A stretch of 56,547 bases of DNA from the IMG/VR virus record IMGVR_UViG_3300021376_000069, positions 1 through 56,547 of that record, one strand, 5' to 3'. Below, piece after piece: positions 1 to 56,547 of the stretch. Position numbers and translations under genes: made by a program. Positions within the stretch are counted from its first letter, which is position 1, and every line of letters starts with the position of its first letter. This DNA comes from a virus. Below the pieces are notes generated by a model. The model saw only the letters and a program-made list of their open reading frames with translations. It did not search any database and was not told where the DNA came from.

Positions 1-1719
1 ATTTACATATTTTTTTGCTTTTTTAAGCTCTGCAATTACCTGCTCTAAGAATTGATTAATTGGATTTTGAGTAGTATAGTCCCTTAGCATTGTAGAACGA
101 AATTCAGTAATAGAATCATTTGGGATATATTCTACTTTATTCTCTACACCATAGGTAGCTAAAAATGGGTCTGTAGATTCCTTTATCTTTTTATTTAAAT
201 TATTAATTGTTTCTATTTTACTTACTCCAACTGCTCTCTTTACTGGAGTAGAGGTTAGCTTTGCAAAGCTTTCTCTTCTTTTCGCTTGTTCCTTTAAAGC
301 TGAGTCCCCGTCTTTTAAACGTTGAAAGTTTTCAATAAATTTATTTAAATTTGGAGAATTAGGATCATTAGATTCAAACAAAATATCAGTACGAAAAAAG
401 CTGTCTGGGCTAACAAAATAACAGTATTCATCAAAATTATTTCCAGCAGGATTTAAAGTTTCGACAGGTATTACACCTTTAGATACTAACTCTAATAATT
501 CAATTAATAAAAGATAAGCTTTATTTTCATAAGTCATAGCTCGATCAGCTTTAATTGAATTAATTTTATTTATAGCAGATTTTACATCACTTAAATCCTT
601 GTCAGCTTCTTTTGGCTTTAAATTATCTAATAGGCTGTCAGATGTAGGTATAAATGTATTCTTTAGATTTTTTGGAGTGTTCACTACAGCATCTGCTGCT
701 GATATCATTTGATTTACTAGCTTATCTCCTAATGATAAATAATTCTTTATAAGATAATTAACGCCAGTAAAAGCGTTAATTAAACAATTTAATATTGGAT
801 TCACAATTTTAGGAACATTCTCAAGTGCAGATGTTAATGCACTTAAAACTGTTTTGATTAAAGGTAAAAACAAACCACTTAAATTCAAACGAATATTTAA
901 TAAATCAAAGCTATATTTCACAAATAAAGAGGGTAACATTAAAGCTAATGGAGGTAAATTCTTTGGGCATAAACCATTATTTTTAATCGCTTCAAGCAAT
1001 GCACAAATACCTAGCATCGGTCCTTTTGGGTCTAATGCTGCATTCATCTTAGAAAGAAAATTTTTAATCTTACCTAGTATTTTAGAAAAATCAAAGGCCC
1101 ACTCTAATGAAGGTAAATGTAGTTCAAGCTTAAAATCAATAAAACAATCTAAACATTTTTCTAATCCAAAATTAGTTTTCCATCCAAATATATTTACTTT
1201 ATCTGGTATGCCATCTCCATTTGAATCAAAGCTAGCTAAATTATCATCTAAATATTTTGATATATTTTTATTTTTTATGAAATCTAAATTATATTTAAAA
1301 TCATTGGTTGCTTTATATTTGAAGTTAAGCTTTGGAGTCTTTTTGGGAGTGTAGCTATACATATCATTGAAGTCTACCTCCACTTGAGATTCAAACTTAT
1401 TAGCAATTAAACTAGAATCATTTGTAATTTGCTTTCCATCAATTGTGCACTCCTGAAAGAATAAGCTTTTTTTCTTTTTATCTACTGGCTCGTAAACCTT
1501 TGTATTTTCTTTTTCCTCTTTTATAAGCTTAGCTATTTCCGCAACTGATAAACCAAAACCTAATTCACCTGTTTCTACCGCAGCTTCCATAGTAATCAAT
1601 TGATTCATCATTAATATTTTAGGAGTTGTTTCTGTTTGAACTTTATTCAAGCTTAAAATTAATCCACGCTCATAAGCATTAATAAGCTCCATGACCGCAA
1701 GGTAGAATCTTTCATCCAT
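1..1719 (-). CDS. Virion-type protein with EF-hand-like loop, C-terminus beyond window
   Basis: An open frame runs leftward from an ATG at 1719 to the window edge, giving at least 573 codons without a stop, so the C-terminus is missing. I do not recognise the family. The middle contains a calcium-loop-like motif DSNGDGIPDKV, as in dockerin, thrombospondin-3 or EF-hand-like loops, followed by a Cys/Leu-rich hydrophobic stretch. The start overlaps the stop of the upstream gene (TAATG), indicating translational coupling inside the minus-strand structural operon. A structural or internal virion role is inferred from position only. Confidence 0.75.
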   Translation of the reverse strand, partial: MDERFYLAVMELINAYERGLILSLNKVQTETTPKILMMNQLITMEAAVETGELGFGLSVAEIAKLIKEEKENTKVYEPVDKKKKSLFFQECTIDGKQITNDSSLIANKFESQVEVDFNDMYSYTPKKTPKLNFKYKATNDFKYNLDFIKNKNISKYLDDNLASFDSNGDGIPDKVNIFGWKTNFGLEKCLDCFIDFKLELHLPSLEWAFDFSKILGKIKNFLSKMNAALDPKGPMLGICALLEAIKNNGLCPKNLPPLALMLPSLFVKYSFDLLNIRLNLSGLFLPLIKTVLSALTSALENVPKIVNPILNCLINAFTGVNYLIKNYLSLGDKLVNQMISAADAVVNTPKNLKNTFIPTSDSLLDNLKPKEADKDLSDVKSAINKINSIKADRAMTYENKAYLLLIELLELVSKGVIPVETLNPAGNNFDEYCYFVSPDSFFRTDILFESNDPNSPNLNKFIENFQRLKDGDSALKEQAKRRESFAKLTSTPVKRAVGVSKIETINNLNKKIKESTDPFLATYGVENKVEYIPNDSITEFRSTMLRDYTTQNPINQFLEQVIAELKKAKKYVN

Positions 1720-2003
1720 TATTTTATATCCTTATATTTTTTCCTATTACTAGATGATTTCTTTAAATTAGCTTCATACTCATTAGCTAATTTAATTGCA
1801 TTCTGTTCATTGTCTAAAACTGAGGAAGCATTAGTTACACTTAATAATGATAGCATTTCCAGCATCATATCCTTTAAATCTTCCTTAGTTACAAAATCGC
1901 GAGCAATCTTTTTGAATAGCTTCTCGTATTGTTCCTCTAGGATATTATCCTCTTTAGCAGATTCTAAGGTTTCGCCCTTGGATAGCTTATTCAAAAATGT
2001 CAT
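1719..2003 (-). CDS. Small charged helical protein of the virion operon
   Basis: A 94-aa product rich in Lys, Glu and Leu with predicted amphipathic helices; it includes the run VTKEDLKDMMLEMLSLLS. It has no recognised domain, signal peptide or membrane segment. It overlaps the gene upstream by 17 nt and the gene downstream by a TAATG junction, so it sits in one transcript with the structural block. Function unknown. Confidence 0.7.
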   Translation of the reverse strand: MTFLNKLSKGETLESAKEDNILEEQYEKLFKKIARDFVTKEDLKDMMLEMLSLLSVTNASSVLDNEQNAIKLANEYEANLKKSSSNRKKYKDIK

Positions 2004-2487
2004 TTTCTTCCTCTAGTAATAAATTTATCTGTTCATTTATTTCTATCTGCTTTTTTAATTCAAGTAAAACTATATAATCCTCATAGGTTATTTTTGTTTT
2101 TGAAGTATTAAATACCTCAATTGCTGCTCTTTTAAGTGATTCATTCTTAGAGATATCTAATGAATATTTGTCATTTTGAGATAAAATGTCATCATGCATT
2201 GCGGCTTTAAAATCAAATATCTCTTTACGTATCAATGGAGAATCTTGCTTTAAAGCATCTATAAAAAATAAAGCTTTTTTAGAATCAATATCTGTTAAAG
2301 GAATCTCGGGATTCTCTCTAGACTTTCTTAAGATTTGTTCTATTTCTGGCAACGTAGTAGATTCTACTTGCTCTTGAACTTCCTCAAGCTTGGCTTTTTG
2401 ATAAGAATTTTCTGCAAAATTCTTAAACAATTTACCATAATCTAAATTTAATTTATTATTATATATGTCTTTAAATATATCAGACAT
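1987..2487 (-). CDS. Unknown helical protein of the virion operon
   Basis: A 166-aa, Glu/Lys-rich product, almost entirely helical by composition, starting MSDIFKDIYNN and ending in an acidic tail (LLLEEENDIFE). The start codon abuts the stop of the next gene upstream at 2487. No family recognised. Its place between structural genes suggests a virion or assembly function, which is inference. Confidence 0.75.
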   Translation of the reverse strand: MSDIFKDIYNNKLNLDYGKLFKNFAENSYQKAKLEEVQEQVESTTLPEIEQILRKSRENPEIPLTDIDSKKALFFIDALKQDSPLIRKEIFDFKAAMHDDILSQNDKYSLDISKNESLKRAAIEVFNTSKTKITYEDYIVLLELKKQIEINEQINLLLEEENDIFE

Positions 2488-2894
2488 TATACACTCTCTT
2501 CATAACTCAAGGTTAAACCTAAATCAATCTTTATAGTAGCTAGAGTTTGACCAGGACAATAAACTCTTAACCATACCGATTTATAATCTTGATTTGAAAT
2601 ATTAGGTATTACACATTTTTCATTTATAGGAATTTCATTCCATTGCTTTTCTGATGGCTGTGCAGATGTATATGCAAGCTTAATAGACCAACCACTTGGA
2701 GATAAAATCATGTCGCCTATTAAATCCGGAATTACAGGCTTTAATTCTATATTAGAATGAGTGTTTGTATTATCAGCCTTTACCAATAATTGAAGCTGAT
2801 AATCACCACCAGTATAGCCATTATGATTCGTTACAATATAATCAGTAAGATTATTAATTTCTATTTGTGATGCATCATATAATTTTAATGTCAT
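2487..2894 (-). CDS. Beta-rich probable structural protein
   Basis: A 135-aa product of alternating hydrophobic and polar residues typical of a beta sandwich. It contains a short motif, SVWLRVYCPGQT, of a kind I associate with small phage head or tail decoration proteins. No catalytic signature is visible. It overlaps the 780-aa gene by 4 nt (ATGA type junction). I treat it as a structural protein with unknown location in the particle. Confidence 0.7.
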   Translation of the reverse strand: MTLKLYDASQIEINNLTDYIVTNHNGYTGGDYQLQLLVKADNTNTHSNIELKPVIPDLIGDMILSPSGWSIKLAYTSAQPSEKQWNEIPINEKCVIPNISNQDYKSVWLRVYCPGQTLATIKIDLGLTLSYEESV

Positions 2895-5233
2895 ATTCTA
2901 TTTCCTCTGTTTGCATTAAATCCACGGCGCTTATCTTTTTTATTCCCAGTAAAAGCAACACCTGCTAATGCCGCACCAGATAATGTCATGGTTCGAGTTT
3001 GTAACCCTATACTAGCGGTACCAAAATTTTTAGTCAAGGTGTCTTTATAATAGTTGTCTACAAAGCCTAAATCATCCTTATTCAATTTAGCTATTTGCTC
3101 AAAGTTTTCATTCAATGCAGCAGGATTATTTCCAGCTTTATATTTATCCTTTAATAAACCCTTCATCATTCCAGATTGAATATTATCAGAATATGCGCCT
3201 ACTGCTTTTTTTACACCTACACCCATTGCACCACCTGCAACACCCATTATAAAGCCTTCCTCAGGATTATCATATAAAGCATAGCCTAAACCAGCACCAA
3301 CAGCACCTGAGCCTAATATCTTTGCAATAGAGGTTTTATCACTTTCTAGTGCAGCGGCAAAGCTACTATGTGGCTTTGTTGTCATTGCTGATTGATTATG
3401 CGCAGCCGCAGCAATAGGATTAAACCCTTCCTTTATATTTTGATCATACTGAGTTTTATAAGCATTATAGCTAGTGTCATCCAACATAGGATTAGACAAT
3501 AACCGTTTCATTGGTTCTGTTTTTCCACCATGTGAAGCAATAACTTCGTCTAAAGTTTGCCCTTTTATATTCTTGCCAGATTTATCAAAATTTGTAGGGT
3601 TTACTTCTTTTGCAAAAAGATCAACTTTATCAACTTCTACTCCAAAATCCTGAGCTACTTTCTTTTCGTAAGCACCAACGCCTACAGACTCTAAGGATTT
3701 GTTATACTGTTCTTTTAATGCTTCTGCTTTTTTTGCCGCTTCGTCTGCTTGTTGGGTTGCTGCTGCTTGGGTGCTAACAGAAGCTTGTTGTTGTACAGTT
3801 GCTTGCGCTGAGATTTGCGGTGGAGTAGATATAACTGGTTGTGTAGCTTGAGGGGTATTAACAGATTGCGATGCAATTGTTGTTGTAGATGGCGCGGTTT
3901 GCGGTGCTGAAACATTTACGACTACAGGTTGATCGACATTCACAGTTGATTGGTCAAATGAATCATCTGCAGTAGCAAAACCTACCTCTGTTTTTTCGGA
4001 TTGAGGATACATCTCATCTGCTTCATCTAAAATTTTAGCTTGCTGTGTTTGTGTTTGTACCTCTACTTGACTGGTTGTTTCAGGTTGACTAACATTCTTA
4101 CTAACATCGTCAGTGCTAGTGATTACAGGTTGTTCTACAATTACAGTTTCAGGATTAACATTATCTACCTGAGATACTGTAGCTTGCACTGGAGGAGGCG
4201 GAGGAGCTTTAACGATTGGTCTAACTCTATCAGGATTAGCTGCTTTGTAAGCAGGAAAAATATTTTCAATTTCACTTTCAGTTAATCTATGATTCATATG
4301 CTCAAATAATTCACCATTATGTTCATAAGTTTTATACTCTATACGATCCATCTCCTTGACTGGAATTCCCACATCTTCATTAGCACGGGTATTTAAAAAT
4401 TTTAATTCTTCTTCAGTTCTGTTTTGATAAGGACTAAATCTATTAAAGTTTTCGTTAGATAAATCTCGAGTAACTTGCGGCTGCATACTTTCAACTACAC
4501 TCTCTGCACTAGATTTTGCTTGAGATGCTGTAGTGTTGCTAACTTCTGTTAGTTGTGGTTTCATTTTATTAAATGCAGCTATTTGAGCCTCAGTAGTATT
4601 GTATCTGGCATTTAAAGCAGAACGCTCAGCCTCTTCAACTGAATCCTCTAAATTTGACTTTAAATATTTTGTATCTCCTGTCTCTAAATAATGTTTAAAA
4701 CCTCTGTGCATTCCAGTATCTTGTGCTTGAATTGCATTCCCTAATCTTATATCGTCTGGGGATATTTCTTTTGATAAATTAGCCGCTAATACTTCCGGGT
4801 TAAAATTTTTCGAATTGATTTCCTTTATATGACTAATGTTAACATTTCCCGTACCGTATTTTTTAAATTTTTCTATATCTTTGTACTCAGTGTTAAAATC
4901 TGAACTTCGAGACTTTGGCATGTTAGCCGCTTGCTCCTGTTTGCCAAAGTGACTATTTTCAAAAGCTTCTAACTGCGTATCCACGTATTCATTAAATCTT
5001 TGGGGATTGCCATTTGCATAAAGTGGTGCTTCTGTCTCTACTTTTCCCAAGGTGCTATTGAAAATTTTTTGTCTGGATCCATAATCCTCCATGTTCTTTA
5101 AAGAACCTACAGCACTTTGACGCGCATTATACATCGCAATCATTGCTTCTTCGCCAGTTTTAACTCCCGAAGATACCTCTTTCGCTATGCTTTTTACAGC
5201 GGTCGCAAACTCTTTTGCTATTGCTATTGACAT
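2891..5233 (-). CDS. 780-aa virion protein with P/Q/T-rich linker and glycine zipper
   Basis: The N-terminal half is polar and helical. Residues about 340-500 form a low-complexity linker rich in Pro, Gln, Thr, Ala and Val, with repeated PVV, QPV and AQAT pieces. The C-terminal 180 residues include a Gly/Ala zipper-like membrane segment (GSGAVGAGLGYALY and GVAGGAMGVGV) and end in a basic tail. Such glycine-zipper proteins are known among phage ejection and internal virion proteins. The start overlaps the stop of terL by a few bases. No enzyme motif found; an ejection or inner-core role is inference. Confidence 0.75.
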   Translation of the reverse strand: MSIAIAKEFATAVKSIAKEVSSGVKTGEEAMIAMYNARQSAVGSLKNMEDYGSRQKIFNSTLGKVETEAPLYANGNPQRFNEYVDTQLEAFENSHFGKQEQAANMPKSRSSDFNTEYKDIEKFKKYGTGNVNISHIKEINSKNFNPEVLAANLSKEISPDDIRLGNAIQAQDTGMHRGFKHYLETGDTKYLKSNLEDSVEEAERSALNARYNTTEAQIAAFNKMKPQLTEVSNTTASQAKSSAESVVESMQPQVTRDLSNENFNRFSPYQNRTEEELKFLNTRANEDVGIPVKEMDRIEYKTYEHNGELFEHMNHRLTESEIENIFPAYKAANPDRVRPIVKAPPPPPVQATVSQVDNVNPETVIVEQPVITSTDDVSKNVSQPETTSQVEVQTQTQQAKILDEADEMYPQSEKTEVGFATADDSFDQSTVNVDQPVVVNVSAPQTAPSTTTIASQSVNTPQATQPVISTPPQISAQATVQQQASVSTQAAATQQADEAAKKAEALKEQYNKSLESVGVGAYEKKVAQDFGVEVDKVDLFAKEVNPTNFDKSGKNIKGQTLDEVIASHGGKTEPMKRLLSNPMLDDTSYNAYKTQYDQNIKEGFNPIAAAAHNQSAMTTKPHSSFAAALESDKTSIAKILGSGAVGAGLGYALYDNPEEGFIMGVAGGAMGVGVKKAVGAYSDNIQSGMMKGLLKDKYKAGNNPAALNENFEQIAKLNKDDLGFVDNYYKDTLTKNFGTASIGLQTRTMTLSGAALAGVAFTGNKKDKRRGFNANRGNRI

Positions 5234-7434
5234 TACCAGCTCCTATTCTTTGAGCCAAAACGTCCTCTTTTTTGAGAAACCCCAAACGAAGACATACTGT
5301 TTTGACTAGGGTTATTTTTCCAATTCTCTATACCATCTAGTATAGAAGGTTGCTTTTCTTTAATCAAATTACGACCAGATTGCTTAGTATTAGATTGATA
5401 TGCAGGTAAACCATCCTGCCTATAGATATCCTTTACTGCCTTGTCTTCCTCTATCGAACCGTTACCTCGCATTATTTTTAATACATTCACTTGTCCTGGA
5501 AATGCTTTTTTCTGCGCATCAAATAGCTTACTATCAGCTTCATCATGTGGAGATATGTAAGTGCTTGCATGCTCTCCTTTTTTATGGAAGCTAGGTACTG
5601 ATAGCATATTAGTTTTACCAGCATAAACAGATTCCTCTAATACTAAAGCTCCAAGAGCAAGCATTAAAGCATCTAATCTATGGTCTCCAATTCTATCATT
5701 ATTCATACCGTACACTGGTTTACCTGTTGTTGGATGTCGTTTTGCAATAACATAATTTTGTAGCTGTGCTCTTAGCTTTTCATCATCTGCTGGGAAAATA
5801 AAATTACTGTCTTCAAAAACTCTTTGCGCGTTTTCTACTAAAAAGTTTTTCCCAGGCTTTTTAATTACATCATTTGTAACAGGGTCTTTTAGCTCTACCA
5901 TCTTAGAGAAATTAAATGCAGTTAATCTTTCTGGAATTAAAACAGTCTCAACATCTATTGCAGTTTTGTTTGGTTTTTGCCTAAGTCTATACGCCTCGTA
6001 TCTTAAATCTTCAATAATAGTATGTCCATAGCCTTCATCTGCATAGATATAATTAGGCTTCCATTTATAATTTAATTTAATCAACTCAGCAATCCATTTC
6101 CTAGCAGAATATTCCTCGTGAGGAATATTAATTGCATCTAACGCTACCCACATCTGAGCCATTGGAAAATAACCTACAACATAAAATTCTGTTCCGGCAT
6201 TTTTATTCCAGTCAATGCCAATTGCTATAGAACGATTATTCGAGCCTGCAATACCTAATTTATTTGTCAAGAATGCACTTGAGCTAGTATCCAAATAGCT
6301 ATAATCAATTCTTGCTTTTTGAATCCAATCTGCTTTAAATACACCATCCTCGGAATCTATAAAAACCGCCATATATTCCGCCATAAAAGATTCCTTAGTA
6401 GAGTCTCTAAGTATTTCCTCTTTAATTTTCTCCCAGTGAGGTATTACACTTGAAGGATGAAAATCCTCTTTAAAATCTGCACGCTCTAAGCACCATTCAT
6501 AAAACTTAGATTTCTTACCAATTGGTGTTGATGTAGCTATAAGCATTGTATCTGGTGTAGTAGCTAAAATAGGATTGATTACTTTATCTAATACGTCCTT
6601 TGGAATCATATCCATTTCATCTAGATAAACTATATCTGCAGACTGACCACGCATAGTACCACCACCAGAGCCATCCTGACGCATACCAATACCTGAAACA
6701 AAGCCTTGTATAGTTGCTTGAGATTTAAACTCCATTTTAAAGGTAGGAGTTTTAATATAAAGATTATCTCCAGTACCGCTGGTAACCTCACTTCTTAGCT
6801 CGTAATTACGTTTAATTAGCTTTTCCATTTCTTCAAAAATTGTAGTTAATTGAGCCTGATATGGAGTTACTATCATTATACTTGGACCAAGCATAACCTC
6901 GTTGCCCTGAAGGTCTCTACCCTTATTTACCTTCAAATTAAACGCATAATAAAGTAGCTTAAGCGCACTCATAAAGGTTTTACCAGAACGACGCCCCTCT
7001 CTAATTGCAATACGCTTAGAGCTACATCTAAGCTGTTCCTTTTGATATGCTCTTAGCTTCCATTTAGGGTCTTCATCATTGAAGCCAAACATTAATTCAG
7101 CCCATGCTACAGGGTCTATTGTAGCTAATAATATCTTTTTAGCTTGTTCCTTTGGCACACCACTCTTTTGTACAATCTCGTCTAGCTTAGATGCACTGCC
7201 AGGAGGTAAACCTCTAGGGATACCCTTACATGGGATTATAAAATCCTTTTGCTCAGGATATTTAGCGGCCTGTCTTATTTGACAGCTGATGCAGGTTTTA
7301 TGCACATCTGTACGAATATTATAATTTTCTTTATAATATTCGATTACATCCTCTGGTATCTCTGCATTTACTTTATGATGAGTCACACCATATTCATTTG
7401 TTTCATACAAGAAATCTATGTCCGGTTTTTTCAT
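5233..7434 (-). CDS. terL: Terminase large subunit
   Basis: Packaging motor ATPase and nuclease, 733 aa, longer than most TerL. An N-terminal extension (about 1-110) carries cysteines (CISC, IPCKG) that could bind metal. The ATPase shows Walker A REGRRSGKT (146-153), Walker B IVYLDEMD (about 270) and the coupling motif LIATSTPIGK. The RNase H-like nuclease shows AIGIDWN, YIYADEGYG and GDHRLDALMLALG, which supply the usual acidic metal ligands. It is flanked by virion-type genes with 1-4 nt overlaps. Unambiguous family assignment; packaging mode (cos or pac) cannot be read from this. Confidence 0.95.
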   Translation of the reverse strand: MKKPDIDFLYETNEYGVTHHKVNAEIPEDVIEYYKENYNIRTDVHKTCISCQIRQAAKYPEQKDFIIPCKGIPRGLPPGSASKLDEIVQKSGVPKEQAKKILLATIDPVAWAELMFGFNDEDPKWKLRAYQKEQLRCSSKRIAIREGRRSGKTFMSALKLLYYAFNLKVNKGRDLQGNEVMLGPSIMIVTPYQAQLTTIFEEMEKLIKRNYELRSEVTSGTGDNLYIKTPTFKMEFKSQATIQGFVSGIGMRQDGSGGGTMRGQSADIVYLDEMDMIPKDVLDKVINPILATTPDTMLIATSTPIGKKSKFYEWCLERADFKEDFHPSSVIPHWEKIKEEILRDSTKESFMAEYMAVFIDSEDGVFKADWIQKARIDYSYLDTSSSAFLTNKLGIAGSNNRSIAIGIDWNKNAGTEFYVVGYFPMAQMWVALDAINIPHEEYSARKWIAELIKLNYKWKPNYIYADEGYGHTIIEDLRYEAYRLRQKPNKTAIDVETVLIPERLTAFNFSKMVELKDPVTNDVIKKPGKNFLVENAQRVFEDSNFIFPADDEKLRAQLQNYVIAKRHPTTGKPVYGMNNDRIGDHRLDALMLALGALVLEESVYAGKTNMLSVPSFHKKGEHASTYISPHDEADSKLFDAQKKAFPGQVNVLKIMRGNGSIEEDKAVKDIYRQDGLPAYQSNTKQSGRNLIKEKQPSILDGIENWKNNPSQNSMSSFGVSQKRGRFGSKNRSW

Positions 7435-8642
7435 TAAAGTCTTCCTATGTTTGAAAAATAATCTCTATTCATATGTATTATCGATGCTTCATTTCCTAAA
7501 GCCGATCTACTATTTGTATGAGAACTATTCATTGCTTGCAAGGCTCTTTGACGCATAGTCACTGCATTTCTACTAAAATAGGGCTGTACATCTCCTGCAG
7601 TATCTAACCTGGGTCTATTTGCACTGTTGCGTCTCATTGTTTCAGAAAACAAATGAGAGCTCACCGTACCCATAATTGCAGATGCACCAAATATCGTTGC
7701 AGAAACTGCTAAGCTACCAATACTAGAAAACGCAGCACCACCTATTGCAGCACCACCTATTGCACCAAATATACCGCCTGCAGCTCCTAGCATAGTTGAA
7801 TTATCCGCACCTAACATAGCTGAAAAGGATTCACCTAAAAACTTACCTGCTGAATACCCAGCACTAGCACCCATGCTTGCACCTATCATCGGCGCTGCAA
7901 CACCTAGTATTCTATCTACAAAGGGTACAGCCTTAACACTACCTATACTACCAATTCTAAAAAAGGAATTAGGATTAGAAACCTTATAAGCTCGAGCCTG
8001 ATCAGTTAAACCTTTAGACATGTTTGCTTGATTATAAAATCCAAGTCTTTGCTCTGCAGTAAAGCCAGCATTAGATAATACACTTGCTTGCTGTGCTGCG
8101 GTGTATTGTCCTAAGGCTTTAACCTGATAGGAATTTTCTAAACCAAAATGCAAACCTATACCGTAAGAAGTCAAACCACCAAATAAACCTTCTACACCAC
8201 CCTCTTGATAGCTACTATAACCAGTGTAAAGAAGCCCAGCTGCATTAACCCCAGCAAACAATTTACCAATATTAATTGGAGTGTTTCCTGCTACACCTAA
8301 TCTCCGAGTGCTATTAAGTATTGCATTATCTAACTCTTGGGCTGATTTCATAGAGTTAGCCATATTCATTAGCTTGCCTTCCTTACCACTAAAATTAGGA
8401 AAAACCTTAATATCTTTAAAGTTTACTCCACCACCCATAGTCTCATCGTAAATTAAAGGCATCAAGCTAGTACTATTGGTCACATTACCCACAAATGGCA
8501 TAGAGCCAACTGCAGCACTAAAAAAGCTATTTTGTAATACGCTAAATTGACTTGCTGCAATTGCACCAATTCCTGCAACACCTAAAGCGTTACTAATTAC
8601 GTCCCTAGTACTTAAGCCTTCTTCGTCTCTTGGATTACTCAT
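7434..8642 (-). CDS. Gly/Ala-rich membrane-active virion protein
   Basis: 402 aa with several long Gly/Ala/Ser hydrophobic stretches, including AAPMIGASMGASAGYSAG and MLGAAGGIFGAIGGAAIGGA, the pattern of glycine-zipper pore-like segments. The tail is Arg/Asn-rich. No catalytic motif. It lies between TerL and the 1566-aa nuclease-like protein in the same operon. By analogy with other phage internal proteins it may insert in the host envelope during DNA delivery; that is inference. Confidence 0.7.
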   Translation of the reverse strand: MSNPRDEEGLSTRDVISNALGVAGIGAIAASQFSVLQNSFFSAAVGSMPFVGNVTNSTSLMPLIYDETMGGGVNFKDIKVFPNFSGKEGKLMNMANSMKSAQELDNAILNSTRRLGVAGNTPINIGKLFAGVNAAGLLYTGYSSYQEGGVEGLFGGLTSYGIGLHFGLENSYQVKALGQYTAAQQASVLSNAGFTAEQRLGFYNQANMSKGLTDQARAYKVSNPNSFFRIGSIGSVKAVPFVDRILGVAAPMIGASMGASAGYSAGKFLGESFSAMLGADNSTMLGAAGGIFGAIGGAAIGGAAFSSIGSLAVSATIFGASAIMGTVSSHLFSETMRRNSANRPRLDTAGDVQPYFSRNAVTMRQRALQAMNSSHTNSRSALGNEASIIHMNRDYFSNIGRL

Positions 8643-8644
8643 AT

Positions 8645-11600
8645 TTACATCCTATTGTGTTGTATTGGATTTGCCTTTAAGCTACGGTTAGCATTATGCT
8701 GTAATGCTTCCATTTGTCTTATTCTTGCGGCTTTATTTCTATTACTAGCTGCTGGCATAGCAGCATGACTTACTGGATTTCTAGTAGCTTCTATTAAAGC
8801 TATATTGTTATCAAGCATAGAACCATTATATTGTAGCTTGTTTGTTAATTGCTTTGAGCCTTTAGTTTCTATCAAACGCTTCAAATCATTTTGAAGCTCA
8901 GGTAAAAATTCATTATGCCTTGCTGGATTTAAATGCATATCAATCGAACTATAGTCGTCCTGAAATGGCTTTCCAAATCTTTTATCCTGATAGGTTAACT
9001 GTAATCTTGCAGTTTGTAAAAAGTCTAGCTTACTTTTAGTTTTGGTTTGAGAGAATTTTATATCATTTACTATTTGCTCTATTTCCTGCTTATGCGCATC
9101 TGTAACCTTTGATTCCTTTTGAGCAGACAACATCACACCTAACATATTTGTTAAATTTGAATCTCTAGCGGCTTTATTATAATTGGCAAAGGTATTGAAG
9201 GTTACAGATTGATTTGTTTGCTTATATATATCATTGTATACCTGAAAGAATGGCTGACTAAACATACCTCTTCTAGATTCCATAGCATATTTTTGCGCCG
9301 CAGAAAAAGCTTTCTCATTATACATTTGCTCCTCACCCTTACCTTCGTATGGTAAGTAAGCAACTGCACCTCTCTTTAACAGCTCTAAATTTAAATTCTT
9401 ATCTCCAGCCATCAAGGTAGCAACCTGACGACCATAGGTTACATTTGCTGGATCAAATACTAGGCTTAAGTCCTTTCCTTCATCTACCATTTGCTGAAGT
9501 ATAGCCTTAGCCTGTTCTGCGTATGGCTGTGCTGCTCTATCATCATGTGCAGTTTCTGGAGCATCAATACCAGCTAAACGGAAGCTATAATTTCCACTAC
9601 CCATAAATTTAGCTAAAGCATTATCTGGAGTACCTCTTTTTTGAAGCGTAATAGTATCAGCATCCTCTACTGTAATGTCATAGCCATCCTTGAGATTTAA
9701 CTTAACTAAATTCGCACCCTTAAGTGACATTGCTTCCTGAGGTGTTATAGCCTCTACGCTTGTAGGAAAGCTACGCATAGGCTCCTTGAATCTAGCACCT
9801 ACAAAGCCTCGTAGCATAGTATATATATCACCCTTAGCTGTAAAATATCTTTCGGTAAATGCCGCGCGTGTATATTCTCTTCTTTCCTGCATTAGCTTTT
9901 GATCTTCAAATACTGCAAAGCTTATTCCTGGACCTTGATATGGAGAACCAAAGTCTGTCATTGCTTTACGTAATAATGGCGCAATACCCTGCTCTGACAT
10001 ACCTTCAGAGCTTGCATAGTATTTATCATTTAAACGTTTTCTAAACTCGTTCTCTCCACCAAAGAATTGTGCTTGGTTCTGAAACCAAGCATCAAAATCA
10101 GGAGATAAAATAGAATCTGGTTTTTCTGGTGTTTGCTGCAGACTCAAAGCCGCTAAACCTAAGACTCCAGCGCCATACATACCAAAGAACTTAGCACCAG
10201 CAGGACTATCTAATAGCTGTGTATAGTATTTGTCTAATCCGTTATCAAAGCTTTCAGTAAGTATTTTATTTGCAATTTGATTACGCTCACTAGCATTTAA
10301 TAATGGTACCTGCTTAGAAACTCTTTCAAAGCTCTCTAAGCTTTCTACACCTGGAGTAACTGTTGGTTTTTGACTTAAATCTATAGGTGCTTCATATAGA
10401 TGCTGTTTAAGCTCTGGCTCTGTTAATATAGGTACCTGTGCATTAGCAGTTCTAGGAAGCTGTTTGTAGCTTTCCTCTAGCTCTACATTTACTTGAGCAT
10501 ATTGCTTGGCCATTTGCTCAGTAGATAAATCCTTTGAATAGCTAGGATCAGCATATTCAGTACCATAGGATGTAATCACCTTACCTGTTTTTTGATAATC
10601 CTCAAAATCTAACCTGTATTGCTCTAGGCTTTTGTTTCCATAAACATTTATAGAGTTAATATCTGATTCAAAGGCTAGCTGAGATTTACCAAAGGTAGAG
10701 CTTCTGAGTGCAGCCTGTTGAATTGATTTCTTTTGTAGATATGCAAAATTATTCTTATCTCTAGATAATATTTGCTCAGTAGTTAAGTTAGAGCCAGTGT
10801 CTGCATGATGCTTGGATTCAAAAAAGGCTTCTACAAAATCTGTTTGATTTGGCACGCCAGCAGCTGTTCTAGTACCTGCTCCAGAGCCTATGGCTTCTCC
10901 ACTATAATATGTAGCTCTTGCACTAGTTAATTCCTGTTCAGTAAATCCACTAGGAGTAGTACCATAGCCTGTAATTCTAGAATATTCATCTATTTCATTT
11001 AATACATTTAGTGAGTATTGCTTTTGATTACCAGTAGATAAAAGACTTGCAGTTTGCTTATGCTCCTGCGCCATGCTTAGGGCTTCACGTATTTGTTGAG
11101 CAACTCTTTGTTCTGCAGTACCCTTACTTATTTCTGCTTCAGGCTTTATAGGTAGTATTGAATCTGAATGAAATATTCTATCGACCTTTTGTAATAGCTG
11201 TTCCTTATTTAGTACACTCGAAACCTTTTTAAAGCTTTGAATAGTATCGCTTGCAGTTTTCTCTCTATCAGTCGTAAATTTAACTAAAGCATTTCTTGTT
11301 GCTACAGCCTTTTCAGATTGGTCAGATTTATCTAAAAGCTCAGGTACAAATTCATAGGCATCTCTTGAGGTTTGATAAATAAAATTATTTGCTAATAGCT
11401 CCTGCTCAAGCTTTGCATAATCCTGTTCTCTATTCTTATAGCCATATAATGGATTATTTAATATTGATTGCTTGTACTCATGATAGCTTTGTATAAAATC
11501 TCTATCATATCCAGGACTTTGTACCTTTACTCTTTCTAAAAATGCATAATCAAAAATAGAAACCTGGTCTCTATATAATGGCTTTGCAATAATTCTAGAT

Positions 11601-13345
11601 TGAGTTACATAACCAAATTCAGAGATTTGCTTTAAATCACTAGCAAAGCGTTTATTAAGATTTATAGCTTCTATTGATGGTGCTAGCTCCTGCATTAGCT
11701 GAGCATAGACCATTGACTTATATAAAGGACCCTTTCTTTGCTTGGCTAGCTCTGCTAGCTCTTTACCTTTTTCAGTTTGCTTTAAATATTCATTTAAGGC
11801 TTCTGCTTGCTGCATTGATTCTGTTAATGCTACATTTTCGTGTAGCATAGTATCTAACCCTGCAGTGTGGGTTTCCTTAAAGTCAGAAAGTATTTCAGTT
11901 AAAGCTTCCTCACTAGCTCCCTGCTCGAGCATATTAGTGAACATATACAAGCGTGACTGTGCTTCCATAGAAAGACCTATAGGTCTTTTTGCATCTAATA
12001 AGCCTGCATTAATTAACATGCTTTGTTGTGCACGAATCACATCTTGAATATCTAAATTAGAAACCCCAGATGCAGTAGCTTGCATCTTAGCCTGTATATT
12101 ACTAAAATCCTTAAATAGCTTTGCTTCAGTTAAAGACTTATTATATTCAATACCAGTAGCATAAAATGGTTCAGCAGTAGATGCTGATATTGGTTGACCT
12201 AATTGAGCAAATGGACTTGCACTAAGATAAGCTCTAGAACGAATTTCAGCTACATCTGCCTTACTTAAATCTCCAGTGATGTTCTTTTCCGCGCGATACA
12301 TCTGTTCTTCAATTTCTAAATAAGGCTGTGCAATCGCTCTAGTTTGTGCACCAAACTTTTTAGATTCAAAGCTAAGATTAGCAACAAATAAAGCCTTACC
12401 AGCTCTTGTTTGAGCAATTAGCTCCATAATATCTGACATAGGAGCATGCATTACATTTATTTTAGTAGACTCAAAAACATTCTGTACATACTGTCCCGAA
12501 AGCTTAAGTCTTTCAGCATAAGCCTGCTTTAGCTTATTAAAAAAGTTCGGATCATATTTAACATTTTTATCATACAAATATCTTAAATATTCCGCCTCTG
12601 AAGCATTTTGTTTAGCAAATTTTTCAAAGCCCTCTGAGCCTTCTAGTATGTATTTAGCTAAGAATTCCTCATCTCTAGAAAAAGCCTCATGAAAACCAAC
12701 ACCCTTTAATAGCTCCTGATCCTGATAAATGCTTAAATCCTCAAGCATAATCCCAGCCTTTTGAAGCTCTTTCTCTGGTGCTAATATAGTATTGTCAGCA
12801 TCTATTGCTGACAATCTGCGTAATCTATCCTCTAACGCATTTACCTTATTCTCCAAAACAACATTATTATTAAATTTATTCTGAGATTTTAATCGTTCTA
12901 TATTTTGAATTATTTCAGAATATTTGCGCTTATTCATTAAATAATCAGCAAATGCTATATCTCTATATGTCATTTGTTTAAGTAATGGTTCAAATTTAGC
13001 AGGCTCTCTTTGTCTTAATCCAGCTAAAACATCTATATCTACAGTAGAAGCACTAGAAGCTTTAGTAGCTGCATTAGCCTCAGATTCTATTTTTCTTATT
13101 AAATTAACCTCAGGTATATATATATTTAAATTTCGATTATTCAAATCATACATAGCAATTTCATGTATAGACTCAGTCTTAAGACCAAGAGTCTCTATAT
13201 CTAAAATCACTGCATTTTTAAGAATACTCTCAGTACTACCAAAAACCTGCTCTTGTCTAGGCTGGTCAAAAGCCAGTTGTTTTTGACTTGGATCAGAAAG
13301 AAGAGTATAGCTAGCGAAGCTAAAATTAGTTTTTTTCTTTTTCAT
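8645..13345 (-). CDS. Giant virion-operon protein with DEDD-exonuclease-like and SNase domains
   Basis: 1566 aa. Near the N-terminus, VILDIETLGL (Asp49, Glu51) matches the Exo I motif of DnaQ/DEDD exonucleases; a later VANLSFESKKFG resembles Exo II (N..F), separated from Exo I by a long helical insertion. Exo III was not found with confidence. Around residues 1220-1390 lies a staphylococcal-nuclease (thermonuclease) domain: VEDADTITL, FRLAGIDAPE and YGRQVATLM supply the Asp, Arg and Glu expected at the active site. The rest is Gln/Glu/Leu-rich helical sequence. Two nuclease-like modules in a structural operon suggest an injected or packaged nuclease. Confidence 0.8.
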   Translation of the reverse strand: MKKKKTNFSFASYTLLSDPSQKQLAFDQPRQEQVFGSTESILKNAVILDIETLGLKTESIHEIAMYDLNNRNLNIYIPEVNLIRKIESEANAATKASSASTVDIDVLAGLRQREPAKFEPLLKQMTYRDIAFADYLMNKRKYSEIIQNIERLKSQNKFNNNVVLENKVNALEDRLRRLSAIDADNTILAPEKELQKAGIMLEDLSIYQDQELLKGVGFHEAFSRDEEFLAKYILEGSEGFEKFAKQNASEAEYLRYLYDKNVKYDPNFFNKLKQAYAERLKLSGQYVQNVFESTKINVMHAPMSDIMELIAQTRAGKALFVANLSFESKKFGAQTRAIAQPYLEIEEQMYRAEKNITGDLSKADVAEIRSRAYLSASPFAQLGQPISASTAEPFYATGIEYNKSLTEAKLFKDFSNIQAKMQATASGVSNLDIQDVIRAQQSMLINAGLLDAKRPIGLSMEAQSRLYMFTNMLEQGASEEALTEILSDFKETHTAGLDTMLHENVALTESMQQAEALNEYLKQTEKGKELAELAKQRKGPLYKSMVYAQLMQELAPSIEAINLNKRFASDLKQISEFGYVTQSRIIAKPLYRDQVSIFDYAFLERVKVQSPGYDRDFIQSYHEYKQSILNNPLYGYKNREQDYAKLEQELLANNFIYQTSRDAYEFVPELLDKSDQSEKAVATRNALVKFTTDREKTASDTIQSFKKVSSVLNKEQLLQKVDRIFHSDSILPIKPEAEISKGTAEQRVAQQIREALSMAQEHKQTASLLSTGNQKQYSLNVLNEIDEYSRITGYGTTPSGFTEQELTSARATYYSGEAIGSGAGTRTAAGVPNQTDFVEAFFESKHHADTGSNLTTEQILSRDKNNFAYLQKKSIQQAALRSSTFGKSQLAFESDINSINVYGNKSLEQYRLDFEDYQKTGKVITSYGTEYADPSYSKDLSTEQMAKQYAQVNVELEESYKQLPRTANAQVPILTEPELKQHLYEAPIDLSQKPTVTPGVESLESFERVSKQVPLLNASERNQIANKILTESFDNGLDKYYTQLLDSPAGAKFFGMYGAGVLGLAALSLQQTPEKPDSILSPDFDAWFQNQAQFFGGENEFRKRLNDKYYASSEGMSEQGIAPLLRKAMTDFGSPYQGPGISFAVFEDQKLMQERREYTRAAFTERYFTAKGDIYTMLRGFVGARFKEPMRSFPTSVEAITPQEAMSLKGANLVKLNLKDGYDITVEDADTITLQKRGTPDNALAKFMGSGNYSFRLAGIDAPETAHDDRAAQPYAEQAKAILQQMVDEGKDLSLVFDPANVTYGRQVATLMAGDKNLNLELLKRGAVAYLPYEGKGEEQMYNEKAFSAAQKYAMESRRGMFSQPFFQVYNDIYKQTNQSVTFNTFANYNKAARDSNLTNMLGVMLSAQKESKVTDAHKQEIEQIVNDIKFSQTKTKSKLDFLQTARLQLTYQDKRFGKPFQDDYSSIDMHLNPARHNEFLPELQNDLKRLIETKGSKQLTNKLQYNGSMLDNNIALIEATRNPVSHAAMPAASNRNKAARIRQMEALQHNANRSLKANPIQHNRM

Positions 13346-14073
13346 TTATCATCCAATAGAATCTCATCTCCTATCACTATAACATCATCCTGCTGAATTA
13401 ATAAAGCCTCTCTAAGCTTTTGTATCTCCCCCAAAACCTTAGAGTTACTCTGCTCAGAGCCTAGCCTACTAATAAAATTAGCCTTAGCATTTCTAGTCTC
13501 TAAAAGCTTCTCTAACCATTTCTCTCTGCGTTTTTCTAAGCGCTCAATCAATTCAAGCAAAGGATGTAGCTTTGTTTGACTAGAAACATCACCATTCTCA
13601 TTAAACCCAGTAATCTCAGTTAAAAGAAAATCCTTACCAAAGCCATTCTTATCTCCATTGGCTAATACAGTTAAAGCTCTATTCTTATATAAATCAATTA
13701 ACGCTAGCTCATCTACAATAGACATCTCTACTGGATTATTAGGGTCTACATCCAGATGAGACATATACTCTATAATTTTTTGCTCTACAAAATATTTCTC
13801 TACAATACAGCTTTGATTTACAGGATACATATCTAAGCTAAGCTTATTTAACTTACCATTATCATCTACATCAGGAATAGGACAACGAGAAAGAAAGGGA
13901 CACTTATCTGGTCCCTGACATATAATAGGAGAAAGAGTGTGTACGCCTTGTGTAGCAACCTTATTTTTAACACGGTCTAGCTTATGCTGTGGTATTTTAG
14001 ATAAATATTTTTCGTAGCGTTCATCATTCGCTAGCTTATTAAAGTATTGCAGCTGTCGTTCTTGCTTAGACAT
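13342..14073 (-). CDS. Cys-cluster protein, first gene of the packaging operon
   Basis: 243 aa from the chosen ATG at 14073 (MSKQERQ), preceded on the minus strand by AGGA about 6 nt upstream; a longer frame reaches 14118 but its extra residues lack an RBS. A cysteine cluster C-x5-C-x5-C followed by a further Cys about 40 residues on (CQGPDKCPFLSRCPIP) suggests zinc or Fe-S binding. The C-terminal third is a charged coiled coil. As the promoter-proximal gene of the terL operon it could be a small terminase or regulator, but no such family is recognised. Confidence 0.75.
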   Translation of the reverse strand: MSKQERQLQYFNKLANDERYEKYLSKIPQHKLDRVKNKVATQGVHTLSPIICQGPDKCPFLSRCPIPDVDDNGKLNKLSLDMYPVNQSCIVEKYFVEQKIIEYMSHLDVDPNNPVEMSIVDELALIDLYKNRALTVLANGDKNGFGKDFLLTEITGFNENGDVSSQTKLHPLLELIERLEKRREKWLEKLLETRNAKANFISRLGSEQSNSKVLGEIQKLREALLIQQDDVIVIGDEILLDDK

Positions 14074-14330
14074 AAAAATCCTATAGGTAAAAATAAAATA
14101 TAAAATTATAAATTTCAAAATAACAGAAAAAAGGAAAAAGCAAAAGTTTTTTACAATAGATAGTTAAATGTTGGGGGAGGTTTATATAGATAGTCCCGAT
14201 AGCTTTTCGGTCTTTTTGAGCCCACCCCGGGTGACATCTACACTCCCTGCTGGAGTGAACGGGGCTTCCCAGCTGCATCTCATGCAGTGCTACACCTTCG
14301 TAGCGAATCTGTACATAAAAGGAGATTATC
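14074..14330. promoter_or_regulatory. Divergent intergenic region with hairpins
   Basis: This 257-nt gap separates the leftward structural operon from the rightward island, so it must contain divergent promoters; TTTATATAGAT near 14180 is a possible minus-10 on the plus strand. A hairpin CCGA/TCGG (about 14196-14210) followed by TCTTTTT resembles an intrinsic terminator or attenuator reading right. Further right are the hairpins CACTCC/GGAGTG and GCTAC/GTAGC (GCTACACCTTCGTAGC). The gene at 14331 has a strong AAAAGGAGATTATC ribosome binding site. Confidence 0.45.
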
Positions 14331-15221
14331 ATGTACAACTTCATCCTTTCCTTCATCATATCCTTCTTTGGGTTTTTTGCTTTCAGTGAAAAGCCCAAGA
14401 AGGAAGCAGGGCAGTTGCTTGCCTTGCTTGTGTCAATGATTATCCTATGGGAGATTCTCCCTGGGGTATTCTTACCCTTGTCTTCATTTTGCTTCCTCCT
14501 TTACAAGAGGATCGATGAAGATGACCCTGAGTACAGTTATGTGAAAGGTTGGGGGTATAGCTTCTTGGTGCTATCCCTGATGTATCACGGCTGCCAACCC
14601 CAACGCGTCCCTCTAAATCTGCCTGGCAAAACAATTCAAGAATCTTTTGAGTTCAATGACTACTTGCTTTCCAAGCAAGAGCTCTTGACTCATTACAAGA
14701 GCAATTGGAAAGTTACGCGTGGATTGAATTTGGAGAGGAATCTCAAAGCGGATATTCTAGAGCATCCCGCTCGAAAATACCTGTTAGAGAATCCAGCCGT
14801 GTGTGTCTTGCATGTAGGCGAACTGTCCAGCCTGGACTTCGCTACATATAGGACCAACAGTTTGTTGCTGAGTGTCCCACAAGCCTTCTATTCCAATAGG
14901 AGGTTTACCTGTCGAATTGCCATTGTCTACGGACATGGTGATTCCAAGGGTGGGATTCACGGACATTTAACGCATGCTCTTAACGGTGAACCCACGAGGT
15001 TTACTGAGGAAGAGCTAAGACTGGCTTACCCCCAGTTAGAGTTAATGTTCGTGAAATGTAGGGGTGGTCGTAGCTATGACTACAGCTATCCCCTATACGC
15101 TCAAGATGGGAGCTTCTTTACAGCCGAAGAAGGCCAGTCCACCTATGGTGACTGGTTCTTTGAGGCTTGGAAAAGGAGGGCCCTGAAGCAATTCTTTGAC
15201 CTTTACAGGTACGAGGAATAA
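14331..15221 (+). CDS. Unknown membrane-anchored protein, first gene of the island
   Basis: 296 aa. The first 75 residues contain two or three hydrophobic helices (FILSFIISFFGFFAF; LLALLVSMIILWEILPGVFL), predicting an inner-membrane anchor. The remaining 220 residues are soluble, rich in Tyr, Arg and Glu, with histidines in IVYGHGDSKGGIHGHL. No family recognised. Its G+C content is clearly higher than that of the flanking phage genes (one line at 14941 is about 50 percent). A strong Shine-Dalgarno (AAAAGGAGATTATCATG) fixes the start. Two hammerhead ribozymes follow the stop. Confidence 0.75.
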   Translation: MYNFILSFIISFFGFFAFSEKPKKEAGQLLALLVSMIILWEILPGVFLPLSSFCFLLYKRIDEDDPEYSYVKGWGYSFLVLSLMYHGCQPQRVPLNLPGKTIQESFEFNDYLLSKQELLTHYKSNWKVTRGLNLERNLKADILEHPARKYLLENPAVCVLHVGELSSLDFATYRTNSLLLSVPQAFYSNRRFTCRIAIVYGHGDSKGGIHGHLTHALNGEPTRFTEEELRLAYPQLELMFVKCRGGRSYDYSYPLYAQDGSFFTAEEGQSTYGDWFFEAWKRRALKQFFDLYRYEE

Positions 15222-15258
15222 ATAACAAAACAGGGGTAGCGTCCCTTTAAGCCACGCC

Positions 15259-15314
15259 ATGGTCTACAGGGTTGTCCCTGTACTGATGATGGGCCAATTG
15301 AGGCCCGAAACCAT
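15259..15314 (+). ncRNA. Hammerhead ribozyme A, type III
   Basis: Core CTGATGA at 15283-15289 and GAA at 15307-15309. Stem I is a closed hairpin TACAGGG/CCCTGTA (15265-15271 with 15276-15282). Stem II is GGGCC/GGCCC, with one extra T between the core and the stem. Stem III is open: ATGGT (15259-15263) pairs ACCAT (15310-15314). The NUH triplet is GTC, so cleavage is expected after C15264, 43 nt downstream of the upstream stop codon. The extra T at the base of stem II might lower activity. Confidence 0.8.
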
Positions 15315-15394
15315 TTAACTGTAATAGTGCTTTCTATTCAGCACTTAAATATGAATATAAGCAAAATGGGTCTAATCTCATCCAATCTATCAAT

Positions 15395-15455
15395 GACAAG
15401 ATACATAGCGTTCGATGCTATGCTGATGAGACCTAATTCGGGGTCGAAATCTGTC
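15395..15455 (+). ncRNA. Hammerhead ribozyme B, type III
   Basis: Core CTGATGA 15423-15429 and GAA 15446-15448. Stem I hairpin CATAGC/GCTATG (15404-15409, 15417-15422), stem II GACC/GGTC, stem III GACAAGAT (15395-15402) with ATCTGTC (15449-15455) leaving one bulged A. The cleavage triplet is ATA, so the cut falls after A15403. It lies only 139 nt after ribozyme A's cut site, so the two together would release a short RNA. A spurious 64-codon frame (15327-15521) overlaps it and is not annotated. Confidence 0.85.
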
Positions 15456-15518
15456 AAGAGATATCTAAAAAACATTTCTCATCAATACTGGTGGATTAAC
15501 CGCTTAATGAATCAAGCT

Positions 15519-15560
15519 TAGAGCCTCAGCTGCTCTATATTTCTCTTGGTTTATTTTTAA
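15519..15560 (+). terminator. Possible weak intrinsic terminator
   Basis: Hairpin TAGAGC/GCTCTA (15519-15524, 15532-15537) followed by a T-rich but interrupted stretch including TTTATTTTT. It sits directly before a TGACGAGACG motif, the same arrangement as the stronger terminators at 16542, 24177 and 25313. Confidence 0.4.
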
Positions 15561-15561
15561 T

Positions 15562-15578
15562 CCTGTAGTGACGAGACG
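15562..15578 (+). promoter_or_regulatory. TGACGAGACG element, copy 1
   Basis: CCTGTAGTGACGAGACG, the first copy of a motif repeated across the island. It lies between a T-rich terminator-like stretch and the ribosome binding site of the next gene (AAAAGGAGATTCTTATG at 15606). The location suggests a promoter or transcript 5' end element; this is inference from repeated context. Confidence 0.55.
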
Positions 15579-15605
15579 TCAAAGCCGACATAAAAGGAGA
15601 TTCTT

Positions 15606-16379
15606 ATGTCAAATTGTAAACGAGGGATATTCCCTCAAGTCTGGCCAGCACAACTGGCTAATCCAGCTGGTTGCTGGAAAAGTGTTAAGGTGGAGCGTGC
15701 TCCATCAGTTTTACCAATGATTGTTTTAATGATTGTTGGTATCCTTGGTTTAATTTTGGGTTCATTCCTGGTGGAACCTAAAGCTACTCCTTTTTCAGGC
15801 TTGCAAATCTGTAAGCCACAGCCTCAACCCATTCCTCAGCCTCAGCCTGAACCTGAACCTCAGATTGAGCCACAGCCTGAGCCTAAAGCCGAACCTAAAA
15901 CCGAAGTTAAACCTAACCTAATTGATGCTGCTATCGCTGTAGCAAAAGCGCAAGAGTTTGTTTCCTCGTCTAACGAGGAGACTATGCGTTTGAGTTTGCA
16001 AACCGCAATTGAACACTGGGAGTCTCTAGGGGAAACCCAAGATGACATCCAAAACCTAGTAGCGCTATATTACGTGGAAACACGTTATGGCGTGAAAGGG
16101 AAGATTTGCAGGGACGATACTGGCGCTTGTGGTCATTTCCAGATTGTCCCAAAGGTGTGGAAAAAGTTATTCGGCCAGCTCAAAGATGATATCGAGTCTC
16201 AAGCAGAAATGCTTATCGATATTAGGGAACACCTAAAGACATATAGCGCTGATAGGTGGAAGGCTTATTATGCGCTATCATTCAAAGGTGCTCAAGCCGC
16301 TATCAAAAGCGGTAAATTGAGTGCCTATGAAGTAAGAAACAATAAAATTGAGAGCGAAATAAAGGCTCTCTTAAAATAA
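15606..16379 (+). CDS. Membrane-anchored lytic transglycosylase-like protein
   Basis: 257 aa with an N-terminal cytoplasmic segment, one transmembrane helix (PMIVLMIVGILGLILGSFLV, about 38-57) and a TonB-like Pro/Gln/Glu linker (repeated QPEPEP units, about 73-103). A C-terminal domain resembles the lysozyme-fold SLT family: YYVETRYG gives a catalytic Glu158, and GACGHFQIVP matches the GxxGxxQI signature. It would cut peptidoglycan from the membrane, as an entry or lysis enzyme. Strong RBS AAAAGGAGATTCTTATG. A type III hammerhead follows the stop. Confidence 0.75.
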   Translation: MSNCKRGIFPQVWPAQLANPAGCWKSVKVERAPSVLPMIVLMIVGILGLILGSFLVEPKATPFSGLQICKPQPQPIPQPQPEPEPQIEPQPEPKAEPKTEVKPNLIDAAIAVAKAQEFVSSSNEETMRLSLQTAIEHWESLGETQDDIQNLVALYYVETRYGVKGKICRDDTGACGHFQIVPKVWKKLFGQLKDDIESQAEMLIDIREHLKTYSADRWKAYYALSFKGAQAAIKSGKLSAYEVRNNKIESEIKALLK

Positions 16380-16420
16380 AATAACAATCATAAATACTAA
16401 TACTAATTATAATAACTAAA

Positions 16421-16478
16421 TCTTATATAGAGGGTTTCTCCCTCTACTGATGAGGCCTAATTGACGGCCGAAATAAGA
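16421..16478 (+). ncRNA. Hammerhead ribozyme C, type III
   Basis: Core CTGATGA 16447-16453 and GAA 16470-16472. Stem I hairpin TAGAGGG/CCCTCTA (16428-16434, 16440-16446), stem II GGCC/GGCC with loop TAATTGAC, stem III TCTTAT (16421-16426) pairing ATAAGA (16473-16478). The cleavage triplet is ATA and the cut is expected after A16427. All stems are perfectly paired, making this one of the most convincing copies. It lies 48 nt after the transglycosylase stop. Confidence 0.9.
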
Positions 16479-16541
16479 ACATCAGTTTGTATCATATCTT
16501 TTCTGTCATTCTCGCTGTGAATAAATAAATAAGACATTAAC

Positions 16542-16564
16542 AAGACTTTCATTAGTCTTTTTTT
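16542..16564 (+). terminator. Intrinsic terminator
   Basis: AAGACT (16542-16547) pairs AGTCTT (16554-16559) around a TTCATT loop and runs directly into a seven-T tract. It ends the transglycosylase transcription unit and is followed within 20 nt by the second TGACGAGACG element. Confidence 0.8.
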
Positions 16565-16583
16565 GTGCTTCATTTTTTAAACA

Positions 16584-16600
16584 CCTGTAATGACGAGACG
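16584..16600 (+). promoter_or_regulatory. TGACGAGACG element, copy 2
   Basis: CCTGTAATGACGAGACG located just downstream of an intrinsic terminator and upstream of a tRNA-like minihelix. It matches copy 1 at 16 of 17 positions, including the CCTGTA flank, so the conserved unit is longer than the ten-base core. Confidence 0.6.
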
Positions 16601-16605
16601 ATTTC

Positions 16606-16651
16606 AACTCTAGCATGGCGCATTTTCTAGGTTCGATTCCTAGATAGAGTT
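16606..16651 (+). ncRNA. tRNA-like acceptor/T-arm minihelix
   Basis: AACTCTA (16606-16612) pairs TAGAGTT (16645-16651) as a perfect 7-bp acceptor-like stem. Inside it CTAGG/CCTAG encloses TTCGATT (16627-16643), a canonical tRNA T-stem and T-loop. Only 14 nt separate the 5' acceptor strand from the T-arm, so the D and anticodon arms are missing. It begins 6 nt after a TGACGAGACG motif, so it would form at or near an RNA 5' end. A decayed tRNA or a functional mimic are both possible. Confidence 0.6.
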
Positions 16652-16768
16652 TTAGACCAATTATGGTCGAGCTGGGTTTAGTACAACCCTCCAAAAGTAC
16701 TCTTAAGCTAATACAATTCCGTATAAAGCTTTCGTATTTTAACAATCCCAATGTAAGGAGAATGCATC

Positions 16769-17104
16769 ATGGGAAAGTTCAATTTCAAAATTAACAAAGC
16801 CATCAAGGCTGAGTTGATTACACGAGGGTTGTTACCCTTATTCGTTAAGGCCGTAAAAGGTCTGGTAAATCAAGGCGTCGTTGTCACTGACAACAGTAGC
16901 GTCTTGTTGGCTCTTATTTCCTTCATGAAGGATAATAAAGGGTTTTTCACAAGAAAGCAATTGCTAGTAGTGTTGCTAGCATTGTTCCAAAAAGCGAGCT
17001 TTCTCTGTAGGACCGGTTGGTCCGCAGGTGGAGAAAGCTTCCTCGTTGACACAGAGAATGGGACTCTCTATGTCAATCTAAGCCAAGTCCAATTCTACTT
17101 CTAG
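16769..17104 (+). CDS. Small basic hydrophobic protein, unknown
   Basis: 111 aa, starting MGKFNFKINKAIKAEL with RBS TAAGGAGAATGCATC. A central hydrophobic region (LLALISFM; LLVVLLALFQ) could be membrane associated or a buried helix. No family recognised. It is flanked by the tRNA-like element upstream and by a 430-nt structured leader downstream. Codon and base composition match the island rather than the A+T-rich flanks. Confidence 0.6.
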   Translation: MGKFNFKINKAIKAELITRGLLPLFVKAVKGLVNQGVVVTDNSSVLLALISFMKDNKGFFTRKQLLVVLLALFQKASFLCRTGWSAGGESFLVDTENGTLYVNLSQVQFYF

Positions 17105-17122
17105 TAGAGAAAGGTAGCTATC

Positions 17123-17143
17123 ATGCTAATTGATTCGTCCTAA
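17123..17143 (+). CDS. Minigene 1 (six codons)
   Basis: ATG CTA ATT GAT TCG TCC TAA, encoding MLIDSS, preceded by GAGAAAGGTAGCTATC, the same kind of ribosome binding site as real genes of the island. The end of the frame lies in a hairpin ATTCGT/ACGAAT. It ends in CGTCCTAA, as does the minigene at 17226. A regulatory leader peptide is possible; coincidence is not excluded. Confidence 0.35.
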   Translation: MLIDSS

Positions 17144-17162
17144 ACGAATTTGCGTCTAAAGT

Positions 17163-17179
17163 GCAGGTGTAATTCCTGT
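17163..17179 (+). ncRNA. T-loop hairpin in leader RNA
   Basis: GCAGG (17163-17167) pairs CCTGT (17175-17179) around the seven-base loop TGTAATT, resembling a tRNA or riboswitch T-loop. The same geometry (xxAGG, seven-base loop, CCTxx) occurs at 16627 and 35412. No acceptor stem accompanies this copy. Confidence 0.35.
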
Positions 17180-17225
17180 TAATCCCAAACCCCCAAACCC
17201 CAACCCTCACCCAATGGAGATTATT

Positions 17226-17240
17226 ATGGATACGTCCTAA
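17226..17240 (+). CDS. Minigene 2 (four codons)
   Basis: ATG GAT ACG TCC TAA, encoding MDTS, preceded by AATGGAGATTATT, almost the consensus ribosome binding site of the neighbouring genes. It is directly followed by a pseudoknot. Its ACGTCCTAA ending parallels minigene 1. The strong RBS on a four-codon frame is hard to explain as a normal gene and suggests a translation-dependent leader. Confidence 0.35.
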   Translation: MDTS

Positions 17241-17246
17241 AATCCC

Positions 17247-17328
17247 AGAGAGATGCTATTCGTTAGCTTAAACATCTCTCTTAACGCAAGCTAACAAGCG
17301 CACACGTCCCGTGGCTATCCAATAGCCA
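17247..17328 (+). ncRNA. Pseudoknotted leader RNA upstream of RNAP-like gene
   Basis: AGAGAGATG (17247-17255) pairs CATCTCTCT (17273-17281). The loop bases GTTAGCTT (17262-17269) pair AAGCTAAC (17288-17295), an H-type pseudoknot. A second hairpin TGGCTAT/ATAGCCA (17312-17318, 17322-17328) follows. The element contains AAGCG after the pseudoknot, recalling pistol ribozymes, but the remaining pistol stems are not seen, so I leave it as an unassigned structured RNA. Confidence 0.5.
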
Positions 17329-17398
17329 TTACCCGAAGCCCAGAACGTCAACCCTCTCATTCACCTGTTTTGTCTGTCACCATTCTCCTATATATCGG

Positions 17399-17438
17399 AT
17401 AAGCCAAAGCGCTTCGGCGTGGTCTTGGTTTATTTTTT
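17399..17438 (+). terminator. Intrinsic terminator resembling a hammerhead remnant
   Basis: TAAGCCAA (17400-17407) pairs TTGGTTTA (17425-17432) with one G-U pair, around a GCGC-TTCG-GCGT tetraloop hairpin with GGTC bulged, and a TTTTTT run follows. The GCCAA...GGTCTTGG frame is the same as stem I plus the cleavage site of ribozymes F and G, as if the catalytic core had been deleted. Confidence 0.55.
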
Positions 17439-17456
17439 CCGCTATATATTTTGTGA

Positions 17457-17493
17457 CTTGTAATGACGAGACGAAAAATGACGAGACGAGACG
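17457..17493 (+). promoter_or_regulatory. TGACGAGACG elements, copies 3-4 (triple GAGACG)
   Basis: CTTGTAATGACGAGACG (17457-17473) and, six bases later, TGACGAGACGAGACG (17479-17493). They lie after the terminator and 43 nt before the start of the RNAP-like gene. The expansion of the GAGACG unit here is the longest in the window. Confidence 0.55.
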
Positions 17494-17535
17494 AACTCGG
17501 TAAAATCAATTGTACAACTGCATAAGGAGATTACC

Positions 17536-20500
17536 ATGCAGCAAGTAACTATTAAGGGGATTTTTGACCCCATATACGACCGCAACGTAAGTTTGGGTCG
17601 TGACATTCTAGCTTTGGCGTTAAAAAACGTTAAAGCAATTGCTTCAACCCAAGCCAAGGTTCAAACCAAGGCTAATTTCAAGATTAAAGCTAAGGTTAAA
17701 ACCAAGGTCCAAGCAGAAGTCGTACGCGCTGAAAGAGCTGCAGCTAAGGCTAAAGCTCGTAAGGGTTATGATGTAGCTAGAGCCGCTCTCTGTTACCTAT
17801 TAGGTGGCGGAAAGATTTTCAAAGACACTTTAGAAGCAGCAAGACTGTTTCTAAGAGGTGGAGTTGAAGCTCTCGGCTTGAATGGCATGCCCAGTAACGA
17901 TGCTGGTGTTTATTATGCCTCGAGCTTGAATGCTGTACAAATGGTGTTGGCTGAGAAAATCGGTTTACTCAGCAGACCAGGGAAAGCCTTAAGCTCTGCA
18001 GCAAATTATGATCAATATCGTGATTTATTGGAGAAGGTAATTCATGATGCTTTTCCTAAGAACGGGTTACAGCTTGATGAAGTCCAAATGAAAAGGGAAT
18101 GGTTTAAGAATCTAACTGGCACTGCCGATTTAGATTCTGCTATCGGAGACTTTTTGGATGATGCAAGAAGAGCTGTCATGAGTCTAGATTGGGTGGGTCT
18201 GGATAATGGGGGGCTTGCGGTAAGAGTGAGTGGTCGTTTGATTACGGTGCTCAAACCACAAGTCAACTCCTTAAGGAGAAAGAGCGAGAGCAAGGTTTCG
18301 AAGGCTGGGAGCTCTATTAAGTTCGATCAAACGAACAATAGAGATGGTTCTCAGCTAATTGGAGAGTTAGTGGTGCTCCCAACTGGAGTTAAGAGTGAAA
18401 CAAAAGCTGAAGGTTATGTAACTGAATCAAACAGCGACACAACCTTTGGTGTAATCACAAAGGTAAACTCAAGCTGGAATTCCAGTTTATTCCCTCTTTG
18501 TGAGGCGTTTGGAATTCAAATTGACCCAATCAAAGACGTAATTAAGATTACGTCTAAGGACCTGACGGAGGGTAACAAATCTAGAGCAAACGAAGGTTTG
18601 TTGGCTTTAGGCTACCTTCCTGTTACGGAAGGTGTTTATCTAAGGGAAGAAATTTGGGAAAAAGTAATGGGTGTCTTTGCTAAAGTATTTGGTGAGCTCA
18701 AAGATATAAGAAGCTATGGTAGGAGCTTCATAAGCACCCCAGCCTTGACGGCGTTCAAGGAGTATCAAAACATCCCAGTATTCCTTGCTGGTGATGATTT
18801 GCTGGGGTGGGAAGGGAATGATGGTGCTGGGTTGGTAACCGCAGGTACCATCATGGATAAGGGTTTCCAATTTAGATATATTGGAAATGGGCGGTTCGGT
18901 AAGGGATTAATTGCTAGATCCCATTATTTAGTGAAGGAACTGGAAGGAAAGTATAGCTTGGTAAGCTACAAAGATGATCTTAAACCAAGCGAATTCAATA
19001 AGATTCAAGAGTGGTTAAGCGATCTCGCTTGCTCAACTGGGTATTCAATAGAAAGTGAAAATGGGGGGACTTATCATAAGGCATTAATTCTAACGCCTTC
19101 AACCCTCAAGGGAATCAATAAAAAGATTCCCAAAGGTGGAGAATTTTTCCAAGGGGATGTGAATAGATTGACAACGATTATCGGCAAGGATGCTGATAAG
19201 CAAAAAACTAGTAATAACTGGCAAATCGCTCAGCTATTACAAGCGTTGTCAAACCCCTCTCAGGATAAGGGATTTCTTCAGTTGAAGGATCATTTCTTTA
19301 AGGCCTTGGATAAAAAGGTAGGAAAGGCGATTGAGAAAGGGTTAAATTTGAGGGACAAAGGTGGCAACATGGATCTAATCCAATTGGCCACTTTTTTCAG
19401 CAGTGAGAAATATGCTCATCTGTTGAATACCTTCAATACCAAGGCCGAAAGTCGTTATGTCAACATGATGACGTTCGGTGGGGATGGTGTCTATGGAAAT
19501 GGTGTGATCCTAAAAGCATTCAGCAACGCTCACAAGGATAAGCTGGTGCTTAACAGCGTGTTAACACGCACGCCAAACCAAGATAGTCAATCTGTCCAGC
19601 TGCAGGATAAAATCAATCCGGCTAAGTTGAGAGAGGTTCTGGATAGGTTAAAGCTGAATGGTTGGAACCGTAGCACATTAAAGACCTCAGAGGAGATTGA
19701 GGTAATCAATAAAGTACTTGGCAATTGGAGTGCTGAGGAATGTGATAGATTCTTAGAGTTTTTCAAGAATGTAATATCACCCCAAATCAAGGATGGTTTG
19801 ATTTGGGTCTCCAGTAATCTGCAAGGTATGATTACAGGAGATAATGATGGCGATAGAGATATCATTACTGATGACCCCTTATGGATTGCCATGGGAGAAC
19901 TGATAGCTCTCAATACGGATGAGCGTCCGGTGAAGGAGAGCTTAAAGGCCTTTGTGCTTAAAGCAAAGGTCATACATGGGGATGGTAACGAGGTCGAATT
20001 GATGGTGGGAATGATGGATGATGAAAGTAGGAAGCCTGAACTTCTGAAATGTCTCAACTATCTGACTGCTAAAAATAGTGGTCAATTGAATGTAGGAGCA
20101 ATCACAAATGGTGCTGCGATAGCAACCACCTATTTTGATCCTATATTTGATGAGGATGGGACGTTTAGGATGAAGGAATGGGTAAGAAGATACTTCTTTA
20201 CTTGTTTCGACATTCAGCAAGTAAGTATCGACAGGCAGAAATATGCCTATGTCATCCCGTCGTTGAGATACTTCCATCTCAATAAGGGTTTTTATCTACT
20301 TGATAATGGGAATGCCTTAATCATCCCAGGGTTAAGCTTTGTACCTGCGGGTATGCACAAGCTCAAACAAGTCCAGGGTGGACTTAAGGATGAGACGGAG
20401 GCAATCGAATTTTTCAAGAAGGAATTTGGAAATTTTGAAGATGGCATAGAACATATGCCAGATCTAGAGCTGGGTGCAAAGCAAGTACAGATCACGGACC

Positions 20501-23067
20501 CCGTGCAAGGGTTTAGCGTGATTGGTGTGTACACATGGGCGCAATTTGTGCTCATGAGCTTCAAGCTTTGCGAAGCTCTAGGCGTGGATGAAATGAAATG
20601 GGGAGAGGTGTATGAGAAGCTCCTGACATCGCAAGATTTTGTTGGTTTCTTTAACGCAGATGGCAGGGATAAAGCAGGGCTTGCAACAAACTTAATTACT
20701 CTCTTGGATGATTTAGTAGAGGTAAATGATCCTGCAAAGTCTTTGTTGGAGTTAACCCTAATCAGCAAAAAGGATATGTTGGGGTGGTTGGATGACGCAA
20801 ATGCTATAAATCGTCCAGCACATATGCAACTCATCAAAGACAAAATTGATGGGATTGTGTTAAGTGCCTTGGATGATTGTAATATCAAAGCTCCTGATGT
20901 CAAGGACTTAGAAGCAGCGTTCCATACCGCTATAGGATCTCAATATGAGAGTTTAAGCTTCATCACCAACTATGAGGGTCATCAGATTGATCCTCAAGCC
21001 CACATGCGTGTCTTTAGTGATGCGCTAGCTAAGGCCAAAGAGGTCATGGCAAGAGAGGCAGAGGGTACTGCACAGAGCGTGAGGAAGCAGAGCTCTGCAG
21101 ATAGCAGTACTAAGGTCCTCTCTAAGGTAGCCAGCGCCTTTGGTGAAGCCTGGTATTTGGGTGGAGAGAGGGTAAGTGAGGAGGAGAAGGTGATGCAGAG
21201 TTTCTCTAATAGTGTCTCGAAAGCACTATTGAACTCACAGGTCAATACAGCTAGCCGTAAGGATTATCTGGATAGATTTGAAGAAGCTGTTCAAAAGACA
21301 GCTTCTCACGTCGTACTTAACGCAAATAAGTATGATAATGTGGGTGAGTTTATTGCATTCCTTGCGGAATGCATGGAGGCAATTGGAGAAGCAAGAACCA
21401 ATACAGATCGTTTAGATTTTCATGGTGAAAACCTAAAGGTGGATCTTATTGCTTTCTTCAATAAGCTGAACATGCATTCCGACCTCAAAACCCAAATAAA
21501 TGCCTTATACAACCAGGTGTTTAAGAAGGGAGTAGAGGCTCTTTGGGACGGGATGGGGGACAAGGAAAAGGCTGTTCAAATTCTGGGACTTAAGCCAGGC
21601 ACCAACCCAAGCTTTGATCAAAAGCTCTATTTGGTAAAGTTTAGTGCTTCGTATCAATTCTTTGAGAACAGCCTGGCTGTAATCAACAGATTGTATAAAG
21701 CAATAAGCTTTTATCCATCTGATTCTTCCTTGAAGGATAAGATGAAAGCTACAGTGCTGAGAAGCATTAAAAGCTTTGATAGAAACGCAAACCAATGGGT
21801 TGATGAGTTGGTAGTTGCTCCTGTAGCTGATTTCCAGCTCCCATTGGAATTCTGGGCTGAAAAGTTGATGGTTCTGCTTAACAGTGGAATCAATATCAAC
21901 TTGAGGCTTAAGAAAGCTAAAAGGATCAAGACCCTAGATAACGGATATGATTTTTTCAAGAGTGATGATTGGGTCATGTACTCAAGCGTCATGCTGAAGT
22001 ATCTGTCTGCTTTGGGGATTGATGTAAACCAATACCTCAGGACCGACCTAGAAATAGGTTTTGGTCATGTTTGGGGTTTAGCGGATTACCTCACTCTCTT
22101 ACTAGGAGAGGCTGATACCAAGGGGAAGTTGGTAGGACATGCAGATGCAGCCGATGAGGCCGCCATTCAAGATATCTTTAAATCCAAAGGCTTAAATCTA
22201 GATGAATATCGAAAGGCGCTTAATGTGCTCAAAGATAGCTCATTTAGCTTAAGTGGTGAGTGGAACCAAAAGATGAAAAATGGCGGAGAGACCCTTGTCG
22301 CAAATGAAATGTATGTTGCGTTTCCTCTGATGTTAGTCAATAGCTTGGTTAAAAAATCAAGGAGAGATTCCAAACTTGACATCATGGATTATAATTATAC
22401 CACAGCGTTGCGTGTTTCATTACACAATGCGTTGGGGGTAGAAATGGATAATTCAAGTGTTGGTGGGAATCAAGTTGATTTCGACCGAGTCCTAAAGGCT
22501 TTGTGGCCAGATAGAGTCCAGGAAGTCCTGGAATACTCTGGTTTTGGCCGTATTGCGTTTAGCAATTATCAGCCAAAAGAGTATATCTATGGCGGGTACC
22601 AGGTTGCTAGGTCTGTTGGTAAAGTCTTTGGTAAGGTCGCACAGGAGAAAACAGCTTACCAAAAGCTGAAAGAATCCAGACCTGTCGGGGGTTACGACCG
22701 CATAGAGTACCAAGAGGAGTGGACCATGCAGACGCTCTTTGAAGCTCTAGCCCCTGAAGTACTTGAGAGTAACAAAAATTACAATCAAGACAAAAAGGGT
22801 TTAGTCTCTCTACTAGGTGTGATGTTGCTACAAAGCGATTTCATTACCTTAACAGAGATTGCCTTAGGGCTCAATAAGTTTGACGGTTCTGAAAGTCTTG
22901 TCGATCCATGTTATTTCAGCTTGTACAGAAAAATCTCCAACAGAGATTTTCGAAGTTTACTGGCTTTGATTAAATATGGACAGCAAGGCAATAAGACCTT
23001 AAGCAAGTGGAATCTTCAGGTAAACCCAAAGCTTGACATCAAAGGCTTACTAAAAGCCTTCAATTAA
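17536..23067 (+). CDS. Giant RNA-polymerase-like (double-psi beta-barrel) protein
   Basis: 1843 aa with RBS ATAAGGAGATTACCATG. RTPNQDSQS (from Arg678) followed about 90 residues later by GDNDGDRD (Asp769, Asp771, Asp773) mirrors the R-x-P...S and catalytic DxDGD motifs of beta-prime-type barrels in YonO, QDE-1 and crAss-like phage polymerases. An upstream GRFGKG (Lys456) could be the beta-like barrel lysine. The N-terminus is basic and Ala/Lys-rich. No second polymerase subunit is visible, so this may be a single-chain enzyme. It most likely transcribes phage genes, possibly from the TGACGAGACG units; an RNA-templated activity cannot be excluded. Confidence 0.65.
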   Translation: MQQVTIKGIFDPIYDRNVSLGRDILALALKNVKAIASTQAKVQTKANFKIKAKVKTKVQAEVVRAERAAAKAKARKGYDVARAALCYLLGGGKIFKDTLEAARLFLRGGVEALGLNGMPSNDAGVYYASSLNAVQMVLAEKIGLLSRPGKALSSAANYDQYRDLLEKVIHDAFPKNGLQLDEVQMKREWFKNLTGTADLDSAIGDFLDDARRAVMSLDWVGLDNGGLAVRVSGRLITVLKPQVNSLRRKSESKVSKAGSSIKFDQTNNRDGSQLIGELVVLPTGVKSETKAEGYVTESNSDTTFGVITKVNSSWNSSLFPLCEAFGIQIDPIKDVIKITSKDLTEGNKSRANEGLLALGYLPVTEGVYLREEIWEKVMGVFAKVFGELKDIRSYGRSFISTPALTAFKEYQNIPVFLAGDDLLGWEGNDGAGLVTAGTIMDKGFQFRYIGNGRFGKGLIARSHYLVKELEGKYSLVSYKDDLKPSEFNKIQEWLSDLACSTGYSIESENGGTYHKALILTPSTLKGINKKIPKGGEFFQGDVNRLTTIIGKDADKQKTSNNWQIAQLLQALSNPSQDKGFLQLKDHFFKALDKKVGKAIEKGLNLRDKGGNMDLIQLATFFSSEKYAHLLNTFNTKAESRYVNMMTFGGDGVYGNGVILKAFSNAHKDKLVLNSVLTRTPNQDSQSVQLQDKINPAKLREVLDRLKLNGWNRSTLKTSEEIEVINKVLGNWSAEECDRFLEFFKNVISPQIKDGLIWVSSNLQGMITGDNDGDRDIITDDPLWIAMGELIALNTDERPVKESLKAFVLKAKVIHGDGNEVELMVGMMDDESRKPELLKCLNYLTAKNSGQLNVGAITNGAAIATTYFDPIFDEDGTFRMKEWVRRYFFTCFDIQQVSIDRQKYAYVIPSLRYFHLNKGFYLLDNGNALIIPGLSFVPAGMHKLKQVQGGLKDETEAIEFFKKEFGNFEDGIEHMPDLELGAKQVQITDPVQGFSVIGVYTWAQFVLMSFKLCEALGVDEMKWGEVYEKLLTSQDFVGFFNADGRDKAGLATNLITLLDDLVEVNDPAKSLLELTLISKKDMLGWLDDANAINRPAHMQLIKDKIDGIVLSALDDCNIKAPDVKDLEAAFHTAIGSQYESLSFITNYEGHQIDPQAHMRVFSDALAKAKEVMAREAEGTAQSVRKQSSADSSTKVLSKVASAFGEAWYLGGERVSEEEKVMQSFSNSVSKALLNSQVNTASRKDYLDRFEEAVQKTASHVVLNANKYDNVGEFIAFLAECMEAIGEARTNTDRLDFHGENLKVDLIAFFNKLNMHSDLKTQINALYNQVFKKGVEALWDGMGDKEKAVQILGLKPGTNPSFDQKLYLVKFSASYQFFENSLAVINRLYKAISFYPSDSSLKDKMKATVLRSIKSFDRNANQWVDELVVAPVADFQLPLEFWAEKLMVLLNSGININLRLKKAKRIKTLDNGYDFFKSDDWVMYSSVMLKYLSALGIDVNQYLRTDLEIGFGHVWGLADYLTLLLGEADTKGKLVGHADAADEAAIQDIFKSKGLNLDEYRKALNVLKDSSFSLSGEWNQKMKNGGETLVANEMYVAFPLMLVNSLVKKSRRDSKLDIMDYNYTTALRVSLHNALGVEMDNSSVGGNQVDFDRVLKALWPDRVQEVLEYSGFGRIAFSNYQPKEYIYGGYQVARSVGKVFGKVAQEKTAYQKLKESRPVGGYDRIEYQEEWTMQTLFEALAPEVLESNKNYNQDKKGLVSLLGVMLLQSDFITLTEIALGLNKFDGSESLVDPCYFSLYRKISNRDFRSLLALIKYGQQGNKTLSKWNLQVNPKLDIKGLLKAFN

Positions 23068-23083
23068 CAATTAACACAAAACC

Positions 23084-23146
23084 CCCACATCGGGGCTACT
23101 AAAGTGAATAGTTTAAGCTAATCATTTTAAAAGTCCCGTATGTGGG
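23084..23146 (+). promoter_or_regulatory. Long hairpin before the ribosome binding site of the next gene
   Basis: CCCACAT (23084-23090) pairs ATGTGGG (23140-23146), continuing after one bulged T as CGGGG with TCCCG. An inner AAAGTGA/TCATTTT helix caps it. The hairpin ends at the GAGAAAGG ribosome binding site of the gene at 23159, so it could gate translation or protect an RNA end. This boundary has no hammerhead. Confidence 0.5.
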
Positions 23147-23158
23147 AGAAAGGTATTT

Positions 23159-23617
23159 ATGGACCTAAATGAATACAAAGCTTTCCTAGATGAGCTTAAA
23201 CAACTAGGGGTTGAAGAATATATCATGGCGGATATCTTGTTCGAAAAAGGATACACTTCACCGTATCAGTTGGCACGTGCTGGTGTGTCAAGCGCGATTA
23301 TACATGGAGTGAGGATTCTTATGTCACAAAAGGCTGCTAGCCAAACTGGCAGTCAGATAAATGTTACTATTGGGAATATTTATGTTCTTGATGGTAAGAC
23401 TGACCTCAAAACAATGCTGGCTTTAGCTGGTATCAATGGGGTTGACCCAAAGCAGATAACTTCCTCGCCAAAAGTATCTGTTAAAGCTACCCCGGTAACA
23501 CCAACTCCTAGCACAGTGGTGATACCTCCCCTCAAAGCTCCTGCTACATCTAATAAGTTCGCAAACCTCTCCAACGATGACGATGAGGATGATGAGACTG
23601 ATTATGATGACAATTAA
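23159..23617 (+). CDS. Small protein with acidic tail downstream of RNAP-like gene
   Basis: 152 aa. A helical N-terminus (DLNEYKAFLDELKQLGVEE) is followed by a middle Pro/Thr/Val linker and an extremely acidic tail (NDDDEDDETDYDD). Acidic tails of this sort occur in DNA mimics, ssDNA-binding proteins and polymerase accessory factors. Its place immediately after the RNAP-like gene makes a polymerase partner plausible, but no family is recognised. Ribozyme D begins within the last codons. Confidence 0.65.
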   Translation: MDLNEYKAFLDELKQLGVEEYIMADILFEKGYTSPYQLARAGVSSAIIHGVRILMSQKAASQTGSQINVTIGNIYVLDGKTDLKTMLALAGINGVDPKQITSSPKVSVKATPVTPTPSTVVIPPLKAPATSNKFANLSNDDDEDDETDYDDN

Positions 23618-23688
23618 CGAAAGGAACTGATGAGCCTCCCGGGAGTGGGAGGCGAAACCTAGGGCTAACCCCCGATGGTCTTCCATTG
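23611..23688 (+). ncRNA. Hammerhead ribozyme D, type I
   Basis: Core CTGATGA 23627-23633 and GAA 23654-23656. Stem II GCCTCCC/GGGAGGC (7 bp). Stem III starts ACC (23657-23659) and returns at GGT with GGG/CCC inside. Stem I is open: GGAA (23623-23626) with TTCC (23681-23684), plus CAAT with ATTG across a bulge. Cleavage is expected after C23680. The stop codon of the preceding gene (23615-23617) lies inside stem I, so translation and folding would compete. Confidence 0.88.
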
Positions 23689-23711
23689 CTCCAACCCTTT
23701 TTATACACATA

Positions 23712-23758
23712 CTATAGTGTTTCGATGCGGACTCCGCCTGAAGAAAACTCCACTATAG
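23712..23758 (+). ncRNA. Unassigned structured RNA upstream of 23797 gene
   Basis: CTATAGTG (23712-23719) pairs CACTATAG (23751-23758). Inside is GCGG/CCGC (23727-23730, 23734-23737) with an ACT loop, then CTGAAGA. CTGAAGA fits the CUGANGA half of a hammerhead, but there is no stem II or GAAA in register, so it is not called one. It occupies the leader between ribozyme D and the next gene. Confidence 0.4.
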
Positions 23759-23796
23759 CAGATGGTATTCTAACACTTTTTTAAAGGAGTATAAAT

Positions 23797-24168
23797 ATGT
23801 TAGACACAGACAGTTTACTAGACGCCGCCCAGAAAGCTACTCTTGATATTCTTCCCGATGATCAAAAAGCAGTAATCAAGGCACTGTTAACAACGCAAGC
23901 CCAACTACAAGCCAGGAATTTAATTCTCGGTGAGTTCAGCAAGGCAACGGCACTGGCACTTCCCTATGGGAAGGAAGTCAAGGCTTTAACGCATATTGTT
24001 AATACGCAAGCGGACCTAGCCACGCTAAGTGATTTTATCACAAAAGCAATGGCTTTAGGTTGTGGCTTCTCGCTAGTTATCCAAGCACCCCAAGGTGATT
24101 TGTTCCAGAAATGGAATAAAGATATCCACAAAGGTGTAGTTGGACTAAAATCCGAGCTTAGTAAGTAA
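23797..24168 (+). CDS. Unknown small helical protein
   Basis: 123 aa starting MLDTDSLLDAAQKATL with RBS TTAAAGGAGTATAAAT. Alanine- and leucine-rich helices throughout (IKALLTTQAQLQARNLILGE; FITKAMALGCGFSLVI). No catalytic motif or membrane segment recognised. It is the last gene before an intrinsic terminator and thus probably ends the RNAP-like transcription unit. Confidence 0.65.
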   Translation: MLDTDSLLDAAQKATLDILPDDQKAVIKALLTTQAQLQARNLILGEFSKATALALPYGKEVKALTHIVNTQADLATLSDFITKAMALGCGFSLVIQAPQGDLFQKWNKDIHKGVVGLKSELSK

Positions 24169-24176
24169 GGGTTTTT

Positions 24177-24199
24177 AGGACCGGTTAGGTTCTTTTTTT
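24177..24199 (+). terminator. Intrinsic terminator
   Basis: AGGACC and GGTTCT pair (one G-U) around a GGTTA loop and are followed by a run of seven T. It sits 9 nt after the stop of the 123-aa gene and directly before another TGACGAGACG-type element. Confidence 0.65.
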
Positions 24200-24204
24200 C
24201 TAAA

Positions 24205-24225
24205 CCTTGCAGTCGAGACGAGACG
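24205..24225 (+). promoter_or_regulatory. GACGAGACG element, copy 5
   Basis: CCTTGCAGTCGAGACGAGACG, a variant copy with TCGAGACG preceding the core, directly after a terminator. The region from here to 24338 holds hairpins CGTG/CACG (around 24264-24277) and GACCT/AGGTC (around 24291-24307) but no gene. Confidence 0.5.
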
Positions 24226-24338
24226 GCAAAAATAGAGTCTACTTGTAAAAATCAGAATACCATCCGTGGAGCTTCACGTAAAAGAGCTAGACCTTGACTC
24301 GAGGTCGTCTTAACTGTTTTGCATCAAAGGAAACTATC

Positions 24339-24479
24339 ATGTTCTATTCAATAGAAATCGCAATCAAATATTTAAGCTGTCTCCCCTACAATGTTAACAC
24401 TTCTGTTGATGTTGTATTACTCGATAAAACCTTTTGCGTTAGTAAAAGATACGCAATCATAACTGTAAAGGAAGTCTAA
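24339..24479 (+). CDS. Small protein, 46 aa
   Basis: MFYSIEIAIKYLSCLPY..., start chosen at 24339 because CAAAGGAAACTATC precedes it; an in-frame ATG at 24294 has no RBS and overlaps a leader hairpin. No domain recognised. It is followed one base later by the next small gene. Confidence 0.5.
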   Translation: MFYSIEIAIKYLSCLPYNVNTSVDVVLLDKTFCVSKRYAIITVKEV

Positions 24480-24480
24480 A

Positions 24481-24627
24481 ATGAAGTTATTTACTGTATT
24501 ATTAAATAATGGTCAGGTAGAAAGTATTAAGTGCCGCGATCAACAAATGGTTGGCGGTATTATTTCGGAGCTCACAGGTGGTGAGTTATATGTAGTTGCC
24601 ATTTTAAATGAGCAACAATTGGGCTAA
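24481..24627 (+). CDS. Small protein, 48 aa
   Basis: MKLFTVLLNNGQVESIKC..., with alternating hydrophobic strands and a QQMVGGIISEL helix. It begins one base after the previous stop, with AAAGGAAGTC as RBS. Its stop codon TAA (24625-24627) is part of stem I of ribozyme E, so the gene end and ribozyme are fused. No family recognised. Confidence 0.55.
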   Translation: MKLFTVLLNNGQVESIKCRDQQMVGGIISELTGGELYVVAILNEQQLG

Positions 24628-24675
24628 CTGATGAGTTCTTAAGAACGAAACCTAGGGTAAAACCGATGGTCTTAG
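24624..24675 (+). ncRNA. Hammerhead ribozyme E, type I
   Basis: Core CTGATGA 24628-24634 and GAA 24647-24649. Stem I CTAA (24624-24627) with TTAG (24672-24675), stem II GTTC/GAAC with TTAA loop, stem III ACC...GGT. The cut is expected after C24671 (GTC). The new 5' end would be 36 nt before the next ATG (24708), the same distance as for ribozyme G. Confidence 0.88.
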
Positions 24676-24707
24676 TATAAACACAACACAACACAAGGAG
24701 ATCAAAC

Positions 24708-24884
24708 ATGCTAAAGTTTGTTATCAGGCAATTAGAGGTACCAGATTGGGATCCTCTTAGGTGGGAAGTCGCGGTGTATAGGAATGGTGTCGAGGTGTAT
24801 AATGATATTGATACCAAGGAGAATCTCGTAGGTTTATTTGAACACTTTGTTCAGAAGGAGAATCAAAATGAGATTGGAGATTGA
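24708..24884 (+). CDS. Small protein, 58 aa
   Basis: MLKFVIRQLEVPDWDPLRW..., Trp- and Glu-rich, predicted alpha/beta. RBS ACAAGGAGATCAAAC. It resembles the following 47-aa protein (both start with hydrophobic/Glu alternation, contain WEV/WEVKV and end with a short amphipathic helix), suggesting tandem paralogs. Function unknown. Confidence 0.55.
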   Translation: MLKFVIRQLEVPDWDPLRWEVAVYRNGVEVYNDIDTKENLVGLFEHFVQKENQNEIGD

Positions 24885-25011
24885 AGTATGGGATAAGGAG
24901 CATTGGGAAGTTAAGGTTATGGATGAGAGTCAAGTCATGTATCATGACGTAATTTATTGGACTCAATTAGAGGGTTTAATTGCGGAATTGAAATTGAAAT
25001 ATAATTTTTGA
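24868..25011 (+). CDS. Small protein, 47 aa, likely paralog of the preceding gene
   Basis: MRLEIEVWDKEHWEVKVMD..., overlapping the previous gene by 17 nt in another frame, with AGAAGGAGAATCAAA as RBS. The shared WEV core and similar length support duplication with its neighbour. After it comes a 198-nt gene-free stretch with long hairpins. Confidence 0.5.
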   Translation: MRLEIEVWDKEHWEVKVMDESQVMYHDVIYWTQLEGLIAELKLKYNF

Positions 25012-25209
25012 TGGGGCGCCATTATTACGCGGTCTCTTATTGTCTGGTCTTACAATAAAAGGCTATGGTAGTCAAGTTTGATTACCAGAATAGACCTATA
25101 TATTTTTTAATATCTTGGATCGGCATCCAAGCGAAATTATACGCCGTAGACAGTGAAAGGTCGCATTAAACCTTTCTTTGTTAACAAGAGCAAAAATTAA
25201 TGCCGTCCA
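25012..25209 (+). other. Gene-free structured leader before ribozyme F
   Basis: No coding frame is supported. Visible structure: GGTA/TACC with TCAA/TTGA inside (about 25064-25088) and a perfect hairpin CTTGGAT/ATCCAAG with CGGC loop (about 25113-25130). These lie between the 47-aa gene and ribozyme F. Confidence 0.35.
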
Positions 25210-25282
25210 GCCAACTGATGAGGACGTTAAACTTAGACCCTTGAACAAGGTCGAAACCTAGGGGAAACCCGATGGTCTTGGT
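25210..25282 (+). ncRNA. Hammerhead ribozyme F, type I, with stem II insertion
   Basis: Core CTGATGA 25215-25221 and GAA 25253-25255. Stem I GCCAA (25210-25214) with TTGGT (25278-25282), stem III ACC...GGT with GGG/CCC inside, cleavage after C25277. The GACC/GGTC stem II is displaced by about 14 extra bases after CTGATGA, so this copy may fold differently or be inactive. It is followed by a strong terminator rather than a gene. Confidence 0.7.
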
Positions 25283-25312
25283 AGTTTAATAGTAGTATGT
25301 TGCTATTATTGA

Positions 25313-25340
25313 ATTGGTTTTTTAAAACCAATCTTTTTTT
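25313..25340 (+). terminator. Strong intrinsic terminator
   Basis: ATTGGTTTT (25313-25321) pairs AAAACCAAT (25324-25332), followed by C and seven T. It is the clearest terminator of the island and is followed by two GACGAGACG copies. Confidence 0.85.
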
Positions 25341-25357
25341 AAAACCCTTTCTTTTCC

Positions 25358-25381
25358 GACGAGACGTCACCTGACGAGACG
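25358..25381 (+). promoter_or_regulatory. GACGAGACG elements, copies 6-7
   Basis: GACGAGACG (25358-25366) and TGACGAGACG (25372-25381), separated by TCACC, lie between a strong terminator and the RBS AATAGGAGATTTTTAAT of the gene at 25408. Each is followed by TC, as in copy 1. Confidence 0.55.
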
Positions 25382-25407
25382 TCGCTGTACAATAGGAGAT
25401 TTTTAAT

Positions 25408-25662
25408 ATGCAAGAATTTTTAAGTTTTGTTGAGAGCCAAAAACAAGTAACAAGAAACAGAAACTCTACAAATAGCATTGTTGAGAATGTTGCCAAGCTA
25501 CTTGAAGCAAACATTACACATCTATTAAAGGATCATCATGCTATATATCAAATTTCCCCTGATCCATTAGAATATGGAAAAGTATTTATTAATAAGACAG
25601 TTTATCAAATTGTAGATACTGAAAATAGAAAAGCATTATTAATTTATAATTTATATAACTAG
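25408..25662 (+). CDS. Unknown small protein, 84 aa
   Basis: MQEFLSFVESQKQVTRNRN..., a basic helical N-terminus followed by a beta-rich C-terminus (KVFINKTVYQIVDTENRKALLIYN). No family recognised. Its TAG stop (25660-25662) ends at the first base of ribozyme G's stem I. It is a single-gene unit: element, gene, ribozyme. Confidence 0.6.
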   Translation: MQEFLSFVESQKQVTRNRNSTNSIVENVAKLLEANITHLLKDHHAIYQISPDPLEYGKVFINKTVYQIVDTENRKALLIYNLYN

Positions 25663-25719
25663 CCAACTGATGAGACCTTTAGCATGGTCGAAACCTAGAA
25701 GTGATTCGATGGTCTTGGT
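25662..25719 (+). ncRNA. Hammerhead ribozyme G, type I
   Basis: Core CTGATGA 25667-25673 and GAA 25690-25692. Stem I GCCAA/TTGGT (25662-25666, 25715-25719), stem II GACC/GGTC with loop TTTAGCAT, stem III ACC...GGT with GAA/TTC inside. Cleavage is expected after C25714, leaving a 36-nt leader to the ATG at 25751. Confidence 0.88.
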
Positions 25720-25750
25720 AGCTTTAACCGTAACAAGAAGGAGACTCATT

Positions 25751-26056
25751 ATGAGTATTGTAGAAATAAATATTATTGCGGCGATTATTTGTATATGTAT
25801 CGCAACAATATATAACCTACTCACTGATTTTAAACGATTCAATGATGTAGCTGTAGTAGCATGGTCTATATTAGAAGTGCTGGGATTCAAAAGAGAGTAC
25901 CATTGGAGCGGTAATATTATTGCATTCGTTCTTAACCAAGTAGTGAATGTAGTAGTATTTATGTATTTGCCAGGACTATTCCTAATCTGTGCTATATCCT
26001 ATATTATTGTAGGATTAAATAGCATATCAGAGGAGTTGAATGCAAATGAGCTTTAA
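25751..26056 (+). CDS. Small multi-pass membrane protein
   Basis: 101 aa from ATG 25751 with RBS AAGAAGGAGACTCATT; a longer frame starting at 25670 would translate through ribozyme G and is rejected. Predicted helices near residues 8-22 (IIAAIICICIATIYNLL) and 57-90 (IIAFVLNQVVNVVVFMYLPG, LFLICAISYIIVG). Function unknown. Confidence 0.65.
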   Translation: MSIVEINIIAAIICICIATIYNLLTDFKRFNDVAVVAWSILEVLGFKREYHWSGNIIAFVLNQVVNVVVFMYLPGLFLICAISYIIVGLNSISEELNANEL

Positions 26057-26276
26057 TATTGCTTTATGTATCTTTTCATCCTGGTTGTTCGTAGACGAAA
26101 TGCAATTCTTAAACGCAACACTTAACCAAACGCTTAGACTCGATATAAAGATTCTAATGCATATGATTACCTTAACTGTACTTTCAATGAATGCATCAAT
26201 GATGCTATCCATGCCACAAAGCTACACTCTATTCGGAGTAGTAGCTATCATAACCTATATCATCTACAAAGGATAA
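26040..26276 (+). CDS. Small membrane protein
   Basis: 78 aa, with AGGAG four bases before ATG 26040 (ATG 26046 is an alternative). Hydrophobic stretches at both ends (FNIALCIFSSWLFV; LFGVVAIITYIIY) predict membrane insertion. It overlaps the preceding membrane gene by 17 nt. No family recognised. Confidence 0.6.
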   Translation: MQMSFNIALCIFSSWLFVDEMQFLNATLNQTLRLDIKILMHMITLTVLSMNASMMLSMPQSYTLFGVVAIITYIIYKG

Positions 26277-26281
26277 CTGTA

Positions 26282-26608
26282 ATGTTAGAAGAACACTATC
26301 AAGGCTCAGCATTTAGAGAATGCCAAACCACTGACAATGAAATGTATTGTCAAACAAACAAATTTATTACTAGAGATGATAAGGTAATTGAGTATGTCGA
26401 AAGATATTATAAGAAAACCTCATCGTTCTTGGTAATGTTCAATCCCTCAAATATCCCACTATTTGAGGATAGGGTCATGGTCTATGCAGAACAAATTCAA
26501 TTTGCTAAGAACCTAGACATGGATATTAAATTTAAGAAGGATAAAAGACATCCAGATTTATATGTAGTACATATCGACCCAAAGAGTGAGATAGACACTA
26601 CATGTTAG
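26282..26608 (+). CDS. Unknown protein, 108 aa
   Basis: MLEEHYQGSAFRECQTTD..., soluble, mixed alpha/beta, with four Cys and a C-terminal DLYVVHIDPKSE strand. It lies between membrane-protein genes and overlaps the next one by 7 nt. Function unknown. Confidence 0.6.
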   Translation: MLEEHYQGSAFRECQTTDNEMYCQTNKFITRDDKVIEYVERYYKKTSSFLVMFNPSNIPLFEDRVMVYAEQIQFAKNLDMDIKFKKDKRHPDLYVVHIDPKSEIDTTC

Positions 26609-26844
26609 ATTTGTATATTAGCTGTTGGATATTCAGCAGTATCTTTTTTATTGGTTATATATTGGTAAAGAGAGATGAGATAGAAGCTATTAATGTGCCG
26701 TTTGATTTAGAATTTATTAAATCGGTAATAGGCTTTTACTTCATGTCATTCTTTACCTGGCATATGCTAGTGGCTCTATTAGTCACAGACCCAAAAGGAT
26801 TTGATAATGAAATTAAGAAATCAGTCCAAAACTACTCAAAATAA
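26602..26844 (+). CDS. Small membrane protein, 80 aa
   Basis: Two predicted transmembrane helices (LYISCWIFSSIFFIGYILV and FIKSVIGFYFMSFFTWHMLV) separated by a short charged loop. Overlaps the preceding gene's stop. Possible envelope or superinfection-exclusion role is speculation from topology only. Confidence 0.6.
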   Translation: MLDLYISCWIFSSIFFIGYILVKRDEIEAINVPFDLEFIKSVIGFYFMSFFTWHMLVALLVTDPKGFDNEIKKSVQNYSK

Positions 26845-26857
26845 AGGAACACAAAAA

Positions 26858-27238
26858 ATGAGCAATCAAGACACAACAACAGAGACTCCTAAGGTAGATA
26901 CACCTAAGGTAGAAGCTCCAAAAGAAGAAACTCCCAAAGTGGAGACTCCTAAGACAGAAGTAAAAAGCTTTAATGAAATCTATAAGGACTTACCTAGATG
27001 GTCTAAGATATTACTCTCGTTAGTAGTAATTAGTGCAATTTATAAGTTCGTCCCAATTGTGGAGCTATTGACATTGTTTTTCTGGGCTGTAATGGTTCCA
27101 GTAGTATTTCTATTTATGTTAGGCGTTATTAGTAGTGAGACCTATGATTCCATTTGTGATGGAATCACTGGTATTAAGAAAGCCGTCAAAACAAAGCTAG
27201 AAGAAGAAAAAACACAAGCTCCTCAGAATGCATCGTAG
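26858..27238 (+). CDS. Membrane protein with PKVE repeat N-terminus
   Basis: 126 aa from ATG 26858 (RBS AAAGGAACACAAAAA). The first 35 residues repeat (T/A)PKVE(T/A)PK units, a charged Pro/Lys/Glu spacer, followed by two hydrophobic helices (ILLSLVVISAIYKFV; LFFWAVMVPVVFLFML) and a basic tail. An earlier in-frame ATG at 26801 lies inside the upstream gene. Function unknown. Confidence 0.6.
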   Translation: MSNQDTTTETPKVDTPKVEAPKEETPKVETPKTEVKSFNEIYKDLPRWSKILLSLVVISAIYKFVPIVELLTLFFWAVMVPVVFLFMLGVISSETYDSICDGITGIKKAVKTKLEEEKTQAPQNAS

Positions 27239-27322
27239 TGCGTGTACTGAACACAACTACAGTCTTTTACCCCTAGAAAACCTAATCCCCCCTATCTCGA
27301 AAAGAGAGAAAGTACTTAACAA

Positions 27323-27886
27323 ATGTTTAGTAAAGTATCAAATGTAATCACAGTTTTTAAAGCGTTTTGCCACAATCCAAGCATTCAAGGAGAATTAATG
27401 GACAGCTTAAGAAAGAAAGTAGTAGAAAGCTCAATGAATCTCATCACTGTATATAGTGCAGTAATTGATGAAAGACATAAGGTAATCGAGACTTTATCTA
27501 AATTAGAGGATACTGTTAATCTTATTGAGGAAAGATGGAACCTACATGTAACAGATGTAGCTACATATAAGAATACAAAGATTGGTAAAGCGGTAAAGGC
27601 AATTATTGAATCAGATTCTGAGATTGATAGCAAGGTAATTAATAAGCTAGAATCAGCAATCGACGATGTGAATCCAAGAAGAATTATCAATGTTTACAAG
27701 GCTTTAGATACTGGTAGTCTCGAGAGAAGGCTTGATGCACTACAGGAACAATATGAGGAGATTCAAGGAATTAATGGTATTGCTGCTAGAGATACAGAGG
27801 TACTAGTCAAGCATCATATGCAACTAGTAGAGATGGTATTGGCAGAAAGGAAATGTGAATCCACACAAGAAGAATATAATTTTTAA
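27323..27886 (+). CDS. Coiled-coil protein, 187 aa
   Basis: Almost wholly helical with heptad-like Leu/Ile spacing (VIETLSKLEDTVNLIEERW; ERRLDALQEQYEEIQGI). No signal peptide or catalytic motif. It follows an 84-nt gap and precedes a 510-nt noncoding segment, so it probably closes this transcription unit. Function unknown. Confidence 0.65.
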   Translation: MFSKVSNVITVFKAFCHNPSIQGELMDSLRKKVVESSMNLITVYSAVIDERHKVIETLSKLEDTVNLIEERWNLHVTDVATYKNTKIGKAVKAIIESDSEIDSKVINKLESAIDDVNPRRIINVYKALDTGSLERRLDALQEQYEEIQGINGIAARDTEVLVKHHMQLVEMVLAERKCESTQEEYNF

Positions 27887-28127
27887 AAATATTTAAATAT
27901 TTTTCTTGATTTTCCGTTGTTACTTGTGTAATCTCAAATATGTGAGATGAGGTCGCAACGTTGCAGTTGCTTGGGTTGTTTGTGTTCAGTCCTAATTTAT
28001 CGATTTTATCGATACTTTAGGATTGCCTCTTGACTTAGTATACATAATATATGTATATATAAGTTATATACCCCCGACAGGGGGTAAGTCCTTCTGACTA
28101 TAAAAGAAAAAAAGAAAAGAGATAAGA

Positions 28128-28137
28128 TGACGAGACG
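28128..28137 (+). promoter_or_regulatory. TGACGAGACG element, copy 8
   Basis: An exact TGACGAGACG outside the ribozyme island, 12 nt after a run of AAAAGAAAAAAAGAAAAG and directly before the direct repeats. It is the only copy in the noncoding control segment and lies about 260 nt before the gene at 28397. Confidence 0.5.
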
Positions 28138-28138
28138 G

Positions 28139-28251
28139 CCCTAGTCTATTAGCAAACACTAAGGCCAAAACTCAGCTCGACTAGAGCTCACTCTATTGAG
28201 TCAAACTCAAATCAAACCCTAGTCTACTAAGGCAAACACTAAGTCAAACTC
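28139..28251. repeat. Imperfect 35-nt direct repeat pair
   Basis: 28139-28173 and 28217-28251 both read CCCTAGTCTA, then (T/C)TA, then GCAAACACTAAG and end in AAACTC, with small indels. Between and after them the shorter unit CTC(A/G)AATCAA recurs. Possible protein-binding iterons. Confidence 0.55.
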
Positions 28252-28396
28252 GAATCAAGCCATTCAAATCGAACGTAGCCTTTATACTATTTTTTACGTC
28301 GTTGCTTAATCCCCAGAAATCCGTTAATCCCAAGATGCTCTGTAACGTCGACAATACCACACTATTCCCAATAACCAAGCAAGCGAGTAATACACT

Positions 28397-28633
28397 ATGC
28401 TATCCGAGCTTACAATCAACGGTAAAACACATTATTTTACCCGTACTGACTTTGACTCAGAGTCAAGAATGTTTCCATCTACATTAGCTAGATTACTTAA
28501 TAGAGGCTTTACTGATTTAGAAGTAATTAATCTATTAGGTGCTAGTGATGTTAGATATTGTGATGATTTTGTTCCCCCACCAGGGGGGTGGGATGAACAA
28601 ATCCAAGATAAGGAAAATAAAGAATATGTCTAA
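28397..28633 (+). CDS. Unknown protein, 78 aa
   Basis: MLSELTINGKTHYFTRTDF..., first gene after the control segment. It contains a helix-rich middle (STLARLLNRGFTDLEVINLLG) and a VPPPGGWDE turn. No family recognised. Its stop overlaps the start of the next gene. Confidence 0.55.
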   Translation: MLSELTINGKTHYFTRTDFDSESRMFPSTLARLLNRGFTDLEVINLLGASDVRYCDDFVPPPGGWDEQIQDKENKEYV

Positions 28634-28916
28634 TAGATATGTATATGATATTAGTTGTATACAGGGATTATTAAAGCCTGGATATAATGTAATATATTGT
28701 GGCGCGGAAAAAAATAGAGATAACATTCTTTACGACTTTAATATTGAAATGAATCAAGCTGTGCTATTTAGATTTAGATTATTAGATAATACTAATTTAG
28801 GTATTGCTGATTCATATCTTATTAATAGCTATGAGTATGTAGATGTTATTGATTCAAATATATTAGGCGCGTTTAAAACACTAATTGGTAAAGAGAAACT
28901 ATTCCTACTTAATTAA
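28626..28916 (+). CDS. Unknown protein, 96 aa
   Basis: Start chosen at MSNRYVYD (28626) because AAGGAAAATAAAG precedes it; a longer frame to 28539 overlaps the upstream gene without an RBS. Beta-rich sequence (YNVIYCGAEKNR; VLFRFRLLDNTNLG). Function unknown. Confidence 0.55.
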   Translation: MSNRYVYDISCIQGLLKPGYNVIYCGAEKNRDNILYDFNIEMNQAVLFRFRLLDNTNLGIADSYLINSYEYVDVIDSNILGAFKTLIGKEKLFLLN

Positions 28917-28925
28917 GGATATACA

Positions 28926-29282
28926 ATGAAATATATTTATAATGAAATATCATTCCTTTTAGAGAATGACATTTACAGACTTCATTTGACTAGAGAATGC
29001 TTTAATTCTGATAAGGAAATACTATTATCCGCCGCGAGAATTATAGATGACATGCTCAGTCAGAATCTACAGACAACAGGCTATATGAATTTAGAGAATG
29101 ATATCAACGATATCCCAGCACAAGACTTTCTTATATACCTAGAGCATAAATATCAGCTTAATTTAGCTGTTAGATTATGCACTGATTTTGAAACTGTATT
29201 ACCCTTAAGTATTACTAAGGAAAAATACATTCCACCAACTAAGGATGATGAATGCAATACAGAAGTATCCATCCTAAAATAA
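28926..29282 (+). CDS. Unknown protein, 118 aa
   Basis: MKYIYNEISFLLENDIYRL..., with RBS AAGGATATACA. Leu/Asp/Glu-rich helical product; no motif recognised. It overlaps the next gene by 31 nt. Part of a run of tightly packed small genes typical of early phage regions. Confidence 0.6.
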   Translation: MKYIYNEISFLLENDIYRLHLTRECFNSDKEILLSAARIIDDMLSQNLQTTGYMNLENDINDIPAQDFLIYLEHKYQLNLAVRLCTDFETVLPLSITKEKYIPPTKDDECNTEVSILK

Positions 29283-29614
29283 ATGAATATGATAATTATA
29301 GATTATATTTAGCGGCGCAAAGCTTAATAGAAAAATATGTACATAGAACTCCATTCCTATTATCACATTTAGAGGAGAGTACTAGGTTAGATATTCAAAA
29401 GGATTTATGCTTTGACTCAAATCAATATTATGTTATATATAACAGCTACCTTGCTAAGCTTATGCAAGAGCTAGGTGAGCCGATTTCAAATAGATTGTTA
29501 TATCCTATTTGGCAACGCAGATATACTAACCCTGAGATTTTAGATGACCTTATCTTTCAAAGGATAGAGGCACATGAAGTACATAAAATACCACTTGAAG
29601 AGTTAAGAGAATGA
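29252..29614 (+). CDS. Unknown protein, 120 aa
   Basis: Starts inside the end of the preceding gene. Arg/Tyr/Leu-rich helical protein (NYRLYLAAQSLIEKYV; EILDDLIFQRIEAHEV). Its ATGA-type junction with the DUF1599 gene at 29611 indicates translational coupling. Function unknown. Confidence 0.6.
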   Translation: MQYRSIHPKINEYDNYRLYLAAQSLIEKYVHRTPFLLSHLEESTRLDIQKDLCFDSNQYYVIYNSYLAKLMQELGEPISNRLLYPIWQRRYTNPEILDDLIFQRIEAHEVHKIPLEELRE

Positions 29615-29943
29615 CTGAAAAGAAGCCAGCTCCTCCATTTCCTGAAATGGCAACCTATCAAAAGCTAGCAATGGATATTGCTACGTTACTACAACAAAAG
29701 AATGCAGCTTATGGTAGTGCGTTTGAAAAATCTACAGAAATACTAAAGCTATTATATCCTAAAGGGATTCCATTGGATTCATATAAGGATGTACATGTAA
29801 TAGTTAGAGTATTAGATAAGCTAAGTAGAATTGCACAGAATAATGATCCATTTGGAGAGGATCCATGGATGGATATTTGTGGATATTCTATATTAGCTCA
29901 AACAGAAAATCTTAAATTAAGAAAGAAAAAGAATGAATCTTAG
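29611..29943 (+). CDS. DUF1599 / MazG-like nucleotide-modification-associated protein
   Basis: 110 aa. KNAAYGSAFEKS, then HVIVRVLDKLSRI, then GEDPWMDICGYSIL follow the conserved pattern I know for DUF1599 (nucleotide modification associated domain 1), a MazG-like all-helical fold frequent in phages. Family members are thought to act on nucleotides, possibly as pyrophosphatases that clean the dNTP pool. Its acidic residues (E..., ED..D) would bind magnesium. The purA and purB genes lie about 2 kb downstream. Substrate unknown. Confidence 0.75.
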   Translation: MTEKKPAPPFPEMATYQKLAMDIATLLQQKNAAYGSAFEKSTEILKLLYPKGIPLDSYKDVHVIVRVLDKLSRIAQNNDPFGEDPWMDICGYSILAQTENLKLRKKKNES

Positions 29944-30439
29944 AAAGTATATTAATATTGCGCGCGGATTTTTTAATCTTGATGCTAAACAAAAAATACA
30001 AACAATGTTTCATAAGCTTGCTGATGATTTAAAGATAAATGTAAGCTACGATAGCGATTATTCAAAAAGATTCTTTCAAGAAAACAAGCATCTCTTTAAT
30101 GATGAAACAAATATAAGAGAGCTTCAAGAAAAGTTCGAAGCATTCTTTTGGTCTAAGCAAAAGGAATACGAGCAAAAGGTAATCGCTCAAACCTTTCTAT
30201 TAAGAGAGCAAATTATACTACTCCAGGATTCAGATTTACAATGGTATACCGAATCCTATATGCAATACGAAGAAGAAGTCTTTAGATATCTTAACAAGCT
30301 ATATTCTAGATATACAAACGATTTAAAGGATGTATATCTATCAAGCATTATGTCTGAAACCATTAATGAATTCTTTAGTAATATACAAGATGATGATGAA
30401 GACAATGATGCGCCACCTAAAAAGAAGAGGTATCAATGA
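29933..30439 (+). CDS. Unknown helical protein with basic tail
   Basis: 168 aa, highly charged helical sequence (NIRELQEKFEAFFWSKQKEYEQK), ending with an acidic stretch (DDDEDND) followed by PPKKKR. It overlaps the DUF1599 gene by 11 nt. No family recognised. Confidence 0.6.
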   Translation: MNLRKYINIARGFFNLDAKQKIQTMFHKLADDLKINVSYDSDYSKRFFQENKHLFNDETNIRELQEKFEAFFWSKQKEYEQKVIAQTFLLREQIILLQDSDLQWYTESYMQYEEEVFRYLNKLYSRYTNDLKDVYLSSIMSETINEFFSNIQDDDEDNDAPPKKKRYQ

Positions 30440-30732
30440 ATGCATTTGTGTTTTTCCTAGCCTGTTATGGTTTAGCATGGATTATTAGCTATGGTAAAAT
30501 AACACTACCATTTAGAGAATATTTATATGCGCAAAAAGATAATGTAGCTTGCTTCTTTCTATACGAGCTAACAAAATGTGTAGTATGCACATCGTGGTGG
30601 GTTGGATTAGTAAGTCTAGCTACTGGATTCCCACAATATGTATTTAATTATGAATACTCATTAATGTATTTATATTTACCATTTGCAGTATCTGGACTAA
30701 CTGCATTGATTATTGAATTATCAGAAGAATAA
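30436..30732 (+). CDS. DUF1360-like small membrane protein
   Basis: 98 aa with three predicted helices. The central CVVCTSWWVGLVSL matches the C-x2-C-x-x-W-x-G signature I associate with the DUF1360 membrane family found in phages and Gram-positive bacteria. The function of that family is not established. It overlaps the preceding gene by 4 nt and is followed by an operator-like inverted repeat. Confidence 0.6.
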   Translation: MNAFVFFLACYGLAWIISYGKITLPFREYLYAQKDNVACFFLYELTKCVVCTSWWVGLVSLATGFPQYVFNYEYSLMYLYLPFAVSGLTALIIELSEE

Positions 30733-30748
30733 ATGTCATTTTTAGCTT

Positions 30749-30825
30749 AAAAATTAATGTCAAAAATAACACTAAAAAAACTGTCAAAAATGACATTAAT
30801 TTTTGACCAATTATTGACACTTCCA
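30749..30825 (+). promoter_or_regulatory. TGTCA-N4-TGACA operator/promoter region, copy 1
   Basis: AAAAATTAATGTCA (30749-30762) and TGACATTAATTTTT (30791-30804) form 14-bp inverted arms. The perfect palindrome TGTCAAAAATGACA (30782-30795) overlaps the right arm. TTGACA at about 30814 could be a minus-35. An almost identical arrangement is found at 48210-48275 before the poly-Ubl gene, implying one regulator for both loci. Confidence 0.65.
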
Positions 30826-30850
30826 ACATCAAACCTGTAAAAGAATAAGC

Positions 30851-31048
30851 ATGAGATACGAAATTAAGTTTGATTATAAATCAGACGAATTGACGATTAC
30901 TAAAACCAGAAGAAAAGTAGATACATTTAGAAAGTCTAGAGTAGCTAAGAAATACTTGAATCAATTGAGAAAAAACATCGAAAGATTAGAATCAATTGAA
31001 GTAGGATTTTTAAGCGACGAAGAGCTTTTAAATCATCTACTAGGATAG
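30851..31048 (+). CDS. Small basic protein, 65 aa
   Basis: MRYEIKFDYKSDELTITKT..., Lys/Arg-rich, with beta-then-helix character (SRVAKKYLNQLRKNIERLES). First gene after the operator-like region, so it may be part of the regulated unit. No family recognised. Confidence 0.55.
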   Translation: MRYEIKFDYKSDELTITKTRRKVDTFRKSRVAKKYLNQLRKNIERLESIEVGFLSDEELLNHLLG

Positions 31049-31051
31049 CAA

Positions 31052-31219
31052 ATGGTACCGATATCAAAAGAAGTATACAAACAAAGAATAAAAATCTGTA
31101 CAGAATGTGAAAGCTACAATGCTACATTACATCAATGTAAAGAATGTGGCTGCCTACTTCTATTAAAAGCATTTTTAAAAATCTCTGAATGTCCATTGAA
31201 TAAATGGCCAAAGCAATAA
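31052..31219 (+). CDS. Small zinc-ribbon protein, 55 aa
   Basis: Cysteine pattern ICTECES...HQCKECGC...CPLNKWPK, the CxxC/CxxCGC/CPLxKW arrangement of the small zinc-binding proteins common in phages (similar to DUF6171). It is too short for a long-ORF search but has a clear frame with start three bases after the previous stop. Likely binds one zinc; role unknown. Confidence 0.65.
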   Translation: MVPISKEVYKQRIKICTECESYNATLHQCKECGCLLLLKAFLKISECPLNKWPKQ

Positions 31220-31228
31220 AGGACTAGC

Positions 31229-31588
31229 ATGAATTTTAAAGCATATTTGAAACAATTAACACCACTTGCGTTACTTAAGCTTGCCTTTCAAGACCACCTT
31301 GAGTCTTTAGGCTACAATAAAATTTCAGATACACTTTATATTCAGAATAATATCTCAATAGAGCTTCAAATGAATTCATTTGAACCAACTATTGTTATAC
31401 ACGATAGGTCTACCAATACTGTTACTAGCTATTTATTCGAACCAAACATTATGTATAAGGACTCTGCAATCATTAAAACAGAAAGATTAGATGATGTATA
31501 TTTCGTTGATGATTATATAGATCCAGTAAATGCATACACTCTATTGAAAATGATTACAGATAAAAAAGAGGAATTAGAATTAGAATGA
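31229..31588 (+). CDS. Unknown protein, 119 aa
   Basis: MNFKAYLKQLTPLALLKL..., helical start followed by beta strands (SIELQMNSFEPTIVIHD). RBS AAAGGACTAGC. It overlaps the start of purA by 4 nt (ATGA), so it is translationally coupled to nucleotide synthesis. No family recognised. Confidence 0.6.
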   Translation: MNFKAYLKQLTPLALLKLAFQDHLESLGYNKISDTLYIQNNISIELQMNSFEPTIVIHDRSTNTVTSYLFEPNIMYKDSAIIKTERLDDVYFVDDYIDPVNAYTLLKMITDKKEELELE

Positions 31589-32769
31589 TTACATCTATAG
31601 TAGGCGCTCAATTTGGAGATGAAGGCAAAGGTAAAATTACAGATTATTTAGCTAGTGAATTAAACAATCCCACTGTAGTTAGATGGTCTGGTGGTTCAAA
31701 TGCTGGACATACTATTCAAGTATATGAGCGCGAATACAAATTAAAGCTAGTGCCATCTGGAGCTTTAAATAAAAATGCCACACTGATTATTACTGGCAGC
31801 TGTTTAATTGACCTGACTAAGTTAATAAACGAGTTGGAATATTTGAAGAACAAATGGCTCGAACCAAAGCTAATTATTGATAAGGAATGTATATTAACAT
31901 TACCTCTACATAAAGAATTAGACGTTAAAAATGATTCCGTACTAAATATTGGTACTACAAAATCAGGAATCGGTCCTACTGCAAGTGATTATGTAAACAG
32001 ATTAGGAATCTCAATTAGAGATGTATTAAATGAAGAACATGTGGAGAGATTATTAAACGTAATTAAGCTACATGGTATTGGCGATTTAGATGAAAATCTA
32101 AAGGAACTAAATTTAATACACGCCTTAAAAATATACTCAAATGTTACACTGCTATCTAGAAAAGAAGTGATTAAATTAATTAAGCAATCAAGCAATGTAA
32201 TCTTTGAAGGTGCACAAGGTTCACTACTAGATATAAACCATGGCACATATCCCTTCTGTACTAGTACCCCCTGCCTGGCTTCAGCAATTCCTTATGTAAC
32301 TGGAATTGGAAATCTAAGAATAGATAAAAATATAGGCGTTTTTAAAGCCTATGTTACTAGAGTCGGTAATGGAGAATTTAGAACAGAGCTATTAGAAGGT
32401 AGTGTTAAAGAACACCTTCAATCTAAAGGAAAAGAAATAGGAACAAATACAGGACGTACTCGTAGAGTAGGCTGGTTAAACATACCAAATTTAATAGAAG
32501 CATGTGAGTTAAATAACTTTAATGAATTAGCTCTAGTAAAGATAGATGTGTTAACCGGATTAGATACTGTAGCAATCCTAGACAAAGAGAATAATTGGTG
32601 GACTTTTGATGGTTGGAACGATGAAATCTCTAGCTGCAAATCTAAACATGAATTACCTAAACAAGTAATTCAAATTATAGAGTTTATCGAAAGCCAAACT
32701 AAATTACCTGTAACAATAATTTCTGTCGGACCAGACAGAAATCAAACAATAAGGATTCAAAATGATTGA
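31585..32769 (+). CDS. purA: Adenylosuccinate synthetase family (PurA/PurZ-like)
   Basis: 394 aa, slightly shorter than cellular PurA (about 430). It joins IMP and aspartate using GTP. Motifs: GAQFGDEGKGK with catalytic Asp12, GGSNAGHT with His42, GPTASDYVNRLG, GTNTGRTRRVGW. Classical phage PurZ of diaminopurine genomes replaces the first Asp by Ser; here Asp is kept, so normal PurA chemistry is the default, though a PurZ0-like variant cannot be excluded. Immediately followed by purB with an 8-nt overlap. Confidence 0.9.
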   Translation: MITSIVGAQFGDEGKGKITDYLASELNNPTVVRWSGGSNAGHTIQVYEREYKLKLVPSGALNKNATLIITGSCLIDLTKLINELEYLKNKWLEPKLIIDKECILTLPLHKELDVKNDSVLNIGTTKSGIGPTASDYVNRLGISIRDVLNEEHVERLLNVIKLHGIGDLDENLKELNLIHALKIYSNVTLLSRKEVIKLIKQSSNVIFEGAQGSLLDINHGTYPFCTSTPCLASAIPYVTGIGNLRIDKNIGVFKAYVTRVGNGEFRTELLEGSVKEHLQSKGKEIGTNTGRTRRVGWLNIPNLIEACELNNFNELALVKIDVLTGLDTVAILDKENNWWTFDGWNDEISSCKSKHELPKQVIQIIEFIESQTKLPVTIISVGPDRNQTIRIQND

Positions 32770-33925
32770 ACGTTATTCCGATGCTTTTATTAGTTATTTA
32801 TTTTCCGATACTCAAAAATTTCAAATTCATGCAAACATTGAAATTGAACTAATAAGAGCGTTAGAAAAAAACCCTAACATTAAATATCTACAAATTACTG
32901 ATTCAGACGTAGTAAATATTAGAAATCTAGAAAAAACAACTAAACATGAAACAGCAGCATTTGTACAATACCTAGGTAAGTTAATTGAAACAAACAAATA
33001 CTTACATTATGGCTTAACTAGTAGTGACCTTTTAGATACTACATTAAGTGTACAATTAAAGGGTGCGTTAAACTATACTAAAATTAATGTCGATAGAATC
33101 TCAAAACGATTAAAGGATTTATCTAATACAGATTTAAAAATCATGGGTAGAACTCATGGACAACATGCTCAAGTAATTAATCTAAAAAGCTTTTTTATGA
33201 ATCATTTGTTAGAATTTGAAAGAGCATTTAATGACTTAGATGAACTAGGCAAATCCTTGACTGGAAAGCTTTCTGGTGCAGTCGGTAACAATACTTTTAT
33301 CAGTCCAGATATCGAAGCATCAATTTTAGAAAAATTCTTTTTACAAAGAGAAGAGTTTGCTACACAAATTATTCCTAGAGATAAAATTGCAAGAATTCTA
33401 AATGCATTAGCACTTACTGCTTGTGCTGTTGAAAGATTAGCCTTAAATATTAGGCTTTATCAACAGACCGAAATCAATGAGTTATCTGAAAGCTTTAATA
33501 TGAATCAGGTAGGTTCATCTGCGATGCCACATAAAAAGAATCCAATTGATTCAGAAAAACTATGCGGACTATCTAGATTAGTAAGAAGCAATGCAGGTGC
33601 TGCATATGAAAACATTTGCTTATGGCAGCAAAGAGACATGAGTCATTCTAGCGTAGAAAGAATCATTATCCCTGATAGCTTTCATTTAGTAGTACATATG
33701 TTAACTACTTTAAATAATGTATTATCTAAGCTAGTAATCAATGAAGAGGCAATTAAAAACAATTGCAATGATATTGAACTATCTCAAAAGCTACATCATC
33801 AATTAAGCTTTTTGAATTATAAAAACGCTTATAAGAAAGCTCAAGAGCTTGCACTTAGAGCTCAAAACGAAAACAAACCATTAAAAGAACTAGTAAAAGA
33901 ACAACTAGGATTATCTTTAGAATGA
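32762..33925 (+). CDS. purB: Adenylosuccinate lyase
   Basis: 387 aa of the fumarase/aspartase superfamily. Signature GSSAMPHKKNPIDSEK carries the flexible catalytic loop serine; GRTHGQHA supplies the catalytic His region; HYGLTSSDLLDT matches the substrate-binding segment. It would complete conversion of adenylosuccinate to AMP, or the analogous step for a modified purine. It is shorter than cellular PurB (about 430-470). Overlaps purA and alkB by a few bases. Confidence 0.92.
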   Translation: MIERYSDAFISYLFSDTQKFQIHANIEIELIRALEKNPNIKYLQITDSDVVNIRNLEKTTKHETAAFVQYLGKLIETNKYLHYGLTSSDLLDTTLSVQLKGALNYTKINVDRISKRLKDLSNTDLKIMGRTHGQHAQVINLKSFFMNHLLEFERAFNDLDELGKSLTGKLSGAVGNNTFISPDIEASILEKFFLQREEFATQIIPRDKIARILNALALTACAVERLALNIRLYQQTEINELSESFNMNQVGSSAMPHKKNPIDSEKLCGLSRLVRSNAGAAYENICLWQQRDMSHSSVERIIIPDSFHLVVHMLTTLNNVLSKLVINEEAIKNNCNDIELSQKLHHQLSFLNYKNAYKKAQELALRAQNENKPLKELVKEQLGLSLE

Positions 33926-34494
33926 AATCACACGTAGATTACTACGAAAGCTTTGTACCTGTAGAATATGCTAACAATTTATTTAATCTACTCAAATCGC
34001 AAATACCTTGGCGACAAATTATCTATTCTAAAAAAGACCGCAGTAATGTGGTTACTCCAAGATTAACCTATGTAACTGGTAATTATTATTATAACCAAGG
34101 TACTCCTCATCCTGAATGGATATTAAAGCTAAAAGAAAATGTAGAGATACAAACTCAAACAGAATTTAATTTTATATTATATGGATATTATAGAGATGGA
34201 AACGATTCTATAACCTGGCATTCAGATGATGAAAACTTTTTAGGTCCAAATAGTACTATCGCAGGTGTATCATTTGGAGAACCTAGAGAGTTTTTATTAA
34301 GAAACAAAACAACAAAAGAAAAAGAAACCTTTAATATGCATTCTGGGGATATGATTGTAATGAAAAACAACTGTCAATCAGACTACGAGCATGCGGTATT
34401 AAAAACAAAAGAAAATGTAGGCGAGAGAATTTCACTTACATTTAGAAAAGCAATAACAAGCTATGCAAATAGCAATTACTATAAATACAACTGA
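33922..34494 (+). CDS. AlkB-like 2-oxoglutarate/Fe(II) dioxygenase
   Basis: 190 aa. Metal ligands in ITWHSDDE (His, Asp) and YEHAVLKT (His), with GERISLTFRK providing the 2-oxoglutarate-binding Arg. PRLTYVTGNYYYN and the GDMIVM segment also match AlkB. AlkB enzymes remove alkyl groups from bases in single-stranded nucleic acid; in phages related oxygenases may also edit modified bases. Coupled to purB by a 4-nt overlap, which ties it to nucleotide chemistry. Confidence 0.85.
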   Translation: MKSHVDYYESFVPVEYANNLFNLLKSQIPWRQIIYSKKDRSNVVTPRLTYVTGNYYYNQGTPHPEWILKLKENVEIQTQTEFNFILYGYYRDGNDSITWHSDDENFLGPNSTIAGVSFGEPREFLLRNKTTKEKETFNMHSGDMIVMKNNCQSDYEHAVLKTKENVGERISLTFRKAITSYANSNYYKYN

Positions 34495-34505
34495 TAGGAG
34501 CTAAT

Positions 34506-34805
34506 ATGTTTCAATTAGAATTAACTCAACAAGATGTTGCTTCAATGAGAAGTATCATGAATCTGTTTGAAGATATTAATCTCGCGCTTTCTCAAAATGA
34601 TAAAATTCAACTTAGCTTTAGAGAACTAAACTTTACTCCTACTATTGCTTTGAATCTAGTATTAAATAATTTATATGATTTATATTCAATCAAAATGCTA
34701 AAAGAAAGAATTGAATTAACAGAAGTAACTGCAGAAACAGAGGAAGTATATAATCAAATTTTAAATTCACTAGATTCACATATCAAAGTATATGATGAGC
34801 TATAA
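34506..34805 (+). CDS. Unknown protein, 99 aa
   Basis: MFQLELTQQDVASMRSIMN..., acidic and helical, RBS GATAGGAGCTAAT. It overlaps the RNase H gene by 14 nt. No family recognised; its position suggests a nucleic-acid metabolism accessory role. Confidence 0.6.
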   Translation: MFQLELTQQDVASMRSIMNLFEDINLALSQNDKIQLSFRELNFTPTIALNLVLNNLYDLYSIKMLKERIELTEVTAETEEVYNQILNSLDSHIKVYDEL

Positions 34806-35250
34806 TGTAATTATTTATACAGATGGTGCATGTAACAAACAAAGAATTGGTGGTTACGGTGCTTATCTAAAGCATGATTCAAATGAATTAAAGCTATCTG
34901 GATACGAAACAGATACTACTAATAACAGAATGGAATTAATGGGTGTTATTGTGGCTTTAGAAACATTAAAGGAAAGCTGCAATATAAATCTTTATACCGA
35001 TTCTGTTTATGTAAAAGAAGGTATTTCTAATTGGATTAACAAATGGAAAATTAACAATTGGAAAACCGCAAATAGAAAAGACGTATTAAATAAAGACCTA
35101 TGGTTAAGACTTGATGACGTCGTTAAAAAGCACAACATAGAATGGCACTGGGTGAAGGGTCATTCTGGAGTTGAAGGAAATGAAATCTGTGACAAGCTTG
35201 CTACAGATGCAATTAAAAAATATCTAGAAAATTCATTTGCAAACAAATAA
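34792..35250 (+). CDS. rnhA: Ribonuclease HI
   Basis: 152 aa, the full length of the family. IIYTDGACN (Asp), NNRMELMGV (Glu), NLYTDSVYV (Asp) and GNEICDKLA (Asp) give the four acidic catalytic residues in order; WHWVKGHSG carries the conserved His. It cuts RNA in RNA:DNA hybrids, for example removing primers. Two in-frame ATG codons (34792 and 34795) are possible starts. Confidence 0.93.
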   Translation: MMSYNVIIYTDGACNKQRIGGYGAYLKHDSNELKLSGYETDTTNNRMELMGVIVALETLKESCNINLYTDSVYVKEGISNWINKWKINNWKTANRKDVLNKDLWLRLDDVVKKHNIEWHWVKGHSGVEGNEICDKLATDAIKKYLENSFANK

Positions 35251-35278
35251 TTTACAGGATATAAATAAATAGAACTAA

Positions 35279-35352
35279 GGGCCTGTAGCTCAGTTGGTTA
35301 GAGCAGCGGTCTCATAAACCGCGGGTCAACGGTTCAAGCCCGTTCGGGCCCA
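35279..35352 (+). tRNA. tRNA with CAT anticodon (Met or Ile2)
   Basis: Full cloverleaf: acceptor GGGCCTG/CGGGCCC, anticodon stem GCGGT/ACCGC with loop CTCATAA (anticodon 35313-35315), T-arm AACGG/CCGTT with loop TTCAAGC, discriminator A. CCA is not encoded. A G-C first pair argues against the initiator. Elongator Met and lysidine-type Ile cannot be separated from sequence alone. Confidence 0.93.
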
Positions 35353-35360
35353 TGAAATTT

Positions 35361-35507
35361 GTCTAAGATATTTTAATAGTAAAATGCCAAATTTATCCTT
35401 TTATAGGCGATGTAGGTGCAACTCCTACTCTTAGACTTAAGCAGTTGCTGTTACTGTCAACAGTTCTTCCGCACCCGCCACAGGTGTACTGCGAATGTGG
35501 CATTTTA
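35361..35507 (+). ncRNA. Structured RNA with T-loop hairpin between tRNA and transglycosylase gene
   Basis: GTCTAAGA (35361-35368) pairs TCTTAGAC (35429-35436). The hairpin GTAGG-TGCAACT-CCTAC (35412-35428) has a T-loop-like loop. TAAAATGCCA (35380-35389) can instead pair TGGCATTTTA (35498-35507) across 108 nt, so two mutually exclusive folds are possible. GCCACA/TGTGGC near the end followed by ATTTTATCTT may terminate. It resembles a tRNA in outline but has no anticodon arm; a riboswitch-like leader is possible. Confidence 0.45.
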
Positions 35508-35577
35508 TCTTAATCTTGTAAACATTTATTTTTTATGTTAAATTTCTAATATTTGATTAACTAAACAAAGGAAAATA

Positions 35578-36069
35578 ATGATTGATTCAAAATCCTTATG
35601 CTTAATGTGGCAGCTAATTGTGGCTGAAGACCCATCAGTGCAATTGTATGACTATCAAGTAAATGCTGCCTGTGAACATAGCATTGATATAATTGAGTCA
35701 GCCAATAAATATGCAATAGACCCATTTATTCTATCTGCAATAGTGTATAACGAATCTAGATGGACTAAAGATATTAAAAACAAAGAAGGCGCATGTGGAT
35801 TGGCTCAGGTTGTATATAAGTATAATCCTGAAAACGAAAGTAGAAAAAAATGTAATAAACTTTTAGAACCTAAAATAAACCTAAATACTTCAGCTAAAAT
35901 AATAGCTAGTTATTATTCCAAAAGTAAGGACTACTACAAAGCATTAGCTTGCTATGCAAGCGGACCAAAATGCACCTACAAAAAATATGGAAACATAATT
36001 GTTGGCTTTGCCAATAAATTAAAAAGATACTATTCGAAAGTGAAACCAAATGTACAAAGCTCAAATTAA
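35578..36069 (+). CDS. Lytic transglycosylase (SLT-like)
   Basis: 163 aa without a signal peptide. FILSAIVYNESRW places a catalytic Glu, and GACGLAQVVYKYNP corresponds to the G(L)xQ motif of goose-lysozyme/SLT folds; KALACYASGP matches the later YNxG segment. It cleaves glycan strands of peptidoglycan. It is separate from the membrane-anchored transglycosylase at 15606 and sits behind the structured RNA at 35361. Confidence 0.8.
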   Translation: MIDSKSLCLMWQLIVAEDPSVQLYDYQVNAACEHSIDIIESANKYAIDPFILSAIVYNESRWTKDIKNKEGACGLAQVVYKYNPENESRKKCNKLLEPKINLNTSAKIIASYYSKSKDYYKALACYASGPKCTYKKYGNIIVGFANKLKRYYSKVKPNVQSSN

Positions 36070-36679
36070 TCTAACCAGAACAACCTGGGCTACTTATAGA
36101 CAAATGTATCAAAGCATAATCTATGAAGAGGTAGAAGATGCTTATAGAATTGGATTAGCAATGTATAACAATCCAGAGATTTACAGCTTAGATTCAATAA
36201 CATCAGCTAACTTTAACGAAATATGTGAGAAGCACAATATTAATGAATTTAAAAAAATGTTAATTAATATCAATTGCTTTAACATCAGCAATCCTAAAAA
36301 GTTTTATAAGCCTACTAAAGGTTTTTTCGATAGCATGATGCCTAAGACTAACTTTGAAGCATTAGGAGTAAAGCTAACACTAGAACCAAATCAATATCAA
36401 ATTGGCTTGGAAATAAGTAACAATCCTCTTACGAATCCACTATATAAAATATTCGTAGAATGCATGGAAAATTTAATTTTTCCAAATCGCTCAGATTCCA
36501 AAATTAAAGGTTTATCTTGCTGGGATGAAAGTAATAAAATCTTAATAACAAAATCAGGTCCTAATCCATACCTTCCTGAGTTTGCTAAAAAAGAAGAAAA
36601 ACAAGTAATCAAAACGTTTCTTGCAAAAGAAACGCATACACAAACAGTGGCTACTACAGATGATAAATTTTTATTTTAA
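36050..36679 (+). CDS. Unknown protein, 209 aa
   Basis: MYKAQINLTRTTWATYRQM..., overlapping the transglycosylase by 20 nt. Mixed composition, no membrane segment; contains KKFYKPTKGFFDSMM and ESNKILITKSG. No family recognised. Confidence 0.6.
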   Translation: MYKAQINLTRTTWATYRQMYQSIIYEEVEDAYRIGLAMYNNPEIYSLDSITSANFNEICEKHNINEFKKMLININCFNISNPKKFYKPTKGFFDSMMPKTNFEALGVKLTLEPNQYQIGLEISNNPLTNPLYKIFVECMENLIFPNRSDSKIKGLSCWDESNKILITKSGPNPYLPEFAKKEEKQVIKTFLAKETHTQTVATTDDKFLF

Positions 36680-36766
36680 AGTATTTTTAATCATATTTAT
36701 TAATCAAGAACCTAATATTAGAGATGGAATATATCTCTATTCAACAACAACAGATAAGGTATTAGT

Positions 36767-37597
36767 ATGGAATATACAGGACTTAGAAAGCAAATCTACC
36801 TAGAACAAGGTGATGAAATTGGCTATGTAGATTTAATTCAAAGCATGGGTACTGACTTAACAATTGTTAATGCGGCGCGCGCTACATATGATAAGTACAA
36901 ACCAATTACAGATGAACAGCTTCCCGATGAAGATAAAAGACTAATTAAATATTTAATTAGTCACAAACATACTAGTACCTTAGAACATAATATCGCTACA
37001 TTTCGATTCAAGGTGCCATTGTTTGTAGCTAAGCAACATATGCGTCATAGAACATGGTCATTTAACGAAATGTCTCGACGCCATACATCAGAAAATATTG
37101 AATTCTGGACTCCAAATAAATATAGAGTCCCAGACCCAAAGAACAGACAACAATCAATTAATACAAATGATTTCAATCCAGTAGTACATATAACTCATGG
37201 AGAATTTAATTCCTATGAATGTAAAGCATCTGAGCTACAATTACAGCATGCTAAAGATTCATTAGAAAGATATAATGCATTAATCGATGCTGGAGTAGCC
37301 AGAGAACAAGCCAGAGCATTACTTCCAGAAATGCTTTACACTACTTATTGGGGTACTATCGACCTTAACAATTTAGTAAAGTTTTTAGATTTAAGAGAAG
37401 GTGGAGATGCTCAATGGGAAATTTCTCAAGTAGCCATTGCAGTGCATGAATTTGCAAATATGCTATGGCCAGAAACCATGAAAAACTATAAGACTCCAGA
37501 GCAAAGAAAACTAGAAGAAGAAAAAAGAATTCAATTAGAAGTAGAAAAAAGAGTAAAACAAGAACTACTCAATTATCAATTAACAAATAAAGGTTAA
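36767..37597 (+). CDS. thyX: Flavin-dependent thymidylate synthase
   Basis: 276 aa. The ThyX signature RHRTWSFNEMSRR (RHRxxSxNExSxR type) is intact and binds FAD and dUMP; LISHKHTSTLEH and LPEMLYTTYWGTIDLNNLVKFLDLR are also conserved. It methylates dUMP to dTMP using methylene-tetrahydrofolate and FAD. A C-terminal basic coiled tail (EEEKRIQLEVEKRVKQEL) extends beyond the usual domain. The gene is followed five bases later by ssb. Confidence 0.95.
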   Translation: MEYTGLRKQIYLEQGDEIGYVDLIQSMGTDLTIVNAARATYDKYKPITDEQLPDEDKRLIKYLISHKHTSTLEHNIATFRFKVPLFVAKQHMRHRTWSFNEMSRRHTSENIEFWTPNKYRVPDPKNRQQSINTNDFNPVVHITHGEFNSYECKASELQLQHAKDSLERYNALIDAGVAREQARALLPEMLYTTYWGTIDLNNLVKFLDLREGGDAQWEISQVAIAVHEFANMLWPETMKNYKTPEQRKLEEEKRIQLEVEKRVKQELLNYQLTNKG

Positions 37598-37601
37598 AGC
37601 A

Positions 37602-37982
37602 ATGAGCAAAACTGTAAATGAATGGGTTGGAGAAGGTTATATCGCTACAGATTTATTACTTAGACATACTACAGATTCTGCAAGGTCTGTAACTAATTTT
37701 GTATTTCTAATTGATATGCCTTACAAGGCTAAAAAGGGACAAGAAGAAACAGTAATTAAAAAACGAGTAGAAAAGATTCCTGTGACTGCTTGGACTGGTG
37801 TTGCAGAAAATATTTGCAACACACTAGTAAAAGGTGATAAAGTGCGCTTAAAAGGCGCAATAAGAACCAAATTGATTAAAGATAAACAAAACATTACCTT
37901 TAGTTCATTTGAGATTATTGCGTCAGAAGCAACTCTTATCTCGAGAAAAACAAACAAAAATGACGACAAAGAATCTGAATGA
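37602..37982 (+). CDS. ssb: Single-stranded DNA-binding protein
   Basis: 126 aa OB-fold of the bacterial SSB type: NEWVGEGYIATDLLLRHT, then VTNFVFLID, then IPVTAWTGVAENICNTLVKGDKVRLKGAIRT, then FSSFEIIASEA. The usual acidic C-terminal tip is short (NDDKESE). It protects ssDNA during replication. Overlaps the next gene. Confidence 0.85.
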   Translation: MSKTVNEWVGEGYIATDLLLRHTTDSARSVTNFVFLIDMPYKAKKGQEETVIKKRVEKIPVTAWTGVAENICNTLVKGDKVRLKGAIRTKLIKDKQNITFSSFEIIASEATLISRKTNKNDDKESE

Positions 37983-38700
37983 AATTAGTGAGCTTTTAAC
38001 ATCTTTAAGAGAATTAAAATGGGATCCTAATTGGTTGAACTGTAAGAAAGTAGATGACGGATTAATAAACGCCATAAAAGACTTTCAATCACAGCATTTT
38101 CTAGAGCCTACAGGAATAATAGATTCTGTTACATATAGAATACTTTATAACTTGTATGGAATTAAAAAACATTCAGCATCAAAAAACAAAAAAGAATTAG
38201 AAGCAAGTAAACATTTATTTTATAATTCTAAACCATTGAATTCTAGAATATTAGTATATAATCATGTTTATAATACTTGCTTAAAACCGAATGCATCAAG
38301 CTTTGACCCTTATGACGACCATAAGCAAAGAGATATAAGTCAAATAAATGTAATATATGATTACTGTTTAAATACAGAAATAGACACTTATTTGTCTTTA
38401 CACTTGAAGCATTCAACGCACTTTCAAATTGATAACGATGGTTCTATTTATCAAAATTTAGATTTACATTGTATACCCTTTAACAGAATGCCATACTTAA
38501 CAGTAGATGAAAGAATTACTATATCTATTGCAAATATAGTAATTCCAGCTATGCTTTCATGGTATGAAAAAAACGATATTCCTAGAGAGATATACAAAAA
38601 TAAAATACAAATGAACCACAAACAAAATTTTAGTTTAAATCAGCTATTAGATACTCTTAATAAATATTTTTCTATAAAAAATACAAATTATTGCTACTAG
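37960..38700 (+). CDS. Endolysin-like amidase with peptidoglycan-binding domain
   Basis: 246 aa from ATG 37960 (MTTKN). Residues about 20-65 form a peptidoglycan-binding-1-like repeat (GLINAIKDFQSQHFLEPTGI, followed by DSVTYRILYNLYG). Residues about 110-210 resemble amidase-2: LSLHLKHSTHFQIDNDGSIY and LDLHCIPFNRMP supply His residues expected for zinc binding. It would hydrolyse the amide bond between glycan and peptide. An upstream in-frame start at 37909 lies inside ssb. Confidence 0.65.
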   Translation: MTTKNLNEISELLTSLRELKWDPNWLNCKKVDDGLINAIKDFQSQHFLEPTGIIDSVTYRILYNLYGIKKHSASKNKKELEASKHLFYNSKPLNSRILVYNHVYNTCLKPNASSFDPYDDHKQRDISQINVIYDYCLNTEIDTYLSLHLKHSTHFQIDNDGSIYQNLDLHCIPFNRMPYLTVDERITISIANIVIPAMLSWYEKNDIPREIYKNKIQMNHKQNFSLNQLLDTLNKYFSIKNTNYCY

Positions 38701-38776
38701 CAATAGAAAGTATAAAGTGCCAAATTGATTTAATCATTTTGGTCCAGCTGCAACCCTTAAACTAAGAGAGAAGATT

Positions 38777-38860
38777 ATGTTTACAAACATTCAAAAGATT
38801 TACAAGACTACTATAGCATTATACATGTTTATAGTAACACTGGTGCAAATATGGACATAG
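38777..38860 (+). CDS. Very small membrane protein (27 aa), possible holin-like
   Basis: MFTNIQKIYKTTIALYMFIV..., one hydrophobic helix, with AGAGAGAAG as RBS. Its end overlaps the next gene start by 10 nt. Lies directly after the amidase, where a lysis partner would be expected, but size and sequence alone cannot prove it is a holin. Confidence 0.4.
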   Translation: MFTNIQKIYKTTIALYMFIVTLVQIWT

Positions 38861-39123
38861 TTTATTATCTACCAAACTGGTTAGCAACTACAGTATTTAT
38901 AATTGGATTCTATTCTAGCGGCGTAATATTGGTAAAAAGCTTTGAAGTGATAACTCATTACTTAAAGTTCAAACAATACCCATTACACCCTATAGAATAC
39001 AAATACATAAATATTCTAGAGGAAAATAAAATCCTAAAACAAAAAATATCTCAACATGAAGCTCAACAAGAAGAAATCTTTGAGCAAATGATTGAACAAC
39101 TTAAAGGAAAAAATTATGAATAA
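38851..39123 (+). CDS. Membrane protein with coiled coil, spanin-like topology
   Basis: 90 aa: an N-terminal transmembrane helix (WLATTVFIIGFYSSGVILV) and a C-terminal heptad-rich coiled coil (ILEENKILKQKISQHEAQQE). This inner-membrane-plus-coil layout is typical of i-spanins, fitting the neighbouring amidase. No second spanin gene found. Confidence 0.55.
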   Translation: MDIVYYLPNWLATTVFIIGFYSSGVILVKSFEVITHYLKFKQYPLHPIEYKYINILEENKILKQKISQHEAQQEEIFEQMIEQLKGKNYE

Positions 39124-39532
39124 GTATACATTTAGTCTACGTTTGACCTCTTCTTATAATCACGTAGAGGTAATCGCAGATGATAGAGATGAAGCATTGT
39201 CTTTAGTTTGGGATAGAATCAATGATAAAGAAATCGATGTGGATGACGAAACAATCGAAGTTTACGATGAATCTGAAGAACCAATTGAAGCTCAACAAAG
39301 CGGTTATACTCCTATGAGTGCATTAAACGCACAACAACCTCAACCAGAACTCGATAATGGTTATGTACCTATGGTTGCTGTCTCTAATCAAGACAATGAT
39401 TTGCTAGCTCAAATTGCAACCCTACTAAGAACTATTGAGGATTGCGCTGCAAAGGTTGAGGAGCTAAGAGCAACTCAAGAGCCAGAAGTATTGCCTAACG
39501 GTTATAGACCCTTAGCAAGCAATAAAAGATAG
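39116..39532 (+). CDS. Protein with three GYxP(M/L) repeats
   Basis: 138 aa from ATG 39116 with AAAGGAAAAAATT as RBS. A beta-rich N-terminus (YTFSLRLTSSYNHVEVIADD) is followed by an acidic stretch and three spaced repeats GYTPMSAL, GYVPMVAV and GYRPLA, possibly short binding motifs. No family recognised. It precedes the Lon-like gene by 17 nt and may belong to the Ubl cassette. Confidence 0.6.
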   Translation: MNKYTFSLRLTSSYNHVEVIADDRDEALSLVWDRINDKEIDVDDETIEVYDESEEPIEAQQSGYTPMSALNAQQPQPELDNGYVPMVAVSNQDNDLLAQIATLLRTIEDCAAKVEELRATQEPEVLPNGYRPLASNKR

Positions 39533-39549
39533 GAGTTGAGAGTTTATCT

Positions 39550-41190
39550 ATGAGTAATGTAAATTATGATAGTAATAGCGAATCAAGGTTTAACTTTATG
39601 CATGAACTACCATATATACTTATAGATAAATCTCAATTAGTTCCTCTTCCTGGCAATTCTTATCATCTAGAAATTAATAAAAGTACATTAGTAGAAACTG
39701 CTGGCTTGGTAACAGAGCAAGAAATTTATACAAATATATTCGCTTATTGTTTTAAAGATGGATCATCTGTACTTCCTTTCGGTGTTATATGCTCCGTAAA
39801 TGAACAAAAACTGTGCGACGGGAAACTAAGCTTATACTTTAGCTGTATAAGAAAAATTGAATCAATAGAAAAGAAATCTGATAGTAAATGTACTTTTTAT
39901 ATGTCAAAAACAACTCTTAAAAAGGACTCCTATCAATTTGTTAAATTATTTTTAGAGAATGCGCAGAAAAATCCCAATTTAAAAGACGTGATTGACACAA
40001 ACGGTTCAATATTCTCAGATATTGTAAATGTCAATCGCTGCCTAGATATCATGGAACCTGATAAAGATTTATTAATTAGGTATTTAAGTAGTTCTTCATG
40101 GTTCGAAAAGCTATGTGTTGCCGAATATATTCTTTCAGAATACAACTTAAAATTCGAAACAAATACAACGTACAAAAAAGTAATCAAACAAGATTCTCCT
40201 GTATCTGAAAAGATACTAATGGAAAAGAAAAGATTGAGCTCTATACCTCAATCATCTGCAGAACATGCAGCGACTCAAGATTACTTGCAAATATTAGAAA
40301 GCTTACCATTCGGTAAAGAAAATGAAGAAACTATTAATGTAGAAAATATTAAGAAAGAACTTAATGAATCTCATTATGGTTTGGAAAAAATTAAAGACGA
40401 AATACTAGATTTCTATGCCTTAAAGCAATTGACAGGTGTAGAAGCCTCTAGTCCTTTTCTCTTAAGTGGGCCTCCAGGTACTGGTAAAACTACAATAGTT
40501 AAAGCTATTGCAAAGGCTACAGGTAGAGACTTTATCTCTATTGCTTTGGGTGGTGTATCTGACGAATCAGAATTTCGTGGACATAGACGCACATATGTAG
40601 GCGCTAGACCTGGTAGAATTATTAGCGCACTATCAAAATGTAAATCAATGAATCCTATTATCCTACTAGACGAAATTGATAAAATTTCTACTAACGGAAA
40701 CAAAGGAGACCCATTTGGTGCTTTGTTGGAAATTCTAGACCCAGAACAAAACAAAGCATTCATTGATAGATTCTTAGAAATTCCTATCGATTTATCTAAA
40801 TGTACATTCTTTTGTACTGCAAATGATACAAATTATATTCCATTAGCAGTGATGGACAGATTAGATGAAATAAAATTTGTTGATTATACATCTGAACAAA
40901 AAACGCACATTATTAAGAATTACATATTCAATAAAATTAAAACCAATTATAATATGTCAAAATACGATATCGAACTAGAGGAAAAGCTAATTAATTTTCT
41001 TGCTTGTGAGTATAATTTGCGTAAAATTAATAGAGAGATAGAACGTATTTTTAGAAAAAGTGCCTCTAAAATCCTATCAGGAAAATCCGTTAGCTTAGTA
41101 ACTATGGATGATTATGATGACATGGATACAGAGGATATACCTATTCAAAAACATAATTCAAATAAAAAGAAAATCGGTTTTTACTTATGA
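39550..41190 (+). CDS. Lon-like AAA+ protein without protease domain
   Basis: 546 aa. N-terminal LON substrate-binding-like domain (ELPYILIDKSQLVPLPGN at 14-31). The AAA+ module is very close to Lon: LSGPPGTGKTT (Walker A), SEFRGHRRTYVGARPGRII, PIILLDEIDK (Walker B), DPFGALLEILDPEQN, CTAND sensor and MDRLDEI arginine finger. The frame ends after the AAA+ lid; the Ser-Lys protease domain is absent. It probably remodels or unfolds proteins. Its place beside a Ubl conjugation cassette suggests a proteasome-cap-like or adaptor role, which is inference. Confidence 0.88.
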   Translation: MSNVNYDSNSESRFNFMHELPYILIDKSQLVPLPGNSYHLEINKSTLVETAGLVTEQEIYTNIFAYCFKDGSSVLPFGVICSVNEQKLCDGKLSLYFSCIRKIESIEKKSDSKCTFYMSKTTLKKDSYQFVKLFLENAQKNPNLKDVIDTNGSIFSDIVNVNRCLDIMEPDKDLLIRYLSSSSWFEKLCVAEYILSEYNLKFETNTTYKKVIKQDSPVSEKILMEKKRLSSIPQSSAEHAATQDYLQILESLPFGKENEETINVENIKKELNESHYGLEKIKDEILDFYALKQLTGVEASSPFLLSGPPGTGKTTIVKAIAKATGRDFISIALGGVSDESEFRGHRRTYVGARPGRIISALSKCKSMNPIILLDEIDKISTNGNKGDPFGALLEILDPEQNKAFIDRFLEIPIDLSKCTFFCTANDTNYIPLAVMDRLDEIKFVDYTSEQKTHIIKNYIFNKIKTNYNMSKYDIELEEKLINFLACEYNLRKINREIERIFRKSASKILSGKSVSLVTMDDYDDMDTEDIPIQKHNSNKKKIGFYL

Positions 41191-41423
41191 AATTAATATG
41201 CTTAGATGTAGATAACTGTGGATATTCCACAATGTCAATAACAGATAATTTAGAATACAATATAGATATAAACCAAAACGTTCAAATGTGCCCTGAATGT
41301 AAAGACAGTTTAGCTATGTTAGTAGATGATTTCTTTCATTTTGATACTCTACATCCAGCAGAAAGAAAAAGAATTCAAATTTTAGAATTTGTAAAAGCCT
41401 TAGAGGAAAAAATAAAATTGTAA
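41187..41423 (+). CDS. Small Cys-containing protein
   Basis: 78 aa; VDNCGYSTMS and MCPECKDSLAM provide a CxxC plus upstream Cys that could form a zinc knuckle. Overlaps the Lon-like stop by 4 nt, so it is co-translated with it. No family recognised. Confidence 0.6.
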   Translation: MKLICLDVDNCGYSTMSITDNLEYNIDINQNVQMCPECKDSLAMLVDDFFHFDTLHPAERKRIQILEFVKALEEKIKL

Positions 41424-41447
41424 TAAAAACTAAAAGGAGAATTAGCT

Positions 41448-42254
41448 TTGGAATTTGAAAGCTTTAGCCTTGACGAAGCGTATGATGAGAACCATATAAA
41501 CTCGTATAAAAAAATAGTATCATTATTAAACAAAATAGATGATAAAATTATGAATTATAAATTTATATTATCTGGCGGATTTTTAATTTTTCATATGCTT
41601 GAAACACATAACGAAAATCGTAAATACAACGATATAGATTTATTTTTCGAATCAAAAGAAGACTTCAATAAATTAAATTCATATTTATTAGAGTCTTTCG
41701 CTAACAAACAAATTGTATACACAGAATACAAAACAAACAATGCAAACACTTATTCCTTTCAAATTGATTCCAAGGATGTCAAGCTTCAATTAATTCAAAG
41801 TATTTTTGAATCAAAGGAAAAAACCATAGCTTCCTTTGATTTACAAAATTGTCAAATTGCTTTAGATAATAAAGGCGAACTATGTATGAATAAAGATTTT
41901 GAGAATCTTTATTGGCGAAAAGAATTAAGAGTAAACAAGCTTGTAATCAAATATTTAGAGGAACGCGGCCCTGGTTATCTATTTACCTTACTGAATAGAT
42001 TTAAAAAATATCAATGGAGATATAATTTAATAAATTTAAATGAATCTACCATTAAGATAATAGAACAAATAGAACAAGATTATTCTCAAGAGATAACAAA
42101 AGATAAAACTATAACATGTGTGATTACAACATCCGGAGAATCAGAAGAAGAGATTACAAAAAATCTTTTTGAAGAATGGACTAGCTTCTTTATTGCATTC
42201 TTTAAAGAATATGTAAAAGAAAGCAACTGGATTATAACTAAAACTCAGCTTTAA
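41448..42254 (+). CDS. Nucleotidyltransferase-fold protein, TTG start
   Basis: 268 aa. FILSGGFLIFHMLE then NDIDLFFESKEDF gives the GG(x) and hxDhD pattern of the Pol-beta-type nucleotidyltransferase fold; a third acidic residue may be in the SFQIDSKDVKLQLI strand. No ATG fits; TTG at 41448 follows AAAAGGAGAATTAGC, a good RBS. It could modify a protein, RNA or nucleotide. CBASS-type NTase partners of E1/E2/JAB proteins come to mind, but the CD-NTase signature GS...DxD is not obvious, so no such claim is made. Confidence 0.65.
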   Translation: MEFESFSLDEAYDENHINSYKKIVSLLNKIDDKIMNYKFILSGGFLIFHMLETHNENRKYNDIDLFFESKEDFNKLNSYLLESFANKQIVYTEYKTNNANTYSFQIDSKDVKLQLIQSIFESKEKTIASFDLQNCQIALDNKGELCMNKDFENLYWRKELRVNKLVIKYLEERGPGYLFTLLNRFKKYQWRYNLINLNESTIKIIEQIEQDYSQEITKDKTITCVITTSGESEEEITKNLFEEWTSFFIAFFKEYVKESNWIITKTQL

Positions 42255-42272
42255 ATTGTAAAGGAAATCATT

Positions 42273-45200
42273 ATGATTATCTCCATTCCAAACAAAACTA
42301 CCTGTATGCCAAAGGAAAAATATGAGCTATTAACAAGCCTTAATAGCTATGGTTCACTTAGCAACGAATTCTTAAATGAATTAGAGCAACAAAAGGTTTA
42401 CAAAATCGATAATGTAAACTCTGTTATCAGTTCAATTGACAGAAGATATGCTCTATCAAAAAACTTATTTAACAATTTGACTTATAAATCAAGACTTAGA
42501 AATCAATTGTTTTATCAACAGAATAATGCCTATTTAAATAAATTCTTGACTGTTTTTATAGTTGAAAATTGGCATGACAAAAACCAAACATACTTAATTG
42601 AAAATATAGTTGCTAACTCTTGTACCCCATTTAAAAATCCTTTCATTCGTAACTTTAATGAATCTAACTTAATGAGATTGCCTAATCATCTATCAGATCA
42701 ATATGCTAATTGTAATGGCTTAGAAATTAAAGACATCTATAATATGTGGCGTGCCTCTGATTCCCCAGATGAATTCAATGAAGTGCTTAAGCAATTAGCA
42801 AATGAAAATAAAATTAATCCATTTTATATTTATGCTAATGCAAGTGAGGAAACGATTCGTCAATTAATTGACGAATCAAATTCAGTTACAAAATCTAATA
42901 TGAGATCAGATACAATCAGCACTTCAGATGTAAAGAGTATCATAAATAGTGGGGTGCTTGGTTTAAAATATCTCTCTAATTTTATTTATGCATATTTATT
43001 ATGTATCACTAAAGATTCGTTATTACTAGATGTAGAAAATGAATTGCTGACTACTAATAATGGAGAGTATAATTTTATAAATTTACTTTTTGATTTTTCT
43101 GGAATGAATCAAAATACAATTATGGGTGACCAATTCTCTATTACTTCTATGAACTTTGACGGATTTAAATATAGTCCAATTTCAAGCACAGAAGAAAAAC
43201 AGTACAAGCTTATTAAAAAATATCATCAATATAAAGTCAGCAATGCAAAGCAAATTGCAACTCAGAATGAACTTCCAGTATTTTCATGCTTTCCAAAAGA
43301 GTGGCTAGATTCTATTGGAATTAATTATTTTGAAAATAATATCAAGGTAGAACCCTCTCTACCTATAGGCTTTGTATACACTAAGCTCGACAATTATATG
43401 TTTAATGTTACAGAGACATCTACCTTAGGTGATTTTTCATTTGTAGGAGATTATACCTTATCTAAGGTTAAAGCTAAAAATGAAATCGTTAATCTTGTAA
43501 ACGATAGTCAAAAATCCGTAATTGAAATAGTTGAAAGTGCTTTCAACTTCGAAGTTGAAAAGATTAATTTAAAGGAAGCATTTTTACAAACACTCACATT
43601 TACTAATAATAAGATTAAAGCATTAGTGCTTAACAATTTTACTTCTGGTTCTCAACCATTCAATATGGAAGTAAAACAACTAACAAAAAATCAATTGATT
43701 CAATCAAACAATGCATTCGTACCAATTGCATTCAAAACAACAAAGATAAATCAATTCACAGGCGAAAAAGAAGAAATTTATTTTGTAAGCTTAGTTAACT
43801 TCCAGCCATTAAGTAGCTTTAGAAAATATACAAAATCTCAAAGATATCTCCAATATCTGAATAATTTGATTGAGTATGATTCTATTCAAGACCCATCTAT
43901 TTATGACCAAATTCTTGTTAAAAGATTTGGAAATACAATTAAATACAATTTAGCAAATCAAGAAGTATACGAAAGCTTTGGAGAGGATTTCGTTATGAAA
44001 ATAACTGAGCAAGACGTAAAAGAAATGCAGGTTATTGATAATGAAAAACTAGCTTTTTTAAATGGTAGTTTGAATATAGATGAAAAGTTAATTACTAAAT
44101 TCAAAGCCTTAAAAGATAAACAAGATATAATCTTAGCTAAATACACTGAAGAAGATAAAAGACTTACTGATTTAATTGATTCAAGCATTTTAAATGACAG
44201 ATATATTGAAGATGATAAAATTCAATTACAATCAATTACAGCTAGATTGAATGAAAGACTTCAACTAAAGGAAACATTTCCTACAAAAATTCAATTACAA
44301 GAAAAAGTATCCAGTGACCAAAGAGCTTTATTCGAATCAATCTCTAAAGAAGTACAAAAGCTAAATGAAATTCAAATAGAAGCTAAAAGAGATGCAATTG
44401 AAAATAAAAATTATATTCCCGATAGTTTTTTTACTGGGTTAAAAACAAGAGGTATTTACATTCAAGAAATTGAGTATCTGGATCAAAATCAAAATACTTT
44501 TAAATTTAACGCTAAGAACTTTAATAAGTTGAGTCTTGATAACATTCAAGATTTCACTCTAAGCTCTTTAAGTTTTATCGTTAACAAACCATTTAAGATT
44601 AAAGTAGATGGAGATGCTGCAAATATCATTTACGCAGGACCAATGAAGGTTCAAATAACAAATTCAAGTATCTCTGTTGGTGCTTTAAATTCATCTACTA
44701 TCTTAGGCTTTCTTGATAATAGAAACGCAATGGTACATCCACATTCATCTCCTATGAATTTGAGTAGCAATTTTGTAGCAACCGAATTCTTTTCATATAG
44801 AAGGGGATGCTTAGGCGAATCATCACCATATATTTACAATGCATTTAGCTCTACGTCTCCTTTAAAGAATGTTTTAGTAAATGCATTCATTTGGTTATCT
44901 AGTGCAAATAGTTCAGATCATTGGGGCAGAAATTACAAATTCTTCCCAAGATATGGCAGTACATCACTAGTTAACCTAGAAGAGGAAGCAATTAACTTAA
45001 TTACCATCAATGAATATATTGAATCAGAGGAACCATTATTAAAACCTAAAAAACAATGTGAACATGAATATGAAAATTCTATATGTATTCATTGTGGATT
45101 AGAATGTGTTGACCATAATTACGATTACGATGGTATTTGTACTATATGTGGGCATTACAATTCACGTTATGATGATTCAGATGAAGAAGATGAAATCTAT

Positions 45201-45284
45201 GACGAAGAGATAACACCAGAACAAGTAAATACAGCTCCAAATGTATATACACCCTACTCTCCATTAACAAACAATAATAACTAA
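42273..45284 (+). CDS. 1003-aa protein with E2-like motif and C-terminal zinc tail
   Basis: The long N-terminal part (about 1-690) is Asn/Lys-rich, helical and unrecognised, with a coiled coil around 590-700. Residues about 740-900 resemble an E2/RWD domain: beta strands, then HPH (His822), then RRGCLGE with candidate catalytic Cys846, then helices ending in WLSSANSSDHWG. Canonical E2s have HPN followed 8 residues later by GxxCL; here the gap is about 24. Residues 929-963 hold CxxC knuckles (ICIHCGLEC, ICTICG). It directly precedes JAMM and E1 genes. Confidence 0.65.
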   Translation: MIISIPNKTTCMPKEKYELLTSLNSYGSLSNEFLNELEQQKVYKIDNVNSVISSIDRRYALSKNLFNNLTYKSRLRNQLFYQQNNAYLNKFLTVFIVENWHDKNQTYLIENIVANSCTPFKNPFIRNFNESNLMRLPNHLSDQYANCNGLEIKDIYNMWRASDSPDEFNEVLKQLANENKINPFYIYANASEETIRQLIDESNSVTKSNMRSDTISTSDVKSIINSGVLGLKYLSNFIYAYLLCITKDSLLLDVENELLTTNNGEYNFINLLFDFSGMNQNTIMGDQFSITSMNFDGFKYSPISSTEEKQYKLIKKYHQYKVSNAKQIATQNELPVFSCFPKEWLDSIGINYFENNIKVEPSLPIGFVYTKLDNYMFNVTETSTLGDFSFVGDYTLSKVKAKNEIVNLVNDSQKSVIEIVESAFNFEVEKINLKEAFLQTLTFTNNKIKALVLNNFTSGSQPFNMEVKQLTKNQLIQSNNAFVPIAFKTTKINQFTGEKEEIYFVSLVNFQPLSSFRKYTKSQRYLQYLNNLIEYDSIQDPSIYDQILVKRFGNTIKYNLANQEVYESFGEDFVMKITEQDVKEMQVIDNEKLAFLNGSLNIDEKLITKFKALKDKQDIILAKYTEEDKRLTDLIDSSILNDRYIEDDKIQLQSITARLNERLQLKETFPTKIQLQEKVSSDQRALFESISKEVQKLNEIQIEAKRDAIENKNYIPDSFFTGLKTRGIYIQEIEYLDQNQNTFKFNAKNFNKLSLDNIQDFTLSSLSFIVNKPFKIKVDGDAANIIYAGPMKVQITNSSISVGALNSSTILGFLDNRNAMVHPHSSPMNLSSNFVATEFFSYRRGCLGESSPYIYNAFSSTSPLKNVLVNAFIWLSSANSSDHWGRNYKFFPRYGSTSLVNLEEEAINLITINEYIESEEPLLKPKKQCEHEYENSICIHCGLECVDHNYDYDGICTICGHYNSRYDDSDEEDEIYDEEITPEQVNTAPNVYTPYSPLTNNNN

Positions 45285-45295
45285 GGATTAAAGAT

Positions 45296-46420
45296 ATGAA
45301 ATCTGTAAATTCATTTAAAATCTTAACACAATCATCTGTAGAACCTTTTATCTCTATGGATTATGATTTAATGCAACAAATTCAACATATTGTTGAAATC
45401 GCACCAAAAGAAGCTCAATGGTTTCATCTAATGGAACAAATTGATTCAGCAGAATTTAGAATCTCAGAGATGTTTATTCCAGAACAAATCTGTAGTTCCG
45501 TAGAAGTAGATACTGATAGTCAAATGATGGTACGCTTTTGGAATGAACTAAAAGAAAAATATGGCGTAGTAGAAGCCTCTAATAAGTTAACTGTAATGAC
45601 TGTTTGGTGTCACAGTCATCACAATATGGCGCCTAGTCCTAGCGCTCAAGATAATACTCAATTCTATCAATTAGTTAAACAACAGAAGGATGCTGGGACT
45701 AATAAACCAGTACTTATGTTTATCTTTAATAAACGTAATGAATATTATTCTAGATTATGGGATCCAAAAACTAATTTAGTATATGAAGGCTTAGATATCG
45801 TTTATACTCATTACGATATGTCTTGGATTGACGCAGAAGCTAAAAAGAAATTTAAAGAACCACCAATCGTACCTAAGAGTTTTTTAGGTACAACTCCAGC
45901 AAATACAAAAGCAACATCTTATTATTGGACGAATCCATTAAAAGATGTACCAGCATATAGCTATACTGGAAAAGCAAATGGCAATCATTTAACTGCAAGC
46001 ACATCATCAAAAATGGCTATTTCAGATTGTTTTGGAGTGACTTACAATGAATTCAATGTAATCACCCAACCAATGGCAGATGAATTTGCAAGCTATGTTT
46101 CAGATGAATTAGAATCTCAAGAAAAATATATTTTGGCTTCGTTATTAAGAAAAGATAAAAACTTTTACAATAAAGCTTTAGAAGCAAAGAATAAGAAAAT
46201 CGCTCCTAAACCATTCAAAGAAACAATTATCAAAGCTATTACCTCTAATAAAATGACAATTGGATTACTAGAATGCATTTTGACAAATGTATTTGAAATG
46301 TATGACCAATTATTAATAGAGGATAAAGAAAGCTTTGATGTCTGGACAACAGATGTTATCGATATGATGGAAGAAACACTAACAGAACCAAAACCTCAAT
46401 ATACCTTGTTCTCTAAATAA
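45296..46420 (+). CDS. JAMM/JAB metalloprotease
   Basis: 374 aa. The JAMM motif is complete: CHSHHNMAPSPSAQD, that is His106-x-His108-x7-Ser116-x2-Asp119 with the SFxIL-type Glu in the preceding strand (EFRISEMFIPEQ). These zinc proteases cleave ubiquitin-like proteins from partners or process Ubl precursors. About 230 additional residues follow the domain, helical and unrecognised. Upstream is the E2-like protein, and downstream at 10 nt is the E1-like gene. Confidence 0.85.
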   Translation: MKSVNSFKILTQSSVEPFISMDYDLMQQIQHIVEIAPKEAQWFHLMEQIDSAEFRISEMFIPEQICSSVEVDTDSQMMVRFWNELKEKYGVVEASNKLTVMTVWCHSHHNMAPSPSAQDNTQFYQLVKQQKDAGTNKPVLMFIFNKRNEYYSRLWDPKTNLVYEGLDIVYTHYDMSWIDAEAKKKFKEPPIVPKSFLGTTPANTKATSYYWTNPLKDVPAYSYTGKANGNHLTASTSSKMAISDCFGVTYNEFNVITQPMADEFASYVSDELESQEKYILASLLRKDKNFYNKALEAKNKKIAPKPFKETIIKAITSNKMTIGLLECILTNVFEMYDQLLIEDKESFDVWTTDVIDMMEETLTEPKPQYTLFSK

Positions 46421-46429
46421 AGGATAAAA

Positions 46430-47119
46430 ATGTCTGTATCATTTCTTAGACACAGTGCATTCTTTGGGCCAGAGGATGCAAATCAATATGTATTAAATAT
46501 CATTGGAGTAGGTGCAACAGGCTCTTGGATTGCTATGCTAGCTGCCAGAATGGGTTGGCACAAGTTTAGAGTATGGGATTTAGATATTGTAGAATCTCAC
46601 AATTTACCTAATCAAGCATATACCCATGATGATATTGGTAAGAAAAAAGTAATCGCGCTTAAGGAACAACTACTTAGATTCAATCCAGAAATTGAAATTG
46701 AAACACATGATTATTTCTTTGAATCAGAAAAGCATAAAGAATTACTAGACGGGCCAGTTATCATTACTGTTGATTCACTATCTGCAAGAAAGGATATTGC
46801 AGAAGCAATTAAAGGTAATTGGAATGTCATGCATGCATTTGAAACTCGTATGGGATTTACTCATGCAGAAATCAATTACCTAGATTGTTTAAACATCCAA
46901 TCAGTAGAAAACTTTCAAAACTTACTTAAAAGCGATTCTGAAGTAACTGAAGCTGCATGTAATGAAAGAATTATCACAACTCTCACTTGCCAAGTTGCAG
47001 CAACTGTGGTACATTATTTATGTGCTTTAGTTACCAAAGATAGAAACAAGAACGAAGTACAAATTAGAAACAAAACTATTTTTACAAATACACCCACACT
47101 TTCCGTGTTTGGTATGTAG
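46430..47119 (+). CDS. ThiF/E1-like Ubl-activating enzyme
   Basis: 229 aa Rossmann adenylation domain. GVGATG (26-31) binds ATP; VWDLDIVE (Asp50, Asp52), DDIGKKKV and VIITVDS follow E1/ThiF order. Cys177 in EAACNER lies where E1 enzymes have a crossover-loop or conserved Cys. The usual NxNRQ arginine finger is NLPNQ (58-62), with Asn replacing Arg. No zinc CxxC pair. It would adenylate the C-terminus of the nearby Ubl proteins and pass it to the E2-like protein. Confidence 0.85.
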   Translation: MSVSFLRHSAFFGPEDANQYVLNIIGVGATGSWIAMLAARMGWHKFRVWDLDIVESHNLPNQAYTHDDIGKKKVIALKEQLLRFNPEIEIETHDYFFESEKHKELLDGPVIITVDSLSARKDIAEAIKGNWNVMHAFETRMGFTHAEINYLDCLNIQSVENFQNLLKSDSEVTEAACNERIITTLTCQVAATVVHYLCALVTKDRNKNEVQIRNKTIFTNTPTLSVFGM

Positions 47120-47128
47120 GAGAAACAA

Positions 47129-47356
47129 ATGCAAGAACAAGAGTTCAAATTACAAGATGAATTAACTCAATTGAGTCAAACATTAGCAGCCTTGCAAATT
47201 GATGCTCAGAAGTTTGATGATGGTAATGGTGCGGCTGGTAGACGTGCTAGGTCTTACTTAGCAAGTTTAAGAACAAGTATGCAGTCATTGCGTTTCAAGA
47301 TTCAAGAAGTAAAAAATCAAAGAATTGCACAAAAGAAAACCCAAGTTACTGAATAA
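47129..47356 (+). CDS. Histone H1/Hc1-like small phage protein
   Basis: 75 aa, helical. GNGAAGRRARSYLASLR followed by RFKIQEVKN fits the GNxxAGxRARxxLxxLxxxxxxLRxxIQExKN pattern of the Hc1-like proteins widespread in marine and other phages. The family name derives from chlamydial histone-like proteins; DNA binding is assumed, not proven. Its presence between the E1 and Ubl genes is unexplained; it could be a substrate. Confidence 0.6.
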   Translation: MQEQEFKLQDELTQLSQTLAALQIDAQKFDDGNGAAGRRARSYLASLRTSMQSLRFKIQEVKNQRIAQKKTQVTE

Positions 47357-47365
47357 GGAAATAAA

Positions 47366-47581
47366 ATGAGAAACATTACATTAGTAATCGTGCCAGGCAC
47401 AGGCGCAAAACAAATCCAGGTAGAAGACACAATGACCGTAGCAGAGCTTGTTGCTCGTGAATCTCTATTTGGTAGAGACATCATTGTAAATGGTGTTGGA
47501 GTACAAGCCACACAATTTAATACTCAAACCTTAGCAGGTGCAATTGAAGTATTTGCTACAGGGAGTGTTAAGGGCAATTAA
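47366..47581 (+). CDS. Single ubiquitin-like beta-grasp protein
   Basis: 71 aa. TLVIVPGTGA, TMTVAELVARES, DIIVNGVGV and EVFATGSVKGN follow the strand-helix-strand order of ThiS/ubiquitin-like folds. It is about 65-70 percent identical by eye to each repeat of the poly-Ubl protein at 48340, and shares its C-terminal ATGSVKGN exactly. Removal of one terminal Asn would expose a Gly, the usual Ubl conjugating end. The nearby JAMM protease may do this. RBS AAGGAAATAAA. Confidence 0.8.
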   Translation: MRNITLVIVPGTGAKQIQVEDTMTVAELVARESLFGRDIIVNGVGVQATQFNTQTLAGAIEVFATGSVKGN

Positions 47582-47731
47582 ATGGATTGGTGGAATAAAA
47601 ATTCTGACGATCCAATTATTAATCTAATAGTAGGTGTTGGATTTATTATCTATGCAATCATTGTAAGCCTATATAATCCGCTATATCTTATTATTTATTG
47701 CTTATTAACTATAATTTACTATTTGATTTAA
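47582..47731 (+). CDS. Small membrane protein, 49 aa
   Basis: MDWWNKNSDDPIINLIVGVG..., start overlapping the Ubl stop (TAATG). Two hydrophobic segments (IINLIVGVGFIIYAIIVSL; LYLIIYCLLTIIYYL) predict a hairpin in the membrane. Co-translation with the Ubl suggests a shared unit. No family recognised. Confidence 0.55.
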   Translation: MDWWNKNSDDPIINLIVGVGFIIYAIIVSLYNPLYLIIYCLLTIIYYLI

Positions 47732-47784
47732 AAGATAAAAAATAAAAAGATTTAATCGATTACCTAATACAAAAGGATAATCTT

Positions 47785-48198
47785 ATGTCTACAACAGTAA
47801 TTGTTATCAAAGGCAACTCTTCTCAAAGCTTATTAAATAGAATTGCACAAGCTTTAACAGATGAAGATAGAAATGCTCAAACTACAGAAATCAAACAAAA
47901 TCTAGTAAGAGCTTTTTCAGATGCAACTCAATTAAAAACAGAAGAAAATAAAAAAGAACGCAAAAAGCATGAAATGACTTATAGATTTGATTCAAATCAA
48001 GAAAAGCTAGTAAGGGCGTTTATCAATAAGAACCCAAGCTTTACTTTTAATCAAGTCTGTAACTTTTTAAGGAATGCAGGATATGAAAAGGTATATTTCA
48101 GAGATTTAAAAATTTGTTTAACAAAGTTTAATGCTACCTGTAGTATCGATTCAATAACCAGAAAGCATACCTGGATTGTAAAAAATGTCAGAAAATAG
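47785..48198 (+). CDS. Unknown basic protein, 137 aa
   Basis: MSTTVIVIKGNSSQSLLNR..., with a basic helical centre (KKERKKHEMTYRFDSNQEK) and a C-terminal region resembling a small winged helix (FTFNQVCNFLRNAGYEKVYF). DNA binding is possible. RBS AAAGGATAATCTT. It is followed by the TGTCA operator region. Confidence 0.6.
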   Translation: MSTTVIVIKGNSSQSLLNRIAQALTDEDRNAQTTEIKQNLVRAFSDATQLKTEENKKERKKHEMTYRFDSNQEKLVRAFINKNPSFTFNQVCNFLRNAGYEKVYFRDLKICLTKFNATCSIDSITRKHTWIVKNVRK

Positions 48199-48209
48199 TT
48201 AAATATTTC

Positions 48210-48275
48210 TGTCATTTTTGACACTTTTTTTCATGTCATTTTTGACATTAATTTTTAACCAAAAAATAACACTTT
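48210..48275 (+). promoter_or_regulatory. TGTCA-N4-TGACA operator/promoter region, copy 2
   Basis: TGTCATTTTTGACA occurs at 48210-48223 and again at 48234-48247; the second runs into TTAATTTTTAACCAA and ATAACACTT, closely matching 30796-30822. Two palindromes 24 nt apart (centre to centre) put dimer sites on about the same helix face plus two turns. It lies about 65 nt before the poly-Ubl gene. Confidence 0.7.
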
Positions 48276-48339
48276 TAAAGATAATAAGAACAAAAATCTA
48301 AAGAATTGTAAGAGTCTAACAAATTTTAGGAGAATTTAT

Positions 48340-49206
48340 ATGACTACACGTAATCTTACCCTCGTTGTTGTCCCTGGTACTGGCGCACGTTCTATCTCTG
48401 TAGATACTACTATGACCGTTGCTGATCTAGTTTGTCGTGAGAATTTACACGGTAGAGATATCATTATTAACGGTGTTGGTGTCAATCCACAATCCTGGAA
48501 TACCACAACACTTCAAGATGCAGTAGAAGTATTTGCAACTGGTAGTGTTAAAGGTAATGTTGATAGAACTGTAACTTTAGTAGTAGTTCCAGGTACAGGT
48601 GCTAGACAAACAACAATTCCTTCTCAAATGACCGTAGCAGATTTTGTTTGTAGAGAGAATCTCCATGGCCGTGATATTATTATTAACGGTGTAGGTTGCG
48701 CACCAACACAATGGAATACTACAACTTTAGATGAAGCTGTTGAGATTTTCGCAACAGGCTCTGTGAAAGGTAATGTTCCACAAACTGGAGTACTTGTTGT
48801 AGTTCCTGGAACTGGAGCAAGACAAGTAAGCTTTGATTCAGAATCTACAATTGCTGATTTCGTATGTGCTAATAATCTACATGGTAGAGATATCATTTTA
48901 GATGGCGTTGGCGTTAGTCCTACACAATGGAATAGTACTCAATTAGGTCAAGCAAGAGAAATCTTTGCAACCGGCAGTGTGAAGGGTAATGCTACTCGTA
49001 CTGCAACATTAGTTGTTGTGCCAGGTACTGGTGCAAGACAGGTACAAATTGATACAGAAATGACTGTAGCTGATTTTGTATGTCGTGAGAACTTACATGG
49101 ACGTGACATTATTCTTAATGGCGTAGGTGTAGCTCCACAGCAATGGAATCAGACAACACTAAATGACACTGTAGAAATCTTTGCTACAGGTTCTGTTAAA
49201 GGTAAT
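48340..49206 (+). repeat. Four tandem 216-nt coding repeats
   Basis: Units 48340-48558, 48559-48774, 48775-48990 and 48991-49206 encode the Ubl domains. Protein identity is very high while third positions differ widely, indicating selection on the protein. Confidence 0.9.
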
Positions 49207-49491
49207 GGCGCTGAAGGGTTTATTGAAGTGACTTATGGAAATGATGCAAAAACTTGCTTTAAGAGCTTAGTAGATACAGCTATTTACAAGCATGGTCATA
49301 ATCCTTATAGCGGTACTATTGCTACTGTATCAAGCTTTAAACTTGAAGAAACAGAGTTTCAAAATGAAGAAGCTGCATTGGCTTATGCAGATGATAAAAT
49401 CGAGGACTTAGAGAAAAGAGAATGCAGAGCAGTAAGCTTTGTAGAAAATAACAAAAGAGGCTTTGTCTTTTATGGTTGGGCTGCCTGTTAA
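48340..49491 (+). CDS. Poly-Ubl: four tandem beta-grasp domains plus C-terminal domain
   Basis: 383 aa. Repeat 1 is residues 1-73, repeats 2-4 are 72 residues each (to about 289), followed by a 94-aa domain of different sequence (IEVTYGNDAKTCF...GFVFYGWAAC). Each repeat has VVVPGTGAR, (T/A)VADFVC-type helix, HGRDII(I/L), GVG and ends ATGSVKGN. The repeats differ at many synonymous sites, so this is not a recent tandem duplication. Cleavage after each KG or KGN would liberate Ubls. Resembles the multi-ubiquitin proteins of known bacterial E1/E2/JAB operons. Confidence 0.88.
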   Translation: MTTRNLTLVVVPGTGARSISVDTTMTVADLVCRENLHGRDIIINGVGVNPQSWNTTTLQDAVEVFATGSVKGNVDRTVTLVVVPGTGARQTTIPSQMTVADFVCRENLHGRDIIINGVGCAPTQWNTTTLDEAVEIFATGSVKGNVPQTGVLVVVPGTGARQVSFDSESTIADFVCANNLHGRDIILDGVGVSPTQWNSTQLGQAREIFATGSVKGNATRTATLVVVPGTGARQVQIDTEMTVADFVCRENLHGRDIILNGVGVAPQQWNQTTLNDTVEIFATGSVKGNGAEGFIEVTYGNDAKTCFKSLVDTAIYKHGHNPYSGTIATVSSFKLEETEFQNEEAALAYADDKIEDLEKRECRAVSFVENNKRGFVFYGWAAC

Positions 49492-49871
49492 TGCTTATTC
49501 AAATCGTTGGACTGCCAGGTGTAGGTAAAACAACGCTTATAAATAAATTTAAAAATCAATCAACTGTAGATTTCAAAACACTAGACATTAGAAGCTTTCA
49601 TGCTCCAAATAGAGAAGAAAAACTAATCAATAGCATCTGTAATAAACAAACAAAATATATTATTGAATCAGCTTGCGGCATTGATATTGAACCTTCTATA
49701 GTTATATTAATTAAACAGAAAAAGTTTAATCATAAAAAACAATTGCAAAGTAGAGGTGAAGTTTACAACGAGTATGATCTACAAGCAATTGATGATCAAA
49801 TTATTCCAGCAAACTACACGGTATACAATTCAAAAGTATTTTGTGAATTACTTAACTATTTACTAAGATAA
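49491..49871 (+). CDS. P-loop nucleotide-binding protein
   Basis: 126 aa from ATG 49491 (TAATG overlap with the poly-Ubl stop; an earlier in-frame start at 49476 is less likely). VGLPGVGKTT is a Walker A motif near the N-terminus as in small kinases or GTPases. The next motifs are not clear enough to assign a substrate. Coupled to the poly-Ubl gene. Confidence 0.7.
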   Translation: MLIQIVGLPGVGKTTLINKFKNQSTVDFKTLDIRSFHAPNREEKLINSICNKQTKYIIESACGIDIEPSIVILIKQKKFNHKKQLQSRGEVYNEYDLQAIDDQIIPANYTVYNSKVFCELLNYLLR

Positions 49872-49881
49872 CGGAGTATTT

Positions 49882-50763
49882 ATGCTGGATTCTAAAGAGT
49901 ACAAGCTAGACGATTATTCAATTGATGAGCTCTATTTCAAAAAACAAGTTCCCATTGAAGAGCTATTTGAATCAAATGTGCCTAATGGTGAATATGTTAT
50001 TTTTCAATCCGAGGAGGATGAAAAGAAAACTGCCGTCATGTATTCATGTAAAGGTCAATTGAAGCTTATAAATAATAAAAAGATAAGCGCTAGTGGTTTC
50101 TATCCTAAAGATATTAACCAAAGTGTTTATATGAATTTATTAAAGGATGAAGATTTCATAATCGTTTGTGCTTTAGGTCCAGCAGGTACAGGAAAGACCA
50201 CAATAGCTATTGCTCAAGCTGTTGAAGATATGTCTAAATTAAAAAGAAACATAATACTAACAAAATCTACTAACATGGTACAGGGCAAGGATAGTAATGC
50301 GTTTGGTCCAGTTCCTGGAGATGTAAAAGAAAAGTATGCACCATATATAGATTCCTTTCAAATAGCTCTAACTAAAATTTTAGGTGGAGATGAAAGTAAA
50401 TCCTATTTACAATTACTACTAGATAAAGAAAAGATAAAATTCTTACCAATTGAATTTACTAGAGGATGTACCTTTGAAAATTGTACAATCATTCTAGATG
50501 AGGCACAAAATTTAACCTGGCATGAATTAAAAACCTTGATGAGTCGAGTAGGTGAAAATAGTAAATTAATTATATGCGGCGACCCACATCAGATTGATGC
50601 TAATTTACATTGGAGAGATACTGGTTTATGCACACTGTTAAATTCAGATGCATTCAAAAATTCTTATATATCAGGTAGCATTCATTTGACAAAATGCTAC
50701 AGAGGTCCTATACCAGAGTTAGTTTATCAGGTCGATAAACAGTTGACAGAAAGAATAATTTGA
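49882..50763 (+). CDS. phoH: PhoH-like ATPase
   Basis: 293 aa. An N-terminal polar extension of about 90 residues precedes the PhoH core: ALGPAGTGKTTIAIAQAVE (Walker A), NAFGPVPGDVKEKYAPYIDSF, EFTRGCTFENCTIILDEAQN (Walker B) and SKLIICGDPHQID. PhoH proteins are frequent in phages; some have RNA-helicase or RNase activity. Its role here is not known. The next gene begins at its stop. Confidence 0.9.
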   Translation: MLDSKEYKLDDYSIDELYFKKQVPIEELFESNVPNGEYVIFQSEEDEKKTAVMYSCKGQLKLINNKKISASGFYPKDINQSVYMNLLKDEDFIIVCALGPAGTGKTTIAIAQAVEDMSKLKRNIILTKSTNMVQGKDSNAFGPVPGDVKEKYAPYIDSFQIALTKILGGDESKSYLQLLLDKEKIKFLPIEFTRGCTFENCTIILDEAQNLTWHELKTLMSRVGENSKLIICGDPHQIDANLHWRDTGLCTLLNSDAFKNSYISGSIHLTKCYRGPIPELVYQVDKQLTERII

Positions 50764-51185
50764 TGAGCTATCCTACATCATTTTCAGTATATAAGAAAAG
50801 TGCAGCAGCACAATTTAACCTAATTTTACCACGTCGTAATGAAAAAGGTCGTGTAGAAAAAGAAGGTGCAGTTCTAATTGAAGTAACTAAAGCTTCTGGA
50901 GAAAAGCAATATGATTGGTCTAAAAAGATTGTATTTGCTTTTGGAATGAATGACCTTTGTCAGTTCTTTGATAATCCAGAGAATCCTCCTAGGTTAATTC
51001 ATAAGCTAGATGAAGTTACTAAAAGCTTAGAATTCAAGCAAGGTGAAAATCAATACGCTGGTACTTATATGTTAAGTCTAGCAGATGGAACAAATAAAAT
51101 CTCTGTACCTTTATCAGGTGGAGAATATGCAGTTGTTTCTAGATTATTTAGCTGCGCAATTCCAAAAATTATCGGATGGGAATAA
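50763..51185 (+). CDS. Unknown protein, possible ssDNA-binding type
   Basis: 140 aa from ATG 50763 (a TTG three bases earlier is also in frame). FSVYKKSAAAQFNLILPRR, WSKKIVFAFGMNDLCQFF and GGEYAVVSRLFSCAIPKIIGW are beta-rich and reminiscent of Whirly/PUR-like nucleic-acid binding proteins in phages, but the match is weak. Overlaps PhoH and the following gene. Confidence 0.55.
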   Translation: MSYPTSFSVYKKSAAAQFNLILPRRNEKGRVEKEGAVLIEVTKASGEKQYDWSKKIVFAFGMNDLCQFFDNPENPPRLIHKLDEVTKSLEFKQGENQYAGTYMLSLADGTNKISVPLSGGEYAVVSRLFSCAIPKIIGWE

Positions 51186-51478
51186 TGTTTGAAGTTAAAA
51201 GTAAAGACGGCTCCGTTATTAAAATTGAACCTCAAATGCTATTCACACTTTTTCTAAAGGATGTAAATGAAAACAAACCAGAACTGTTAAATGAAGTAGA
51301 AAAATTAGAAAAGCATTTTTTCAACCTATTTGATGAGTCAGCTTTATTCAACTCTCCCTTAATCAAAATCATGAATCTATTTTTTATACTTGGATATCAA
51401 TATTCAAAGTTTAAGGATAAAAATGAAGCAAAGCTCAATGATTCAGATTCAACAGACACCGGCACAGAAGGCATTTAA
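51185..51478 (+). CDS. Unknown protein, 97 aa
   Basis: Start at MFEVKSKDG overlapping the previous stop (TAATG). Helical and acidic with a hydrophobic FFILGYQY segment. No family recognised. Confidence 0.55.
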   Translation: MFEVKSKDGSVIKIEPQMLFTLFLKDVNENKPELLNEVEKLEKHFFNLFDESALFNSPLIKIMNLFFILGYQYSKFKDKNEAKLNDSDSTDTGTEGI

Positions 51479-51584
51479 TTTTTTCTGTGATGGATTATTA
51501 GATTTAACAGTAAGAACAATTATTATTTACAACCAAGCAAAACAAGAGGAAAAAAAGTATGTTCAGTTACGAAGTGAAAGTTAG
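51423..51584 (+). CDS. Small protein, 53 aa
   Basis: MKQSSMIQIQQTPAQKAF..., starting inside the previous gene with AAGGATAAAA upstream and ending inside the SpoVG-like gene. It fills the only gap between them. A helical middle (DGLLDLTVRTIIIYNQAKQE) is visible. Plausible but unproven. Confidence 0.4.
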   Translation: MKQSSMIQIQQTPAQKAFNFFCDGLLDLTVRTIIIYNQAKQEEKKYVQLRSES

Positions 51585-51981
51585 ACAAGTAAATGCTGGT
51601 AAGATGAAGGGTGTTGCTAGCGTAGTCGTGGATGGTTTAATTGAAGTAGAAGGCTTCAAGATTTATGAAGGCTCTAAAGGGCTATTCGTATCTAACCCAT
51701 CTCATAAAGGTAAGGGCAAGGACGAGCAAGGTAATGAAATCGAAAAATATTACGATGACGTCAGAGCAGTTGGTGACCAAGGCGAAGAGCTTTTAGAAGA
51801 GATTAAACAAGAGATGCTCAAACAATATGCAGGACTCACTAACTCACCTCAAGCTGCAAGACAACAATCTGTAAATACTAGAGGTAATGCAGCAGCTGCA
51901 GTTACTGCAAAACAAACTACTACTGTAAAAGCTCAAGAACCTACATCTACACCTCCAAAACCAAAAAAGCCACTTTGGTAA
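51559..51981 (+). CDS. SpoVG-like DNA-binding protein
   Basis: 140 aa. VRQVNAGKMKGVASVVVDGL and GFKIYEGSKGLFVSNPS match the SpoVG fold, whose bacterial members bind specific DNA or RNA sites. Residues about 100-140 are an added Gln/Ala/Thr/Pro/Lys tail. Many large phages carry such proteins. Possible regulator of phage genes or nucleoid-like role. Confidence 0.75.
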   Translation: MFSYEVKVRQVNAGKMKGVASVVVDGLIEVEGFKIYEGSKGLFVSNPSHKGKGKDEQGNEIEKYYDDVRAVGDQGEELLEEIKQEMLKQYAGLTNSPQAARQQSVNTRGNAAAAVTAKQTTTVKAQEPTSTPPKPKKPLW

Positions 51982-51985
51982 ATAA

Positions 51986-52546
51986 ATGATTGAAGAACAG
52001 CAAGAAGAAAAAGAACCAATCGTCTCTTTTTCTAACTCAGAAGTAATGGATTCAATTATTGAAGGTGCCGAGCTTTACACTCAAGCAACAGAATCATTTA
52101 TTAAAGAGTTTATCTTTTATGATAAAACTCTTTACGAATGGGCTTCTGAAATGATGGTAGACATTCCATCTAGTAAAAACTTAGACCCGGATAAATATAG
52201 AGAAATTCTTCTGACCCTAGCTAGAAACATACAAATTGCATCAAATTATTTATCTGTTGCAAGTAGTATGGTTGATGCTATTAGCGGAGGCAGTGATGTA
52301 AAACGGTCTTCATTGATAAATGAGATTGTAAATAATTATGCTAAAAAAGGCGCTAAAAGACCTGCAGCTACAGTAATTGAACAGATGGCAGATAGCTATC
52401 TAAACAATACTGTTTCTGCTAGCATTGCTGCTAAAATAGTAAAAAACTTTTGGAAACAAAGGTTGGATACATTATTAGATATTAGAAAAGTTTTTGAACA
52501 GATAGGGATGTCCTTACATGTGGAATTAAAAATAACTTCAACATAA
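51986..52546 (+). CDS. Unknown helical protein, 186 aa
   Basis: MIEEQQEEKEPIVSFSNSE..., all-helical with several Lys/Glu-rich stretches. No motif recognised. It lies between the SpoVG-like gene and a membrane protein, upstream of RNR. Confidence 0.6.
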   Translation: MIEEQQEEKEPIVSFSNSEVMDSIIEGAELYTQATESFIKEFIFYDKTLYEWASEMMVDIPSSKNLDPDKYREILLTLARNIQIASNYLSVASSMVDAISGGSDVKRSSLINEIVNNYAKKGAKRPAATVIEQMADSYLNNTVSASIAAKIVKNFWKQRLDTLLDIRKVFEQIGMSLHVELKITST

Positions 52547-52556
52547 GGATATTAAT

Positions 52557-52847
52557 ATGGCAGAAGGAGTTGCATTAGGATTAATTGTATGGATTGGCTA
52601 TATGTTTTTATGGTCAAACCTACCTGGAACTGTTACGTTGTTTGAATCTAAAATAAATTGGAAAGCACTTCTATTACAAAAAAAATATTTTGTTTGGTTA
52701 GAGCTAATCTTACTAGTGCTTAACATTATTAATATTACTGGCATCACTCAATCTATTGCAGGTGCTTTTGCAAGCGGGATTTGCAGTATGATGATTAACA
52801 TTAGTTATAGAATCTATACTGCAATGAGCCCTCAAAATACAAATTGA
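52557..52847 (+). CDS. Small membrane protein, 96 aa
   Basis: Three hydrophobic segments (LIVWIGYMFLWSNL; VWLELILLVLNIINITGI; IAGAFASGICSMMINISY). RBS AAGGATATTAAT. No family recognised. Confidence 0.6.
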   Translation: MAEGVALGLIVWIGYMFLWSNLPGTVTLFESKINWKALLLQKKYFVWLELILLVLNIINITGITQSIAGAFASGICSMMINISYRIYTAMSPQNTN

Positions 52848-52911
52848 AAGAAAAAAAAGAAAAAGATAGAATTGCAAAACTCACTTTTGAGTTTAGACAT
52901 CAAGGATTAAA

Positions 52912-54633
52912 ATGACTTATCAATATTCAGAACATGCAATTAGTTTATTAAAAAATTTCTACATGTTAAATGACGAGACAAAACCAGAGGAAGCGTTAAA
53001 AAGAGCTGCATATGCATATTCTGCGGGAGACAATGAATTAGCAGAGCGTATATTTCAATACGCTCTTGATGGTTGGTTTATGTTTTCAAGTCCAATATTA
53101 AGTAATGCAAGACTGGATAATTCTAAAACAGGATTACCTATTAGCTGTTTTTTAACTTATGTACCTGATACTGTTGAAGGCTTAATCGAGCATTCAACTG
53201 AATTAAGATGGATGAGCGTAATGGGTGGCGGAGTAGGCGGACATTGGTCTGACGTTAGGTCTGTATCTAATAAAGCTCCTGGTCCAATTCCATTTATTAA
53301 AACTGTAGACAGTGACATGCAAGCCTGGAAGCAAGGAGTCACTAGAAAGGGTAGCTATGCTGCTTACATTGACGTTAGTCATCCTGATATTATTGAATTT
53401 ATTAATATTAGGGTGCCTACTGGTGGTGATACGAATAGAAAGTGCTTTACTATTAATAATGCTGTCTGTCTTACGGACAAATTCATGAATGCAGTTGCCG
53501 ATGGCTTAGACTGGCAATTAATAGATCCTGCATCAAATGAAGTGAAGGAAACTATGCCAGCTAGAGAGCTTTGGCAAAGAATCCTTGAAGTTAGATTTAG
53601 AACTGGAGAACCATATTTCTTCTTTACAGACACTGCTAACAAGCATTTACCACAATCACTCAAAGAAAAAGGTCTTAAAATTCATGGTTCAAATTTGTGT
53701 AATGAGATTTTTCTTTGCACAGATGAAAATAGATCTGCTGTATGCTGTTTATCATCGTTAAATCTTGAGTATTTTGACGAATGGAAAAATACAACAATTG
53801 TTGAGGACTGCATTACCTTCTTAGATAATGTACTACAATACTTTATCGAGAACGCACCAAAGCAATTACACAGAGCTATTTACTCTGCAATTCAAGAACG
53901 CTCACTAGGACTAGGAGCAATGGGTTTCCATTCGTTACTTCAAAGAAATAATATAGCCTGGGAATCTCCTATGGCTAAAGGTTTAAATAGAAGAGTGTTT
54001 AAGCTAATTCAAGAGCGCGCAATTAAACAAACAGAATTGTTAGCTGCTGAACGTGGGGAATACTTAGATGGTATTGGATATGGTAGAAGGAATAGTCATC
54101 TACTTGCAATAGCACCTAATGCTAATAGTAGTATTATCTTAGATACATCTCCTAGTATTGAACCTTGGAAATCAAATGCCTTTACACACCGTACTAGAGC
54201 AGGTAGCTTCTTACAAAAAAACAAATATCTAGATGGACTTCTTTTAAAGGTATTCGCAAATGACGAAACAAAATATAACGAAGCATGGCAATCAATTGTT
54301 TTGAATCAAGGCTCTGTACAACACTTAGATTGTTTAAACGAATACCAAAAGGGAGTATTTAAAACAGCGTTTGAAATTAATCAAGCTTGGTTAATTGAAC
54401 ATGCTGCGGATAGACAAGAATTTATCTGTCAAGGACAATCCTTAAATCTTTTCTTTCCAGCTGGAAGTGATAAAGCGTATGTTAATTACGTACATATTTT
54501 AGCTTGGAAAAAAGGATTAAAAGGATTATATTACCTTCGAACAAATTCTGGTGCTAAATTAGAAAAGATTTCTGAAAAAATCGAACGAAAAGCACTTAAG
54601 GATTATGACGAATGTGTTTCTTGCCAAGGATAA
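52912..54633 (+). CDS. nrdA: Class I ribonucleotide reductase large subunit
   Basis: 573 aa. Catalytic residues: Cys in PISCFLTYV, NLCNEIF (Asn, Cys, Glu), second cysteine in AVCCLSSLNL, YY pair in LKGLYYLRTNSG, and C-terminal redox CVSC at the end. The N-terminal ATP-cone of long NrdA proteins is missing, so overall allosteric on/off control is probably lost, as in other short phage versions. It makes dNDPs from NDPs with the NrdB downstream. Confidence 0.95.
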   Translation: MTYQYSEHAISLLKNFYMLNDETKPEEALKRAAYAYSAGDNELAERIFQYALDGWFMFSSPILSNARLDNSKTGLPISCFLTYVPDTVEGLIEHSTELRWMSVMGGGVGGHWSDVRSVSNKAPGPIPFIKTVDSDMQAWKQGVTRKGSYAAYIDVSHPDIIEFINIRVPTGGDTNRKCFTINNAVCLTDKFMNAVADGLDWQLIDPASNEVKETMPARELWQRILEVRFRTGEPYFFFTDTANKHLPQSLKEKGLKIHGSNLCNEIFLCTDENRSAVCCLSSLNLEYFDEWKNTTIVEDCITFLDNVLQYFIENAPKQLHRAIYSAIQERSLGLGAMGFHSLLQRNNIAWESPMAKGLNRRVFKLIQERAIKQTELLAAERGEYLDGIGYGRRNSHLLAIAPNANSSIILDTSPSIEPWKSNAFTHRTRAGSFLQKNKYLDGLLLKVFANDETKYNEAWQSIVLNQGSVQHLDCLNEYQKGVFKTAFEINQAWLIEHAADRQEFICQGQSLNLFFPAGSDKAYVNYVHILAWKKGLKGLYYLRTNSGAKLEKISEKIERKALKDYDECVSCQG

Positions 54634-54637
54634 TCAA

Positions 54638-54862
54638 ATGAAAATAATTTCTGACGTATATATTGTTTCTGCGCTACATTTATTTACTTTAAATAAAGAT
54701 GAATATTTAAAGCTTGAAGATAAATTAGATGTAACAAAAGCTGATTTAAATAAACCTGTATTCATTAAAAGCTCAGGTAAAATTATTGAAGGCTGGGAAA
54801 CATTAAAATACGTTTTAGATTCAAATTCTTTTATAAACCTCTATTACCAAGTAATAGAATAA
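54638..54862 (+). CDS. Unknown protein, 74 aa
   Basis: Start at MKIISDVYIVS (54638), four bases after the NrdA stop. Short alpha/beta product lacking a recognised motif. Sits between nrdA and nrdB. Confidence 0.55.
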   Translation: MKIISDVYIVSALHLFTLNKDEYLKLEDKLDVTKADLNKPVFIKSSGKIIEGWETLKYVLDSNSFINLYYQVIE

Positions 54863-54870
54863 AGGACAAA

Positions 54871-55311
54871 ATGAGTAACTCTTATTATACTAGTAATGAA
54901 AATAGAATCATAGATATGATGTTTGAAAGAGCTTTAAAAAAAGATCATCCAAGATATCAAACTCAACAAGATTTTATTGAATTTGCTCAGGTTTACCCAG
55001 AAGTGAACCTGCATATGTCAGATTTGTATAATAATGGCGGTTGCGTTTCATTTCATTTTGCAAATGATGAATTCATTATTGTATGTGATGTAGACGCTAT
55101 GGAAATTGAATCTAGTATTTTAGTAGATTATGAGGGTGCTTCGTTTAATGTAATTGAAACTATTCCATTTAATTGGGAATCATTAAAGCTTAGATTAAAT
55201 GATATGATTTCAATTGCACCTTGGACTGAAAGCTTTAAAAATTGCAAGAGTGTAGATGAAGCTAGACAAAAAGCAACAGACTATTTAAAAGACAAATGGA
55301 AAACAAAATGA
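54871..55311 (+). CDS. Unknown protein, 146 aa
   Basis: MSNSYYTSNENRIIDMMFE..., mixed alpha/beta. Ends overlapping nrdB's start. No catalytic motif. Located between RNR subunit genes. Confidence 0.6.
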   Translation: MSNSYYTSNENRIIDMMFERALKKDHPRYQTQQDFIEFAQVYPEVNLHMSDLYNNGGCVSFHFANDEFIIVCDVDAMEIESSILVDYEGASFNVIETIPFNWESLKLRLNDMISIAPWTESFKNCKSVDEARQKATDYLKDKWKTK

Positions 55312-56276
55312 GTTTATTAGAGCCTAATAAAGCATACAAACCTTTTTCATATCCATGGGCTATGGAATTAGCAGAGGAACATGAAAAAATGCATTGGGGA
55401 ACCTGGGAAGCTAAATTACAGGATGATGTTAATCAATGGAAAAACTCAGGATTGCTGCCTGAGGAAAAAGCTCATATTACACAAATTCTAAGAATTTTTA
55501 CTCAAAGTGATTGTGTAGTTGCAAGTAATTATATTGACCAATTCTTACCTGTATTTAAAAACAATGAAATTAGAAATATGCTTCTTTCATTTGCCAATAG
55601 AGAAGGTACTCATCAAAGAGCTTATGCTTTATTGAATGATACTCTTGGTTTAGCAGAACAAGAATATTCAGCGTTCCTGCAATATGATCAAATGCGCAAT
55701 AAATTAGACTTTATGCAATCTCAAAACATTGAAAACATGAGAGGCGCTAATAGAAAAACAGCAGTATTATTAGCTCAATCAGTTTGTAATGAAGGCATGA
55801 GTTTATTCTCTGCATTTGTAATGCTTTTAAATTATCAACGTTTTGGTAAGATGAAAGGTATGTGTGAAATTGTTGAGTGGTCTATTCGTGATGAAACTAG
55901 TCACGTAAATGCAATGACTAAATTATTTTCTACCTTCTGTGAGGAACATCCAGATGTTGTAAATAATGATTTAAAGGCGCATATTTATACTAATTATACC
56001 AAAGCAGTTGAACTCGAAGATGCTTTGATTGACTTAGTATACCAAGACAAAGATTCGATCTGTGAGCTATCAAAAAAAGATATCAAAACCTATGTAAGAT
56101 ATTTAGCTGATAGACGCTTATTACAATTAGGTTTAAAGCCACAATTTAAACAAAAAGACAACCCTTTACCATGGTTAGATTGGATTGTAAGTGGAGACTC
56201 CTTTAAGAATTTCTTTGAAGGAGTAGTTACTGATTACAATGCATCTGGTATGACTGGCGACTGGGGTTGGGAGTAA
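55308..56276 (+). CDS. nrdB: Class I ribonucleotide reductase small subunit
   Basis: 322 aa from ATG 55308 (ATGA overlap; 55296 possible). Diiron ligands: Asp in TQSDCVV, REGTHQRAY (Glu, His), Glu in CNEGMSL, RDETSH (Glu, His). The Tyr of HQRAY, four residues after the His, is the expected radical tyrosine. Complete and apparently active class Ia-type subunit. Confidence 0.94.
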   Translation: MSLLEPNKAYKPFSYPWAMELAEEHEKMHWGTWEAKLQDDVNQWKNSGLLPEEKAHITQILRIFTQSDCVVASNYIDQFLPVFKNNEIRNMLLSFANREGTHQRAYALLNDTLGLAEQEYSAFLQYDQMRNKLDFMQSQNIENMRGANRKTAVLLAQSVCNEGMSLFSAFVMLLNYQRFGKMKGMCEIVEWSIRDETSHVNAMTKLFSTFCEEHPDVVNNDLKAHIYTNYTKAVELEDALIDLVYQDKDSICELSKKDIKTYVRYLADRRLLQLGLKPQFKQKDNPLPWLDWIVSGDSFKNFFEGVVTDYNASGMTGDWGWE

Positions 56277-56280
56277 AATT

Positions 56281-56547
56281 ATGTTAACTGAAGAACAAAT
56301 ACTCGAAAAAACATCAAGTATTCTCCAGACAGAGCTTTTATGTCGCGCACCAAAAGAACTGATTGACGCTTTAGAAGGCACAAAGCTTTTTTCAGAGTTA
56401 TATACAGTAGTAGATGAAACAGCAGATTTAGAAGAAGATTCACGAGACAAAACCTTTAAAGAACCATTAGAATTTTATCTTGTTTCTAATTGGCTTGGAA
56501 ACAAACTGCTAAACTTAAATCAACCGGTAATTAAACTATCTACTGCA
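56281..56547 (+). CDS. Unknown protein, C-terminus beyond window
   Basis: MLTEEQILEKTSSILQTEL..., 89 codons without stop to the window end, five bases after nrdB. Acidic, helical start. Cannot be assigned. Confidence 0.6.
   Translation, partial: MLTEEQILEKTSSILQTELLCRAPKELIDALEGTKLFSELYTVVDETADLEEDSRDKTFKEPLEFYLVSNWLGNKLLNLNQPVIKLSTA

Follow-up and report, generated by a model that had tools for sequence, protein, structure and literature searches.

A putative phage-encoded cassette for ubiquitin-like conjugation and deconjugation

Complete prokaryotic sets of E1, E2, DUB and ubiquitin-like (Ubl) proteins have so far been bacterial or archaeal, and the bacterial ones of known function are mostly anti-phage. 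The Bil and BubCD systems of bacterial Ubl conjugation are made up of E1, E2, JAB and Ubl parts. The DNA analysed here (the window) is a virus record from IMG/VR, 56,547 bases in length, in which a similar set of genes was found in a phage. No phage-encoded system of this kind was described in the literature searched, although preprints and most subscription papers lay outside the search and this is no proof of novelty.

Gene layout of the locus

A sequence-only reading of the window had placed genes for an E1, an E2-like protein, a JAMM protease, a single Ubl and a four-Ubl protein together and in one direction, with a Lon-like AAA+ gene at the left. This arrangement was confirmed, all parts of the cassette (39550-49491) being real ORFs which are co-directional on the + strand, as are all features given below unless indicated. 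Four intervening genes were identified in addition to those previously noted, encoding zinc-ribbon, nucleotidyltransferase-like and Hc1-like coiled-coil proteins and an unknown ORF.

The leftmost gene encodes a Lon-type AAA+ ATPase of 546 amino acids (39550-41190), which matched TIGR00763 lon (E 7.7e-103 over residues 213-534, model positions 266-590 of 795) and Pfam AAA (8e-26). As the match is confined to residues 213-534, the protein was interpreted as an ATPase and lid with no peptidase; the criterion for a Lon protease (a peptidase domain) was not met, the match breaking off at model position 590 (of 795), 12 amino acids before the end of the protein. Of the sister contigs described below, about half have a homologue upstream of the cassette. 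The zinc-ribbon-like protein of 78 amino acids (41187-41423) was recognised from the motif C..D.DNC...CPEC and has blastp homologues in sister contigs L010, L011, L012 and L020, with a similar ORF in L106. The nucleotidyltransferase-like protein (41448-42254) is distantly AbiEii-like, with matches to phrog_4400 (1e-11), phrog_1614 nucleotidyltransferase (5.4e-4) and PADLOC AbiEii (0.0037), and its motif G[GS]...D-h-D-h-[YF]F is kept in 13 sequences; no CD-NTase model was matched in Pfam, PHROGs, NCBIfam or PADLOC.

The small helical, Hc1-like protein or coiled coil (47129-47356; Pfam Hc1 1.1e-11), whose partner is unknown, has blastp homologues in L016-L023. The two Ubl genes are separated by an ORF without assigned function (47785-48198; 137 amino acids), taken from the ORF list, which has no homologue among the fetched sister loci. 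Downstream of the cassette are a small P-loop protein (49476-49871; weak Pfam P-loop matches), a homologue of which is encoded at the equivalent position in most sister contigs, and a PhoH-like ATPase (49882-50763), named from a reading of its sequence, which is conserved to the right of the cassette in each of the 16 sister contigs. A promoter scan gave fewer matches than were obtained in shuffles and was uninformative, and no terminator-like site was found on the + strand within 36000-52000.

Predicted E1, protease, Ubl and E2-like proteins

The E1/ThiF-type adenylating enzyme (46430-47119; 229 amino acids) matched Pfam ThiF at 5.9e-24 (85 bits against a cut-off of 28.1) and carries the motifs GxGxxGS, DxD, N58..Q62, K73, D115, R120 and Cys177, the residues of which are invariant; the criterion for the E1/ThiF superfamily (a domain above cut-off together with nucleotide-binding and catalytic motifs) was met. 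PDB profile matches included UBA5, Cap2 and MccB, with BubCD weak, and the protein also matched ThiF/MoeB models and PADLOC E1-E2 models. The phage E1s cluster apart from the sampled cellular E1s. The JAMM/JAB metalloprotease (45296-46420; 374 amino acids) was just above the cut-off for Pfam Prok-JAB (1.3e-5; 25.5 against 25 bits) and matched PADLOC JAB at 6.6e-6. Its residues E39, H106-S-H108, S116 and D119 were invariant in 15 sequences and the JAMM/MPN+ motif criterion, E...HxH-x(7)-S-x(2)-D, was met, while a PDB sequence profile search with JAB alignments returned chance matches only.

The single ubiquitin-like protein (47366-47581; 71 amino acids, ending FATGSVKGN) was modelled with AF2 (pLDDT 92.2), and the top Foldseek matches in the PDB were mostly ubiquitin or Ubl proteins, and also ThiS, with a prob of about 1.00, none reaching E 0.001. 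The lack of a beta-grasp fold had been named beforehand as a result that would refute the cassette, and the outcome was clearly in favour, the single Ubl meeting the beta-grasp criterion for a ubiquitin-like modifier by AF2 and Foldseek. The tetra-Ubl polyprotein gene (48340-49491; NCBIfam thiS 2.9e-9) contains four tandem Ubl repeats (48340-48558, 48559-48774, 48775-48990 and 48991-49206, from HMM domains and alignment), each of which ends FATGSVKGN, the start of the next unit being short and variable; such a precursor parallels eukaryotic polyubiquitin. The domain fused behind the fourth Ubl (49207-49491) is a homologue of a stand-alone Caulobacter Bertelyvirus protein (36% over 102 columns, tblastn). 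An apparent Ubl match in Caulobacter phages was found to be to this C-terminal domain, with no Ubl there. The RPSGGGRGNN tail of some poly-Ubls had no phage match by BLAST, where the low-complexity filter may have dropped the query.

All 34 unique Ubl domains from 15 phages of the window's clade have the end FATG[SA]VKGN, after which comes a stop or one of 11 different amino acids. The earlier description of the Ubls as KG-terminated was correct, the full motif being KGN. 'KGN' recurs in distant phage Ubls, which match Ub-Mut7C, ThiS, RnfH and SAMP2, and as far as can be judged from sequence the KGN terminus is a hallmark of the Ubl family. The glycine is invariant in the clade, yet asparagine always comes next; a terminal asparagine is not required for a simple C-terminal-glycine mechanism and counts against the main reading of the locus as a conjugation pathway.

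The E2-like protein (42273-45284; 1003 amino acids) has a large and variable N-terminal part, an E2-like domain at about residues 712-900 and a Cys-rich C-terminus. An HPH motif (44736-44744) precedes the candidate active-site Cys846 (44808-44810), and H822, P823, H824, C846, L847, G848, W874, N879, D882, W884 and G885 are invariant in 15 E2-like sequences. The E2 criterion of an active-site His motif followed by Cys was met (HPH...CLG in 15 sister sequences, HPH...C.G in 18 wider ones), but the HPH-to-Cys spacing is long in the window's clade, which weighs against the main reading. The profile of this clade matched compact phage E2 domains (A8) by hhalign (97.5%, E 5.8e-12); these domains carry HPH...C[LF]G and one matches Pfam UQ_con at 0.014. 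There was no direct match for the protein in Pfam, PHROGs, NCBIfam or PADLOC, where it was reached only via relatives, nor anything other than chance matches, none of them relevant, in a PDB sequence profile search with E2 alignments (hmmsearch). When compared by hhalign with four Cap2-type E2 domains, the wider phage family was in register but weak (P 0.002, probability 12%), and the window's own clade gave no match. The window E2 gave no match to a Xanthomonas phage protein in an initial crude blastp; the same protein is matched by the wider E2 profile at 6.7e-7.

The AF2 model of the E2-like protein (pLDDT 81.4) gave only noise and no match in the PDB with Foldseek, and one clear match in BFVD, to an uncharacterised phage homologue of 1146 amino acids. 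In a test for the UBC fold with VIA-align, UEV domains aligned over 109-115 residues at a Z of only 2.3-2.7, among unrelated entries; ubiquitin E2-variant domains gave most of the longest alignments among these marginal matches. The E2 fold, also put forward as a decisive check, was thus supported less strongly than the Ubl fold: the signature and hhalign homology were in favour, while fold matches were only marginal. The E2 call rests on the active-site signature, on the hhalign match with the compact E2 domains of phages and on the operon context; the fold match is weak and an E2 fold has not been independently established.

Related cassettes in other viruses

Viral contigs were screened with a JAB profile and the order E2-JAB-E1-Ubl was found to be repeated in 16 further contigs (L012 and L022 of which repeat L011 and L021), together with homologues of most neighbouring genes. 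No match was obtained when viral contigs were searched with the single window E1 or poly-Ubl. The catalytic residues of the E1, E2 and JAMM proteins were invariant across 15 divergent phages and, given this and the recurrent gene order, the grouping of the cassette is more than chance. A wider scan covered 80 viral loci, 43 of which had E1, JAB, E2 and Ubl together, arranged in several different orders.

Related cassettes were also identified in the cultured phages crAss001 (gp76-gp79), Flavobacterium Fpv4 and Xanthomonas PhiXhv-15. The E1 adjoins a candidate E2 and Ubl in all three, as in the window, and a JAB is present too in crAss001 and Fpv4, whereas none was seen beside the E1 of PhiXhv-15. 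Their Ubls terminate, or are interrupted, at SG/GG, in contrast to KGN in the window, their E2s are diverged and their E1 is annotated as thiamine biosynthesis. The link of the crAss E2 candidates to the wider E2 profile was weak (hhalign P 7.5e-4, probability 25%), so that their E2 label is tentative. A diverged form of the cassette reaches cultured crAss-like phages and is testable now. Due to the wide annotation of these genes as 'thiamine biosynthesis protein', the pathway is easy to overlook. Many unrelated phages have such a kit, gut crAss-like ones among them, and it is therefore probable that phages operate a protein-tagging pathway of their own and are not merely targets of bacterial ones.

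Proposed pathway, alternatives and known systems

The reading of an E1/E2/JAMM/Ubl/poly-Ubl cassette in a phage survived all tests run, and it is considered likely that the locus encodes a phage pathway by which ubiquitin-like proteins are conjugated and removed. Gene content, synteny, catalytic-residue conservation and the Ubl fold were established directly; there is no biochemical evidence, and activity and substrates are inferred. The JAMM protease would trim the single Ubl and cut the poly-Ubl between glycine and asparagine of VKGN, leaving a C-terminal glycine and freeing the fused tail domain, and the KGN end is in this respect a specific, testable processing prediction. From the families and conserved residues, the E1 is predicted to adenylate the C-terminal glycine and hand the Ubl on to the E2-like protein at Cys846, and the latter would join the Ubl to amino groups on proteins of the host or phage. 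The protease may also take the Ubl off proteins, in which case tagging would be reversible. Accessory roles in target remodelling or choice can be proposed, speculatively, for the zinc ribbon, the nucleotidyltransferase-like protein and the peptidase-less Lon-type ATPase. No E3 was identified in the cassette, which counts against the main reading. In a bolder form, which is offered only as a conjecture with a small chance of being correct, phages would own an ancient, separate Ubl-conjugation branch, serving DNA replication or host takeover, in which poly-Ubl precursors occur and the Lys-Gly-Asn end is invariant. The chemistry of such a branch may use the terminal asparagine and not a free glycine, like MccB, an E1-like enzyme acting on the C-terminal asparagine of the microcin C peptide.

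An alternative to a dedicated conjugation pathway is an interference device, in which the phage E1, E2 and Ubl jam host Bil or CBASS Cap2/Cap3, competing for Ubl or targets, or exclude rival phages. Bacterial E1/E2/JAB systems are anti-phage, as in CBASS cGASylation (PMC10097602, PMC10449767), Bil tags phage tails (as cited in PMC12135933), the E1 matches PADLOC E1-E2 models and a nucleotidyltransferase-like gene adjoins the cassette. However, this last protein is AbiEii-like and matched no CD-NTase model, the phage E1s are separate from sampled cellular E1s, and full catalytic conservation over deep divergence with wide spread in unrelated phages is more in keeping with a dedicated role in the phage than with a decoy; interference is unlikely. 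It is also rather doubtful that the large 'E2' is some other cysteine enzyme or an adaptor, with the E1, JAB and Ubl acting on their own or together with an E2 from the host: the weak fold evidence and large variable N-terminal part allow for this, but the HPH...CLG signature, homology to compact phage proteins with HPH...C[LF]G and the strict linkage with E1, JAB and Ubl speak against it. A sulfur-carrier pathway, in which a ThiS/MoaD-like Ubl would form a thiocarboxylate via the E1 for phage sulfur transfer (nucleobase or tRNA thiolation, or a cofactor), agrees with the ThiF/MoeB and thiS matches, is implied by the thiamine biosynthesis annotations and has precedent in JAB, ThiS and E1 operons for sulfur metabolism (PMC1779556). 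It is nonetheless very unlikely, as it leaves the E2-like protein and poly-Ubl unexplained, the Ubl ends in asparagine and not a free glycine, and neither a thiazole synthase nor a rhodanese or thiouridylase came to notice in the window (which was not searched for each one by one).

The conjugation cassette lies on the + strand amid SSB, ThyX-like, PhoH-like and RNR genes (Whirly and RNR being further off than SSB), away from the minus-strand terminase block with the terminase large subunit (5233-7434). The neighbours of related cassettes in the named phages are ligase and topoisomerase, toprim and UDG, or primase and UDG, and PolA is downstream in L026. This frequent location amid DNA-replication genes, apart from structural genes, is more in favour of a role in regulation or host takeover than of one in virion assembly, although purpose is inferred. 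As replication and nucleotide-metabolism genes surround the cassette both here and in unrelated phages, the likeliest targets are inferred, with moderate confidence, to be replication, repair or host-takeover proteins and not virion parts. A structural role such as that of lambda tail proteins I and K, with Ubl and JAB acting in virion assembly and E1/E2 auxiliary, has a basis in the JAB and Ub-like pairs of lambda and T1 tail modules (PMC1779556) but is highly improbable given this context, the primase, ligase, polymerase or UDG genes beside related cassettes and the lack of E1 or E2 in lambda tail modules. Control of assembly, one purpose suggested in the sequence-only reading, is likewise argued against by the genome context; the others suggested there, tagging of host or phage proteins and counter-defence, are inferred only.

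Of the operons described by Iyer et al. 2006, type 6d resembles the window in having separate E1-like, JAB and E2-like proteins and a small Ubl with a conserved C-terminal glycine (PMC1779556). The type 6d E2 is without the usual active-site His, whereas the window E2 has HPH before its Cys, and the window adds a poly-Ubl and lies in a phage genome. Type 6d operons are presumably the PRTRC systems of NCBIfam. Membership of PRTRC was rejected, with the window E1 scoring 28.7 bits against a cut-off of 144.75 and other window proteins matching no PRTRC model; nor did the wider-phage proteins match any PRTRC NCBIfam model above cut-off. As in the window, type 6e multi-Ubl operons combine an E1 and a JAB with Ubl repeats in tandem, but their JAB or another domain is fused to the E1 and their E2 is RWD-like and inactive, whereas in the window each of these is a separate protein, the Cys of the E2 is conserved and the KGN end is retained in all repeats. 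Type II CBASS Cap2/Cap3 (type 6b) shares E1, E2 and JAB chemistry and a nearby nucleotidyltransferase gene. Cap2, however, is an E2-E1 fusion conjugating a CD-NTase without a beta-grasp, while the window has a true Ubl and a nucleotidyltransferase outside the recognised CD-NTase families; the type II CBASS criterion (a Cap2 E2-E1 fusion and a CD-NTase) was not met, the E1 and E2 being separate ORFs and the match being AbiEii-like. Lambda and T1 tail proteins I (Ub-like) and K (JAB and NlpC) are likewise a phage-encoded Ub-like and JAB pair, but have no E1 or E2 and belong to a tail module in a different location. Bil and BubCD, finally, are bacterial, and the window Ubls end in KGN and not Gly-Gly; a conserved set of this kind inside phages reverses the defence picture and would give phages a reversible protein-tagging route.

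Gene content of the cassette

The window is a 56,547-base viral record in which all major open reading frames from 39550 to 49491 were found on the plus strand. Library scans of this region identified a Lon-type ATPase, a clear ThiF/E1 match (46430-47119), a JAB protein (45296-46420) which was barely over the Pfam cut-off and a poly-Ubl (48340-49491) which touched the ThiS model. The ATPase match reaches only position 590 of the 795 in the model, and little of the protein is left beyond it; the peptidase is therefore missing. The 1003-aa protein (42273-45284) had no significant match in the four libraries scanned.

The E2-like and Ubl proteins

Fifteen aligned E2-like sequences share invariant H822-P-H824, C846-L-G848, W874, N879, D882 and W884-G885. 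Wider phage and MAG proteins adjoining E1/JAB genes carry the same signature in compact form (HPH, then a close C[LF]G), and the profiles of the two sets aligned with 97.5% probability (E 5.8e-12), in register at HPH, CLG and the subsequent N..D..G columns. One wider member reached 0.014 against UQ_con, a family of eukaryotic E2s (model positions 2-119 of 140), and the wider profile aligned in register, weakly, with Cap2-type E2 domains. The AF2 model of the 1003-aa protein (pLDDT 81) gave no significant match to the PDB by Foldseek; with VIA-align, most of the longest alignments were to UEV (ubiquitin E2 variant) domains, at Z under 3. The E2 identity proposed in the sequence-only reading is taken as likely, but not proven.

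The single Ubl (47366-47581) gave a high-confidence beta-grasp model whose top PDB matches were ubiquitins for the most part and included ThiS as well, and the four poly-Ubl repeats align with it along their entire length. Each poly-Ubl gene has between two and four repeats, with a mean identity of 73% inside one gene versus 57% between phages. The terminus FATG[SA]VKGN was present in all 34 unique Ubl domains (from 15 phages), whereas its N is followed by one of eleven different amino acids or by a stop. Distant phage Ubls have in common a PG motif close to the N-terminus as well as a KG[N] end (N in 15 of 16, A in one), and several match Ub-Mut7C, ThiS, RnfH or SAMP2. Since crAss and Xanthomonas Ubls keep the Gly without the Asn, the simplest reading is that Gly would be the working end, with Asn removed by the JAMM protease; this processing is inferred, and the invariance of Asn, even as the last residue of a gene, remains unexplained.

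The domain fused behind the four Ubls (window 49207-49491 and locus L008 4261-4563) exists in Caulobacter Bertelyvirus phages as a gene of its own, located in their terminal repeats, and is possibly a passenger freed by Ubl cleavage. Some sister-contig Ubl genes (L017 11215-11529, L018 10421-10927, L019 10366-10737, L020 9993-10280 and L023 10988-11284) continue past KGN and end in a basic tail of conserved sequence, N[AG]PSxTGRPSGGGRGNNxxR/K.

Distribution among phages

A phage JAB profile, run against viral contigs, gave 80 loci. The window's gene order, E2-JAB-E1-Ubl, recurred in 16 of these (L009-L024, including the near-identical pairs L011/L012 and L021/L022). PhoH-like homologues were present in all 16, nucleotidyltransferase-like and small P-loop gene homologues in most, and Lon-type ATPase homologues in approximately half. 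A seventeenth copy (L106), whose contig is catalogued as part of a gammaproteobacterial MAG, probably comes from a phage. The E1 tree placed the window inside a 16-row group of phage contigs and L106 (100/100 support), with sampled cellular E1s forming a separate grouping; bootstrap had not settled, several branches were long and Cap2 was represented by a single row.

E1, JAB, E2 and Ubl were all found by profile, in several gene orders, in 43 of the 80 loci, some of which had themselves contributed to the profiles. The E1 of one viral locus, L029, matched records of 85 phages, including crAss001, other Bacteroides crAss-like, Flavobacterium and Xanthomonas phages. In crAss001, gp76 (E1) and gp77 (annotated metalloprotease) adjoin gp78 and gp79, whose counterparts in the related phages cr128_1 and bajarodcaudo virus 1 show a candidate E2 (HSH...C.GSG) and a Ubl-like N-terminus ending KIKSG. 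Extension of the cassette to these crAss-like phages is tentative; for gp78/gp79 it was read from the counterparts, not from gp78/gp79 themselves.

Two gut phage cassettes (L002 and L036; E1 at 6016-6747 and 8905-9576) have a different small Ubl-like ORF, ending LDNAR or DNALAA without Gly, and a reverse-transcriptase-like gene immediately downstream of E1.

Genomic context and known systems

Genes for SSB, ThyX-like, PhoH-like, Whirly and RNR proteins flank the window cassette, which lies away from the terminase block on the minus strand (large subunit, 5233-7434). In other phages the genes nearby are those for DNA ligase and topoisomerase (L003), toprim and UDG (L004), primase and UDG (L005-L007 and crAss001) or DNA polymerase A, approximately 1.5 kb downstream (L026). 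Because of these neighbours, the favoured role is reversible tagging of proteins for replication, repair or takeover, with targets and activity inferred.

The Whirly-type ssDNA-binding protein (50760-51185) adjoins the PhoH-like gene. An adenylosuccinate synthetase homologue (phrog_1211, 2-aminoadenylosuccinate synthetase/PurZ type) and then an adenylosuccinate-lyase-like gene occupy 31585-33925; a modified purine, for example 2-aminoadenine, is a possible product of the phage. Immediately behind these purine genes is a 2OG-Fe(II) oxygenase of alkylated-DNA-repair type (33922-34494). A staphylococcal-nuclease-like domain lies towards the C-terminal part of a 1566-aa minus-strand protein (8645-13345), and an 1843-aa plus-strand ORF (17536-23067) had no match in a Pfam scan.

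PRTRC identity was rejected, the cassette failing the PRTRC models, as were CBASS and multi-Ubl type 6e identities. No description of the phage cassette was found in the open literature searched, which is not proof of novelty. A 2006 study (PMC1779556) predicted the same parts list for bacterial operon types 6a-6e; the phage set fits none of them.
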